NCBI RefSeq assembly: GCF_008831285.2
Contig: NC_045145.1
Span: 22,150,040-22,214,039, forward strand
Direction of reading: 5' to 3'
DNA length: 64,000 nt
DNA from: Nymphaea colorata
Lineage: Eukaryota; Streptophyta; Magnoliopsida; Nymphaeales; Nymphaeaceae
Shown: positions 1-64,000 of the stretch, in pieces
Layout: each line of letters starts with the position of its first letter
Numbering within the stretch: the stretch's first letter is position 1
Notes under the pieces: model-generated
What the model was told of the DNA's origin: nothing
The model's input: only the letters and a program-made list of their open reading frames with translations
The model's database searches: none
Made by a program: the position numbers and the translations under genes

Positions 1-443
1 TTGAAGGGCTAAAACATGCGTTGGGTTTGACCAGGTTGACTGATTCTGCAAGGCCTTTCACATTGATGACGAAGAATTCAACAGTCGATCCCGCGCTCCG
101 GTGAAGGCCCTCAAGTTCCTTGCCACAGCCCCAATAAACGATCGGTGTCTACTGCGGCAACATTGTCTTCTTAGTTTCTTTCTTGTTTCATGTCCTTCCG
201 CTAGCTAAGTCGTAGCAAGCAAGATTTTCTCTTAACAACATTCAAATTAACTAGTCAGTCTCCAACGTAGAGAAACGTTGGTGCTGCCATTAATTGGTGC
301 CGCCAAAACCTTTAAAAGTTCGTAGAAAAAGGGTGTAACCCATTCAACACGTCCAATTTGAAATCTGCAATTTCTACGTCATTGCTCATCATTGTCGATC
401 TTTCAGTCCCTACACGGCATGTACCAATCTTGTATTTTGGATC

Positions 444-452
444 TATAAATAG
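444..452 (+). promoter_or_regulatory. TATA box of first matrixin gene
   Basis: A TATAAATAG sequence lies about 80 bp before the start codon, which would put the transcription start near 475-485. The same box in the same setting precedes the second copy. The upstream block from about 138 is conserved between the two copies, so the promoter was duplicated with the gene. Confidence 0.65.
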
Positions 453-533
453 CTGCCACCATATGCACCAGACATTGTACAAATCTCTCTAGTAAGAGGT
501 TAATTAGGAGGTTCTGCAGTAAGTGCCTTAGTC

Positions 534-1469
534 ATGGGTTGCAGTACATTCATTGTGGCAATTCTTGTGTTGGTTTCCCTTCATGGTGCTAGCTGCCGGA
601 TGTTGGCTGCTGACGCCGGCAAGGAGAGGTATGTCCGGGCAGACCTCAGCCAGCTCACCGGTTGCCGGCGTGGGCAAAATCAGGCTGGGCTTGCCTCCCT
701 GAAGCGATACTTGAATCATTTTGGTTACCTCGACAGCGAGGGAGCCGATGAGTTCTCAGATGAATTTAACGAGGATCTCGAGGCTGCACTCAGGACGTAC
801 CAGCTGAATTTCAATCTGAACGCCAGCGGAGTCCTGGACGAGCCCACGGTGCAGAAGCTTATCCAGCCCAGATGCGGTGTCTCTGACATTGTCAATGGCA
901 CCAACTTGATGAAGTCCGGCCGCCACCGGCACATCCCCGGAGTCGGCCATTTCGTCATGCATTATGCATTCTTTGCCGGCATGCCCCGGTGGCCGGATTC
1001 TCAGCGTAATCTCAAGTACACCTTCTCTACCGACAATCAGCAATATGGAGCAGAGCAGCTGAGGTCCGTCTTCTCTGCGGCGTTCGCCAAGTGGGCAGCA
1101 GTGTCGCCGTTCCAATTCGCTGAAGCCTCTGATGGCGAAGTAGCCGATCTAGAGCTTGCTTTTTACAGCGGAGATCATGGGGACGGCCGTCCCTTCGATG
1201 GGCCGGGTACCGTCCTTGCACATGCGTTTGCGCCTACAAATGGAAGGCTTCATTTCGATGCCGATGAGGCCTGGCTGCCTGACGCTACCGGGACAAACGG
1301 AATGGATCTCGAATCGGTGGCAGTCCACGAAATCGGCCATCTTCTTGGGCTCGGCCATTCTGCGGACATAAATGCGATCATGTATCCGTCAATTGGCGCT
1401 GGAGTGAGGAAGGTGGACCCGAATTCCGACGATGTTCAAGGGATCCAAGTGCTTTATGGCTCTAAGTAA
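534..1469 (+). CDS. Plant matrix metalloproteinase (matrixin, family M10A), copy 1
   Basis: A single-exon gene for a 311-aa secreted zinc endopeptidase. Residues 1-21 form a hydrophobic signal peptide ending near Cys21. A peptidoglycan-binding-like prodomain follows and ends in the cysteine switch PRCGVSD (112-118), whose Cys would hold the catalytic zinc in the latent enzyme. The catalytic motif HEIGHLLGLGH (265-275) supplies the three zinc-binding histidines and Glu266. Met283 in AIMYPS is the Met-turn. His215, Asp217, His230 and His240 fit the structural zinc site. There is no haemopexin domain, as is usual in plants. The protein stops right after the catalytic domain, so it lacks the GPI-anchor tail common in plant MMPs and is probably freely secreted into the apoplast. 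The start at 534 is the first ATG after the TATA box. The precise substrate is unknown. Confidence 0.95.
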   Translation: MGCSTFIVAILVLVSLHGASCRMLAADAGKERYVRADLSQLTGCRRGQNQAGLASLKRYLNHFGYLDSEGADEFSDEFNEDLEAALRTYQLNFNLNASGVLDEPTVQKLIQPRCGVSDIVNGTNLMKSGRHRHIPGVGHFVMHYAFFAGMPRWPDSQRNLKYTFSTDNQQYGAEQLRSVFSAAFAKWAAVSPFQFAEASDGEVADLELAFYSGDHGDGRPFDGPGTVLAHAFAPTNGRLHFDADEAWLPDATGTNGMDLESVAVHEIGHLLGLGHSADINAIMYPSIGAGVRKVDPNSDDVQGIQVLYGSK

Positions 1470-1588
1470 AACACCATTAGTGGACGTATCTGTTGGATGA
1501 AATGATGAAGAAGTACGCTGAGAAGATATATAGTTCACGATAGGCCAATTTGTTACTTGTTTAAGTTGAAGGATTCAAGGGAAATGGG

Positions 1589-1700
1589 AATAAAAAGTTG
1601 GTTCCATTGGTGTCTTATAGCGTGTCTTGTTCCACATATGTCGAGTGGGCTCGTATGGATCATGTCCCCTTTTCTGTATTTATAATAAGTTCATTTGTTG
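1589..1700 (+). terminator. Likely 3' end and polyadenylation region of copy 1
   Basis: An AATAAA hexamer sits at 1589-1594, about 120 bp after the stop codon. A T-rich stretch follows with a second A-rich signal near 1680. The same block follows copy 2 near 5985-6070. Inferred from motif and conservation only. Confidence 0.45.
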
Positions 1701-1739
1701 TTTTCTAGTGTTGCCTTCATTCATATAAGTTCTCAAGGT

Positions 1740-2442
1740 TGGATAAAACATCACTAATTTTCAAATCTATCCAACTTCAAAACCTAAAAGTTATGAAGGA
1801 GTGTTTTTCTTGTTTGAATGAATGACTGAAGTTCCCAAAACACAAATGCACTTCAGTGTAATTATTTGAAAACCCAGTTTTAAACATGTTTGGGATGTTT
1901 TGACGAAACTCTTTTATCACAAACTGAAAAACCTGCCCCTTCGTCGCCCCTCTGAATACACGAACTCGTTTCTAAAAACTACTTAAAAATCATGCTTCAT
2001 GAAACCCATTTTAAACAAAATCTATCCAAGGGTGTCACGAATGGAGCAAGATTTTTCTTTTTCTTTTTTTTTTTTCTTTTGAGGGCCGAATAGTATTTTT
2101 CAAAATTTGTAGAGGGCCAAGTAACATTTTTTAAAACTTTTGCATGGTCCAAATTAAAAATTTTAAAAGATATAAGCATAATTTTTTTTTCCTGAAAAAT
2201 AATTTTTGGGGTGGGGGGTGTTAGGAGGGGATGGATTCTCTCCACCCCATAAGTGTCATCTAAATGCTGCCTAAAAGGCTGTGCAGAAATAACAAGGTAA
2301 GGGCACAACTGATACCTTCTATATCATGTTCCAAAAACTGCTTATATATAATCTATAAAAAGAATCTTTTTTATTATTTTTTGTATAATTAGTTGGTTTA
2401 AGATAATTAATGAATGCTTATGAGGAGACATTGCAACTTGCC

Positions 2443-2487
<45 letters not shown>

Positions 2488-2823
2488 ACAAAGGAGATTA
2501 ATTTAAGAACCCTAACTCACTGCTCTTTCTTTTTTTTTTTGTTCTGATCACTCATATGCCAGCTTTTTCTTTCTCCTCTTTCTTTTTCATAACTATCTTC
2601 ACCACTCTAAGAGTGGTGCATTCTAAGGAGAGAAGGGAACTCGGAATTCATTGTAAATATTTTGAGATTGTGATGGCATGTCTGTAATCAGATTATTAAT
2701 TTCATAAGAAAATAGCTCTTCCTTAATGGTGATTTTTTTCATAACCCCGATGGTGTCCGGTGGATAACAGGAACATTACAAATGGAAAACTGAGTGTGCA
2801 TCCATGGACACAAGCACACACAC

Positions 2824-2855
<32 letters not shown>

Positions 2856-4397
2856 GTAAATATATATATATAGAGAGAGAGAGAGAGAAATTAGTAAAAT
2901 TAAACTAGACACCCAGGTCAGAAATAAAAACCAAACCCTTTGATTTTTGAAATGTTTTTTTTTTTTTTGGCAATTTAACCTTATTGATATGATCTTCAGA
3001 ATGGGTTGATGCAAAAAATATATTAAGTATATCATTTGTTAGAGTTTAATATTGTTTTTATAATAATAAAAAAAGTGAAAGACCCCCATAGCATGATAAT
3101 AAAGAAAACAACATTTTTTATTAAAACAACTTGAATCAAAGCATGTTCTATATCAAATGGTTTTAATAAGCATATTAAGATAATTATGTTTTATTTAAAA
3201 TAATTTTTTAACAAAAAAACTAAAGGATCTGGTTTGTATCCTGTAACTATAACTATGTGTCGGGTTTTTACCAATCTCTCTCTCTATTTAAGGAAGAAAA
3301 CAATTAACTTAATATACGCTTCTCATCATATTACTCTTAAGATGTAGGGTTAGATTGTAAAAAAATTATTTATTTACTTTATAACATCTCGTTTTTGCCT
3401 CTTACCCAGGTGGTCTGCTTTTTACCAACTTTCTTATGTATTCAAAGGTCTGATAACATTAATTTTGACGTCTTTCACAAGTTTAGCAGAAGCAATCATA
3501 TGTTTGCAAGGAAAACCATAAAATATATTTTATTAAGCATTAAATTAAGGTCAAGAGTCTTGAGGAATGGACGTCTTTCAAAAGTTTGGCAGAATTAATG
3601 CTATGTTTGCAATTAAAATCATAAAATGTATTTTATTAAGGATTAAATTAAGGTAAAAAGTCTTAAGGATCGAAGGTCGTTAAATTTGATATATATATAT
3701 CGAAGGTCGTTAAATTTGATATATATATATATATATATACGTAGCAAGTTTTTAATATTTTGGTATCTACATGTTCCTAGATTGTCCAATTTCATATATA
3801 TATCGGAATTATTAAAAGAGTTAAATGGTCGAAGTGGCCAGAAGATGCTATTCGAAGTCTAGAGGGCCAACGAAGCAGTATAATTGTATATGTAACCACC
3901 AATAGGGAACTTTATTAGCCACTTCAGATCGCGGTCTTCAGCCCATAAACGTCATTGAGGGCTACCGATCGGACAGCAACAGAACAGCACCATTAATGAG
4001 GATGCTGGGAGGAGGTGTGCTCCGCATCGATAACCAGGACGCGGGAAGCAAAGTCAGTCTTTGGTCGGTCAGTGCTGGAGGACGTTGGTCTCTTGACGTC
4101 GCTGGACGTCTTTCGCAAGTCTAGCAGAATTGATTATATCTTTACCAGCAAAATCAGAACTTATATATACATATATGTATATACATATATCTGCAGTGGT
4201 GGACAGTGGCCGGATAGCCAACATTTCAAAATTGGTTGTTAGAAAAAAACAAAAAATCATTATTAAAGTCACCATAAGCTGTCATTATATCAAAAACCAT
4301 AGATAATATCACTTACTATTTTTTTACTGATAAATTTTAAATCTTAAGCATTTTGTTTAACTAAAACATATTGTTTTTCTCCAATCGAACGTATTCG
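1740..4397. repeat. Intergenic DNA with microsatellites and short tandem repeats
   Basis: No gene is supported here. Contents: a CT/CA compound microsatellite at about 2442-2490; a CT/TA/GA compound microsatellite at about 2820-2888; a roughly 103-bp unit repeated in tandem at about 3468-3670 (each copy starts with ACGTCTTTC), with further diverged copies near 4107, 6440 and 9308; and a short duplication running into an AT repeat at 3676-3740. Part of 3290-3430 resembles 61500-61640, so it is a dispersed repeat. Confidence 0.6.
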
Positions 4398-4625
4398 AAT
4401 GTTTAAATCTACATGACAATAAACTATCGGTGTCTACTGAGGCAACATTGTCTTCTTAGTTTCGTTCTTGGTTTCATGTCCTTCCGCTAGCTAAGTCGCA
4501 GCATGCATGACAATGTTTAAATCTACATGACAATAAACTATCGGTGTCTACTGAGGCAACATTGTCTTCTTAGTTTCGTTCTTGGTTTCATGTCCTTCCG
4601 CTAGCTAAGTCGCAGCATGCATGAC
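4398..4625. repeat. Tandem duplication of 114 bp upstream of copy 2
   Basis: Positions 4398-4511 and 4512-4625 are essentially identical 114-bp units. Each contains the conserved upstream block (CATTGTCTTCTTAG through CCGCTAGCTAAGTCG) that occurs once before copy 1 at about 138-225. The second metalloproteinase promoter therefore carries this block twice. Confidence 0.85.
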
Positions 4626-4838
4626 TTTCTCTTAACAACATCACATTAACTAGTCAGCCTCCAGCGTAGAGAACTATTGGTGCCGCCATTAATTCTGGAT
4701 CAACGAAACCTTTAAGAGTTCGTAGAAAAAAGGTGTAACCCATTCAACACGTCGAATCCACAATTTCTAGGTCATTGCTCATCATTGTCGATCGTTCAGC
4801 ACCTACACGGCAAGTACCAATCTTGTATTTTTTTTATC

Positions 4839-4847
4839 TATAAATAG
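4839..4847 (+). promoter_or_regulatory. TATA box of second matrixin gene
   Basis: TATAAATAG lies about 93 bp before the start codon of copy 2. It sits in the same context as the box of copy 1, with a small insertion between box and ATG. Confidence 0.65.
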
Positions 4848-4939
4848 CCGATCCCATGCTCCCACCATATGCACCAGACATTGTACAAATCTCTCTAGTA
4901 AGAGGTTAATTAGGAGGTTCTGCAGTAAGTCCCTTGGTC

Positions 4940-5875
4940 ATGGGTTGCAGTACATTCATTGTGGCAACTTTTGTGCTGGTTTCCGTTCATGGTGCTAGCT
5001 GCCGGATGTTGGCTGCTGACGCCGGCAAGGAGAGGTATGTCCGGGCAGACCTCAGCCAGCTCACCGGTTGCCGGCGTGGGCAAAATCAGGCTGGGCTTGC
5101 CTCCCTGAAGCGATACTTGAATCATTTTGGTTACCTCGACAGCGAGGGAGCCGATGAGTTCTCAGATGAATTTAACGAGGATCTCGAGGCTGCACTCAGG
5201 ACGTACCAGCTGAATTTCAATCTGAACACCAGCGGAGTCCTGGACGAGCCCACGGTGCAGAAGCTTATCCAGCCCAGATGCGGTGTCTCTGACATTGTCA
5301 ATGGCACCAACTTGATGAAGTCCGGCCGCCACCGGCACATCCCCGGAGTCGGCCATTTCGTCATGCATTATGCATTCTTTGCCGGCATGCCCCGGTGGCC
5401 GGATTCTCAGCGTAATCTCAAGTACACCTTCTCTACCGACAATCAGCAATATGGAGCAGAGCAGCTGAGGTCCGTCTTCTCTGCGGCGTTCGCCAAGTGG
5501 GCAGCAGTGTCGCCGTTCCAATTCGCTGAAGCCTCTGATGGCGAAGTAGCCGATCTAGAGCTTGCTTTTTACAGCGGAGATCATGGGGACGGCCGTCCCT
5601 TCGATGGGCCGGGTACCGTCCTTGCACATGCGTTTGCGCCTACAAATGGAAGGCTTCATTTCGATGCCGATGAGGCCTGGCTGCCTGACGCTACCGGGAC
5701 AAACGGAATGGATCTCGAATCGGTGGCAGTCCACGAAATCGGCCATCTTCTTGGGCTCGGCCATTCTGCGGACATAAATGCGATCATGTATCCGTCAATT
5801 GGCGCTGGAGTGAGGAAGGTGGACCCGAATTCCGACGATGTTCAAGGGATCCAAGTGCTTTATGGCTCTAAGTAA
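4940..5875 (+). CDS. Plant matrix metalloproteinase (matrixin, family M10A), copy 2
   Basis: A 311-aa single-exon paralogue of the gene at 534-1469. I see only four residue differences: positions 10, 11 and 16 in the signal peptide and Ala97 to Thr in the prodomain. The cysteine switch PRCGVSD, the zinc motif HEIGHLLGLGH and the Met-turn are unchanged, so the mature catalytic domain appears identical. The start is ATG at 4940, the same position as in copy 1; an in-frame TTG six bases upstream is not a eukaryotic start. The near identity extends through promoter, 5' leader and 3' region, so this is a recent tandem duplication or a pair kept alike by gene conversion. The promoter differs by the 114-bp duplication, so expression could differ even though the enzyme does not. 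Confidence 0.95.
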   Translation: MGCSTFIVATFVLVSVHGASCRMLAADAGKERYVRADLSQLTGCRRGQNQAGLASLKRYLNHFGYLDSEGADEFSDEFNEDLEAALRTYQLNFNLNTSGVLDEPTVQKLIQPRCGVSDIVNGTNLMKSGRHRHIPGVGHFVMHYAFFAGMPRWPDSQRNLKYTFSTDNQQYGAEQLRSVFSAAFAKWAAVSPFQFAEASDGEVADLELAFYSGDHGDGRPFDGPGTVLAHAFAPTNGRLHFDADEAWLPDATGTNGMDLESVAVHEIGHLLGLGHSADINAIMYPSIGAGVRKVDPNSDDVQGIQVLYGSK

Positions 5876-6565
5876 AACACCACTAGTGGACGTATCTGTT
5901 GGATGAAATGATGAAGATACATAGTTCACGATAGGCCAACTTGTTACTTATTTAAGTTAGATGATTCAAGGGCAATGGGAATAAAATGTCGGTTCCATAT
6001 GTTCCACATTTGTCGAGTGGGCTCGTATTGATCATGTCCCCTTTTCTGTATTTATAATAAGTTCCTTTGTTGTTTTCTAGTGTTGCCTTCATTCATATAA
6101 GGTCTCAAGGCTCAAGAACCACATGTTATTCGAAGGAACGATTAGTTATCAAGTAGCGCTTCTCTAATTTGAATGAATAACTGGCGTTCCCAAAAGCATA
6201 TCTACATCATCATAACACTGCTTCTGAAGATGGTAATGAATTGTGTCTTGGATGATGAAAGTGTTGCATTGTCATGACCCCAAGTGTACTTCGTTTTATT
6301 GGTAGCACTTGTTCTACCAAACACTAAGCTGCTGTTTGGATGACAGCTTAAAATTAAAGATTGGAGGCCTCAAGACCCACTGTAGACATGTTTGGGTGAT
6401 GTTTTGACGAAACTCATTTTTCACGAACAGAAAATTAAACCTGTCATATGCTTGCAAAGAAAATCAGAAAATATATTTTATTAAGGATTAAATTAAGTCA
6501 AGAGCTCTCATAAGGATCGAAGGTCATTAGGTTATATATTTATTTATTTATATTTTATGTATTTC

Positions 6566-6601
<36 letters not shown>

Positions 6602-8194
6602 ATTTTGTAAGATACTTATATCTACATATATATTCCTATACTGACCTATTACGTATCGGAATTATTAATAGAATTAAAATAGTACTCGAAGTTGCCGGCA
6701 GATATTGATCGAAGACTAGACGACCAAACAAGCAGTGAAATTCTATTTGTAACCAAGAATTACGGAACTTTATTGGTCACTTTTAGATCGTCGTTTTCAG
6801 CCTATATACATCAGGCGTGTTATATACACCATCCTATGTAATGATCATAATGCTCTATGTCATAAAAGGATGATCTTTCTTCAGATAAAAACAGTAACGA
6901 AATGTTAAGGTAGCGTTTGGATGAACTCCATGAAAAAATGGTTTTGTCAAAACCTGATTTTCGTGTTTGGATAACATGACAAAAATCAGGCTTTCACTCT
7001 TTAAAACCTGGTTTTTGTTTGGATGACTTAAAATGGGTTTTGGAGGTACTTTAAAAATTGAATGCAGCTGAACGGTTCCCAGACAACTTACTTCACCCAC
7101 AAATAATATGTAGACATCTTAAATAACACACAGTGAATCTTTATCCCTTCCCCACCATTCTCACTTATCGGTAATTTCTCATTAATTTTTATGTAGTATT
7201 TGCATGCTTTGGTTCAAACTGGTTTTATAAAAAGATTAATGATTTTTTACCATTAAATCCTTAATTATTAAAGCCGTTAGTTTTTAATTCCCCACAAGAC
7301 ATAGCTCAGGGTGAAAAACTGCCTTATAATATAATTTAACTCACTATATCTATCATTAGGTAATATACCTGTATGTAAAGCCAATGCTGCCGTGCGCCGG
7401 ACGGCTGTCAGATGGATACAATTTTAAAATCTGCCGTTAAAAAAAAACAAAAATCATCGTTAAAGCCACGATAAACTGTCATTACATCATAAACCACGCA
7501 TGAATACTAACAATTATACTCATTTAGTTACAAATTTTAAAATTTAACTAGCGCAATATCCGATATATGGCAGCTTTGAATTCCTCATTGTAAATATGTT
7601 TCACTGATCTAAACTCAAGAAAGTTGTATCTTGAGAGACAGGAAATAGCAGCAAGTTTGAATCGAGAAAAAGAGAGAGATGTTTAACTAAAACATGCTGT
7701 TTTTTTTATCACAAATCGAATGTATTCGAATGCTTAAATCTACGTGACAATAATAAAAAAAATGCAGGCATGTCTATATAATTCGAAGTTAACTACTTTT
7801 TATGAACATGTACTATCAAGCTGATTAGCATCCCAGCTCTCACGCACCATGGAGATGTTGAAAGCTACATGATAATAGAAATTAGCAGAAATGAGATGCT
7901 CAAATTGGACTTGTAACTAATGGTCTTTGCTTTTGCGGCTTATAAAATTCGATTCACAGGATTTCCTTAATGAGTTAATTTGTGCATTAATCAAGTACAT
8001 TATACTGGATATATTGAGAAAATAAAAGAAAAATAAGGAAGCACTTGTAAGAGGCATATGAATTTGGAAGTCATATAATCTGAAGGATGTATTAATGTAT
8101 ATATATAACACTTGAATATTTTACATATTTCATCCCGGCCGGCCATTTTCTACATCAAGCTGACCATTCAGTCAGCCAGCATTCAAGCAGAAAG
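5876..8194. repeat. Rest of tandem unit B, no gene
   Basis: No coding region is supported. About 5876-6110 repeats the 3' flank of copy 1. An AT microsatellite lies at about 6570-6599. Blocks at about 6440-6540, 6660-6810 and 7395-7760 match unit A. A segment at about 6905-7050 has several GTTTGGAT motifs typical of short plant transposons, but I cannot define its ends. Confidence 0.5.
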
Positions 8195-9205
8195 TTGAAA
8201 GACTAAACATGCGTCGGGTCTACCAGAGTGACTAATTCTGCAACGCGTTTCACATTGATGACGAAGAATTCAACCATCGATCACGCTCTCTGGTCACGGC
8301 AGCCAGGTTCCTTTCCATTACTTGAAAAGGACCACAACAACAATGAATGATTAGGTTTCACATTGAGTGTGAGTACATTAATGTCTTGTTAAGTTCCAGC
8401 TTCCAGCTTCGTTTCCTTCTGCGGGTTAAGTCGCTGCATAGTTAGTAGCATCGAGACCAGTCGGTCTCGAAAATAGACAAATATTGGTGCCTCCATTTAA
8501 AGATTTAAAATCGTATAAAGAGAGTATAACCCATTCAACACGTCCAATTTGGGGTCTAAGTAGCTTATCATTGTCATGGGCAGAGTCAAAGTCAGGAAGT
8601 AGTTTTCATGATGCCAACCGAATTATGGTTTCATAATTTTGACAGAAGCTGAAATATATATCATTTTTAAAATTTTTATATTAGATATATTAATTTTTTT
8701 TAAATTTATACGTATTTTTTTGACAAAATTTTTTGAAAGGAGGCCAGGGTCCTTGCCGGACCCTCCTTGGCTCCTCTGATGACAATTCCTTTTAAATATA
8801 AGAAGGTCGTCGTAACACTAAGAGTGAGTGGAATGCACAAGACGCAGCCGACATGCACAAAAAAAAAAGTGAGACTAAAGTATTTTGAGCATTTTTTTAA
8901 TGCACATTTTGGTCTTTTAATTTTTGATTATTTTATCATAAAACTTTCTTTTTCACTATTCTGATCATTACACTATATATGTGTGTGGGTGTGTGTGTCC
9001 TTTAGTTGAGAAATAGCTGCACCACTGGTTTCAAAACATTCATTGCCGCAATTATTTTGCTGGTTGCTCTTCATGGTGCTAGCTGCCGGATTCTGGCTGC
9101 TGACAACGGTAAGCAAGGCCAATGTCCGGTAAGACCTCAGCCAGCTCACCGGTAGTTAAAATAAGGCTGCATTTGCCTCCCCAAAGCGATACTTCAAATG
9201 TAAAC
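8195..9205 (+). pseudogene. Third, truncated matrixin unit (5' relic)
   Basis: The stretch 8195-8580 matches the far upstream region of copy 1 (1-390). After about 420 bp of unrelated inserted DNA, 9003-9205 matches the 5' leader and the first part of the coding region. The start codon is lost (the aligned triplet at about 9024 reads ACT), and the signal-peptide and early prodomain region carries several indels and an in-frame stop. Homology ends shortly after the GCGATACTT segment, before the cysteine switch, so no catalytic domain remains. It is a dead older member of the array. Confidence 0.85.
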
Positions 9206-11533
9206 ACAAGTGACCTTTAACGAAGCATCAGTCATCATGGAAAATCATCTCTTGACAAACGTAAACGAGCTCAATCTTTTCTTGGAGTTATTTCATCTCG
9301 AGAATGGCCGTCTTTCACAAGTCTAACCATACTGATCAGATAGTGAGAAATTTTAAAATCAGAAAATGTGCAAAACTTAGGGATGTCAACACATTGGATT
9401 TGAATGTCTTCTTTACTTATTTAAAACTAAATATGAATCTGAATTCATTTGGATATTTATTTAAAATTAAGTCTATATCCTGTTGGAGGTACCCATTTCC
9501 TAAATCCAAATCTAATCCGACTTTTAGTTGGACGTTAAACTGCTTTCTATATCCGACTTTTTTGAAGTAGTTTGGTTAGATGTCCGGTCTGAATCCGACT
9601 AGTTGACATCTAAAAATCAAGAGTCTTAAGAATAACGGGTCATCAAATTCGAACGACGAATGCAGATCAACATTTTTTAATATTCCAATATCCTTTTGAG
9701 TACTTTTTTTTTCATCTTTATAAAAAATTTCTTTTTTTTTATTAAACGGGGGCTTTTTTTATTGTTTACCATACTGACGCACTTTATTTTTGTGTGACAC
9801 CAATAGCGCGCATTTTGTTCTGTTAGAGGTCTTTTTTTCTTTTGCATAAGGGTATTTTTGTCTTTTTTTAAAAAAAAAAGTTAACCTTTTTCCCTCTTCC
9901 AATTAAGGGGCATTTCTATCTTTTGCTCCTATTGTTTACGTTCGTCAAGCTACAGTACCTACGGATTGAGTCCCTTCTTTTGTAGTAATTTTGTTTAGTC
10001 AGAGTTATATGCTACTTGTTGAGTTCAACAAATTACATATATATGCTATGTCACCAAGATGGGTGGTGTTGTGGGTGCCGGCATATCTCAAAACATTTAA
10101 GTGTGGCGGTGCGACGAGAATATTTATTATTATTATTAATTTATTATTATAATATATTAATAATATAAAATTTGTTTAAAAAACCCCAAAAATAAATTGA
10201 AATGAACGTGGTGTGGTTTGGGTACGCACCCACGTCGCATCGATGCAGGTACCTTTTCTTTTCTGCCGCAGAAAGACCCAACCCAAGCCATGGCAATTAC
10301 CGGGCACGGATAGTTCGACGATCCAACTATATGTTTCCAGATCAACCTAAAAAGAAAAAATATCTATATTTCATAAAAAAATCAATTAAAAAAGGCTCAT
10401 TCAAATGCGATCCCCAAAACAAAGGTCATCAACTGCAGTTAGGACGAGTTTTGGTGCACCCAGTAGCATGTGGGCTGGTGTGGCAACACCAATCCTTGAA
10501 AATTTTTATTAGGAAGGAGGAGATAGACCAGGTTCAGCTAGATATGGTGCCCACATCAATGCCCCATAGGCACTCAAACCCATTAAGGTAAGCGCCCCTT
10601 TGATAAAAATTTCTGGCTCCTACACCCAAGACATTCAAGCTTATTTCGTTTATTTTGATTTATTTTTTGTACATTTTTATCATTAAAACTCAAAACATAA
10701 TGTTTAGAGACCCTTCAAAAAGCAATAAACTGAGGCCTCGTTCAACGTTTAGGACACTAGATAAACTCAGCCAAACTCACACTTGGGGGTAGCTTATTCA
10801 ACATTCAAGCCCTAGCTAATGGCATGCAGCAGACACGCAAACATACATATATATATATATGGAAATCGAATGGCGACTCTAGTTTTGTAAAATCACTTAG
10901 CCTTCTAACCAAAACCGTCAGATTCAATATGATGGACAGTTTAAAAAAAATAAGGAGAAAAGCTGATGAGCATTTTCATCGTCTAGTATTAGTTCGCACA
11001 TTTTTTTCCTTGTTTTATATCACTATCCACTTGCTTCGGATGGACGAGCCTGGTTAAATGTTAAATAGCTTAGTGACTCTAGATAATTAAAATCACCATT
11101 CACTATATATATATATATATATATTCTTGGGACTCTCTAATGTGATTAGGTCTCAGATGCAGGTAATTGGAACCGAATATCCACATTTCTTCTTAATAAA
11201 ATTGATTAATATATGTGAGGGCATTACCATCCTCAATTAGCAGGATTTTAAATACCATGTTAGGATGGATAAAAGGTGTAGGAAGAAGGAGCATATATAG
11301 ATCCTCTACACTTAAATGTGGGCAATAAATTACACGGGAACCTTCTGCTAGGTGCACTTAATGGGTGCCGAAGGCTTTGAATCGGTGAACTACGGTGCAT
11401 TTGAATATTGCCTTGGATAGTGCTTTTTGGGCCTTACTGTAGGACGACATCAGATCCAAACTCAATCCACCAGGGATCTCATCTCACCGCCAAAAAGCGT
11501 CCTGACTTCTTCGGTAAATGCACCACTGAAGAC
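9206..11533. other. Gene-poor intergenic DNA
   Basis: I see no convincing gene. There is a diverged copy of the dispersed ACGTCTTTC repeat near 9308, T-rich low-complexity DNA at about 9690-9900, and AT microsatellites near 10846-10862 and 11103-11125. A 129-codon open frame at 10202-10591 has no recognisable domain and a low-complexity lysine-rich middle, so I do not call it. Confidence 0.4.
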
Positions 11534-11630
11534 TAGGGCTGAACACGAGCCGAGTCGAGCCGAGCTCAGTCAGCTCGAACTCGGCTCGACTAAGTAATAC
11601 ACGAGCTCGACTCGGCTCGAGCTCGAATGT

Positions 11631-13388
11631 AGCTCGACTATCCTGGCTCGAACTCAACTCGATAGTCAATTGTCGAGCTCGAGCTCGACTCGATTAAGCT
11701 CGATAAGCTCGTTTATACTTGTGGAGCTCGAGCTCGACCGTGAGCTCGACTAAGGCTCGAATACCTAAGCTCGACTAAGGCTCGAATAAGTGAGCTCGAT
11801 TAATATTACTCATCCTTATTGAGCTCGTTTAAGGCTCGATTAAAAGCATGATAAATAATGAATTGAACATAAGAAACAGAAGTAGCACAAATCAAATTCG
11901 TTTATCTCATAATTACACTTATCAAATGTTAAAGTTAAAAAATTGAGAAATGTTAAAATTTTAAGTAAATTATGAGATGGGAAGGTAAAGCAATAAACAA
12001 CAGAAGTATACTTAATAACGTACAAGATTGTTAAAGCTCTTCAGGTTCACACAGAAACTGCTATTACACGGAATGGGACCTTCAAGATTGTTGTTAGCCA
12101 GGTTTATGGAAAACCACGCAGGATTAGATTGTGCAGAAACGAGAACCCGTCAACTTGTTTCCATGCAAATACCTGTAAGCTAGCTACATAAAGAGAAAAA
12201 GGAAATGAAAACAAATGAGGACATTGCTTTCAAAAAACACAGCAATATCAATAATTATCCAAACCTCCAAAGGGCTAAGTCAACCAATTTTGAACACAAT
12301 GAAAAAATGCTGTTTATCAACAAGGAAAAAGCACACGCTTCCAAAAATGCTGAAAAGTAAAGAAACAAAACTTCAGTTCATTTCTTGAAACTTTCAATTT
12401 TGATCACAATCAAACATCAAACATCACAACTTTCCTTCTATATAAACCTTTTTCCCCAGGGATCAACTAAGTGGACATGTTCTAGTCTTGAACATTTAAA
12501 ATTCATAAGTTCTCCATTAAAATATCAACAAAAAATAGCATTGAAGAATGCTGAACGTGTCACAAAACAATGCAAGCAAAACTCATGCTTAAAGTGTTAC
12601 AAACTTTGAACTGGTAGGTAACGAAGTAATTGATATAAAACTCCCAACTTTTAGACTTAAGACATACTTACAGTTTCTCAGTGTAAGTCAAGTTTCCGAG
12701 TATTGGAGGAATAGGGCCAGTCAAAAGATTGCAGCTCAAGTCCCTGGTTCAATACCAAATTTGTTATCAGATGGATCTCGTCTATCACACAAGCACACAG
12801 CTTGATGCAGAAAGAAAGTAAAGAAAATAAAAACTTTTGGCATGATAAATACACTTAAGGAATATTGCATCTCCACACTGATACAAAGATACAAAGAGAA
12901 CTGATTCATCACACACTGCTAATAAGAAGTAAAAATGAGCAGAAACTACTCAACTAGCAGAGAACTGGGTTTCTCTTACTATTCTAATCCTTAGTTGAAT
13001 CTATTTCAAGCTATTGTTAGTGTTGCAAGCTCAGCTGAAATCATGGGAAGAACAGAGGAAGGGTTCTGGCCTCTCCCAAATGCATCTTGCAACTTGTCAA
13101 GAAGATTGTTGCTATTCTCATCAGAGTGAGTACAAATCAAGAAAACCTTGGGAATCTAGAAACTGCATTAGCTGTAAAGTGAAAGGAAAAATCAATATCA
13201 ATACAGAAGCAGGACAAGAACAAAAAAAAGACAGATAAATGTCAACAGCAGCAGGACAATAACAAAAAAATGCTTGCAGAAAACACCTTGGTGATGCTTC
13301 TAATACATAAGAATGTTCCTTACTAACTGATGAACCAAACTTTAAGTGTGCTTATGATCTTTCTCATGAATTTTAAGCAGTTCAACAA
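11631..13388 (+). repeat. Left arm of long inverted repeat
   Basis: This arm is the reverse complement of 14070-15840. Matching positions sum to about 27471 over most of the length (for example 12385 with 15086, and 12609 with 14862) and to about 27458 at the inner end, so only a few small indels separate the arms. By eye the arms are roughly 97 percent identical or better. On this arm the captured ERECTA-like sequence lies on the minus strand. Confidence 0.92.
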
Positions 13389-14069
13389 CTGGATTTCTTG
13401 AGTTCTTGAGTTCCTGAATTTTAAGCAGTTCGCTTTTTCTGTTACTGGAGTTCCCTTTTATTTTTGAACCTCATACTTGTGATCACGTGGGGATCGTCTG
13501 GATTTCTTGTTTGAAAAGTTTAAAGGTCGGTAATGACGTTGAACGCGGTTGAATTTCTTGGTCAGTATCACTAGTAGGGTTATTTTTTGTTAGATTAGTG
13601 CACTTAGCTGATTTGCACGTGCACATGTGTTGCTCTCTTTGCTGCCTAAGTTGATAAACAAAATTCTAGAACGTGCAAATCTGATTTCCTCGTTTGTGTT
13701 GGAAAGTGGGAGAAGCTGGAAGATGGCATTCGACCGTAATGCTACTCCAAATTAATCAGTTGGTCCGTTCAATCCCACTCCCCAAAATGCTGATTAGTTT
13801 TCCAGATTGGTTCACTCTTCATGTTTTATCTTGAATGTTTCCAGATCCTTCATGTTTGTTTTTCTGAAGAATGATTTAATCTTATGCTGATAGTCTTTTA
13901 GGCAAGGAAAAAAGGGGAAAATCCTTATCGGCAGTTTGACTAGTATGCCCAGCATCCTACACGGTACAAGAAAACGGCACATCTGCAAATGCTTTGAGTC
14001 ATTGAGAGAGCATCTGACAGGTAGGAATTGATTTAAAGAACTGGGTTTCTCTTAAAGCTGCATTGTGAG
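13389..14069. other. Loop between the inverted arms
   Basis: About 680 bp of single-copy sequence separates the arms. I recognise no gene or domain in it. Confidence 0.6.
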
Positions 14070-14288
14070 TTGTTGAACTGCTTAAAATTCATGAGAAAGA
14101 TCATAAGCACACTTAAAGTTTGGTTCATCAGTTAGTAAGGAACATTCTTATGTATTAGAAGCATCACCAAGGTGTTTTCTGCAAGCATTTTTTTGTTATT
14201 GTCCTGCTGCTGTTGACATTTATCTGTCTTTTTTGAGATTTCTTGTCCTGCTTCTGTATTGATATTGATTTTTCCTTTCACTTTACAG

Positions 14289-14465
14289 CTAATGCAATTT
14301 CTAGATTCCCAAGGTTTTCTTGATTTTTTGGTGAGGTGTACTCACTCTGATGAGAATAGCAACAATCTTCTTGACAAGTTGCAAGATGCATTTGGGAGAG
14401 GCCAGAACCCTTCCTCTGTTCTTCCCATGATTTCAGCTGAGCTTGCAACACTAACAATAGCTTGA
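14289..14465 (+). pseudogene. Captured exon-like fragment of unknown origin
   Basis: An open stretch begins just after a pyrimidine-rich tract ending in TTTACAG, a good splice acceptor, and runs about 58 codons to a TGA. The peptide includes LMQFLDSQGFLDFLV and later LPMISAELATL. It looks like a real exon, helical and with balanced composition, but I do not recognise the family. The mirrored copy lies at about 13006-13182 on the minus strand. Confidence 0.45.
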
Positions 14466-14728
14466 AATAGATTCAACTAAGGATTAGAACAGTAAGAGAA
14501 ACCCAGTTCTCTGCTAGTTGAGTAGTTTCTGCTCATTTTTACTTCTTAATAGCAGTGTGTGATGAATCAGTTCTCTTTGTATCTTTGTATCAGTGTGGAG
14601 ATGCAATATTCCTTAAGTGTATTTATCATGCCAAAAGTTTTTATTTTCTTTACATTCTTTCTGCATCAAGCTGTGTGCCTGTGTGATAGACGAGATCCAT
14701 CTGATAACAAATTTGGTATTGAACCAGG

Positions 14729-15440
14729 GACTTGAGCTGCAATCTTTTGACTGGCCCTATTCCTCCAATACTCGGAAACTTGATTTACACTGAGAAACTG
14801 TAAGTATGTCTTAAGTCTAAAAGTTGGGAGTTTTATATCAATTACTTCGTTACCTACCAGTTCAAAGTTTGTAACACTTTAAGCATGAGTTTTGCTTGCA
14901 TTGTTTTGTGACACGTTCAGCATTCTTCAATGCTATTTTTTGTTGATATTTTAATGGAGAACTTATGAATTTTAAATGTTCAAGACTAGAACATGTCCAC
15001 TTAGTTGATCCCTGGGGGAAAAGGTTTATATAGAAGGAAAGTTGTGATGTTTGATGTTTGATTGTGATCAAAATTGAAAGTTTCAAGAAATGAACTGAAG
15101 TTTTGTTTCTTTACTTTTCAGCATTTTTGGAAGCGTGTGCTTTTTCCTTGTTGATAAACAGCATTTTTTCATTGTGTTCAAAATTGGTTGACTTAGCCCT
15201 TTGGAGGTTTGGATAATTATTGATATTGCTGTGTTTTTTGAAAGCAATGTCCTCATTTGTTTTCATTTCCTTTTTCTCTTTATGTAGCTAGCTTACAGGT
15301 ATTTGCATGGAAACAAGTTGACGGGTTCTCGTTTCTGCACAATCTAATCCTGCGTGGTTTTCCATAAACCTGGCTAACAACAATCTTGAAGGTCCCATTC
15401 CGTGTAATAGCAGTTTCTGTGTGAACCTGAATAGCTTTAA
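14729..15440 (+). pseudogene. Captured ERECTA-family LRR receptor kinase fragment
   Basis: The first exon piece (14729-14799) encodes leucine-rich-repeat sequence containing LTGPIPPILGNL followed by YTEKL, a hallmark of the ERECTA/ERL receptor kinases. It ends at a GTAAGT donor. A retained intron of about 500 bp ends in TTACAG at 15298, and the reading frame resumes with YLHGNKLTG, exactly as in ERECTA. An internal deletion follows, then LANNNLEGPIP. No signal peptide, transmembrane or kinase part is present, so it cannot make a receptor. The same sequence lies inverted at about 12031-12742. ERECTA receptors control organ shape and stomatal patterning; any effect here would have to be through RNA. 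Confidence 0.82.
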
Positions 15441-16189
15441 CAATCTTATACGTTATTAAGTATACTTCTGTTGTTTATTGCTTTACCTTCCCATCTCATA
15501 ATTTACTTAAAATTTTAACATTTCTCAATTTTTTAGCTTTAACATTTGATAAATGTAATTATCAGATAAACGAATTCGATTTGTGCTACTTCTGTTTCTT
15601 ATGTTCAATTCATTATTTATCATGCTTTTAATCGAGCCTTAAACGAGCTCAATAAGGATGAGTAATATTAATCGAGCTCACTTATTCGAGCCTTAGTCGA
15701 GCTTAGGTATTCGAGCCTTAGTCGAGCTCGCAGTCGAGCTCGAGCTCCACAAGTATAAACGAGCTTATCGAGCTTAATCGAGTCGAGCTCGAGCTCGACG
15801 ATTGACTATTGAGTCGAGTTCGAGCCAGGATAGTCGAGCTAGACACGGGCCAGGAACAGAGTCAATCTTGGAATGCAGCATGAGACAACCATAAAATGGG
15901 GACAATGAAGTGCAACCTGCTGGGGGCCCAAGGAAACGGCAACTGGGGCCGTAGAGACTTTATCGCATGCCGGCAGCATGAAAACTTCCAAGACTGTCCA
16001 CCAATTCTCCCCAAGTAAAGAGCTGTTACTTAATTCCTATGGAGGTTTACACAGTAAAAGATAGGATTACGACACTACCATGCATTGACAGGACGTGGAA
16101 AGTCTTATTGGAGGAGTGAATTGGTACCTCTGACTCACCCACACGAACCTGTTGTTGAAGTCCCTGTTGAGGTGATCAACATGATCCTA

Positions 16190-17735
16190 TCATAACACAG
16201 TAGACCCTTGATAAAAAGAGGTGGGCTGTGGCTGTCAGACAGGCGCTCACTTTTTTGAATTTCACAGGTGTCATTCTCCGCAAAAAATGAAGCAACAGGG
16301 CTCCTCTCTTCTTTTTTTTTCTTCAAATCGGAATTACATATTAGTTCTTGCTCAATGCCCTTTAACAACCCCCCTTCCCCCTCCTTTTTCTCCCTCTTTG
16401 AAAACTTGCAAAGGTAATACAATGTAAAATTTGTGGTTCTGCCCCTGAATTAAGGACAAGAGAAACAGAAACTAGCTGTAAGGAACAACAACTTTGTCCG
16501 CTTAGTGCCTTCAAGTTGAGAAAACTGGGAGATTCTCACCAGAAGATTTTTCTTTTGTTTCTTTTTTGATGAATGGGTGCCAATCTATTATTAAGAGAGA
16601 ATAATGAATACAAAAAGAATGAGAAAAAAAAAGACTGCAACAAGTCTTCACTACACAGTGGCGATCGTATTACCACCTGTATCTAGTCTATTATCCTCAC
16701 TACCTCTAACCAACAATCAGAGGTGATTATTGCAAATTGAAATATGAACAAATATCTGCATGCCCAATCAATTCTCCCTTACAGATTGTAGATACCAGTT
16801 CCATAAGACAACCCTCATACGGCTTGGATTTCCGAAAGGGGGACAGAATTTTTGTTTTCAACCATAATTGGATAGCCTTCATAACATCCCTGCTCCAAGA
16901 TTGTTGCAGAAGAAGAGAAGAACATGTTTGCCAGATCTCATTCTTTAGCACTCTAACTGGTTTCAAAACATTATCATGCATAGGCTTGTTCCTAGAGATC
17001 CATATCTTTTTTCTTCAGTCTGTCTGACCCATTCGGATTTCATTTTTCCATCTGTCAAAAAGTGGAATCAGTGAGTTTCCATATGACTATATGAAAACAT
17101 AACCTCCAATATTTCTGAAATTCTTTATAGGAAAATCATTTACTAAACCACCATTGAAGAACAGCACATAAATCAGAATTTGGCATTCTAATTATACCGA
17201 ACCAGGATAGGACATAGTTCCAAACACAGCTTCAGAATATAGGCAGTCAAAAGTAGATGTTCCTGGTCCTCCACTGCTCTACAACAGAGAACACATCTGG
17301 AAGCTAACTCAACACCAAACTGTTGCAATCGAGTCTCAGTTTGTAAACCCCCTAAAGTAGCAAATATGTAGACCCGGAGGCTCAAGGAATAGGGCTAATC
17401 CATATCCATATGATCAACATGATTGTACCATAACACAGTAAACCCTTAATAAAGGGGGTGGCCTATGGTGTCAGGTGCTCACTTTTTTATTGTCACAGAT
17501 GTCACCCTTTGCAAAAGCTGAAGCAACAGCACCCCCCCCCCCCACCCTTTTTCTTTTCTTCAAATCGGAACTATCAATGCCCTTTAACAAAGGTAATAGT
17601 AATACTATGTAAAATTTGTGGTTCTGCCCTTGAATTAAGTACAAGAGAGACAGAAAGTGCTTGTAAGGAACAAGAACTTTGTCGGCTTAGTGACTTCAAG
17701 TTGAAGAAGACTGGGAGATTCTTACTAGAAGGTTG
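16190..17735. repeat. Pair of direct duplicates flanking a LINE remnant
   Basis: About 16190-16545 and 17420-17735 are diverged direct copies. Both begin around ATAACACAGTA, share CTTCAAATCGGAA in the middle, and end in CTGGGAGATTCT. The interval between them carries the LINE fragment. The copies differ by many substitutions and by homopolymer length (the second has a run of 13 C). Confidence 0.7.
16727..17385 (-). mobile_element. LINE (non-LTR retrotransposon) reverse-transcriptase C-terminal remnant
   Basis: On the minus strand, 17188-17385 encodes a peptide with RLQQFGVELASRCVLC, an acidic stretch and HLLL. This fits the zinc-binding domain at the C-terminus of plant LINE reverse transcriptases (zf-RVT). 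About 16727-17000, also minus, continues with KNEIWQ and a Trp-rich tail typical of the region after it. Frames are interrupted and the polymerase core is absent, so it is a fossil. Confidence 0.6.
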
Positions 17736-19774
17736 AATCTAAGTGGAACCTATAGCCTTTTGGCAGAGAGGAGTAGGCAAGAGTGGTTTCCATATATGCC
17801 ACAACTAAGGTCACATTAATGTAACACCTGTCAATCTAGTTGCAGCGCTACAATCCTCCTGCCGGCACTCTCTGTGTCAACAAAAATGGAAAAGAGATCT
17901 TTAGAAGTTAATTATACGTGACGTTTCTCTTTTAAGGACATTTTTACAAGAAAGAACAATGGCACTTATGAACACAGCCATGTAGAGCAGCGTTGACATT
18001 GTTATAGAGGACAAGGCCTAAGCCTAAGCAGTGCAAACTAATGTGATATAGAGAAAGTTCCTGCCATAGTTTTGGCAATATATGGATCCTGTAGGGTTCT
18101 AAGTTCTTCTTGCACTTAGTTGGTCCAAATTTGAATTATTTGCGGCCTCATTAAGATTGCCCAAGTTAGTCCGAGCTTGCTGCTCCCAGGGGACACAATT
18201 GTTGGACAGTGGATCCTAGACTCTGTTTTTAAAGTGGGCCAGCATCTCTTATATAACTTCTAGTTACAACTTCCAGCTTGTTCGAAATAGTGGAGACTCA
18301 GTGTGATCGCAGGATGACAATTTGTCTTTGAACCACATAAATACTTGTATTATTGTGTCCTTTTCTTCTTGGTCACAAGGATATGAGAAGATTTCATTCT
18401 TAACTCACATGAGATGGCAGTTGTGCACTGATGGCGCGAACATGGCTTGGCTACGAACAGTCACTAGCAAAGCCAAAATCCGGTTTCCGGTCTGTCCTCA
18501 TGCCATTATTTTGACATGAATGAGAATAAAAGTTCAAAGAACCGTGGATGTAGCTCTAATTCCTCTGTAAAAGATGCCTGACAATTACAAATCTTTGGTA
18601 GTTAAGCGTCAGTATACCATCCTAAGTGAAGAAAATAATGTGACTTGCAAGGTAAAGCAATTATCAAGAAAGAATTGAGTTACAGCTATACCTATGAATG
18701 CCGTAATATTTGGGCTGATGAAAGGAATCCACAAGTACTGAAAATCACCGGCCGTTTATCATCACAACCCAAACACACTGGTTGTCTATAAATAGATATG
18801 GAAGACTTGTCACTCAACAGTCAACAGTATAACATGTCTTATGTGCCTGTGTGTCAACCATATCAATACCAACATGCCCCTTTCTGTTCTTTCCATATGG
18901 AAAGATTCATCCAAGCAATGTGTAAATGACAAAACCCTGAACTTCTTTTTTCTCTCTTTTTTTGTTTTTAAGGACCAAAAAACAAACATAATAATGAAAT
19001 TTTTAAAAAATTAGGTGGGCGCTTGGCATTCATTTGTGTGGCCACATGTCTCCACACGGACCACATAAAAATTATACAAAATCAACTGCACTTTTTATGC
19101 CAACATTCTTGTCATCCGTCTCATCAGCATCCATATTGATAGAGTGGATAAGAAAGAGGAGCGTTAATGGAGAAAAGAAAAAAGAAAGATGTTCAAACGC
19201 CACCAAGTATTCTGATCCGGCCCCTAGAAGGCTCTTCATAACAAGATAAACAACTCTTTCTATTCCAGGCATTATTCACAGTGCATCCCTGAAATCTTTA
19301 CAAAAGTAAAAGGAGGGACCCAATCTTTTGACTGTGGGCTTGTTGTGCCGTGTGTGGATAAACTGCTTAATATACTAAGCCTCTCTTTTTAAAAGTTATG
19401 TCATCTGCTGGCTAGCGTGCCTTCCTTGTGTAGACCTACTCCCACTTATTGGAGGCTATGATTTTAATAGTTTCTTGAGTTCTTTTATCAACACTCGTGA
19501 ACACGATCCGCACATGCTATAAAATATAAATCTTCTGCGCTTCTTTTGCTTGTTTTTTAATTACTAGAACCTTTCCACAAACCAGATTAGTTAACCTGCC
19601 TACAATTAAAGAGCAGGTTAGAACTAGTACGAGGATATCCTTATAAAATGAACTTATTGAGCAGAGTGGCAGTTTTGGGACTTGATCAGTACACTTCTCC
19701 TTACATCCTTTGCAGCTCCTCTTGTCCTTCTGATGCCTTACAGTGTAGAAGATTTTAATGCTAAGTAAACTCCT

Positions 19775-19985
19775 TGTAACACCCTAAAAGTTTAGTCATC
19801 ATTGAAGACTCTGAAAAATTTTGAAGGACTTATAAGGACCTTCATTAAATGATTAGTTACCATGGTTCCTAACCTTTTTCAAGTTGAACGCGAAGCTGCT
19901 AGGAGTGGTTTGGAATCCTCTAGCTTACACCTCCTGTTTGAGTGTTGAAATGACTTTGATACCAATGTAATATCTTGACTAACAT
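19775..19985 (+). repeat. Dispersed repeat starting TGTAACACCC
   Basis: About 200 bp related to the paired repeats at 41181-41375 and 41455-41650. Shared segments include AAAAGTTTAGTCAT, GGACTTATAA and CTGCTAGG. The start resembles that of many plant Ty3/Gypsy LTRs, but no complete element is visible. Confidence 0.5.
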
Positions 19986-21287
19986 ATCCTAACCCGCATG
20001 TAGCAATTTTGGTTCTACCCCAACCAAAAAAAAAAAAAGAAAAGAAAAAGAAAAACAGTTAGGCACCAGGGCAATTAATCAATTAAATAACCTTCTTATA
20101 AGTCCTTAAAAGGATGAACCATAGCATGCCTACCACCAATCAAACTACCGATAATATATACATGAGAACTCAGTAACACTTTCGCCACAGTTTAAGAGCA
20201 ATTTGGCTTTAGATAGAGTTAAAGGGCAATGGCAGAAATGTGCCCTTCTTCGGCAGACTAGCAAAACCGCAAAAGTAACTCCCACATGTAAGATTCTAGC
20301 CAAGAACCGGTCCATTAAATGCAATCTCTCATAAAGAACATAAAAATAACGATTCTTCTTAACCTAACAAAGCTAGAAAAGGCGATGACGTCAGATTTTC
20401 CAAAGGGAAGCATCGGTCAGGGACGTCTGGACACCAGAGTGAAGCTGAAAAGAAGAAAGCATATGCTCACTTCCTGCTGCCTGTGATCAAGATCCTGCAT
20501 GGACCGCAGTTTTAATTTCTTTCCAATGGAACCTAAGCTGGAAGTGAGTGGTTGTACTTTCTTTTCTCCCTTCTATTTGGTGGCTCAAAAGAATCGAAAT
20601 TGGCCCCAAGAGCTTTCAAAATATGAAAAGGAAAAGAAAAAGTGACTCCTCTTAGGAACAAAGCATCTTTCTTTTTAGGTAGGAAAAGCTGTGACCTGCA
20701 AGGCACATGCAGCACGCCTCTCTTTTAGGTCAGATAACCACTTTGTCTTGCATCTTTCTGAGAGTAGACATAAAGAAAAATTGAGGTTAATGGAAAGAGA
20801 TCATGGTAATCGTCTTATTTTAAGTTATAAGCTTCCACCATGGTATATGCCTAACTTTGGCTCCGTGATAAACGTGAAGACCATGGTTAGAAAATTATGA
20901 GGTTCATTGATCAACTTGATACTTTCGATGCCATGGAAAAGGTATCCCGCCGGATCCCTTTTCCATCCATTAGGGATACTTTTTTGGTGAAAATGCTGCT
21001 AAAGATGGAATATCTGGAAGGTCGGACGGAAAACAGATCTGACCTAAGCTTTACCAATCTCGTCCCTATCAGATAGAACATGGTTCAGACTTGGACTAGG
21101 ACATTTCTGAAATTGAATTCTGCTTGACTAGCTTAATGTCCACCTAGAGTTGGATTTTTTTTGCTGCAGATTAAATTCAAATGCAAAACCATATACATGT
21201 AAAATCTATGCCCCCAACTATGTCACCTATAATATATGAAATTATAGTGACGAAATGAAAATTTGATATTTCGTAGGATTGTATGAC

Positions 21288-21560
21288 AAGTTGAGCCGGC
21301 TTGAGCTCGACTTGAACTTGCTCTCCAAAACTCACTCAAGAGCTCGAGTTCAAATATATGCTCAAATATTAATTGGCTTGAACTTTACTTGTTTAAACTC
21401 AATTCTACTCGATCACATAGCGAATGTTGAATTATAATAAGATAATAGATAAAAGAATAACAACTGAATGAGTTAATCAAGTTAAGCGAGTTGAGTTCAA
21501 GCTCGATCTGACCCAACTTGAGCTCGACTTGGCTTATGAACGGCCCTATTTTTTAGATTG
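21288..21560. repeat. Degenerate AGCTCG-rich element fragment
   Basis: Contains repeated GAGCTCGACTTG-like motifs at both sides of an AT-rich centre, similar to the subterminal zones of the elements at 11534 and 27436 but more diverged. Its right side ends near CGGCCCTA. Probably an old deletion derivative of the same family. Confidence 0.45.
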
Positions 21561-21921
21561 GACTTATAATTTGGGAAAGCTAAAATCATTAATCTTTACA
21601 AACTTTATAAATAAATTCAATTTATATGATCTCTTTTAATTTTATAAATTTCAATACTTTGCGTCCATCTATGCAATTGAACTTATACTAGATAACGATT
21701 TAATGCTTGAGCACAAAAAAGCACTAGAAGGCATATGGAGATATGAATAACTATTTGTGTGTAATATGTAAGGTGAAATCTGCCGACAGTCCAATAATGA
21801 CTGCCTAACGCATTCACACTACATAAAGTGAGATCACCGAGCTGTCCAATCACAGCCTGAATTGAATAGCGTGTTGTGAGGGCCTGAAGGTTTTTCTGTC
21901 TAAACTTGAATGGACAAATCC

Positions 21922-22034
<113 letters not shown>

Positions 22035-22328
22035 AGAGAGATTCTTTACGGAGCCTGACTGATCAGATTAGAGTCGCACTGAATCCAGTGCAAGCCTGTC
22101 ATGTCTGCAACAGTACAGATCTGCAGCCCTTTGGGGTAACGTAATAAAGGTTATCACTTTTCTAATTGACTATACCCGGTGAGAAAGATTAACGTGCATA
22201 TAACAGGGATTTATTATAATCGCACGCCAGATAGAGAACGTACCAAATGCAATATCCCATGTGCTTTATTTAGGTTTGTGGTAAAACGCAAGCCACGTTT
22301 CTCACTGGATCATGGCAGTGAGATTTTC

Positions 22329-22335
22329 TATATAG
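22329..22335 (+). promoter_or_regulatory. Possible TATA box of UGT gene
   Basis: TATATAG lies 44 bp before the ATG, which would leave only a very short 5' leader. Motif-only evidence; the long AT repeat further upstream gives other candidates. Confidence 0.35.
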
Positions 22336-22378
22336 AGGAAGCCAAGACAGTAGTGATAAGCACAAAAACCTGCTAAAA

Positions 22379-23965
22379 ATGAGGACTCAAGGAAGGCCGA
22401 AGGTAGCCTTAGTGCCTTATCCAGCACAGGGACATGTGACTCCCATGGTTCAACTTGCATCAGCCTTGAACCGTTTAGGCTTCCAACCAGTTCTCATCAA
22501 CCCCCAGTTCATCCACTCTCAGTTGTCATGCACTGCAGTTAGTGAAGATGATGGTAATGTCGTTATGTTCATGTCTATTCCTGACGGCCTGGATGATGAC
22601 CAACCACGTGATTTCTTTGCAATCTCGCATTTCATGGAGAATATCATGCCTCTGCATCTTGACCAACTCCTTCGAAGCTTTGATAGCAGAGCAGAAGGCC
22701 TTGCTTTTGTTGTTGTTGATTTGCTCGCATCTTGTGCAATCAGTGTTGCGGAGCGCTGCAGAATTCCTGTTGTTGGATTTTGGCCAGCCATGTACGCCAC
22801 TTATACCATTGTGAAAGCTATTCCAGATTTTATCCAAAAGAGACTTATTTCCGCCATTGATGGTATGATATAAATCTAACATAGGAAAGTCTTTACATTA
22901 CATAAACCAGTTTCCTAATTTTTCTTCTGCGCATTTCCATCTGATCAAATATTTTTTTTTATAAAAGATGGCATATCAGAATCATTACAGTTCATGAAGT
23001 TGGAGGTGCTACTCGTAGGACTTATTCAGTGTTTCACCAGTTTTTTTGTTCACGCAGGTTCTCCATTGACAGAAGAAACAGTGGGCTTTTTACCTTCTTT
23101 ACCTGGGCTGAACCCAACCCACTGTCCATGGTTGGTAGGAAATGCAACTTCCCGTCTTTTCAGATTCAAGTTTTGGTTAGCAACGTTGAAACGTGTTGCT
23201 TCCCTGAAATGGATCCTGTTCAACTCATTCCCGGAAGAGAATCAAAGACAGCAACAACCATCACTCTCCATTGCAGAACCAGTGGTTTCTCCAGAACCAG
23301 TGGTTTCTCCAGAACCAAGCTTATTCCATGTTGGACCACTCACGAGGCATATTGAGCACAACCCTAGCATGTGGGAGGAAGATAATAGTTGCACTGTTTG
23401 GCTGGCCAAGCAGGTCTCTGGTTCAGTGATTTATGTCTCTTTTGGAAGCTGGGTTGGCCTGTCACTTCAACAACATATAGTTGAGTTAGCAATTGCATTG
23501 GAAGCCTCAGAAAGGCCATTTCTGTGGGTGTTACGAACTGCATGGCAAGCAAAGCTCCCAACAGGTTTCCTGGAAAGTGTTGGACGGAGGGGGAAAGTGG
23601 TGGACTGGGCTCCACAGAGGGAGGTCCTGGAAAGCAAAGCAGTTGGTTGCTTCCTGACACATTGTGGGTGGAATTCAACCGTAGAAGCCATAATTGCAGG
23701 AAAACCACTTCTGTGCTGGCCTGTATCAGGTGACCAGTTTGTGAACTGCGAATTCATCGTAAATGTTTGGAAGGTAGGGATTCAACTGGAAGGCGAGGAG
23801 AGGGAGGATATAAGAAAAGGGCTAGCAATGAAGATGTCTCACTGGCAAGAGCTCAAGAAGAATATGTTGGCACTGAGGAAGAGAGTGTTCGGAATTGATG
23901 GAGAGCTGACAGCAATGAAAAATCTTATATCCTTCACACAAGCAGTGATGAACGGGAAAGCCTAG
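22379..23965 (+). CDS. Family 1 UDP-glycosyltransferase, UGT83A-like
   Basis: Two exons: 22379-22862 and 23058-23965, split by a 195-bp GT-AG intron in phase 1, giving 463 aa, the usual length for UGT83A proteins. It would transfer sugar from a UDP-sugar to a small acceptor in the cytosol. The N-terminal acceptor domain carries the catalytic His19 in YPAQGHVTPM and the partner Asp114 in FVVVDLLAS. The C-terminal PSPG box (about 345-388) has WAPQ, THCGWNS, E, G and a closing DQ. One oddity: the usually conserved His in VLxHxxVG is replaced (VLESKAVG). The linker has a doubled PVVSPE motif from an 18-bp DNA repeat at about 23283-23320. The first ORF runs only three codons into the intron, and joining restores AIDG-SPLTEE, which is typical of the family. 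The acceptor is not predictable. Confidence 0.9.
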
Positions 23966-26900
23966 TGGAGGAAAGATACAAATCGTATGGGAATGCAATG
24001 GTAGGTTAAAGCATTTTACTGCAATTCCCAACTGGTTTATCATGCACAAAATAAATTTGGGCTGTCAAACAAGAATGACAGCGCATTTCTCCATCTGTTC
24101 CTTCTGCAATATGACTGCTATGACATATTGATATATAAACATGCAGAATGACTTTCAATAACTAAGATATAGCTAGTAGCTAGCTCATTTATCACTTGGA
24201 TCATTAGTCAACTCACAACATAAAATTTCAGTACCATGTATGCGAGAAAAATTTAAACAGAGAAGGCATAGATTCATGAACAAGTAAGCTCAGATATGTT
24301 GGCTATAACTTGTTTAAAGCAAAAGCACACCTGCGCAGAATGTGCAATATAATGCATGGAACTTCCACATTTGACTTTAAGATGAAACTAACCTTTATCT
24401 GACTCACAAAGTGACATCCTTTTCTTGCAGTACCTAATTAAATTAGGAAATCTAAAACTTCTGCATATTTATATATGTTACATATGTAGGTATATGGATG
24501 TGTATATGTGGATAGAACCTTGATAAGCCAGATGGGGCAGGATGTGTGGATTGGACCTTGTGGAATGCACAAACCAGATAAATAATTATGACAACTCATG
24601 TTATGCCCGTAAGTATTGTAGAAAATTAGTCGCATGAAGTCAATATCAAAGCGAACTAAAAGATTAAGGTTTACTTTTTTATATTTTTGACCAACCCATG
24701 GAGCAGACATACATCCACAACGGTGCACATGAAAGGCAATATATACAAAAAGATTCTAGGTCAAATGTGATGTTCTTTTTGTTTTTCCTCAACAAACCAA
24801 TTTAAAAATGTTCAATATCCAGAGAGCAACTATTCACGCCTTCACTCTGAACATTTTTCTATGTTGGCATGATAGTTCAAAAGAAAATATGTAAACTACA
24901 GAGCAAACTACAATGTTATTTACACTAATGTAATACGTTTGAGTATCTACAGATTCATGTATACATACAGACGTAAGTATGTACATTGCAGACATTACCA
25001 TAGAAATGACAAGGAAATAGTAGTTAAAAAATAACAATCATGTCACAGACCAATGGCATTTGTCAAAATAAACCTTGAGAAATTTGATGAAACACACATA
25101 CAGACTGTACATATCACAGGAAAAAAGCAAACAAACACAAGAAACAAGTGGCTAACATGTTTTACCTTTCTACTAGTCACACCTAAAACTCAGATGTGAT
25201 AGGCTCATACCTTCTATTCTTGAATTTTGGACAACTGACCAAGACTCTGCACCTTTCAGGTAAGGATCTTCAATTAAGATGCAAATTTTGATGCATGGGT
25301 AAGCTGGATCATGTCCACCCATGATAATTTAACTGCAGGAGATATTTCCAGATTTCCAGTGTTTTCGTCTCAGAAAGACTACTCCTGATCAACTGATGTC
25401 TGCTCTACGAGATGGTTGGAGAAATATTTGACTTTGAATTTTCAGCTTTCAAGAGAGAGACAGATTTATAGTTCTCAGGAAAATAGAAAATAAACAGCAT
25501 GAAACTTATTTGGATAAGCACTACTTTAGCACCTTCAACTATAAGCCATGCTGCTTTTTGGGCATATTTACACCTGATTATTTTCAGGTAAAATGCCAGA
25601 CAAAATTTACTCCAAAATGCAGAAATTACTCTATCAAGGAAGAGAAAATGGATCTAACAAGACAAGAGTAGATATTAGTTTAAGAATGGTTCAGCAAATC
25701 AGCAAACATTAGAATTAGTGTTAACTGAGCTACACAATTCTCACTAGTTCCACGCCTAAAACTGATCAAATCTAGTCATATTTGTGCAAATTTGTAAATG
25801 GCATGAAAGAAAAAACAAATTGTTTCCCTTCATCTGCATGATAATTTCCTTAATATGGCCCCCATGTAGAAATTTGAGTACCTGCATTGCACAACTATGT
25901 CTGTGTGTTTGTGTTTTAATTGACACATAGGAGCAGTTTGATGTTTCCAGTAAGAATCTGATGCAACTTCAAATTTCAAAAATTTTTAATATAGCCCTTA
26001 TAAGCAGACATTGAAACAATTTTGGTCTTGTGATGATTTAATTAGTGGAAGAAGTAACATCTTTTTAGTAGTTTGAGAACAGTTGGCTAATCAAAGCACC
26101 TACCGAAGTTTAGTGAGTTGCAGTAAGAATCTGATGTAACTTCAAATTTAAAAAAATTTGGTATAGCTCTTACAGCAGAGATTGAAACAATTTTGGCCTT
26201 CGATTATTCATATAATGCCCGAGTCATAAGTAACACGAATCCATCAAACTAATCACATCAGCCTAAGATTTTTTTCGTACATAGAAATAAAGACAACCAG
26301 GACCTATGTCGAATTTGTAAGTAATAAAAGTCCATCAAACTCACCACTTAAGCCTAAGGAATCTTTCGCAAATGCAAGTAGGGATGACACTGATACTCAG
26401 GCAATATTTGACTAGGACGGACTCTAAAGGGCCACTAATTTATTTTTTCATGGAATATCCTTCATCCAAAATTGATCCGCCCATCAGGCTGTTACCTCAG
26501 GTGCAAAAACAGATGCTCATTCTTTCGAAAGCAATTAAGGGACAAACAACCATTTGGGGATTATATGTATTTAAGCACCAAATAGAAAGTACATTTCCGA
26601 GATCCCATCATGTTTGTCTGGACTTAACATAGGAGTCAAAAAAGACAACCATTTCAAAACAGATGCAAATAAGAGAACAGAAAGAAGCTTCCCCGTGGAA
26701 ATCATTCTATTAAATTCCTCTCCTGCATTCAGTAAAGCAAGATTACAAAAAATAAAAACTTTCGCCTTTTCTCTTCCAAGCGTCTACCATTTGATTCTCA
26801 TTATGCTTTCGAATCCAAACTCTCGCGATTGAAGGGCCAATCAGAAGCGTTTGGCTCTTAAATTACACGAAAAAAAAAAAATCAGAGTCAGAGCTTCCAT

Positions 26901-27427
26901 CACGCCAAAGCAAGGTTGATAAACACCAATGAAGCTTCAGCATTGAAAGTCAATCTAAAGAAAAAGCTGGTCCCTGACGGAAGCACCGGACCCTTCAACG
27001 ATGAGACTCATATTGGACGCCTGAGTGGGCGCACGCACACACACACGGGGACAACACACACGCAGGCTCGCAGCCACGCATAAACAGAAATTCTTCCAAC
27101 CAAAACCATCAAAATAACACGAAAACATGCCCGAGCAACTAGACAATTACCACCATAAAATAAAAGAGAACTGGCAAAGATCAAAGCAAGAAGATGAAGT
27201 TCGGTGCTCAGATACCTAACCCATCGTCACGAAAAACTGAGCAACAAAAACTACACTACATACTTTGGGGCTTTCAGGCTTCCACTTCAAGCTGAAGGAT
27301 CCCTCATAGTGCACAGGGCAACATTCTCTCCTACTGCCATGTGGAGCAGGCAAGGCCAGGGAAAATGAAAATAGCACAGAAACGGACACCATTCATTAGG
27401 GCCTTCCACCTTTCAACAAACGAAAAC
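23966..27427. other. Intergenic DNA, no supported gene
   Basis: After the UGT gene (an A-rich polyadenylation-like signal near 24047) I find only short random frames. A diverged tandem pair of about 170 bp lies at roughly 25930-26350; both copies contain AGTAAGAATCTGATG and GAAACAATTTTGG. Otherwise I see no structure. Confidence 0.4.
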
Positions 27428-27435
27428 ATCGTAGG
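27428..27435. other. Left target-site duplication of hAT-like element
   Basis: ATCGTAGG, repeated exactly at 30299-30306. Eight base pairs is the target duplication length of the hAT superfamily. Confidence 0.92.
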
Positions 27436-27919
27436 TAGGGCTGCACACGAGCCGAGTCGAGACTCGACTCAACGAGCTCGAGCTCGAACTCGAGTCGAGC
27501 TACCTAACACAAGCTCGTGCTCGACTCGATTAAACAAAGTCGAGCTCGACTCGATTAACTCGATTAGCTCGTTTAAATAAAAATGATCCTTCTTTTTAAA
27601 ATATCTAGTAAATTTCATGACGTGGGATGAAATTTGTGAATTACTCAACCCTGCCAACAGTTTAGAGCTGCAAATAGACACCATTTGGTATTAGCTCATT
27701 ATTAAATATTATAGAATCATAAGCTGATGACTGAACAATTGAACAAAATGTAAATAGGACATAATGTATACGAGGAAATAAAAGTTTAAAATTGGCTACA
27801 CAGTATGGTAAAATAACAGCCAACTTCAGTAGTCAGCATATGTCCTTTGATGGAAAAAGAGACGAGCAGATTCAAGTCCAGATCTGAGCAGAGCATCATC
27901 TCCCAGAGGAAATTGGATA

Positions 27920-28400
27920 ATAGCAGCAAAGTATTGAGCAAGCTTTAGAATATAGTTTGAGAAAACGTAGACAGGAGTCAAGATCAAGGTTGTGCAGAAC
28001 AGAAAATAACCCATGAGTCCATGACCTCTGGCTTTGCATGTAAATCCCCAGCATCCTCAACCTCCCAGCTCCAAAGGCCTGTCCACACAGTGTCTCCAAA
28101 GCACTTCCCATACCCAGCTGCCATGATCACCAAAACCCAGTTCAAATTTCCAACAGAAATCATCCAATACATAGATGATATAATAAAGGACATGCTCCTT
28201 AGTGCAGAACAGAAATCATCCAATACGCAAATGATATAATACAATATATGTTCCTTAGTACACAACAACTAGCAGATAGAAACAAAGCTTTTTTGGTTTG
28301 ATGTCATGGGCTGCCATGTCTTACCAAGAAGCCAAAACCCAGCCCTGCAACCACATAGTTCTCTATGGACACAGCAGCGAGCTCCATAGCCATAGCTTCT
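27920..28400 (-). pseudogene. Captured MATE (DETOXIFICATION) transporter fragment
   Basis: On the minus strand, about 28326-28400 encodes ELAAVSIENYVVAGLGFGFL and ends at a GTAAGA donor. About 27990-28110 encodes MGSALETLCGQAFGAG then LGIYMQ, the conserved membrane core of plant MATE efflux proteins. The next segment, ILTPVYVFSNYILKL, lies in another frame, so at least one frameshift is present. The order and the retained splice site indicate a captured genomic fragment of the N-terminal half of a DTX gene. It cannot encode a functional 12-helix transporter. Confidence 0.8.
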
Positions 28401-28870
28401 TGCTCTCTATCAGTGATCTCCTGCACAGAGTGGGACTGCTCTGGTTCTCCAGCAGGGAAAGTGCTTTGGAGACAATCTAGCTTACAATGAAGTACGTCAA
28501 ACATGAGAAGCTAACAACCTAAAAGAATATAACATGAGAAAATGTTGTACTTTTACAGATGGATGCACATTCTCGCTGTTCTACTCTTTACTGGCAGGCC
28601 CTTTAGTGTAATGTGCACTAAATATTATTGCAGGATTCCCAACCATGACCTATGAATGAATGAATGAACAGAAAAAATCATCCCAGGCAACAGAGCAAGA
28701 AACAACGTGAGAAGATAAATAAAAAGAAAGAATAATAAAAGAATAATAAAAGCTATTTATTTCAAGCCATGAATGAATGAACAGAAAAAATCTTCCCAGG
28801 CAACAGAGCAAGAAACAACGTGAGAAGATAAAGAACAAGAAAGAATAATAAAAGCTATTTTTTTCAATGT
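28140..28870. repeat. Two short tandem duplications inside the hAT-like element
   Basis: A unit of about 62 bp is repeated at 28150-28265 (both copies contain AGAAATCATCCAATAC). A unit of about 115 bp is repeated at 28650-28870 (both copies contain CCCAGGCAACAGAGCAAG). The second pair differs by a small internal deletion. Confidence 0.75.
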
Positions 28871-30306
28871 TTCATGCCTAGACCCTTTAGTGCCTAAGTG
28901 AAGGCCTTGCACACAGCTGGATCAACACATGCCTGGCACACATGTCATAAACAATATATAAAAAGAATTTATGTTAATGAAATAAAAAATCACGTCAACA
29001 TGAAGGAAGAAAAAGGAAATGTGGATCAATGTTGTTCCTGTAAAGCTTGGTGAACAAGATTTAAGAAAGAAAATATTGGACAGGCGAGATTTGAAGGTTT
29101 CTAACATGGCTAAAAACCGTCGACTGCTTAGGAAGAGCAAATTTCTTCCAAGCAATCACTTTGCACGAGGAAAAAAAATAACAAAATCTCTTTGACCCCT
29201 TTCTGAGCCTTCTTTCTCATTTCTAACCACCAAAATAAGCATTGCATCAAGAAATTCAAAACAACAAAACAGACTTCACAAAACAGGTAAGAAGGAGGAA
29301 GAGGAAGAAGATGAACAACAATGAGAAGAAAGGAAGGTTGAAGGGGTACCTGACGTGAAGGCGGGGGCAGAAAGCACGCCTCTAGAAGCAATTACGACCT
29401 CAATATTTATCCCTTTCTAAGATCTCTGCCAAAATAAAAAGCAAAAAAATGATTAATAAGAGGATGAAGTCAAGGATTTGTTTGAAAGCACAGGCGCAAC
29501 ACAAGATGTTCAAAACTTTGACCCCCGGAGGAGCATTAGCATACCATCGGGCGTTAGGCAGAGCAGAGGGCGGTGGTGGGCCGGTGGCGGTGGCAGAGAA
29601 GGAAATGAGGAGGAAATGCAGACAGTGGAGCTGTCGTTCCCGTGCTTGTGCAGACCCTGCGAAGGTGAGCCTATGAGGATGAGGTGTCACCGTGTCACGG
29701 ACTCAACGAGAGTTTAAGAGAGAGAGAGGCAAAGAAAGAGCGCATGAAAAAGAGGGGAACATACCTTGGGTCGTCTCTGGATGCTCATTTGTGTTCTTTT
29801 CATTGTGTGGACTGTCGTGGGGAGCCTAAACAAAAACGCAGACGGCAGGCCGGACGGTGGAGCTGGTGGTTAGATGTCGAATGCCATTGCCGGATGGTGG
29901 AGCTGGAGCCTGGTGGTTAGATGCCAAATGCCGGACGGTGGTCCGGTGGAGATGGTGTGCGGCGGTGGCGGTCTGGGCCGTCTGGCGGAGAGGAGAGGAC
30001 TGGATAGATAGTCGACAGAAGAGAGAGAAAAGGGGAAAAGAACTTATAACCGATCAATTTTTACCCTAAACCGGTGAACCGGTTTTGGTAAATTTGTGTT
30101 ATCGGTTTTCAAAATTTAAACGGTTTTATATAAACGAGTCGAGTCGAGTTCTTAAAACTCGAACTCGACTCGTTTACTCATTCGAGTTTCATTGTAAGCT
30201 CGAACTCGACTCGTTTATAAACGAGTCGAGCTCGAGCCGAGTTTAACCGGGCGAGTTCGAGTCGAGCCCGAGCTGGCTCGACTCGTTGTGCAGCCCTAAT
30301 CGTAGG

Positions 30307-32712
30307 TAAGGCAACCTAGTTCTATGGAAATAATAGAAAACAGCTATTCCCTTTCCGAATTCATTATTCATGTAACTTGGTAGCTAACATGTATTAAAAT
30401 TCAAGGAAACGTTTTTGTTATTCCTCAAAAAGTTAAGTGCGATTCTTGAGAAAATATTATTCAAACTGTCAAATGAAGCTCAGTTGGATCAGTTGATTCA
30501 GATATGAGAAATTCGCAAATATAGACGGTGCTCGAAATGTAAATGCATTTCTGATAGAACAAGACATATCTGCACTAAATCATCTCTATGAATTTGTATG
30601 TTGCTTTATCAAACTCCATCGTCTTGGGGTTTGCGCAGGACAGGGCTTCAGGCCAAGAGATCCCAACTGGTTCAAATTTGCCCCAAGCTCGACCAAGAAC
30701 TAAATAGAAGGAACCGAGCTCAGTCACTAGTTCTAGCCGTCTAGGGTCGGCCCGTTAACCAGCGAGGTATGTTTAGTTAATGGAAAACGATTAAATTAAT
30801 TAGCCCCAGTTTATCATGTTATTCTTTTAACATGAGATTAAATGAAGAAAAATCTACAAACAACCGCCCATTTGAGCCAATATTAAACCGTCGGCCGCTG
30901 ACGAGGGGCGACGGCAGCCGGTCGGCCCCAGCCGTGGCAGGGCGGGGCGACAGAGTGGAATTATGGCGAGGGTCGGAGACACAGCGAGCCATCGGTAGCT
31001 CGGCGACGGTTGGCATCCCCGACCCTCACCATCTGGCGAGGATCAGATCGTGGGGTGCGGTTTGCCCATAGTTGAGGGTCAAGAAAGTACTGGAGGGACG
31101 ATCACCGCGGAGGAACGTGGAGGAGGTGAACGGATGAAGAAGCGCGGTGATCTCAGATGAAGCCTGTGAGAAGATGATGTAGTCAGCCACTGCTTAGGTT
31201 CATGAGAGGCAATTCATTGCACGCAAAGGAATACGGTTTGCGTTCAAAATCTTGAAATGTCAGTGGCTGGTGGTTTTCATTTAGATTTTCGGTTGTATGG
31301 TATTGTCTTAGTGACGTTAGATTCAGCATGGGAACTTGGTATCCTTCCTGCTGGGAAATTGGGAAGACAAAAAGGGACTTGTCATTACTTTTATCATATG
31401 TCCGTCAATCTTGTAATGGCTTTTGTATGTGTCACAAGGCTTGCTTCTTAAATCAGTAAGCGATGGAGGAGCCGGCCAAAGAGGATATCGCCCTTAGCTA
31501 GAATGGCTTCCCTGCATACTTCTATGAGGCACTGGAGTATAACTGAGAGTGACGTGACTGGTAATTTGACTGTGTTTTATGAAGAAGAAACTTGTCATGA
31601 GCGCCGGCAGAATCATACTTAATCCCAATTCTTAAGTTTAAACACTGAAATTCAGCACATTACCTTGTGTAACTTTTCAAATTCATTAACTAGGATTCTT
31701 ATTAATCCAATGAAAGATCAATGCTGCATTCTCCTCTGCAAAGTGCATTCTTGCCTACCAGGGGGGCTTAAATGTACCATTGTCTTTGGCGCTTGAGGTT
31801 GTCAAGTAGTTTGTATTTGCTCCAGGACGAGGCAGTAGCGTACAACTAGACTTTTTGAAGGCTTGTGATAAAGTTGGCTGATGGTTACAGCTTACTCCTT
31901 GGGCTGAGGTTCCATTGAGGGTACGTAGCTGTGTGTTTTGTGGTTAGCTCTCGGACTCTTGATACATGCTTGTGAATGGCACCGAGGGGCACCTCTTCTC
32001 CCCGAAGCAAGAACCTTCGTCCCCTGTCGCCTTCATAGTTGCGATTGAGAATTTCGCTAGATGACGAAAAGCTGTAGGGACGAGTCTTCAGCATCAGCTC
32101 GGTTCTCCTTCATCAGAGACGTTTGCTTTGCACAAGGCAATTTAAATGGTTCCTAAGGAGGATAATCTGTGGCAACTGCGTTTAACCATGAGCAGTAGAT
32201 AACAGCTCTTAAAGAAGAGAAAGATCAAGATTAAAGAACTTAGCAGTAAGGACTTGAGTGACGGTTGCTGGGGCAGTGTCAGGCTTCTTAACAGTCAACC
32301 TGCAAAAGATATTTGCTCGCTGCTCCTTAACAGGCTGGAATGGGATGACTGTCACGAGGGGTACCTTGGTGATTCTGGGATTTCTACGAGGTTGTAAAAG
32401 GAAGTATTACGTTCAGTGACCTTATTAATTGAGCATACCCAAGTCCTGGCTGCACATCTCAATAGTTGAACATACCTTCTTCAAAGGGATAAAGTAGAAA
32501 CAAACAGAGAACATCGATAAGCTTTCTTAGGACGCACGTAAGAAAATAATATCCAAAATTGAGCAGCTGAGCATTACATATTACACATTAAAGAGATGGC
32601 TACAAAATCGAGCAATTTGCAAATTAAAACTGCTGCAATGAAATACCGAGGTAGGTTCGGAATCGCCCCACCTTCAGCATTCGCCAGAAGCTTGTTTGAC
32701 AGATGACATAAA
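30307..32712. other. Intergenic DNA and probable 3' UTR of PRORP gene
   Basis: No gene is supported. A GC-rich patch at about 30885-31150 holds an open frame without recognisable domains. The segment just below 32713 should contain the 3' untranslated region of the minus-strand PRORP gene, but I see no unambiguous polyadenylation signal. Confidence 0.35.
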
Positions 32713-35700
32713 TCAAATCGGTAAGCCATGCCTATTTGCACAAATCCATGGCCTTGGAGTTTCAGACTCCTCATCAATAGCAATAGGTATGTGCCAACTG
32801 CCAACTTCTGACTCCTGCAATTCCAAGGAAAATGCTGGTCATTATAATTTACTAGGCGACAGGTACATGGGCAGGTATTTGAATGAAACATGATGACAAA
32901 AGCAAATTGAAGGTAAAGAGAAGAGAGAGAGCTAGGACCTGTATCAATGTTGAATATGGGGGTGGCATTCTGAAGCTGATGGTCTTTGACACCGCCAGCC
33001 GAACCTGCAAAGAAACACAAGAACTTAGTAACCAGCACAGCCGCAGCATTCTACTTTCAAATTTCCATCAATGAGTACATAAATCATGAGCAATCAGATG
33101 AACGTTGAATATCATCAGAGATAGCATCTGAACATCACAAATACCTTCCAGAATCATTTTCATGTAAGCATTAGATAGAAAGGAGTTTTTCAGAAAATAG
33201 AAGTAAACACCAGTTTCTCCGGCCTAAGTTTGACTTTCACAGTCAACAAGTTTTGTGTGTGTGTGTGTGTACACGCAAGAGAGAGAGAAACCTGGTGAAC
33301 AAGAATGTCACTCATTGATTAGGTGACAAAAATTATACCCCAGACTACACGTTCTACCAACTAATAAAAAGAGAACTGGATAGCTACACTCTTTGAGCAC
33401 TGCAGGCAAACCTTCTAAAACTCTAGACATTCAGCCCATCTGGAGAACATCACCTGTCACCTAGGTACCATGAGTGAACGTTTTTTAATCTTTTCTTACA
33501 TAGATTTCTGGATATATGGATAAGATTACGTGTGAACAGGAAGGAGGAGACAGGAAAAACATGAAAAAACCCAAGTCCATCTTGACAGCAATAAATTGCA
33601 AAGTTTGAATGGTTCAAGAATGCTGGACAATTTCACAACTGAAGCATAAGCCAACTTCAATCAATAATAAATTTGTACAGAAAAAAAAAATCATAAGAAT
33701 CTTATAATGACAATAAAAGATTCATTTTGATGAATAAGCATTCAAGCAAGAAGAAATAGACCTGATGTCTCTCTTTCCACCTTGGGAAAAAGCTATTCCC
33801 TAGAAGTTGAAACAAATGATCTCTCATTTCATCATTCGTAACCAGCAAAGAACGGCAACTGACTGCTGCATATAACCAATACCTGGTCAACATCATACAA
33901 ATATCAGTGATTTCTAATCACATACTACAATTAGAGAAAAATGACAAGTAGAAAAATAAAATGTAAAAACAGATCTATTAGATCCACAGGGTTAAGCTAA
34001 ACATGTGCAGTGAATACAAAAAATGACTTATAGAAGCCCTTGAAATCCCCACAATCATGAAAACCTGCAACAAACATAGGGTGTGTGATCTTTACAATTT
34101 GCTTTCTCCTTTCACATACTTCAGAACCATGGGGCCGTAAGGAATAATAACAAGATCATTAGTTACCATCAAGCTCCTAGAAGATGTACTCTTGTTCATG
34201 ACTACTGATTAGAACCTTTTTTATGATATCTTACTTTTCACAACATTGCAAAAGCTTTTATTCACAGTCCATTAAATTTCCATCTATTTACATTAAAATG
34301 CCAATTCAACGTATTTTGAAAGAAATGCCAACCCTGGAATGCAATACTCGAGATGCAAGTCATGCATGGTATCCCATTCTGAAGTTCAATCATGGTGTTA
34401 ACGAAAAACTATGATGATTAGCTCCTGCTCTGTGGGATTCTTTGTATGTCAGGTTTAGGAATAGAGGACTAGAATCTAGAAGTATCCATCTCTGCCCCAA
34501 ATAATCCCCTGCAGTGACATTCTGACTGTAAAACAAACAAGACAAATCAAGCCAGAGGCCCACAGCTTCATGCTTATCAAGGGATTTCATATCTGATAAT
34601 CAATTTTGATGATAAGATGCACCTTGTCTGGTGAACAGGTAACTGAGGTATCAGATGAACATAATTAAGAATGAAAAAGACAAGCTCTTCCAAAATTTGA
34701 AGCTTCATCCTGAATTAGAGTCATCTATTATGCTGGTTGAGTGTGACAATAGGGGAAAAGATGAAAAGAAAAAGGCATCTTCTTCCTATAAGTTTCCTTT
34801 TATTTAGCCCAACTAATTTCAATTGAACCCCTTTCATGTGATCTAATTGAATCTATCATAGAATTAGGAAGCCGCTTGATTTCTCCTCCCTATGGCCAAG
34901 CAACTTACCAGGAGCTTAATACATCCACAAAGTATTAAAGGTTTAATGTCCAATAGCCGTGACAGAAGTCATAATAACATATAAAGAGGTAAAAGATTAC
35001 AAACTAACCAGTCATCATTTGATCCATTCGGAGTAGCATAGAGTGCATGGGATCTCTGCCATTCTTCTATCAACCGCTTGTTCTGTGGTCTATTTGCAAG
35101 ATTATCCTTTAGACGCCGGCTATGAAGAACAATGAGGGGCAATTTCTTTGTTGGACTCATTTCTCGTAATGCATTAACAACAGAATTCAACTGCCATAAC
35201 ATTCAGAATGCATATCCTTACTAAAGTAAATCTAAAACTCTCAATCCATGACGTGAGTAAATGAGCTCATGTATCCTAATCAGATAAACGCCAGCTGTGG
35301 TTAACTACTTACTTGGAAGAAGTTGAAACCGTATGTACCCTGATTGAAGAGGCCCACATTAGCACCATCAACTACAGCATCAAACGGTCCATTGTTCTTA
35401 AGCCAATCCTAGAAGTAGCAACCGCTTGAATTAGCCTACTTAAACTCAATATTTCAAACCGACAAGTACAACTTTTTGTATCAAAATGTCACGTAGGGCG
35501 CTCGTAAAGTCCAATTTTTTCATTACGATAAAATAATGTTCAGCAAGCAGATGAGAAGAAAGTTGGACCTTTGAGCACGAAACTACAAATCCCCAACTTG
35601 AAGCCACATTAGACGATTCCATGATAGAAAGTTTACCTGAAACTTGGTGAAATTTGTCTTGACTTCCCTTTGGCAAGCCAATTCTGCAAGCGACTTTCCG

Positions 35701-36695
35701 AAGTTCTCCGTCTCTACTGGGTCGATATCCACTGTAACCATCCGCTGCCCACATGCCTGGCAGACGCCATTCTCATTAACCCACGTCCTTACGACACTCC
35801 ACTCTCCCTTTCCTAACCAACCTTTCCCGTGCCACCCACCGCCACCAGCAACAACCCCTGCTCTAATCTCCTCTGCGTCCCAGTCCTCTACTCCGACCCG
35901 CGTAGCTGCCTCACTCCTGAACCACCTATCCGTTATCTCCGCGGTCGATTCCGATACTGCCCTCACCGTCCTTCTCAACCTATGCAAAAGAGAATAAACC
36001 TTTTCTTCCCTCTCTGCCTCTGCACTCGCCTGCAGCAATGCAGCAAGCTCACCCTCCTCCGGCAAAACTCCAACTTGTGACATGCACTCATCGACCGCAT
36101 AAGCTTTCTCAACGTTCCCCACTCTGCAAAACCCTAGCAAAGTTGGGCTGAAAGACCGAAGGCGCGGCGCGAGACCGGAATCTGGCATCCGCTTGACGAG
36201 GTCGAAGGCGACGTCCAGGTCGCCCTTCTCGACGGCGAGACGAACGACCGCGGTGATCGTCGCCTCGTTTGCAGGAACACCGCAGGCTTTCATTCGGTCA
36301 TAGATTTCAAATCCACGTTCAATAATGGTCGCTCGATCTACTTCCTCTGTGGAGGCAGGGGTCGGAAGGGAACATACGTAGAGGAGGGTGTTGTAGTGGT
36401 GGCTAGAGAGGGGGACACCTGCGAGGCAGGCCTCATCGTAGAAGGCGATAGCGGAAGCCGCGTCCCCGTTCTTCGAGCACATATCCAGACGGTGGCGTAG
36501 GATGCCCTCCGGCGACTCTCGCCGCGCCTTCTTCCGCCGGGGAGAATCGGAAACGGAGACGCTGACGGCGCTACCGGCGGTCGACGACGACCGGGGGCCG
36601 GCGGGGGAGGCGGCGGAAGTCATCCTGAGGAGAGGAGGGGCGCGGCGGAGGTGGCGCCAAGGGAAGGCGGGGCATTTGAAGAGAAGGGTTCCCAT
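32713..36695 (-). CDS. PRORP: Protein-only RNase P (PRORP)
   Basis: Six exons on the minus strand: 36695-35637, 35408-35313, 35190-35009, 33882-33762, 33004-32939 and 32814-32713. They join in frame with GT-AG borders to 541 aa. The enzyme removes the 5' leader of pre-tRNA without an RNA subunit. The PPR-type RNA-binding domain spans about 65-260. The zinc-binding module is Cys312-x2-Cys315 with His516 and Cys533. The NYN metallonuclease domain has Asp367 (VVDGANVG), Asp444 and Asp445 (SNDDW), and Asp463 (TNDEMRDH). Spacing matches Arabidopsis PRORP1 with a constant offset of 30-32 residues, so the exon model is probably complete. The N-terminus is rich in Arg and Ser and could be an organelle transit peptide; PRRKKARR at about 53-60 looks like a nuclear signal. 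Location is therefore open between nucleus and organelles. Exon 1 is GC-rich and holds the whole PPR domain. Confidence 0.93.
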
Positions 36696-38330
36696 CGGGT
36701 CTTGGGGACCAAATCCGGTTTGGTTAATTTATAGTTACAAAGAGAAATTTCCGGCTGCGGCCAGATTTGTCTCTATTCTCAAGATAAGGGTGTAACCTTT
36801 TTGGATTTCCTAGCAAAAACTTTATCTTCGCTTTCAATGCGTTAATCATTAATAAGGGCATGCATTTTACTAACATCATTCCTAATTTTAGTTTTTCCAC
36901 ATCACTTTCAAATCCAAGGAAGATAATAACTCAACAGTAGGAGTTAGTATGATATCTAAGCTCTACGTAATGATGCTATTTATCTAGTTAAGATTTATGA
37001 AATATGTAAACTAAGTAAAAATAAGTTATACATAAGATGATCTTGAGCTGTTGAATTAATTTGGCCAATGATGCATACAGTGTGACATATAATTCTTGTA
37101 AAATGATATATTGTACTTTTAATTAAAAAAAAACTTTGTGAATCATTATTCAAGGTGATCGTGTAACTTATACGGTCAATCTACATAGTTCTCATATAGC
37201 TTACCAACTAGGCTAAAGGAGTGGGATTTATGTGGGAACATGGATATATATCAGGTTCCGGGTGAAAAAGTTTTAACTTTCTGCTGGCAGGATCGTAACG
37301 CGTGTCAGTACATGAAAACAGTATCGTTTGGACAAACATATGAAGGAACTTTCGGCGATTACTTAAAAAGAACGAAATGAAGAGACTACGGGCGTTTGCT
37401 TTGCTGATAGATCCACTAATCATTTTCTTCTGATACATATCGAAAGCTCAGGTGTGAAGATCTTAAATCCATAAATCTTATGCGACGTGGTATTGCTTAT
37501 ATGGCAAAAGATGCAGACAAAAATCCACGATTCATGAAACTAAGAATCTCTAATCCGACACAGGATCTACAGTAGAGATCTTCACTTTGCTTCTGTTCAT
37601 CGTCAAAAAAGCCCAAACTAAGATCATAGACAGGTTTATTTTAAATTCATGGGTTCCAAAATCCGAAGATACTACGAGGGCATTTAGTAACAGGAACCCT
37701 GCATTTTTAGAACATGTGTTGCATGAATCTGTCCATGTTTTGGAAAATATTCATGTAACTCTGCATTCATTCCAGTTACCTAATGCCTTCTCGGGATCAG
37801 ATATGAGGCAATTGAATACCCCAGGATTCCAAGAGGCATGCAAAAGCCAGAAAACAGCACGGTGGATCAGATATGAGGTAATTGAATACCCAGGATTCCG
37901 TCTAGATACTATTGCAAGGAGAAATAAACATGCTTTTCCAAAGGAACCTGGCAAGTTTCCTGTGAAATCATCGTGCCCATTCTGTCATCCATGTGAAGAC
38001 TAACTCCAACAACCTGCCGTCCTCATCTTAAAAAAATAAAACAAAATTAACGACTCATTCTTTACCTTGAGAGGACAATTCAACGAGATGGTATACATCT
38101 TATTGGAAGTTCAAAATACATGACCAACTAAGAAAGAACTACATTCTACATGCTTATCGTAACAGAGGAAACCACTCCAGTTTATTCAGGTACCTTGCAG
38201 TGACACATACATCAACAGCAAACTTTAAAGAATCACTCAGGAAAGCACCAAAAATTATGTCCTTCTTGCAACTGCCCAAATTTTCTTAGAGACACACCTA
38301 ATCCAATTGTAACGGCTACATGCACCCGAC
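36696..38330. repeat. Intergenic DNA with a MITE-like repeat
   Basis: Between the PRORP start codon and the 3' end of the LIM gene. About 37674-37910 contains GGGCATTTAGTAACAGGAA and two copies, 68 bp apart, of a block starting GGATCAGATATGAGG and ending with an AGGATTCC-type sequence. This resembles a short non-autonomous DNA transposon, but I could not define ends or target duplication. An open frame of 138 codons at 37587-38003 lies over this repeat and is not called. Confidence 0.4.
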
Positions 38331-41300
38331 TTACTCGGCTGCCACTGTGTCCTCAGTCACCCCTTTGCCATGCTCAGTCTTATCTAGCTGGCTGAAGTTA
38401 CCCTTCTCCTTGAAAAGTTGTGAATGATGATGCTTGCAGTACAGCCTATGCTCATGAGCGACATAGTTGGATGGGCTGATTACACAGCCACCATGAGTGC
38501 ACTTAAAACAGGATTTATGATACGAAGTGCCATCAACTGCAACCTGCAAACAAACTTTCCATGAGACATAAATACTTCATGCATCATGCACCACTTTTGG
38601 ATTCTTTGTAGTTAAGAAAATGCAAGTGCTATAAACAAAAGCGTGGTCAGCTTTGGAAAAATAACAACTACCTTGAAGTGTGAACAATTGCGCCTGTCTT
38701 TTGTGGACAGTTTGAATTTTTCATTTTTGAGCAGAAAGATTCATGTATGAATCCTCTACCAAAATTAAGTTGGGAAAGTTTATGTGCCCTTTCATTGCCG
38801 TCTGGAAAAATAGTTTGACTGTGGTTACTTTAAACATTCTGGGCATGCTTCTGTACCTATTGACCCTAAACATGACAGAACAGTAGTGTATAATTTGAGA
38901 TTCAGAGGCTTAGCATCAGTCCATCATCATCATTAGCAATTGTTGCAGAAAATTTCTGGGATCATGCAGAGAGACAAGTTTCACTAAAAAACATTATCCT
39001 TATTAGTTATTACTGATAACGAAGAAAAGGAAAAAAATATTCAGTTATTTGCACCAAGATTACCAAAGGCAAACTTCAAAAGTTCTTAACACCTGCCAAC
39101 ACAAAAATGCACCTACCTGATTTAACAAATGACAACAAGAGACCTTTGATTAAAAGGGTAACAACCAATTACCAACGGAGTGAAAAATAGCAACAGAATG
39201 AGGTCTGATGTGGCAGTAATGTCTTAGACCTATGAACAAAGAAGCAGTATATCCGACATCTTTACTTCTTAAAAACTCTATGACATTTTGCTTGAAAACC
39301 AGCACATTGAGAGTGAGAGTGTCGCCTTGGAAAGGAGTAGCTAGGTTTGGAAAGTGTGCTAAACTCAGTCCACAGTATATTGGGCCATATGAAATCTCAA
39401 AAAGAATTGGGGATGTAGCATGTCGACTTCAGTTGCCTAGAATCCATAACGTTTTTCATGTATCGATGTTGAGAAAATACATTCCTGATCCTTCACGTAT
39501 TCTTAAAGAACAAGCAATACAGCTAAATGAGGCTTGACATATTCAGTGAGGCCAATAGGCATTGTAGAACAGAAGGACTCCATAATTCAAGAAGAAATGG
39601 TGTTACTTGGAAAAGTATAGTGGACCACTATGTCAGAATGGACGGTGTGGGTGGCTTTGTGATTGACTAGAACTCACAAAAGTGAACAGATCTGAAAACC
39701 TGAGGAGAACAAATTTTGACACACATACCTTTGGGAGAGGGGGAGAAAGATGTCACTGATGAAACTGGAAAAGATAAAGAGCTGAAAGCCTGAGTAGCCC
39801 GAATATTAATACACATCTTTACTGGGGGAATGCATTACAGTGTTCAGGGGGATCACTTGAGAGTCTGAAACATCTCAGAATGGTCAAACAACAAGCTATA
39901 TCTGTATGGCCACTGAACTCTCAACTTGAAGATCATAAAAAGCAGACACATCAAAGTGATTATTTTCATTACAAAGATCACAAGTCTCTGACATTTCTCT
40001 ACAGGTCTGCCCCAAACTCTGTTTATCAAATATTGTGAAATTTTGAAGTTGTGGCTCAACGAATGTAAAGACTTTTAACATGAAAAGATAATCACATGGA
40101 AAATTATATTACCGCAGCTTTTATTGAATAGAATCAATAGATGATAAGACCAAGAATGACAGAAAGTGATTTATCACTACCTTTTCAATGGGGTACACAG
40201 TCTTCTTACAAGCAACACATTTTTCCTGAGTGCCAGCAAACAAGGTTGATACTCTGCTGGAATTGCCCTGCAAAACAAAATTAAGTGAACCCCATTCTAG
40301 AACTTATCTGGTAAACCTATAGTGAAATTCGGATTCAGGTCAGAGAAAGTAAACATCAGAGTGTGCATACAGGACAAGGATTAGTACCTCATGACCATTT
40401 GTCGCTTTAACAACCCTTGGGATGCCTACGCAAATTTAATTGTGAAAAATAGAAGAATAAGTTACAGCACATAAAAATACATAAAGGAACAACTTTCCCA
40501 CCTTCAAAACTTTTGTCCAGACTGCCAGTTCGCTTGAAAAGTTGATCAAAGTGTGGCTTGCAGTATAGGACACCCTCAAACGAAGAATAATTGCTAAGCT
40601 GAAAAAGAAGAAGATCCTCAGACTGTCAAAGAACTACCAAAAGCACATGGAAACATGCATGTAGAAATAGTACTACACACTATTATTGTGCTAGGTAATA
40701 TAGCATGCCCCATGCACTTGACTCTAATGCAAGAGTTTTAACCACCAAGTGGTTTGGCAGTTGTAGAACAAATACTTACCCTAAAAAGAAATTCTTCTGC
40801 TGCACTATGATTATGAAAGGGTCTCAATGGTCAGATTCTACAGTCGATTAGCTAGGAAGGTACTGAAAATATTCATCACCTAGTTTTAGAGTACCAATAG
40901 TTCTTAAATGAATTTCAAAAGTACTGAAACAATTTTCAGTCCAATGCTAAAAACAACCACATAGTATTCTCAGCTGTTCTTTCGTTGAAAAATAGTAAAG
41001 GGTTGGGAAGGGAACCTTGCATGTACGAAAATAGTGTTTCTTGGTTATTGATTGTTTCCCTCATTTTCCCGGAACTAACTCTAACCTAATAGTTCACAAA
41101 AGTTCATTGAGATCTTTCATCATGATTATTTCAAAGTATCCAAGCTCTTATTAATTTAAATAAAAGGCTGCCATGCCTATTGTAACACCCCAAAAGTTTA
41201 ATCTCATATCTAAGAATGTGAGGGATTTTGGGGGACTTATAAATGGAGTTATTAAAGTGGTTGTTGTTTTGATTTCTAGCCTTTTTTGGGATGGAAACTG

Positions 41301-43111
41301 AAACTGCTAGGGAGGGTTTGGGATCAGTAGGACCAGGGGGCCAAGCGCAATGTGGGTGTAGGTCAGGTTGTTACAATGATATTATAGAACAGTTCAACAC
41401 TCGGACATGGGGTCCTACACGCGCGGACACATGTGCCTTAAAAGGGAGAGGGGCATTATAATAACCTAAAAGTTTAGTCATGTATCTAAAATTGTGAGGG
41501 ATTTTGAAAGACTTATAAAGGGGGTTGTTAAAGTGGTTGATGTCCTGGTTCCTAGCCTTTTTCGGGCTGGAAGAAGAAACTACTAGATAGCAGGTTGGGA
41601 TCCACCTGACTAGGCACCCGAGCCTAGTGTGGGTTGAGTCGTTACGCCTATTCTCTCTGTAGTTCAAACTTCAAAGAGTGGCATGCATATGTCCAGGTTG
41701 ATAAGTTGAATATGACAGTAAAGCTAAGACCAACTTTGTGTATTTCCTCAGTTACTAAGTACTAACTGTATCTCCCAAAATTCTTAGATATAACTAGACA
41801 GTATAGACCACTGGTCACATTTAATTAGGTTCTTAAAGTTGATTGTGGTTAGAAGGTACAAACGTTTGAGGCAGTTACACACTTATTGTAAGGAAGCATT
41901 ATTCATCTGGTTGAGTTCTTGAAAACTTTCCAATGGACAATATCCCCTACGCATTTGAATTAGCCTCAAATCAAAAGAAAAAAGTCCTCACAGATCTTAC
42001 ATGAGATATACCAGGATGCGAGCAACCAAGATGAATAGTAATGGTTCCATGATCGATGTGTATATTCGACCAGGAAATGTTAGAAAAATGAGAGCCAGAT
42101 GATGTCACAAAAGGAAAAAAAACTCCAGATTCCATGCTCTGAAGTCTGAACTTGCACCACTTGCTTTCAAGAACATAACAATTACATCAGGACAAACCAT
42201 GTAAGGCACACAGTTTTTCAATGGTTCAGTTAAGCAAGAAGTTAAGCACTAGACAGTACGGTGGCCACTTGAAAAAGCTAAAGACGAAATGTGGCTCGCG
42301 TATGCGACAATATAAAACATAGCAAGTACTAGACTACCAGCCCGAAGAAACGGAGAAAGGAGAACTCGTGCCAGAACTCAGGCGCCCAATAACCAAAAGG
42401 AAAAAACAAAGCACAGGTGTTATTTTCAATCCCCAAAGGAGGAACAGGAAGTTGCAGAATCATTCACAATAAACAATATCAACAGAACAAAATAAAGGAT
42501 ACATAACTAGACCATCAACCATCAGATACCCAACGCTCTATGGCAGGTTCAGAGCGCATGCAAAAAGAATCCTCCAAAAGATCGAACAGCAACCACAAAA
42601 AATTAACAGTTAAAAGTACTAAAACCACCAAGACCGTTATATACACCAGTTGCAAAGGAGATCGCAACCTATAGATACTGGTGCCCATAAGAAAGAGAAA
42701 TCAAAACTACGAATTACAACCATCAAGGGCTGTGTAAGCACCTGCAGGAATAGATATCACACACTACCAATTGAGAGCAAAATTACGAACACACATCAAA
42801 TACCCGGATACAAAAGTCAATCAAATAAACAAAAAACACCACCACCCTTGACGAAATCAGATAGCAACAAACACGAACAGAAGGATTCTTGAAAGAACAG
42901 GAACAACAAACGCAAACAGCAGAAACCATACGGAGTAAATCATTTTCGGAAAAAGATAGAGGAGGGTATGTACCTTAAGAGTGCCTTTACAGTGATGGCA
43001 ACGGAAGCAGGCTTTGTGGTAGACCTTGTTGTCTGCTGTAAGCTGATCCACCAAGTAGACGGTCTTCTCACAAGCTTTGCACTTTTGCGTTGTACCAGCA
43101 AAAGTAGCCAT
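38331..43111 (-). CDS. WLIM1: WLIM1-type LIM-domain actin-bundling protein
   Basis: Five exons on the minus strand: 43111-42974, 40598-40502, 40425-40388, 40267-40181 and 38543-38331. All have GT-AG borders and join in frame to 190 aa, the length of Arabidopsis WLIM1. The two LIM zinc-finger domains are about residues 11-62 (CKAC, HKACFRC, CKGTLK, then YCKPHFD) and 107-159 (CVAC, HKSCFKC, then YCKHHH). The 45-residue linker and short acidic tail ending in AAE are as in plant two-LIM proteins. These proteins bind and bundle actin filaments and can also enter the nucleus. Introns 1 (2.4 kb) and 4 (1.6 kb) are enlarged and contain repeat and Gypsy-type debris. All zinc ligands appear present. 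Confidence 0.94.
39280..39537 (+). mobile_element. Ty3/Gypsy polyprotein remnant in LIM intron 4
   Basis: An open stretch on the plus strand encodes KLSPQYIGPYEI and VFHVSMLRKYIPD, the conserved sequence near the integrase C-terminus of plant Gypsy elements. The rest of the element is absent. It lies antisense to the LIM gene, within its last intron, so it does not affect the coding sequence. Confidence 0.8.
41181..41650 (+). repeat. Two tandem copies of TGTAAC-bounded repeat in LIM intron 1
   Basis: The first copy (41181-41375) is bounded by TGTAAC and GTTACA. A second, diverged copy lies at about 41455-41650 and ends in GTTAC. A relative is at 19775-19985. They may be shortened LTRs of a Gypsy element; no internal region separates them. 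Confidence 0.55.
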
Positions 43112-43423
43112 CTCCAGAGGCTTCCCGCTTTACTTTCCTTGACAGAATCAATAAAACTCAAGAAAATTCTTGAGCCCCTGTTCCACTCCGGCGAACAAGA
43201 GAAAAGGGGAGTGGTTGGAAATAGTGAGTAGCGAAGATTTTGTTTGTTCCTGAGGGGCTACAGCTCAACAATGAAGGGAAAGAATTGAAACCAATAATGA
43301 CAGGCAGTAAAGACGAGACGGACTCTAGATCTTTGCTTAAATCGTTTTTCATTTTTTTGTGTTTTTCCTTTTGATGTGGTGGGTCCCTTGGAGCAGCCTT
43401 ACAGGTGGGGCTTTCACATTCAC

Positions 43424-43430
43424 ATTTATA
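43424..43430 (-). promoter_or_regulatory. Possible TATA box of WLIM1 gene
   Basis: On the minus strand TATAAAT lies about 315 bp before the start codon, implying a leader of about 280 nt if used. Motif-only evidence. Confidence 0.4.
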
Positions 43431-44193
43431 CAGCACCCATTGATCACTGCCAAGTGACGATGGTCCCTTCTAATGTTCAAAACTTTTTGTTTCTTACTGT
43501 GCTTGAAAAGCGTTTGTTCCCCTAATCAGGTCGAGTTACAAGTGGATTCATATTCAGTTGCTAGTCAGATTCCCATGTGAAAAATATAAACCCAGATGCA
43601 TTGAGCAATCTGCTTACACTTTCTACTGCATATGGCATGAAGTGTTTAGTAATAAGAAAAAACTAACAAGAGTTCGAATAATGTTGCTGTTGACTAAACT
43701 GAAGACCTTCGAAGTTCAATACTATAACTGTTCTCATATTTTTTAGCAAAAGCCTCAACTTACCTTTCAAAAAAAAAAAAAAAAATCTAGTCATTCTACG
43801 TTTGTATTATTATTTCATCTAAGGCATCTTGGACTTTCAAAGGTATCATAAAGACTAGTTCCCACGTATAGTCAAAAGGGGGCGGTCTATGAGTACAGTT
43901 CTTGATATATATATATATATATATATATATAATAACTGTGTCTTTTCAAAGTCACCTCTAACCAATACCATTCGATTCATCATGATAATGGTTAAAGAAA
44001 AACAAAAAAAATGATGGTATTTTCATCATGTAGGTTTAATTTTCATTTTTTTCTTTTTATTTTTTTCTAAACTATTGATCTGCTTCAAATGAACAATCCT
44101 TAGTTAGATGGTACGGTGACCCTAAATAAGCATAATCATATTTTTCTTTTTTTTTCTTTTTTTTTCTTTTATTTTATAAATTTATATACAATT

Positions 44194-44224
<31 letters not shown>

Positions 44225-47200
44225 CAAGAAAAAATGTGTAAACTAATAGTAAAAAACAAAATTATTCATCACCTTTTTTTTTTTCAATCATCCATAACCA
44301 TAGAACGAACGACCATATAAGGGAGGTAGATTATTCTAGATAGTTCAATTATATACCTAAAAGTGATAAAAGGACGACCATTCACCATTGATGTCATCTT
44401 AAAAGCAAAAACCTGCACAGACGAGAATCATGGGGTAGCAAAAAAGTTTTGATGATTTGCTTTTGATAAGAATTTCTGCTTATTCTTTGTGTCGTTATCA
44501 TGGCCTTGCTGCATTGGTGGATCATCAGCAAAAGCCAAAAAATTAGGTAAGAAGGCACACGTTGTGTGGTAAAAAGAAAAACTTTATAAATTAGGCTAAG
44601 AAATTATATAAGATAGTGTAAAATACACACACATATATGTAATGCTAGCAATTAAACAAACAAAGATGCTCTAAATTATAAATATTAACCGTGCAAAAGA
44701 ATGCATAACATGTCTATCCTAGCAATTGCACAAATTGATTAAACATGGTATATTTATGCTGAGTTACCAACAATTGGATCCTATAAATAGGGTGGAGACG
44801 ACAGACGATAGCTTTTTATTCATTTACTTCTCCACTTACTTTTTTACCACAACCATCCTTTCCACTTCAAAATTGGAGAATCACAAAAAGGGGGAGAAAA
44901 CTTAGACAAAATTCTGTTTTTTTTTTTTTTTTTTTTTTTTTTTGCCTTTTATGAAATCAGTTCAAGATCATCTACTTATTTTCAAAAAAGAAAAAAAAAA
45001 ATCCACCATCTTAGATCCAACTAACTTTTCAACGCAGTCTGTGATGCCCACCAAACCCACCACATCTGGGGCTGCATAGGACTCAGCTCGAGCCCGACTT
45101 GAACTCGCTCATCAAAACTTGACTTAAGCTCGATTCGTTTCTCGAATTTGATGTTATATTGTTGCTCAATCCGTTGTTCAAACTTACGCTATATTGTTGA
45201 GTCGATTTCAAGCATGTTTTATGAAGATCCACTCGAGTTTAACCACGCCGATTCTTGCAACGGCGACGAGGTCATAAGCAAATGGCAGCGGTCACAGAAT
45301 AAACTATTTGCATGTTTCTTTACTCATAATTATTATGAGAGCGCGTTCTGCATCGGGAATCGAACGCGCTCTTCAGTTGCTAGATCGAATCCTTCTTATT
45401 TTAGTAGTTGATGGAGGCTCCATCTCCACTTAGTTTAATAGTTTAGATTGTTGAAAAATAAAACAAAGGTAAGTTTCTGAGTTAGGCCAATAATTTTCCT
45501 TTAGTTAATTTCGAAACGGGGCTTATCATACGTTCTAATTCTCCGACCTGCATGGTTAAACTTCTGTTTTTACTTATCACCTTTATGCTTGTTCTTTTAT
45601 GATAATGATAACAAAAAACTTTTACCAATCTGACAAAGGAAAGAGATCAAAAATGTTATTCATTTCAACTCAATGTTAGAGCCAATTTTTTTTTTACTGG
45701 GGGGCGCCATTTTTTTTTTTTTTTACTGAGGAGCAGTAAGGGACTGCTTAGAGAAAGAATATATACGGAGTGTTTGGATCACTCCTTTTTTCCCACCTTA
45801 AGATTGTGGAACATGAAAAAGAAAAAACTGAAAACTACCCCTAAAATAAAACAATATGTAACAAAAAAAAGTGAATGTAATATATGGTAAGTGGAAAACC
45901 TTTAATTAAGTGAATTTCAAACCTGTCATTGTTGTTTTTGAGTATTTCATCAACGTTATAAAGCTTGGTGGTTACGTTCACCTTTGTCTGGCACACACAC
46001 ATATAGTTTTGAGGAAGAATATCCAATGAGATTTGGCAACCTTAACAGTCTTTAAATGTAGATGATCATGGTTTGGGCCCTTTTTGGTTTTAATGTGTGA
46101 TTTGTTCACATCTCTTTCTTTATGAGCTGTCGTAATTCATAGTCACAAGAAATGCATTTTTTGTCGAAAAAATGTGAAAAAACGTGATAAATAAAATTAC
46201 CATTTAAAACTAAAAATTATGTTTTTTGTGAAAATAACATTAAAAAATAAAAAATACATTTTTTTCGAAAAACGTAAAAAAGTGCGATAAATTAAATTAT
46301 CGTTCAAAACTAAAAAAAGTTAAAAAAACGAAAAAACTTGAAAATCGTGTTTTTTTTCACTTTTTTTTTTATTTTTATTTTTTTAATGCCAAACAATTTT
46401 TTTTCCATTTTTTGTTTTTATTTGTTGTAAATCTACGTTTTTTTTAATGTTTGTTTGTGTTATTAGTTTTTTCACTTATTTTATTTTCCCCTCATTTTTA
46501 GTTCTTAAATTTTTTTAAAAACTTACATATTTTCTCACTTTTTTCAAGCTCACCGTATTATACTTGTAAAAAACTTCACCATTTAAAACTTGGAAATATT
46601 ATTTGTGACTAGTAACCATAGTTAGAGACTAAGACGGGTGCCGTTGTGAAGGTCAAGTGAACTGGTTCTCGTCTCCCCATCCCCACCTCCACCCCCTCTC
46701 TCTCTCATTAATGTTCCGGAAATGTGATAATATTTACCGAGATGACGCTCATTTTAAAGAAAATTATGTGATGGTAAATTACTTTGTTTCTAATCCTGAG
46801 TAGCCAGTAAAAGTAGCAGACCAAAGAAAAAATGGGTTTATCAGCCGGTTTTGTCATCTTTCGCATGAGAAAAATTTGAAGCCCACTGTTCAACTGGTTG
46901 TGTCTTTTATCAGTTCATATTTTATTTCCAGCTTTCCATTTTGGTCAATAATATTATAGTAACTTTCTCTTATCTTTCACATTCTCCAGCGCCGTTAAGA
47001 CAAATATTGTTGCCACTTGTCCAAGATCTTATAAAACAAGAGATGGACTGCTCAAGTTTGCAGATCATAGCAGTTAAACCTGGGGAGATTATTGAATCTG
47101 CTTCCTAATCCCTATTATCAACAAACTTAGCATTGCTGGTCGGATAAGGATAAGCAGTCGCATAAATGGTAATACTTCACTTGATTTAAAATGATGGAAT

Positions 47201-48459
47201 TACAAAACTGTAATTGACGGGTGTAAGGAGCATGGGAGAAACTTTGAACATCTTTTCTGAATGATGGGTTGTTAACCTCATGCTCTTCATCCACCTGAGT
47301 TTTTAAAGCTTTACTGTTGCTTTCATGGAGTCCTTTTGACCCGGCAACATGATATGCCAGCCAATTTGGGGTCACCATGCGTCCTTTTGTTGAGAAATTA
47401 ATAGTATTAAATATATATTTATGTTATATTATATAACAATTCGTCTGTCTTTCTTTGTCCTCTTCTTGAACGTTAGTAAATGCCAACATATGCACTGACA
47501 AGCGACGACTTTGAAGCAGTTCTCCAGAAATCAAAATTTGAACCTAATCGGGTGGGATATTGATGCTCTGAATCCTTGGATTCCAACTGAATGGGTTGTT
47601 AATTGGCAAAATATATATATATATATATGCCGCACATTAATAGTTAGTTCACAAATATCTTTTAGTTAGATTTTATAATCATCCCGCACCATCACTGGAA
47701 AACAGGTTTTCAAGTGGTTATATTAGGTTTGCCAGAAAGCACAGAAAGCAGAAAGCATGAGGTGACTGTTGTGCTACTCGTGTTGGCAGATTTGAATGGC
47801 TGCCCCGCACCCTCAACATGGCTGCCTTGGATGGAAGGGGTAGGGTGAGTTTTTGCAGCCAAGGATGACTTGCCTAGGCATCCTGAATATTAGGAAGCCT
47901 ATGCTTGCATTATGTAATCTTGACATAGCACATCAGACATTGTTTCCAACTCTGTCGGGATTTTTTCTTATAAAGTTGAACAGAAGGCGTTGTTTTATAA
48001 AGTTAATTAGATGGTTATGAGATAGAAGGCTCCCCCTGTTTTCTGTAGCAGCAACTCAAAAGGGCGGATGAACACTATAGTACCGATACTCCAAACATGC
48101 AGATATGATCCAAGAAAATTCGATCTGGGTTTTTGATATAAGCTTCTATCTCCTATTTAGATCTCATGCCCTCATACAACGTGGGCTTCACAGTTGTTAA
48201 ACAGGAAAAATATTTATGATATAGTGTCTTGTAAAATGTCAGGGATATTGTGTTAGTACTCTTTTTTCTTGTTTATCCTCCTCCTCCTCCTTTCTTGTTT
48301 GATCTTGCTGTTGGAATCACCTTTGCACGTTTCTGTTGTGGCAGGTCTGTTGTCAAATATATTTCAAAGATGCAGTTAGACAAGTGAATGCATGCCATTG
48401 CTGAATATAAATTATATGATGGTGATATTGGATGGTAATCATGTTATAAAAGATGTAGA
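43431..48459. other. AT-rich intergenic DNA
   Basis: No supported gene. Contains TA microsatellites near 43903-43931 and 44198-44223, a run of 25 T near 44919-44943, an AGCTCG-containing scrap at about 45065-45145, and a GA/CT run near 46694-46706. An 83-codon minus-strand frame at 47127-47378 has protein-like composition but no domain I know. Confidence 0.4.
46141..46610. repeat. Possible MITE of about 470 bp
   Basis: Begins AGTCACAAGAAA and ends ATTTGTGACT, giving short terminal inverted repeats, possibly with a TA target duplication. The interior is built of repeated AAAACG and TTTTTT blocks on opposite sides. The superfamily is unclear. Confidence 0.4.
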
Positions 48460-48521
48460 TGTTAAAATGGATGACCCACCCAATTATTAAAGAGGAGTTA
48501 ACAAATGCCACATATAATAAC
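48460..48521 (+). pseudogene. 5' part of FAR1-like gene interrupted by a retrotransposon
   Basis: The frame reading TGG ATG ACC CAC at about 48464 runs into the target site ATAAC at 48517-48521. When the inserted element is skipped it continues in the same frame at 60316 into a FAR1-type domain. This short part alone has no diagnostic motif; the call rests on the open frame across the junction. The real exon start upstream is not clear. Confidence 0.5.
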
Positions 48522-48777
48522 TATTGGAAAGCAAAATCAGCAAGGCTGATTTTCAGGAAAGATAGAATCAAGAAAATCTTTCCTGTCTTTAGAGGAAAAT
48601 CAGCAAATTAAATTTCAGGAAATAAATAACAATCTTTTCTTTTTTATTGTTGTAAATCACAGGATTGTAATATCCCAATCCCAAGATCTTTCAGATTTAT
48701 ATATACCTGTAAATTTGTATAAATACCCCATCATATAAATCTTCCTCCTTCTTTTCTCTTCTCACTTTTGTCTTACA
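48522..48777 (+). repeat. 5' LTR of Copia B
   Basis: Starts TATTGGAAAG and ends TCTTACA. Contains a TATAAATA-type sequence near 48718, consistent with the LTR promoter, followed by a CTTCCTCC pyrimidine stretch. Confidence 0.9.
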
Positions 48778-48859
48778 TCGTATCACAGTTAGGTCTGCTA
48801 TGATTCTGGTTGCCTTCCTCTGTCCACATCTTTTGGTGCCCTCTGTCCTCTGTCCAGAG

Positions 48860-49143
48860 ATTTCACGGCCTTCTGGAGGAAGAGCTGAGCGCGAGAGAGC
48901 TGTTCCTCCCGCTCGAGCTCTGTCCTCTGTCCTCTGTCCTCGCTCGAGCGTCCTTTCAAGCTCCGCCCGCTCGAGCTCTGCCCACGTTTCACCGCTCTGC
49001 CCGCGTGGTCGGTGGTTCCTTCTGCTCGAGCGACGCTCGAGATCATTTGCCCGCATGGTTCCTTCCGCTCGAGCGATGCCCGCTCTTCCGCTCGTGGTTC
49101 CTTCCGCTCGAGCAACGCCCGCATTTGAAAGACGCTCGAGCTC
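48860..49143. repeat. CTCGAGC-rich minisatellite in Copia B leader
   Basis: Many copies of CTCGAGC with intervening CCTCTGTCCT and GGTTCCTTCCGCTCGAG units, continuing past the nested element at about 56063-56110. Overlapping open frames on both strands here (108-173 codons) reflect the repeat and are not called as genes. Confidence 0.7.
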
Positions 49144-49148
49144 TGTTG

Positions 49149-49555
49149 TGTTGGAGCTTTGCAAGAAATCTAGATAGCGCACAAACAAAAATGCAAAAAT
49201 AGAAAAACAAACATTCATGATTCATGTGTTTCAAATAGGGCGGAAGAAGAACCTATAGAGGCGACCGCCGACTGAATGTCGGCGGCTGTGGCAAGAACGG
49301 CTACAGTCCCCATAGAGTCGTTCCCCTGCGGAGGTAGCGGCGGCGGCGGCGGCGGCAATGGGTTTCTCTCCTCAGCCATAACAACCCAGTGATGGGGACA
49401 GGTAATTCACGTATGGCTAAGGGGACCGATTACCCAGACGGTAAAAACTTGATGTGTCTCACACCATCACAAGACACGAGTATTTATACTTAAGGGTTCG
49501 AAACGGATATGGACCCGTATCGACTCTGGACTATCCAGATGGGGAAATCCCAACA
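49149..49555 (-). repeat. 3' LTR of Copia A
   Basis: 407 bp with TGTTGG/CCAACA ends and a GCGGCGGCGG run near 49330. Paired with 55651-56057. Confidence 0.94.
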
Positions 49556-49755
49556 ATCTCCCACTAGTCCAAGTCGATATCAATGGTAAACAAAATGAAT
49601 GGATTAGCCTTAAAATCCATTCCAAGGTCCCACCTTGTTGTCTTACAAAACTTCTCAACAAACAAATGAGAATACAAAATAAATAGACAACAAGCTTAAT
49701 GAGAATCAATAAACTGTATGTGATCACATTCATAAATGTTTGCATAATAGTGTGT

Positions 49756-51200
49756 TTACATTGAACTACACAAACCCATCCTCTTAACATGTTCAAAGAA
49801 CATACCAGATGCTAGCGCTTTAGTAAGAGGATCTGCAACCATATCTGTAGTTCCAATGTGTTGAATACACACTAGTTGATTCTCTGTCCTTTCCTTAACA
49901 ACAAAATACTTAAGTTCCATATGCTTACAAGAAGTAGTACTTTTGTTGTTATTGGAAAAGGACACTGCAGCTTCATTATCACAGTGAACCTTAAGTGGTC
50001 TATCAATAGATTCCACTATCTTGAGCTGTAAAATGAAGTTCTTTATCCAAATTGCCTGTGATGTAGTCTCATATAATGCAATGAATTCTGCTTCCATGGT
50101 GTGAGCAGCAGTCACAGTCTGCTTTTTGCTCCCCCATGAGATGACACCTCCTGATAGAAAGAAAACAAAACCAGTAGTAGACTTTCTACTATCGGTACAT
50201 CCTCCAAGATCGGCATCAGAATGGCCAATCACTTCTAAATGGTCCACCTTGCGATATGTCAACATGTAATCTTTTGTCCCTTGCAAGTACCGCATGACTC
50301 TCTTTACGGCCTTCCAATGTGCCATGCCTGGATTAGATTGAAATCTACCAAGCATGCCAACAGCAAAGGAAATGTCAGGCCTAGTATAAATCTGCGCATA
50401 CTGCAAACTGCCAACCGCAGATGCATATGGAATGTTGATCATTTGTGCCTTTTCAAATTCGTCTTTTGGACAATCATTTAGGCTCAATTTATTCCCTTTA
50501 GATATGAGTGCCGAAATAGGAGAACAATTCTCCATCCCATATCTCTTAAGAACTTTATTGATATATGCTGATTGGGAGAGACTTAAAACACATTTAGATC
50601 TGTCTCGACGAATCTCAATGCCAAGAACAAATGAAGCCTCACCCATGTCCTTCATCTCAAAATGAGATGCGAGAAAATGTTTGGTTTCTGTTAGCAATTG
50701 AAGATCATTTGAAGCAAGGAAAATGTCATCCACATATAAAGTCAAAATTATGAATTTATTCCCACATGTCTTAAGATACACACATCGATCAATGTTTTAT
50801 GTAAACCCAAAAGTCGTAATGACTTCGAAAAACTTAATGTACCATTGACGTGAGGCCTATTTAAGTCCATAAATCGCTTTATTAAGCTTGCAAACCAAAT
50901 GATCTTTACCACTCTTAGAAAACCCTTGAGGTTGATCCATATATACCTCTTCATCCAAATCACCATTCAAGAAAGCCGTTTTCACATCCATCTGATGTAG
51001 CTCTAAGTCAAAATGAGCTACAAGTGCAAGGACAATCCTCATTGACTCTTTAGCAGAGACAAGTGAATATGTCTCATTATAGTCAATGCCCTCCATTTGT
51101 GTGAATCCTTTAGCAACCAATCTTGTCTTGTATCTCTCTATGTTGTCTTTAGAGTCTCTCTTGGTCTTATAGACCCATTTACACCCCTACGGGTTTTACT
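49756..51200 (-). pseudogene. Copia A reverse transcriptase and RNase H (broken)
   Basis: The reverse-transcriptase fingers and palm begin around RLVAKGFTQ and continue through MDVKTAFLNGDL and the active site YVDDI. RNase H has ADLGG and the C-terminal DPLTKAL. Breaks: a stop directly after IYGLK (about 50855-50857), another after GFT (about 50797-50799), and a one-base frameshift in a G run near 51186. From 50781 to 49756 the frame is open. Confidence 0.9.
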
Positions 51201-51286
51201 CCTTCAGGCAACGACACAAGGCTCCATGTCTGGTTTTTAACCATAGAGTCAAGCTCTCCTTTCATGGCATTAATCCAGTGCCTATA

Positions 51287-52936
51287 TTATTTGCTTTCAA
51301 CGGCTTCAATGAATATGAAAGGATCATCATCAACATCTATGAAATCACTAGGCTCTTGTAGGTATACCACATAGTCTGATGATATGGCAGATCTCCTGGT
51401 CCTTGTAGATCTACGAACAAGTAATTGATCATTTTCAATTTGTATGTCCACATCCTGTTCATGTTCATCAGTATGATCTACACTTAATTCATGTGGATCT
51501 GATGCATTGTCTGTATGATTTGCATTCATGTCATCCTGGGAGACAACATAATCATACACATTTATATTCTCTTTATCAAGTCTACTTTCAGTATCCTGTA
51601 TTTCCTCAAAATTAAGGTTTTGTAATGCATCTAACCCAAATGAGTCATCTTCCAGAAACTTAGCCTTATCTGTTTCCACAATATGTAGTGTATGAGATGG
51701 ACAATAAAACCTATAGCCTTTCGATCTTTCTGGATAACCAATAAAGAAACCACTGGTTGTTCTAGGATCAAAGGCTTTTATGTAGGGGTTATACAATTTA
51801 ACTTCAGCAAGACATCCCCATATTTGCATATAAGAAAGAGAAGGTTTCCTACCTGTCCATAACTCGTAAGGAGTTGTGGGAACAGCCTTAGTAGGAACCC
51901 TATTCTGGATATGCACTGCTGTCCTGAGAACTTCACCCTACAAGGTTAGAGGGAGAGTAGAGTAATTTAACATAGCTCGAACTATTTCTTTAAGCATACG
52001 ATTTCTTCTTTCAGCAACACCATTTTGGTAGGCGCTGCCTGGCATAGTGTATTGAGGCACAATGCCTTCTTCCTTTAGAAATCACGCTAATGGTCCCTCC
52101 CTTTGTCCCATCAACCTACCATAATATTCACCACCTCTATCAGATCTGACTATCTTGATAACCTCACCGGTTTGTTTCTCTACTTCTTTCTTATAGTCTT
52201 TGAAAACTTGATACACATCAGATTTTTCAAAAATTAAGTACAGATACAAATACCGAGAATAGTCATCTATAAAGGTGACAAAATACTTTTCGCCTGTGTA
52301 ACAAGGAGGGAAATGTCCACAAACATCTGTGTGAACAATTCCTAACTTTTCAGTACATCGCTCGACACCTTCTTTATATATGTTAGTTTGCTTTGCCTTT
52401 ATGCAATCTACACATATGTTGTTATCTGTAAAATCAGGAGATCGTAAGATCCCTTCATTTAGGAGCCTCCTTATTCTCTTTTCAGAGATATGACCCAAAC
52501 GGCGGTGCCATAGCATGTATGAATCATCGTTTATGGTACTACGCTTATTGCCAATTATATTATGACTAGAAACCAACGATTCAGGAGATTGGATCTTCAC
52601 ATTCAACTTGTATAAATCATCACACAAAATAGCAGAACCAATTTCAACAAGATCTTTATAAATTAACATTTTTGAATTTTCAAACTTTAAACAGAAATCA
52701 AATTTGTCCAGTCTTGATACAGAAATTAAGTTTCTACTATATGATGGAACAAAGAAAACATCATGAAGATCCAAAACAAAGCTAGTATCAAGCCTAATCT
52801 GGCATTCTCCTACAGCCTTCACATGTGAGCGCATTTTATTTCCTGAGAAAATGCTCCTCTCATGTAGTGTTGGTTCCCCTTTGCTCAGAAAGTCTTGTAA
52901 ATTATTGGCAATATGCACAGTAGCACCAGAGTCAAT
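51287..52936 (-). pseudogene. Copia A protease and integrase (broken)
   Basis: On the minus strand the protease DSGAT motif lies just after the stop at 52937-52939. GAG-pre-integrase (LWHRRLGH) and the integrase core (HTDVCGHF, DDYSRY, DRGGEY) follow. A TGA at 52082-52084 replaces a Trp, the frame is shifted near 51920-51960, and 51916-51287 carries the integrase C-terminal region (FIGYPERSKGYRFY). Confidence 0.9.
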
Positions 52937-53848
52937 TCACCAGCTATTAATAGGAATATGTAACATATTACTTTCAAGTGAAACAAATGACATGTTACCT
53001 TTCTTCTCTAACCAATTCTTGTACTTGATGCAGTCTGACTTCTTATGCCCATTTTTCTTGCAAAAGAAACACTTTATAGGGGCTAAGTTAGTCTGCGCAG
53101 TTTGAGAAGATTGTCCTGTTGACTTCTTCTTGGCACTCCTTTTCATTGAACTTTTCTTTGTGCCAACTTTACCAGCCCCAGAGTGAGAAACCATATGTGC
53201 ACTTTGCAACTTCTCACCCTTCATTCTTTCCTCCTCTTCAACACACTTGGACATCAATTCATTGAATGTCAATTCAGTATTATGTGTGTTGTAACTGATC
53301 TTAAAATGAGTATATTCAGCTGGTAAAGATGTCAAAGTAAAGAATACCAAGAATGATTCAGAAATAGTCAACTTCATGTCATTCAATTGAGAAGCAATGT
53401 TCCTCATTCCTAACATATGCTGGCGAATGTTACCCCCTCCTTGATATTTCATATATATTAATTTTGACATTAGGGTACTGGCTCTGGCTTTATGAGCACT
53501 GACAAACTGAGCCTCAACTGCATCCAAGAACTCTCTCACCGATCTACAAGATGGGATAGCACCACGTATGTTCTCAGCGACCCTTGATTGCAAAAGCAAC
53601 AAGCTTAGTCGGTTAGAACGCTCCCACTTGTCAAAATACACTATTTCATTATGTGTACTTTTTGGTGTAAGAGGTGGTGGCTCAGGTCGCTTCAAAACCA
53701 TATCAAGATCCATATACCCCAATGTAAACACAACATTTTCTTTCCATTCAGCATAATTCGAATCATCAAGTGAAGAGATAGAATTTGAGCCATTAAAATA
53801 AATAGATTCAAGCACTGCAGACGACAAAAGACATCCATAAGTTGACAT
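52937..53848 (-). pseudogene. Copia A gag
   Basis: A 303-codon frame encoding the retrotransposon capsid protein: the UBN2-type gag domain (NYAEWKENVV near the start, LTSLPAEYTHF in the middle) and a CCHC zinc knuckle CFFCKKNGHKKSDC near the end. The frame ends at a TGA at the position of a conserved Trp just before the protease, so a single nonsense change separates gag from pol. Confidence 0.9.
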
Positions 53849-55650
53849 ACATTATATGAGACAAACCATATGGAACAGTAAATCAAATAAAAGGCTCTTT
53901 ATGTTTACTATTTTCAAGACAAATACCAGGGGTCATTAGGATACTACTTTGGTAATATACCTAATGCGCACATGTATTCCGTCTTAACTTTATCTAGTAA
54001 AACTAAGAAATGTAAATCCAAACTATAGTTAAGCATAACACCTTTGGGTGTAAAATGACATAACTATGTAAGAATCTATTTTCCTATTTTACTCTACTTA
54101 TTCTCTTGAACATAACACATTACCTTTGGGTAATTATGCTACTTCAAATGAGAATAAGTACAACATGAAACACTAATGTGCCTTTAAATCATGCGTAGTC
54201 ACTTTCGTGAGGTATAACATGATTTAACTAATCATAGGCTCCTTACATTAGCGTTATCGTAGAACTTTATGATCATGCAATAAAAATTAACCTTAGCATA
54301 ATCCTAAACAAAACATGATACAAGGATATAATATGTCACAATAACACATTTAAAATGAAAACACTAATCACATGAATCATTTCTGCATAATCAACTTAAT
54401 GCTATCTAAATTATTCATTAAAGCTCCATAAAACATAATGAATCGGTCCCGTATCGATCTAAAATGATCGAACCAGTCCATTAATCACCTTAAATGGACA
54501 TAAAAACACATATACCAGCTTCCTCTAGCTTAGAACCGGTCCCGTATCAGTCCTAAATGGACCGAACCGGTGGAAAACTAGATGAACCGGTCCGAAAAGG
54601 GAAAGAACCCGTCTCAAACAACTCTGAATCGGTTCGAAAAGGCCCAAACCGGCTCTAAAACTGAATGAACCGGTCTGAAAATCAACTGAACCGGTCCAGA
54701 AAAGATCTGAATCGGTCCTAAAATGCCCGAACCGGTTCTGAAACGGCCCGAATCGGTCTCTAAAAGCCTGAACCGGTCCTGAAACGGACCGAATCGGTCC
54801 TGTTTTAAAGAATCAGTCCGTATGGATACGGGTCGGGTCTGACAGGACCCGACCCGATCCAGAAACACAAAACGCGGGCAGAAGTCGAGCGGAAAACGAT
54901 TTTTTTTTTTTAAACTGTTATGGATCCGGGTCGGGAAAGGACCCCGACCCGCCTTTCGCTCGACCGACTCCCGCTCGACGATTCGCAGGCAACGAAACCG
55001 CCGCTCGCCCTGCCTCTGACCGAACGGCAGATGAACGGCGAGATCACCACCGGCGGGCCTCCGGTAGCCTTGGGTGGGCGCCAGAGAGTCTCACGGCGCC
55101 ACCCGGCGACGAGGAACCTCCCGGCGGTGGAGATGCGAAAGTGGGTGCCGGAATCGAGCGAACCCTTTCTCTGTTTGTCGGTGGTTGAAAGAAAACGGCA
55201 GCGGGAGGTCGACGGGCAACAATGGGTGGACGCCGGCGGGTTCCGTCAGGGCCGTCCGGCGACGGTGAACCCGCCGGTGGCCTCCCTTTCTTCAGTCGCC
55301 CTTCAACAGAAGCCAATGCCTCCTGCCGTTGTCCCCTTTCCCTTCTTCCTCTTTTCCCCCTTTTCTGTTTTTCGTGGCTGCGATAGACGCAAGGAGCCAT
55401 CGGAGAGGGGGTCGAACCAGGATGGGCTGGAGGCCGTCCGTTGCTTTCCAACGACAAACGCCTGCCCAAAACCGACCGTCCCTATCCCTGTTCGTGTCCT
55501 GCGGTTGGAACAGAAGCCGACGGCTTCCATCACCCACGCGATGGAGGCTGTCGCCCTCTATCCACATTTTTGCCCTATTCTCTTTGCGTGAAAACATAAT
55601 GCAAAGGGGAGATTCGCGCAGAGGAATCGTGGAGTGGGCCCATAACCCAT
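53849..55650 (-). other. Long leader of Copia A with minisatellite and GC-rich block
   Basis: About 1.8 kb between 5' LTR and gag, long for a Copia element. About 54440-54820 is a minisatellite of roughly 20-22-bp units built on CCGGTYC/GAATCGGTYC. About 54930-55560 is GC-rich with long open frames on both strands (up to 223 codons) but no domain; I regard these as composition effects or captured sequence. Confidence 0.6.
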
Positions 55651-56057
55651 TGTTGGAGCTTTGCAAGAAATCTAGATAGCGCACAAACGAAAATGCAAAA
55701 ATCGAAAAACAAACATTCATGATTCATGTGTTTCAAATAGGGCGGAAGAAGAACCTGTAGAGGCGACCGCCGACTGAATGTCGGTGGCTGTGGGAAGAAC
55801 GGCTACAGTCCCCATAGAGTCGTTCCCCTACGTAGGTAGCGGCGGCGGCGGCGGCGGCAATGGGTTTCTCTCCTCAGCCATAACAGCCCAGTGATGGGGA
55901 CAGGCAATTCACGTATGGCTAAGGGGACCGATTACCCAGACGGTAAAAACTTGATGTGTCTCACACCATCACAAGACACGAGTATTTATACTTAAGGGTC
56001 CGAAACGGATATGGACCCGTATCGACTCTGGACTATCCAGATGGGGAAATCCCAACA
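55651..56057 (-). repeat. 5' LTR of Copia A
   Basis: 407 bp, paired with 49149-49555. Contains CGTAGGTAG followed by the GCG run where the other LTR has CGGAGGTAG. Confidence 0.94.
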
Positions 56058-56062
56058 TGTTG

Positions 56063-56760
56063 TCCTCGCTCGAGAGACTGCTCGAGCTCCGTCCGCTCGA
56101 GCAACGCCCACGGGAGCTCCAGGCTCAGCGCCTCCAGCTTCTCTCACCGCCTCTTCAACGAGGTGGGATACTCGTCGGTCATTCCGCCTCTTCAACAAGG
56201 AGGAAATCACCGTCGCCCGCTCTCTCTTACCGTTTCGCCTCTCTCTGCACACACTCTCTCTTAGTCTCATTCAGAGAGAAAGGGACGCCCTAGTATCCAA
56301 AGGGAAACGGAGCTCGCCGGATTATCAGAGAGTTGGGCAGCACCATTGGTCGAGGTTGTCCTCGTCGACTTTGTCCTCAACTCCTCGCTCTCCGCAAAGA
56401 ACCAGGTCCCAGACGTCTCCAAGGTAGCCCGTGCGCTCGAGAGTCTTACCGGCGCTCTGTTCCAACACCCTATTCCAGTGCCCTGTTCAAGTACGCCTCT
56501 GTTTTTCTCGGCGCCTCTTACTCTCCAGCAGCATCTACCTCCTTCACGCCGTTAGGAGGAGGTCATCCATCGAAGGAGGGTCTTCACTCACCATTCTTGA
56601 CGCCATCAGGAGGAGATCGCCCATCTCCTCTGCCTGCTCCATCGAAGCGCGCAAGTGTCGGCGCTTTCAAAGTGCTGGCAATATCAGTCCATTCCGCACC
56701 TGCAAAGGTACGACAAGGTGGGAACATCTGCAAACAACTTAAAGATCAGTACTGCTTTGT
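56063..56760 (+). other. Copia B leader continued, no gag recognised
   Basis: Pyrimidine-rich, CTCGAG-containing sequence between the nested element and the protease region. Several overlapping frames (up to 159 codons) are serine- and arginine-rich with no zinc knuckle and no gag similarity that I recognise. Confidence 0.5.
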
Positions 56761-56799
56761 CACAACTTGCCGAAGAACAGATCAGTCAGTTGGCATCTT

Positions 56800-59700
56800 G
56801 GTTGAATATTGATACTTTACCGGTTACTACAAATCTAGCAGGTAAACAACCATTCACCACTCATTTTCCTTGGGTTATTGATACTGGAGCCTTATCACAA
56901 TTTACCACAAAATCGTGTGATCAACCTACCCAATGGACATCAAACACTAGTCTCTATTACTGGAACACTTTATCTTTCAGCTAATATTCAGCTTACTGAT
57001 GTCCTATATATTCCTGATTTTAAATACAATTTACTATCAGTTCCGAAACTTACCAAGACTATTAATTGTATTGCTGTCTTTTTCTCAACCTGTTGTGCTT
57101 TCCAGGACCCTTTGTCGAGGAAGCTGATTGGAGTAGGCAATGTAAGCGGTGGACTTTACCATCTTCTTCTTCGGTCTACTTCACATTCTTTGCTTGCTTC
57201 CCATGGTAATAAGACAACTCATATATGGCATATGAGACTTGGACATCCTTCATTTGATAAGATTGTTTCATTGAATGAAAACATTTCTATCTCCAAGCAT
57301 GATTCTCCTTGTGATGTGTGTCTTAGAGCTAAGTTCACTCGTTCACCATTTCCCACTAGTCCTAGTAGAACAAGTGATCCTTTCAACTTGATTCATTATG
57401 ATATTTGGAGGGGGATATGCCACACCATCGAGGACATTATTTCTTCACCATAGTAGATGATTTTACACGATCTACTTGGATTTTCTTGATGAGGTTCAAA
57501 TCTGAAACATTTTCTTGTTTGACTCGTTTTTGTGTCATGGTGTTTACTCAATTCAATACCCATGTGAAATGTGTTCGGAGTGACAATTGTGCTGAATTTA
57601 CAGCTCATAATATGCAAGCATATTTTCATGAGCATGACATAGAACATCAAATCTCATGTGTTGGAACTCCTCAACAAAATGGACGTGTTGAGAGGAAGCA
57701 TCGTCATCTACTAGAAGTGGTACGAACACTTAGGTTTCAAGCAAATCTCCCGGTTACTTTTTGGGGTGAATGTATTTTGACAGCAAGCTTTTTAATTAAT
57801 AGAATGCCGTCAACTCTTTTAAATGGAAAGTCTCTGTTTGAACTTCTTTTTCATAAAAAGCCTAATTATGAAGATTTGCGTGTTTTTGGATGTTTGTGTT
57901 ATGCCAAAAATTTGAACCCATTGCATACGTTTTCATCACGTGCACACAAATGTGTTTTTGTTGGTTATGCTCACAATAAAAAAGGATATCATGTATATGA
58001 TTTGGATACCAAACAAATTTTTACAAGCAGAGATATATCTTTTTTTTATGATAATTTTTCATTTCTAAACGAAAAATGTCATACAAATGATTTGAACAAT
58101 GTTGTTTTGCCTCACCCTCAAGAAGATTACCTTGGAGAGAAATATATGTCATCGTGTGAGAATGGTGTTCCAGGAAATTCCTCCCCGCTATCGCCCATTC
58201 AACCTCACGATTCTATCAACAGTGACCAAAATTTGCCCGTCTCTTATGTTTTAGATCATCGACCTATGTCAGATGATCCACCTCCTCCAGACTCACTTGC
58301 TCTACGCAGATCTAGTCGTACTTGTCATTCACCATCCCATCTTCAAGACTATGTGTGTTCCAATGTGATGGTTATAAGTTCACAGCCTAAGAAATCTACT
58401 TCAACTAAGCAATCCTCAGGTACACGTTATCCCATACACAATTATTTACCTGTTCACAAATTTTCTAAATCTCATTCCGCTTTTTTAACGTCTATCATGA
58501 GTGATGTTGAACCTAGCTCGTATGCGGAAGCGGTTAAGTATCAACATTGGCGAAGTGCTATGGCAGATGAGATTCAGACTCTTGAACAAAATAGTACATG
58601 GTCTATTACTACTTTGCCTCCAAACAAACATCCAATTGGCTGTCGTTGGGTTTATAAGATAAAACGGCGATCAGATGGAAGTATTGAACGCTACAAGGTC
58701 AGACTTGTTGCTAAAGGGTACACTCAACTAGAGGGCCTTGACGGTTGCAAAATTAACAACCATGCGCACACTTCTTGCTCTTGCTTCTATTCAAAGATGG
58801 TACTTATACCAAATGGATGTGAGTAATGCATTTATACATGGAGAATTACATGAGGAAATATACATGACCATTCCACCAGGCCTTATGAGTGAGGGGGAGT
58901 ATTCAAGTAATAAAGTGTGTCGCCTTCATAAGTCTTTGTATGGACTCAAGCAAGCACTACGTAACTGGTTTTACAAGCTGCTATCTGCACTTAAAGGCGC
59001 TGGTTTCATTCAATCATCAGCTGACAACACTCTCTTTACTCGAAAACATGAAAAACAATTTATTGTTATTCTTGTCTATGTTGATGATTTTATCATTGCA
59101 CGAAATGATGAACCAGGAATTGCTTCAGTTAAGCAATATTTACATTCGAAATTTCATATTAAGGACTTGGGAATACTTAAGTATTTTCTTGACATAGAAG
59201 TTGCAAGAGTGCAATCGGGAATATTTTTAAGTCAAAGAAATTATATCATGGATATTTTGAATGCTGCAGGATTGATGGGAGCCAAGCCAATGGACTTTCC
59301 AATGAAGCAAAAATTGCAATTAACTCCAAATGATGGTATTCCACTGAAAGATCCAGCTAAATACAGGAGGTTAGTCGGACGTTTGATTTATTTAACAATT
59401 ATTCGTCCAGACATAATGTATTCAATCCAAGTTCTCAGTCAATTCATGCAATTGCCACGAACTACACACTATGATGCAACACCTAGAGTATTGAAGTATT
59501 TGAAGGCTTCGCCAGTAAAAGGAATATTTTTATCATCATCAAGTGAAAAACAATTGAGGGCTTACTGTGACTCAGATTGGGCGAGCTGTCCTACCACTCG
59601 TAAATCAGTTAGTGGATATATTGTGTTCTTGGAGAATAGTCCTATCTCTTGGAAGTCAAAAAAGCAGTCTACTATTGTCAGATCTTCTGCTGAAGCAGAA

Positions 59701-60033
59701 TACCGAGCAATGATTTTGACAACTTGTGAAGTTGTTTGGTTAAAAGCCTTATTGAATGACTTGGGGTGGAGTCATGATAAATCAATCAATTTATATTGCG
59801 ACAATCAAGCAGCATTGCATATTTCAGCAAATCCAGTTTTTCATGAAAGAACGAAACACATAGAACTTGATTGTCACTTTGTAAGAGAAAAAATTTTGCA
59901 AGGAATAATTCGGGCTCATCATGTAACATCGTGTTTGCAACTAGCTGATATTTTCACTAAACCATTGGGGAGAGACGTTTTTCAAACTTTAAGAACCAAG
60001 TTGGGTATTTCAGATTTGCACACATCAACTTGA
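56800..60033 (+). pseudogene. Copia B pol polyprotein (frameshifted)
   Basis: Domains in order: protease with WVIDTGA (about 56875), GAG-pre-integrase (IWHMRLGHPS), integrase core (DDFTRSTWIF, CVGTPQQNGRVERKHRH), reverse transcriptase (GCRWVYKIK, then YVDDFIIARND) and RNase H (AYCDSDWASC, SAEAEYRAM, DIFTKPLG). The frame changes near 56900, near 57405 and near 58740. At the last point the segment that normally joins the VAKGYTQ and VAKL motifs is shortened. From 58738 to 60033 the frame is open to the natural stop. Confidence 0.9.
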
Positions 60034-60040
60034 GGGGGAG

Positions 60041-60310
60041 TATTGGAAAGAAAAATCAGCAAGGCTGATTTTCAGGAAAGATAGGATCAAGAAAATCTTT
60101 CCTGAATATAAGAGAGGAAAATCAACAAATTAAATTTCAGGAAAGAAATAACAATCTTTCCTTTTATTGTTGTAAATCACACGATTGTGATCTCCCAATC
60201 CCAAGATCTTTGGGATCTATACATACCTGTAAATTTGTATAAATACCCCATCATATATGAAATCAAGTAAATCTTCCTCCTTCTTTTCTCTTCTCACTTT
60301 TGTCTTCACA
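60041..60310 (+). repeat. 3' LTR of Copia B
   Basis: 270 bp, starts TATTGGAAAG directly after the polypurine tract and ends CTTCACA. Longer than the 5' LTR mainly by a short insertion at about 60257-60270. Confidence 0.9.
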
Positions 60311-60651
60311 ATAACCCAACAAATAAATGTTTAATTGAAGACAGTGCGTATGAGATAAATCTAGTCACAAATGTTGGTAATGAGTTTGTGCCAAAAATCA
60401 GAATGAAGTTTGATAGTGAAGTTGAAGCTCATGGTTATTACAATTTTTATGTTAAGGCAAGGTGGTTTTGACACTTATACGTGACTCTAAGAAGAAGCAT
60501 GGAGGAATTAAATATTATAAACAGCTTATTTGCAAGAAAAATGATTACAAAAAAAAAAGTGTAACTATAAGATGTGGTTGCAAGGCATGAATGTCCATTG
60601 AACTGGACTCAAATACTAAGAAGTGGCAAGTAAAAAAATTATGATCCAGTC
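60311..60651 (+). pseudogene. FAR1-like DNA-binding domain, broken
   Basis: From 60316 the frame reads through VPKIRMKFDSEVEAHGYYNF, the start of the FAR1/FHY3 DNA-binding domain (a WRKY-GCM1 zinc finger derived from MULE transposases), to a TGA at 60469-60471. After a frameshift it resumes at about 60493 with YYKQLICKK and VTIRCGCKA, the second half of the domain, with more stops after that. Removing 48522-60315 (element plus one target copy) gives an unbroken frame across the site. Either a host FAR1-related gene or a Mutator-type transposase relic. Confidence 0.75.
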
Positions 60652-61639
60652 TCCGGTGAAAAAAAATTTTCATAAAACAGCAAAGAAAATGAATATTCCT
60701 TAGAAGAAAGTTGCAGTCTTGCAGACAATATGATCTAATCGGTTGTGAAACCATAGAAGGTTATGGATGTTAAGCTACTAGAGCAGAGACAAGTAACTCA
60801 AAAATGAAGAAAAAGTTTTCTTACTATTCGCAAAGGAACTTGCGGCTTTCTTCAAGAACAACGCAGACAAGAAAATAGCAAGAGTAAACTAATGCCAGAG
60901 GCGAGAGATATAAACACGTCGCAGATAGTAATACAACATGATTTTCATATAAAAATCCCCAAAAAATCATTCGAATGTAGATGTCAGGGAAAAATCCTAC
61001 AATGGAGAAGCAGCCGTCAGACGGGAACTTACCTGCGAATGGAGCAGGCAACTTGCTTGATTGGCAGGGCAGGGCAAGGTGGAAGGGGCGCGAGAGGGAG
61101 AGGGAGAGGGAGAGCAGGAGCTCGGGGGGGAATAGAGAGAGAACGAGGCCTCTTGTGAATGGCAACGGGGGATCACGCATAGTTATTTTTAAGAAAATAA
61201 CAAGGGCCGTCCAATTGAACGCAATTTGACGGCCCTCTGTTTGATGTCTGATGGCCCTCGTTCGATGTCTGGTAGGCACTCAGGCTATTTGGATAAAGGA
61301 TAAAAACCAGACTTTTTAAATTATATTTAAAACTATTGTAAACAAACTATGAATCTTCTAATGTCTTCATAAGCACTAATTTAATATAAATCATGCTTTA
61401 CTTCAAGTCATTTTTGTAAAAAAATTGATTTTTATACTACCAAAACTTTGATGTTTCAAAAGCCGTTCATTTTCTTATTATTAAAAAACATTATTTAAGT
61501 AAGATAACAATTAACTTAATGTATGTTTCTCATCAAATAATCATATCTATAAGGTTATATTTCAAAAGAATATATTTTAATAATTAATTTCAATATCTCT
61601 GGTTTTTGTCTCTTACCCAAGTGGTTTGGTTTTTACCAA

Positions 61640-61695
<56 letters not shown>

Positions 61696-63300
61696 TTAGC
61701 AACAAGAAAGAGACTTAGTGCATGTGTGACTTTTTTTATTTATTGTAGTGATGTAAATGATTTGGATTTGGGTTGGGTTCAACCTTTGCACTGGCCGGTC
61801 GGTTATGTATTAGGTTCATATTTAGATTTTCACTCAGACCTAACTAAGTTTTGAAAAAACGAAATCGGATCTGATTGAATAGCATACGATCTGACATTTA
61901 TATGTAATTGATCAGACGGTCCTTATCGACTATCAGATAGATTCAGTTGCCAAACTGCATACTAGATCTGAATGCAATGTGTATTTGGAGCTAGATTCCC
62001 TTTTCTGTATCCAGCTAGGTGCAGATCCAAATTGAATTGCTAATCAAATTTACCAGATCTATTCACATCCCTAATTTAATGGAAACTGATTACATCAAAC
62101 GTGACATGTTAGATCCTTATATTTTTAACATAGATAAATTTAACATCTGACCCTTCTTTTATGTTCTTAGCTTAGACTTCTTTAGAGTATACATTTGCAG
62201 AATGAGAACCTCCAGTATAAGTCCTTGACGAAAGAACATTATATTTTTATTACACATGTTTGTTATGGTACATGTTTTGAGAAAAAGGAAAAAAAAATTA
62301 ATTCCCACAGAATTAATTCCCTAAACTAAGCATTATTCCGTAAGAAGGTGATTACCTAAAATGCTTATTCACTTGAATCACCAAGTTTAAAAAATCGACG
62401 AATAAAGAGTAAAACATTCTCACTGATAAAAATAAGACATTCCCAACGAGGTAGAGTTCCTAAAAGATATGGATACACATTCAACCCGAATCAGCGGCCT
62501 ATGTGACATACACGTACATTTTATATAGCACAAGAACCATGTGATCTTGAACATGAACTATATTTAACATCAAGCTTCCGTATGAAAATGTGCAGTGTAA
62601 CAGGAGTTATTTCTTCAGATGCATCTCCCATACAGTGAATACAAAATGAACATAACAATCGCTTCCCAGGATATAACTAAGACTTGCAATTCATAAATCA
62701 AAATTCGCCATGCCACTGATTTTTGTCGTTCACAGAAGACAGATTTAAAGTTCACAATCTTCTTTGTCAACATCAAACAAATAACCAACGGCATTTAGCA
62801 TGAACCCTAGGAATATGAACCACTCGAACACATAATTGACGTTGAAAAGTTTTCCTCGTAAGTAGTTGAACGTTTAGCCGCTAAAAATGCAACATCTATT
62901 CAAGCAAACTACAAATCAGAAGTTTCCTAGGGCATTTTCCTCCAGGGAGATTCTTTACAGCTTTCTTCTGAAGCATATCTCTTAGTCACCAGAAATAATA
63001 GAACATGACCGCCTGCCTGCTCGTAATCATGCAGATACAAGCCTGTCCTCCACGTGGTCTGTCTAATCAGGTTTCGAGAGAAACTTGGTCTCACCAGCAG
63101 ACAGTACAGTAGGCATGCGCAATTGGATTGGTGACTCTTGGCAATAGAAGTCCTCCCATATGCTTAGATTAGATACATCAGAGGGCACTTGGAGCAGAAA
63201 CCTTCCTTTCAAGCTTGTTAACTCGTTTGCAGTAATCTTGGCAAGAGAGGACACCGGTTTTGGCGCAGTGGGAAAGAAGCAATCTCTGTCATGTGTCTTC
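60652..63300. other. Intergenic DNA with dispersed repeats
   Basis: No supported gene. A GA-rich stretch lies at about 61085-61145. A perfect 9-bp inverted repeat AGGGCCGTC / GACGGCCCT is at 61203-61211 and 61228-61236. About 61500-61640 resembles 3290-3430. An AT repeat lies at about 61641-61697. About 62100-62950 appears to be plain AT-rich intergenic DNA. Confidence 0.4.
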
Positions 63301-63908
63301 CTTACAGAGCCGACAGAGACAAGCTTCACAAATCAAGGAGAGCAACCACATCTCCGCGGATCGTTGGTCATCCTGAGGCACAATTCCAGCACACGACCGA
63401 GTGTGCAATTGTAACAAACAAATTCCTGACCTTGTGAAAAATCAAGACTCTGCTACCTGTATAATATTGATCATGATGTACGTAGGCAAGTCCTACAAAT
63501 TTAACCTTTTTGTCTCACCATGGATAAATTCCCAGAGTTGCAGGCTTCATGAATCTCAAACGTTCAGCTCAACCAGACTGGAACCAGCTTGTTTTCTTAT
63601 ACCACTTCTTACAGAGTGGACAGAGACAAGCTTCACAAATCAAGGATCGTAATCACATCTTCGCAGATCATTGAACATCCTGAGACATAATTCCAGCTCA
63701 TGAGCAAGTGTGCAATTGCAACAACTAAATTCCTGCCCTGGCGAAAAAAATCAAGACTCTGCTACCTATATAATGTCGATCATGATGTACGTACGCAAGT
63801 CCTACAAATCTAACCCTTTTGTCTCACCATGGGCAAATTCTCAGAGTTGCAGGCTTCATTCTCCTACGTTTAGATCAACCAGACTGGAACCAGGTTGTTT
63901 TCTTATAC
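63301..63908. repeat. Tandem duplication of the PPR gene 3' end
   Basis: Units at about 63301-63607 and 63608-63908, period about 307 bp. Both contain GACAGAGACAAGCTTCACAA at one end, AATCAAGACTCTGCTACCT in the middle and ACCAGACTGGAACCAG near the other end. On the minus strand each copy encodes the terminal peptide GIRKQ(P/A)GSSLV with its own stop, so the last codons and 3' UTR are duplicated. Confidence 0.85.
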
Positions 63909-64000
63909 CCTTCTCCTTGATAACTTTCCTAATTTCTAACGCTTCATTCCATTTACCAGCAGCGGCATAGACGTTAGAGAGCAGAACATGACAACCAGCT
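63856..64000 (-). CDS. Pentatricopeptide repeat protein, PLS subclass E motif (partial)
   Basis: The last 47 codons of a minus-strand gene that continues beyond the window. The peptide contains CHVLLSNVYAAAGKWNEA, IRKVIKEKGIRKQPGSS and a stop after NVGE. This is the conserved E motif near the C-terminus of PLS-type PPR proteins, which bind single RNA sites in organelles, often for C-to-U editing. It ends right after the E motif, with no E+ or DYW domain, so it would need a DYW partner if it is an editing factor. The exact target cannot be told from this piece. Confidence 0.8.
   Translation of the reverse strand, partial: AGCHVLLSNVYAAAGKWNEALEIRKVIKEKGIRKQPGSSLVDLNVGE

Follow-up and report, generated by a model that had tools for sequence, protein, structure and literature searches.

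The window analysed here, a 64,000-nucleotide stretch of Nymphaea colorata DNA, contains a long inverted repeat (C8:22161573-22165880 in the genome), which is identified from its sequence as a rearranged hAT DNA transposon. Its arms each hold fragments of two host genes, and the features of the locus are as follows.

11526-11533: CTGAAGAC, a candidate for the left-hand copy of the hAT target-site duplication, not repeated next to the right arm
11534-11629, + strand: outermost left hAT terminus, TAGGGCTGAACACGAGCCGAG..., the same terminus as in family copies flanked by 8-bp duplications
11630-13390, + strand: left arm, the left half of the hAT element
11980-12875, - strand: mirror copy of the ERECTA-derived block
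12672-12743, - strand: ERECTA LRR exon A in the left arm, 72/72 identical to the donor exon
13391-14067: loop between the arms, 677 bp
14068-15841, - strand: right arm, an inverted second copy of the left half, which stops approximately 96 bp short of the hAT terminus
14032-14495, + strand: SCD1-like gene block, mirrored in the left arm
14032-14237, + strand: SCD1-like intron piece
14246-14462, + strand: SCD1-like intron end and exon, 97% identical over 217 bp
14461-14495: SCD1-like inverted 35-bp piece
14596-15491, + strand: ERECTA-derived block, exons and intron, donor L014
14728-14799, + strand: ERECTA LRR exon A in the right arm, 71/72 identical to the donor exon
15299-15328, + strand: 30 nt from the start of the following ERECTA LRR exon, after which comes a deletion
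15366-15437, + strand: third ERECTA LRR exon region, with AT where the donor acceptor has AG

The alignment of the arms bears out the first-pass annotation, which had placed two arms of approximately 1.76 kb here, separated by approximately 0.68 kb. The matching segments pair as 11621-13145/14326-15850, 13134-13220/14240-14326 and 13224-13390/14068-14234 (98-100% complementary), and the innermost pair is spaced by 677 nt. When aligned from 11630, the arms differ by 20 substitutions over approximately 1761 bp and by two indels of 11 and 2 nt; another alignment gives 24 substitutions, which include four columns before 11630 that lie outside the homology. The arms are indeed nearly identical, as had been described, but they are not equal, in that the outermost 96 bp or so (11534-11629) are present in the left arm only. 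Folding of the RNA of 11630-15841 yields 1746 arm-to-arm pairs and a minimum free energy of -3295 kcal/mol, a value obtained for the native sequence alone. An Rfam search of 9000-19000 at the gathering threshold returns no match, and a known structured RNA was rejected on this basis.

The arm sequence has at least 55 matches in the genome (40 of 404 candidates scored), which indicates that it is repetitive, and the right flank is single-copy except for one weak match nearby. Within the loop, 13427-13933 is hAT-internal sequence that is also present in sister copies, and 13934-14009 is absent from all eight sisters that match on both of its sides. Further genomic matches to the loop lie at C10:11674115, C9:14040246 and C1:5007787.

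The donor of the larger captured block is an ERECTA-family gene of the same genome (L014, on C10), from which the block is separated by a K2P of 0.060-0.065 over 712 aligned sites. ERECTA-type exons with intron sequence had been reported in both arms, and they are found there: exon A lies on the + strand of the right arm and on the - strand of the left arm, together with parts of two more exons. Divergence from the parent gene too great for pairing was considered and does not apply, since exact 21-mers of all three donor exons are found in the element (52/52 for exon A, 10/52 for the next exon and 14/52 for the third). The whole element and the fetched donor region have 244 exact 21-mers in common; the 9 kb fetched around a second ERECTA-family gene have no 21-mers and two 19-mers in common with the element. 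An intact LRR-kinase coding sequence is absent at the locus, which has a single complete LRR exon, two further LRR exons that are partial or altered, stops and one broken acceptor. In a PDB search, the LRR peptide matches many LRR receptors, among them ERL1, which does not rank first, and this match alone is not diagnostic of ERECTA. Additionally, when 178 aa of LRR sequence were compared with the genome and 150 of 2267 candidates were scored, the hits were places taken to encode other LRR proteins; it was through L014 that the donor was recognised.

Exon A carries one mismatch of 72 in each of four sister copies (L009-L012) and two in a fifth (L013), so that its conservation in the arms is unremarkable and does not call for selection; selection for ERECTA identity was rejected on this ground. 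A simple pair of ERECTA pseudogenes is ruled out by the hAT ends and the sister copies.

The captured content also includes an SCD1-like fragment, which went unmentioned in the first-pass annotation although the ERECTA exons were recognised. The donor of this fragment is L020/L045, an SCD1-like gene on C3, and over the 480-nt stretch starting at the SCD1-like exon, 95 of 460 21-mers match the donor exactly. A PDB search of the DENN-like peptide gives no significant match.

The hAT identity follows from the termini, the 8-bp duplications and the domains of one relative (L012), in which Pfam detects a hAT dimerisation domain (PF05699, E 6.8e-27) and an RNase-H-like domain (PF14372, E 2.1e-30) at 2083-3357 on the - strand. 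Two other scanned frames, of 181 aa in L012 and 248 aa in L010, give no Pfam match. Perfect 8-bp target-site duplications flank 12 of the 18 relatives whose ends were inspected; the duplication matches at 7 of 8 positions in two (L022 and L025) and is not found or does not match in four (L010, L011, L016 and L019). A MULE or fold-back element is ruled out by the 8-bp duplications and the hAT transposase.

In four long relatives (L009-L012), a hAT transposase region accompanies the same gene fragments, which lie in one orientation; the transposase frames of L009, L010 and L012 are interrupted differently in each. The transposase block is lacking in the fragment-carrying L013, L015-L018 and L021 and in the window copy (0% of the block). 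Copies of this lineage sit on several chromosomes, and comparison among them shows, at the level of sequence, that the lineage contains pieces of genomic DNA derived from ERECTA and from SCD1, introns included. The window copy has one intact left end, at 11534, and neither a right hAT end nor a second CTGAAGAC is found beside the locus. The same comparison shows that the window copy has lost its right half and has two copies of its left half, which face opposite ways; an inverted repeat of at least 100 nt inside the element occurs in 0 of 20 relative regions examined.

The inverted duplication may be the product of faulty repair or of template switching while the element was being excised or the gap repaired. 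A pair of independent hAT insertions in facing orientation is formally conceivable; however, the internal junctions are common to both arms, the right arm runs collinearly into the loop as in the sister elements, and a second terminus or duplication is not present. The arms are 98-99% identical, which is compatible with an assembly palindrome created by a read that folded back or by an adapter that was overlooked, but such an artefact is very improbable. When the 20 substitutions, among them those at 11908, 12039, 12687 and 12817, are polarised by the relatives, 7 are private to the left arm, 12 are private to the right arm and 1 is unresolved; two indels also separate the arms, and the loop is collinear with sister elements. 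The arm-private changes on both sides, the unequal outer ends and the right flank, which is unique and not a reversed left flank, make a simple palindrome unlikely, and the repeat can be regarded as genuine.

In light of this architecture, the locus is probably a broken, inverted-duplicated, gene-capturing (Pack-type) hAT copy, the hairpin of which would act as a Mu-killer-like siRNA source mainly on its own hAT family. Every step beyond the DNA structure is inferred. A read-through or cryptic transcript would fold into approximately 1.75 kb of near-perfect double-stranded RNA, which Dicer-like enzymes would cut into siRNAs of 21-24 nt. Acting as a trigger in the manner of Mu killer, these siRNAs would for the most part be directed at their own locus and at sister hAT copies, whose silencing and methylation they would bring about, and the minority matching ERECTA and SCD1 exons could repress both genes weakly. 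The left arm has 747-844 exact 21-mers in common with each of L009-L012, as compared with the 244 for the ERECTA donor, so that the hairpin matches its own relatives far more than ERECTA. The earlier account of an ERECTA-bearing hairpin locus is partly borne out but incomplete, as it lacked the rearranged gene-capturing hAT, the SCD1-like fragment and this far more extensive match. Several points weigh against a hairpin trigger: sister copies that hold the fragments in a single orientation may owe their silencing to another mechanism, the arms contain no transposase region, and in Mu killer itself read-through transcripts of the flanking gene came from plants that did not silence.

The locus might instead be a relic without activity, in which an inverted-duplicated hAT fragment is untranscribed and at most passively methylated. 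The lost right terminus, the absent transposase region, the frames interrupted by stops and the empty Rfam result for 9000-19000 are in keeping with this reading, which is nevertheless the less likely one: the arms are still nearly fully pairable, and plant repeats that are long and near-perfect frequently give rise to siRNAs. A natural RNAi locus that acts on ERECTA, as first proposed, and on SCD1 in development is improbable. The exact 21-mers of exon A and of the SCD1-like stretch, and their absence around the other ERECTA-family gene, are consistent with such a role, but the matched exon pieces are short and exon A is almost equally well kept in five sisters, which does not require selection; any siRNA effect on either gene is a possibility at most. 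An ERECTA-type receptor and an SCD1-type DENN/WD40 trafficking protein both act in Arabidopsis stomatal development; that a transposon-made hairpin might regulate both in trans, coupled to silencing of one hAT family, is a decidedly improbable extension. The ERECTA sequence inside an inverted duplication also recalls a young locus of MIRNA type that originates when its target gene is duplicated in inverse orientation. This is scarcely credible here, because the arms of 1.7 kb are not a short imperfect stem and what was copied was half of a transposon rather than the target gene itself.

Mu killer (Muk) of maize is the best-known transposon fragment rearranged into a hairpin that silenced its family. 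Passages of PMC3440606 describe it as an inverted duplication of a partly deleted MuDR, with approximately 1.3 kb of mudrA per half and a proposed hairpin-siRNA action; read-through transcripts from the flanking gene were, in that 2012 paper, found in plants failing to silence. Compared with that description, the present locus likewise contains the same element end twice in a partial, inverted-duplicated element that is missing its other end, with arms of similar length (1.76 kb); in this otherwise Mu killer-like architecture, some 96 bp are missing from the tip of the second end. It differs in being hAT rather than Mutator, in carrying two host-gene fragments, in that its silencing activity is a prediction and in having arms without the transposase region, so that transposase coding sequence cannot be targeted. 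Pack-TYPE elements are called non-autonomous in the abstract of PMC8903248. The present family resembles the Pack-TYPE hATs of that paper in its hAT termini, 8-bp duplications, captured host-gene DNA with identifiable donors (the ERECTA-family L014 and the SCD1-like L020) and multiple copies, and departs from them in that some fragment-carrying copies also hold a transposase region and the window copy consists of an inverted duplication that lacks the right end. A search of openly licensed papers found nothing matching a gene-carrying inverted-duplicated hAT.

If the proposed reading is true, the locus would be a natural hAT counterpart of Mu killer, with the addition of exons from two developmental genes, and it would permit a direct test of whether silencing spills from transposons onto host genes. 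A single genome contains the hairpin, the sister copies and the donor genes, and the arm-private variants would allow siRNAs to be assigned to the hairpin. Endogenous inverted-repeat siRNA loci are known in plants, such as IR71 of Arabidopsis; the present locus differs from them in the origin of its sequence and resembles them in its long near-perfect inverted repeat and short loop.

The inverted repeat is present at the place given by the first-pass annotation, as three paired blocks that are 98-100% complementary and of which the innermost lie 677 nt apart. The element, an inverted-duplicated fragment of a hAT transposon, includes the following parts:

11630-13390, plus strand: left arm
13391-14067: loop
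14068-15841, minus strand: right arm

In a gapped alignment from 11630, the arms differ by 20 substitutions over ~1761 bp, which corresponds to a distance of ~0.011, and by indels of 11 nt and 2 nt. The region 11630-15841 is folded by ViennaRNA into one dominant predicted hairpin with 1746 arm-to-arm pairs (-3295 kcal/mol). When the 20 differences were polarised with relatives of the element (from 12922 inwards with one relative only, the long copy L012), 7 were assigned to the left arm and 12 to the right arm, and 1 was left without assignment; these private changes in each arm indicate that the two arms aged separately. Apart from one weak nearby match (76%), the right flank is single-copy. 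The left-flank query begins with ~194 bases that resemble a dispersed repeat; its remainder has no second match among those listed (40 of 213 candidates scored). Because of the separately aged arms and these flank searches, an assembly palindrome is unlikely.

A search of the genome (408 Mb in 783 contigs, with a gene content that points to a flowering plant; the window is C8:22150040-22214039) with the arm sequence lists at least 55 matches (40 of 404 candidates scored), and 20 regions of 10 kb were fetched around the better match clusters, with some clusters left out. Judged from alignment to the window and inspection of the ends, the relatives are a hAT transposon family, with the left end TAGGGCTGAACACGAGCCGAG and the right end ...GTTGAACAGCCCTA or ...GTTGTGCA[GC]CCCTA. 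A perfect 8-bp duplication flanks 12 of the 18 relatives tested, a second copy in the window included, for example:

GCCACATG: 8-bp duplication at L017
GCTAGGGT: 8-bp duplication at L018
GTTGTGTA: 8-bp duplication at L023
AACAGAAT: 8-bp duplication at L012

In L022 and L025, 7 of the 8 bases match, and for L010, L011, L016 and L019 (4 of 18) either an end could not be located or the flanks differ; inspection of the flanks of the window element revealed no 8-bp duplication. The long copies sit on C16 and C12, and L009, L010 and L012 measure 6.5-6.9 kb end to end; the left end of the long copy L011 was not found. Block comparison places the transposase region in all four. One frame of L012 encodes hAT dimerisation (PF05699, E 6.8e-27) and hAT-like RNase-H (PF14372, E 2.1e-30) domains, a scan of two more frames gave no Pfam match, and the frames of this region are broken in different ways in L009, L010 and L012. 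CCAATGAT flanks both L009 and L010 (C16:1.10 and 1.20 Mb) on the left, and their right flanks are similar, which suggests segmental duplication of the insertion. The second hAT copy in the window (27436-30298) has related ends and is flanked by the 8-bp duplication ATCGTAGG; it resembles the studied element, L012 and L013 near the ends only, and does not match the regions fetched for the donors L014 and L020.

On the minus strand, from 15841 down to 13427, the locus is collinear with L012: it starts close to the left end, passes through the captured block and reaches internal sequence, with some L012 stretches, including the transposase region, missing. This collinear stretch ends short of the hAT right end, which is absent beside the locus. 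The left half occurs a second time, inverted, as 11534-13390, and this copy carries the sole intact terminus. The 36-bp junction (13391-13426), with a 17-mer repeated at 13415-13431 and 13367-13383, suggests template switching. The 20 fetched regions contain no inverted repeat of at least 100 nt inside the element; L015, L020 and L022 have such repeats elsewhere. A stretch of 76 bp in the window copy (13934-14009) is missing from the eight sisters that align to the sequence on either side of it. Part of the loop (13884-14039) matches a separate place, C10:11674115-11674270, at 94%, in a match that spans these 76 bp, and this place is possibly a third capture donor.

The block matrix reveals two captured gene blocks. 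Coverage of the ERECTA-type block is 67% in L009-L012, 100% in L013, 22% in L015 and 3% in L028, and that of the SCD1-type block is 47-100% in L009-L012, L015-L018 and L021. L014 matches the ERECTA-type block only and L020 the SCD1-type block only, with no hAT block in either, which identifies them as the donor genes. L014, on the minus strand of C10, is an LRR receptor kinase exon series with one exon per LRR and the kinase last. With an ERECTA-type kinase stretch as the query (150 of 1861 candidates scored), the best listed match is L014 (E 6.8e-61, 89%), followed by a place on C9 (4.8e-56, 83%), after which the matches fall to 4.6e-35 (59%); these two are taken as the genome's ERECTA-family genes among the candidates scored. 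We presume L014 to be ERECTA, not ERL, from its kinase residues. In the second donor (L020/L045, C3), one exon resembles dDENN (PF03455, E 0.003, 17.9 bits, below the Pfam cut-off of 26.8), the exon upstream has no Pfam match, and a WD40 repeat lies further on (PF00400, E 2.6e-7, 31.4 bits against a cut-off of 27), with a second, weak WD40 match (E 0.041). From this DENN and WD40 make-up and its protein sequence, we take the gene to be SCD1-like. The captured blocks include introns and thus came from genomic DNA; the SCD1 piece has also been rearranged internally and contains a small inverted segment of 35 bp.

Kimura distances to the donors are 0.060-0.065 for the ERECTA block, 0.028 for the SCD1 exon and 0.040 for the SCD1 intron, and the left arm is 0.030 from L012 over 12372-13390. 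Together with the arm-to-arm distance, these values fit the order of ERECTA capture, SCD1 capture and spread, and inverted duplication. Assuming about 7e-9 substitutions per site per year, the inverted duplication would be ~0.8 million years old; this age rises if the rate is slower, and gene conversion would lower the apparent age.

Mutator provides known cases of inverted-duplicated silencing triggers. The report on Mu killer, the inverted-duplicated MuDR locus of maize (PMC3440606), describes an architecture like that of the window locus: the same end twice, an inverted partial duplication, and loss of the other end. That report proposes a hairpin made by read-through from a flanking gene, but it finds antisense transcripts in plants that silenced and read-through sense transcripts in plants that did not, so the model is not simple even there. 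Given this likeness, and with that caveat on the model itself, a putative Mu-killer-like siRNA source is the most likely reading of the locus, an inert relic is its main rival, and regulation of host genes by the hairpin is an improbable but testable reading.

The first-pass annotation also had the arms matching an ERECTA/ERL gene, and exact 21-mers shared with the donor bear this out: 52 of 52 from exon A, which is captured whole, and 10 of 52 and 14 of 52 from the partial or altered exons B and C. For the SCD1-like gene, 95 of 460 21-mers occur in the element; the 480 nt compared begin at the exon, and about the first 174 of them were captured. The element shares no 21-mer, 2 19-mers and 6 15-mers with the 9 kb retrieved around the second ERECTA-family gene. 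The overlap with the left arm is far larger for the sister hAT copies: 747-844 exact 21-mers for each of L009-L012, 526 for L013, 210-395 for L015-L018 and 42-148 for L019 and L021-L028. Should the hairpin be transcribed and processed by Dicer, hAT copies would make up most of its targets, including the stretch adjoining the transposase frames of L009-L012, with ERECTA and SCD1 as minor ones. A survey of maize and rice reports Pack-TYPE hAT elements (PMC8903248); no report of a hAT that is both gene-carrying and an inverted-duplicated trigger was found among the openly licensed papers searched.

A stretch of ~1.6 kb, 93% identical, is common to 1-4000 and 4001-10000 of the window, which also contains the following frames:

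504-1466 and 4910-5872: tandem matrixin (M10 metalloprotease) frames of equal length
35586-36728, minus strand: PPR/PRORP-like frame (PPR_long E 4e-72; PRORP match below its cut-off)
49759-53851, minus strand, and 57402-60030, plus strand: Copia-type retrotransposon frames
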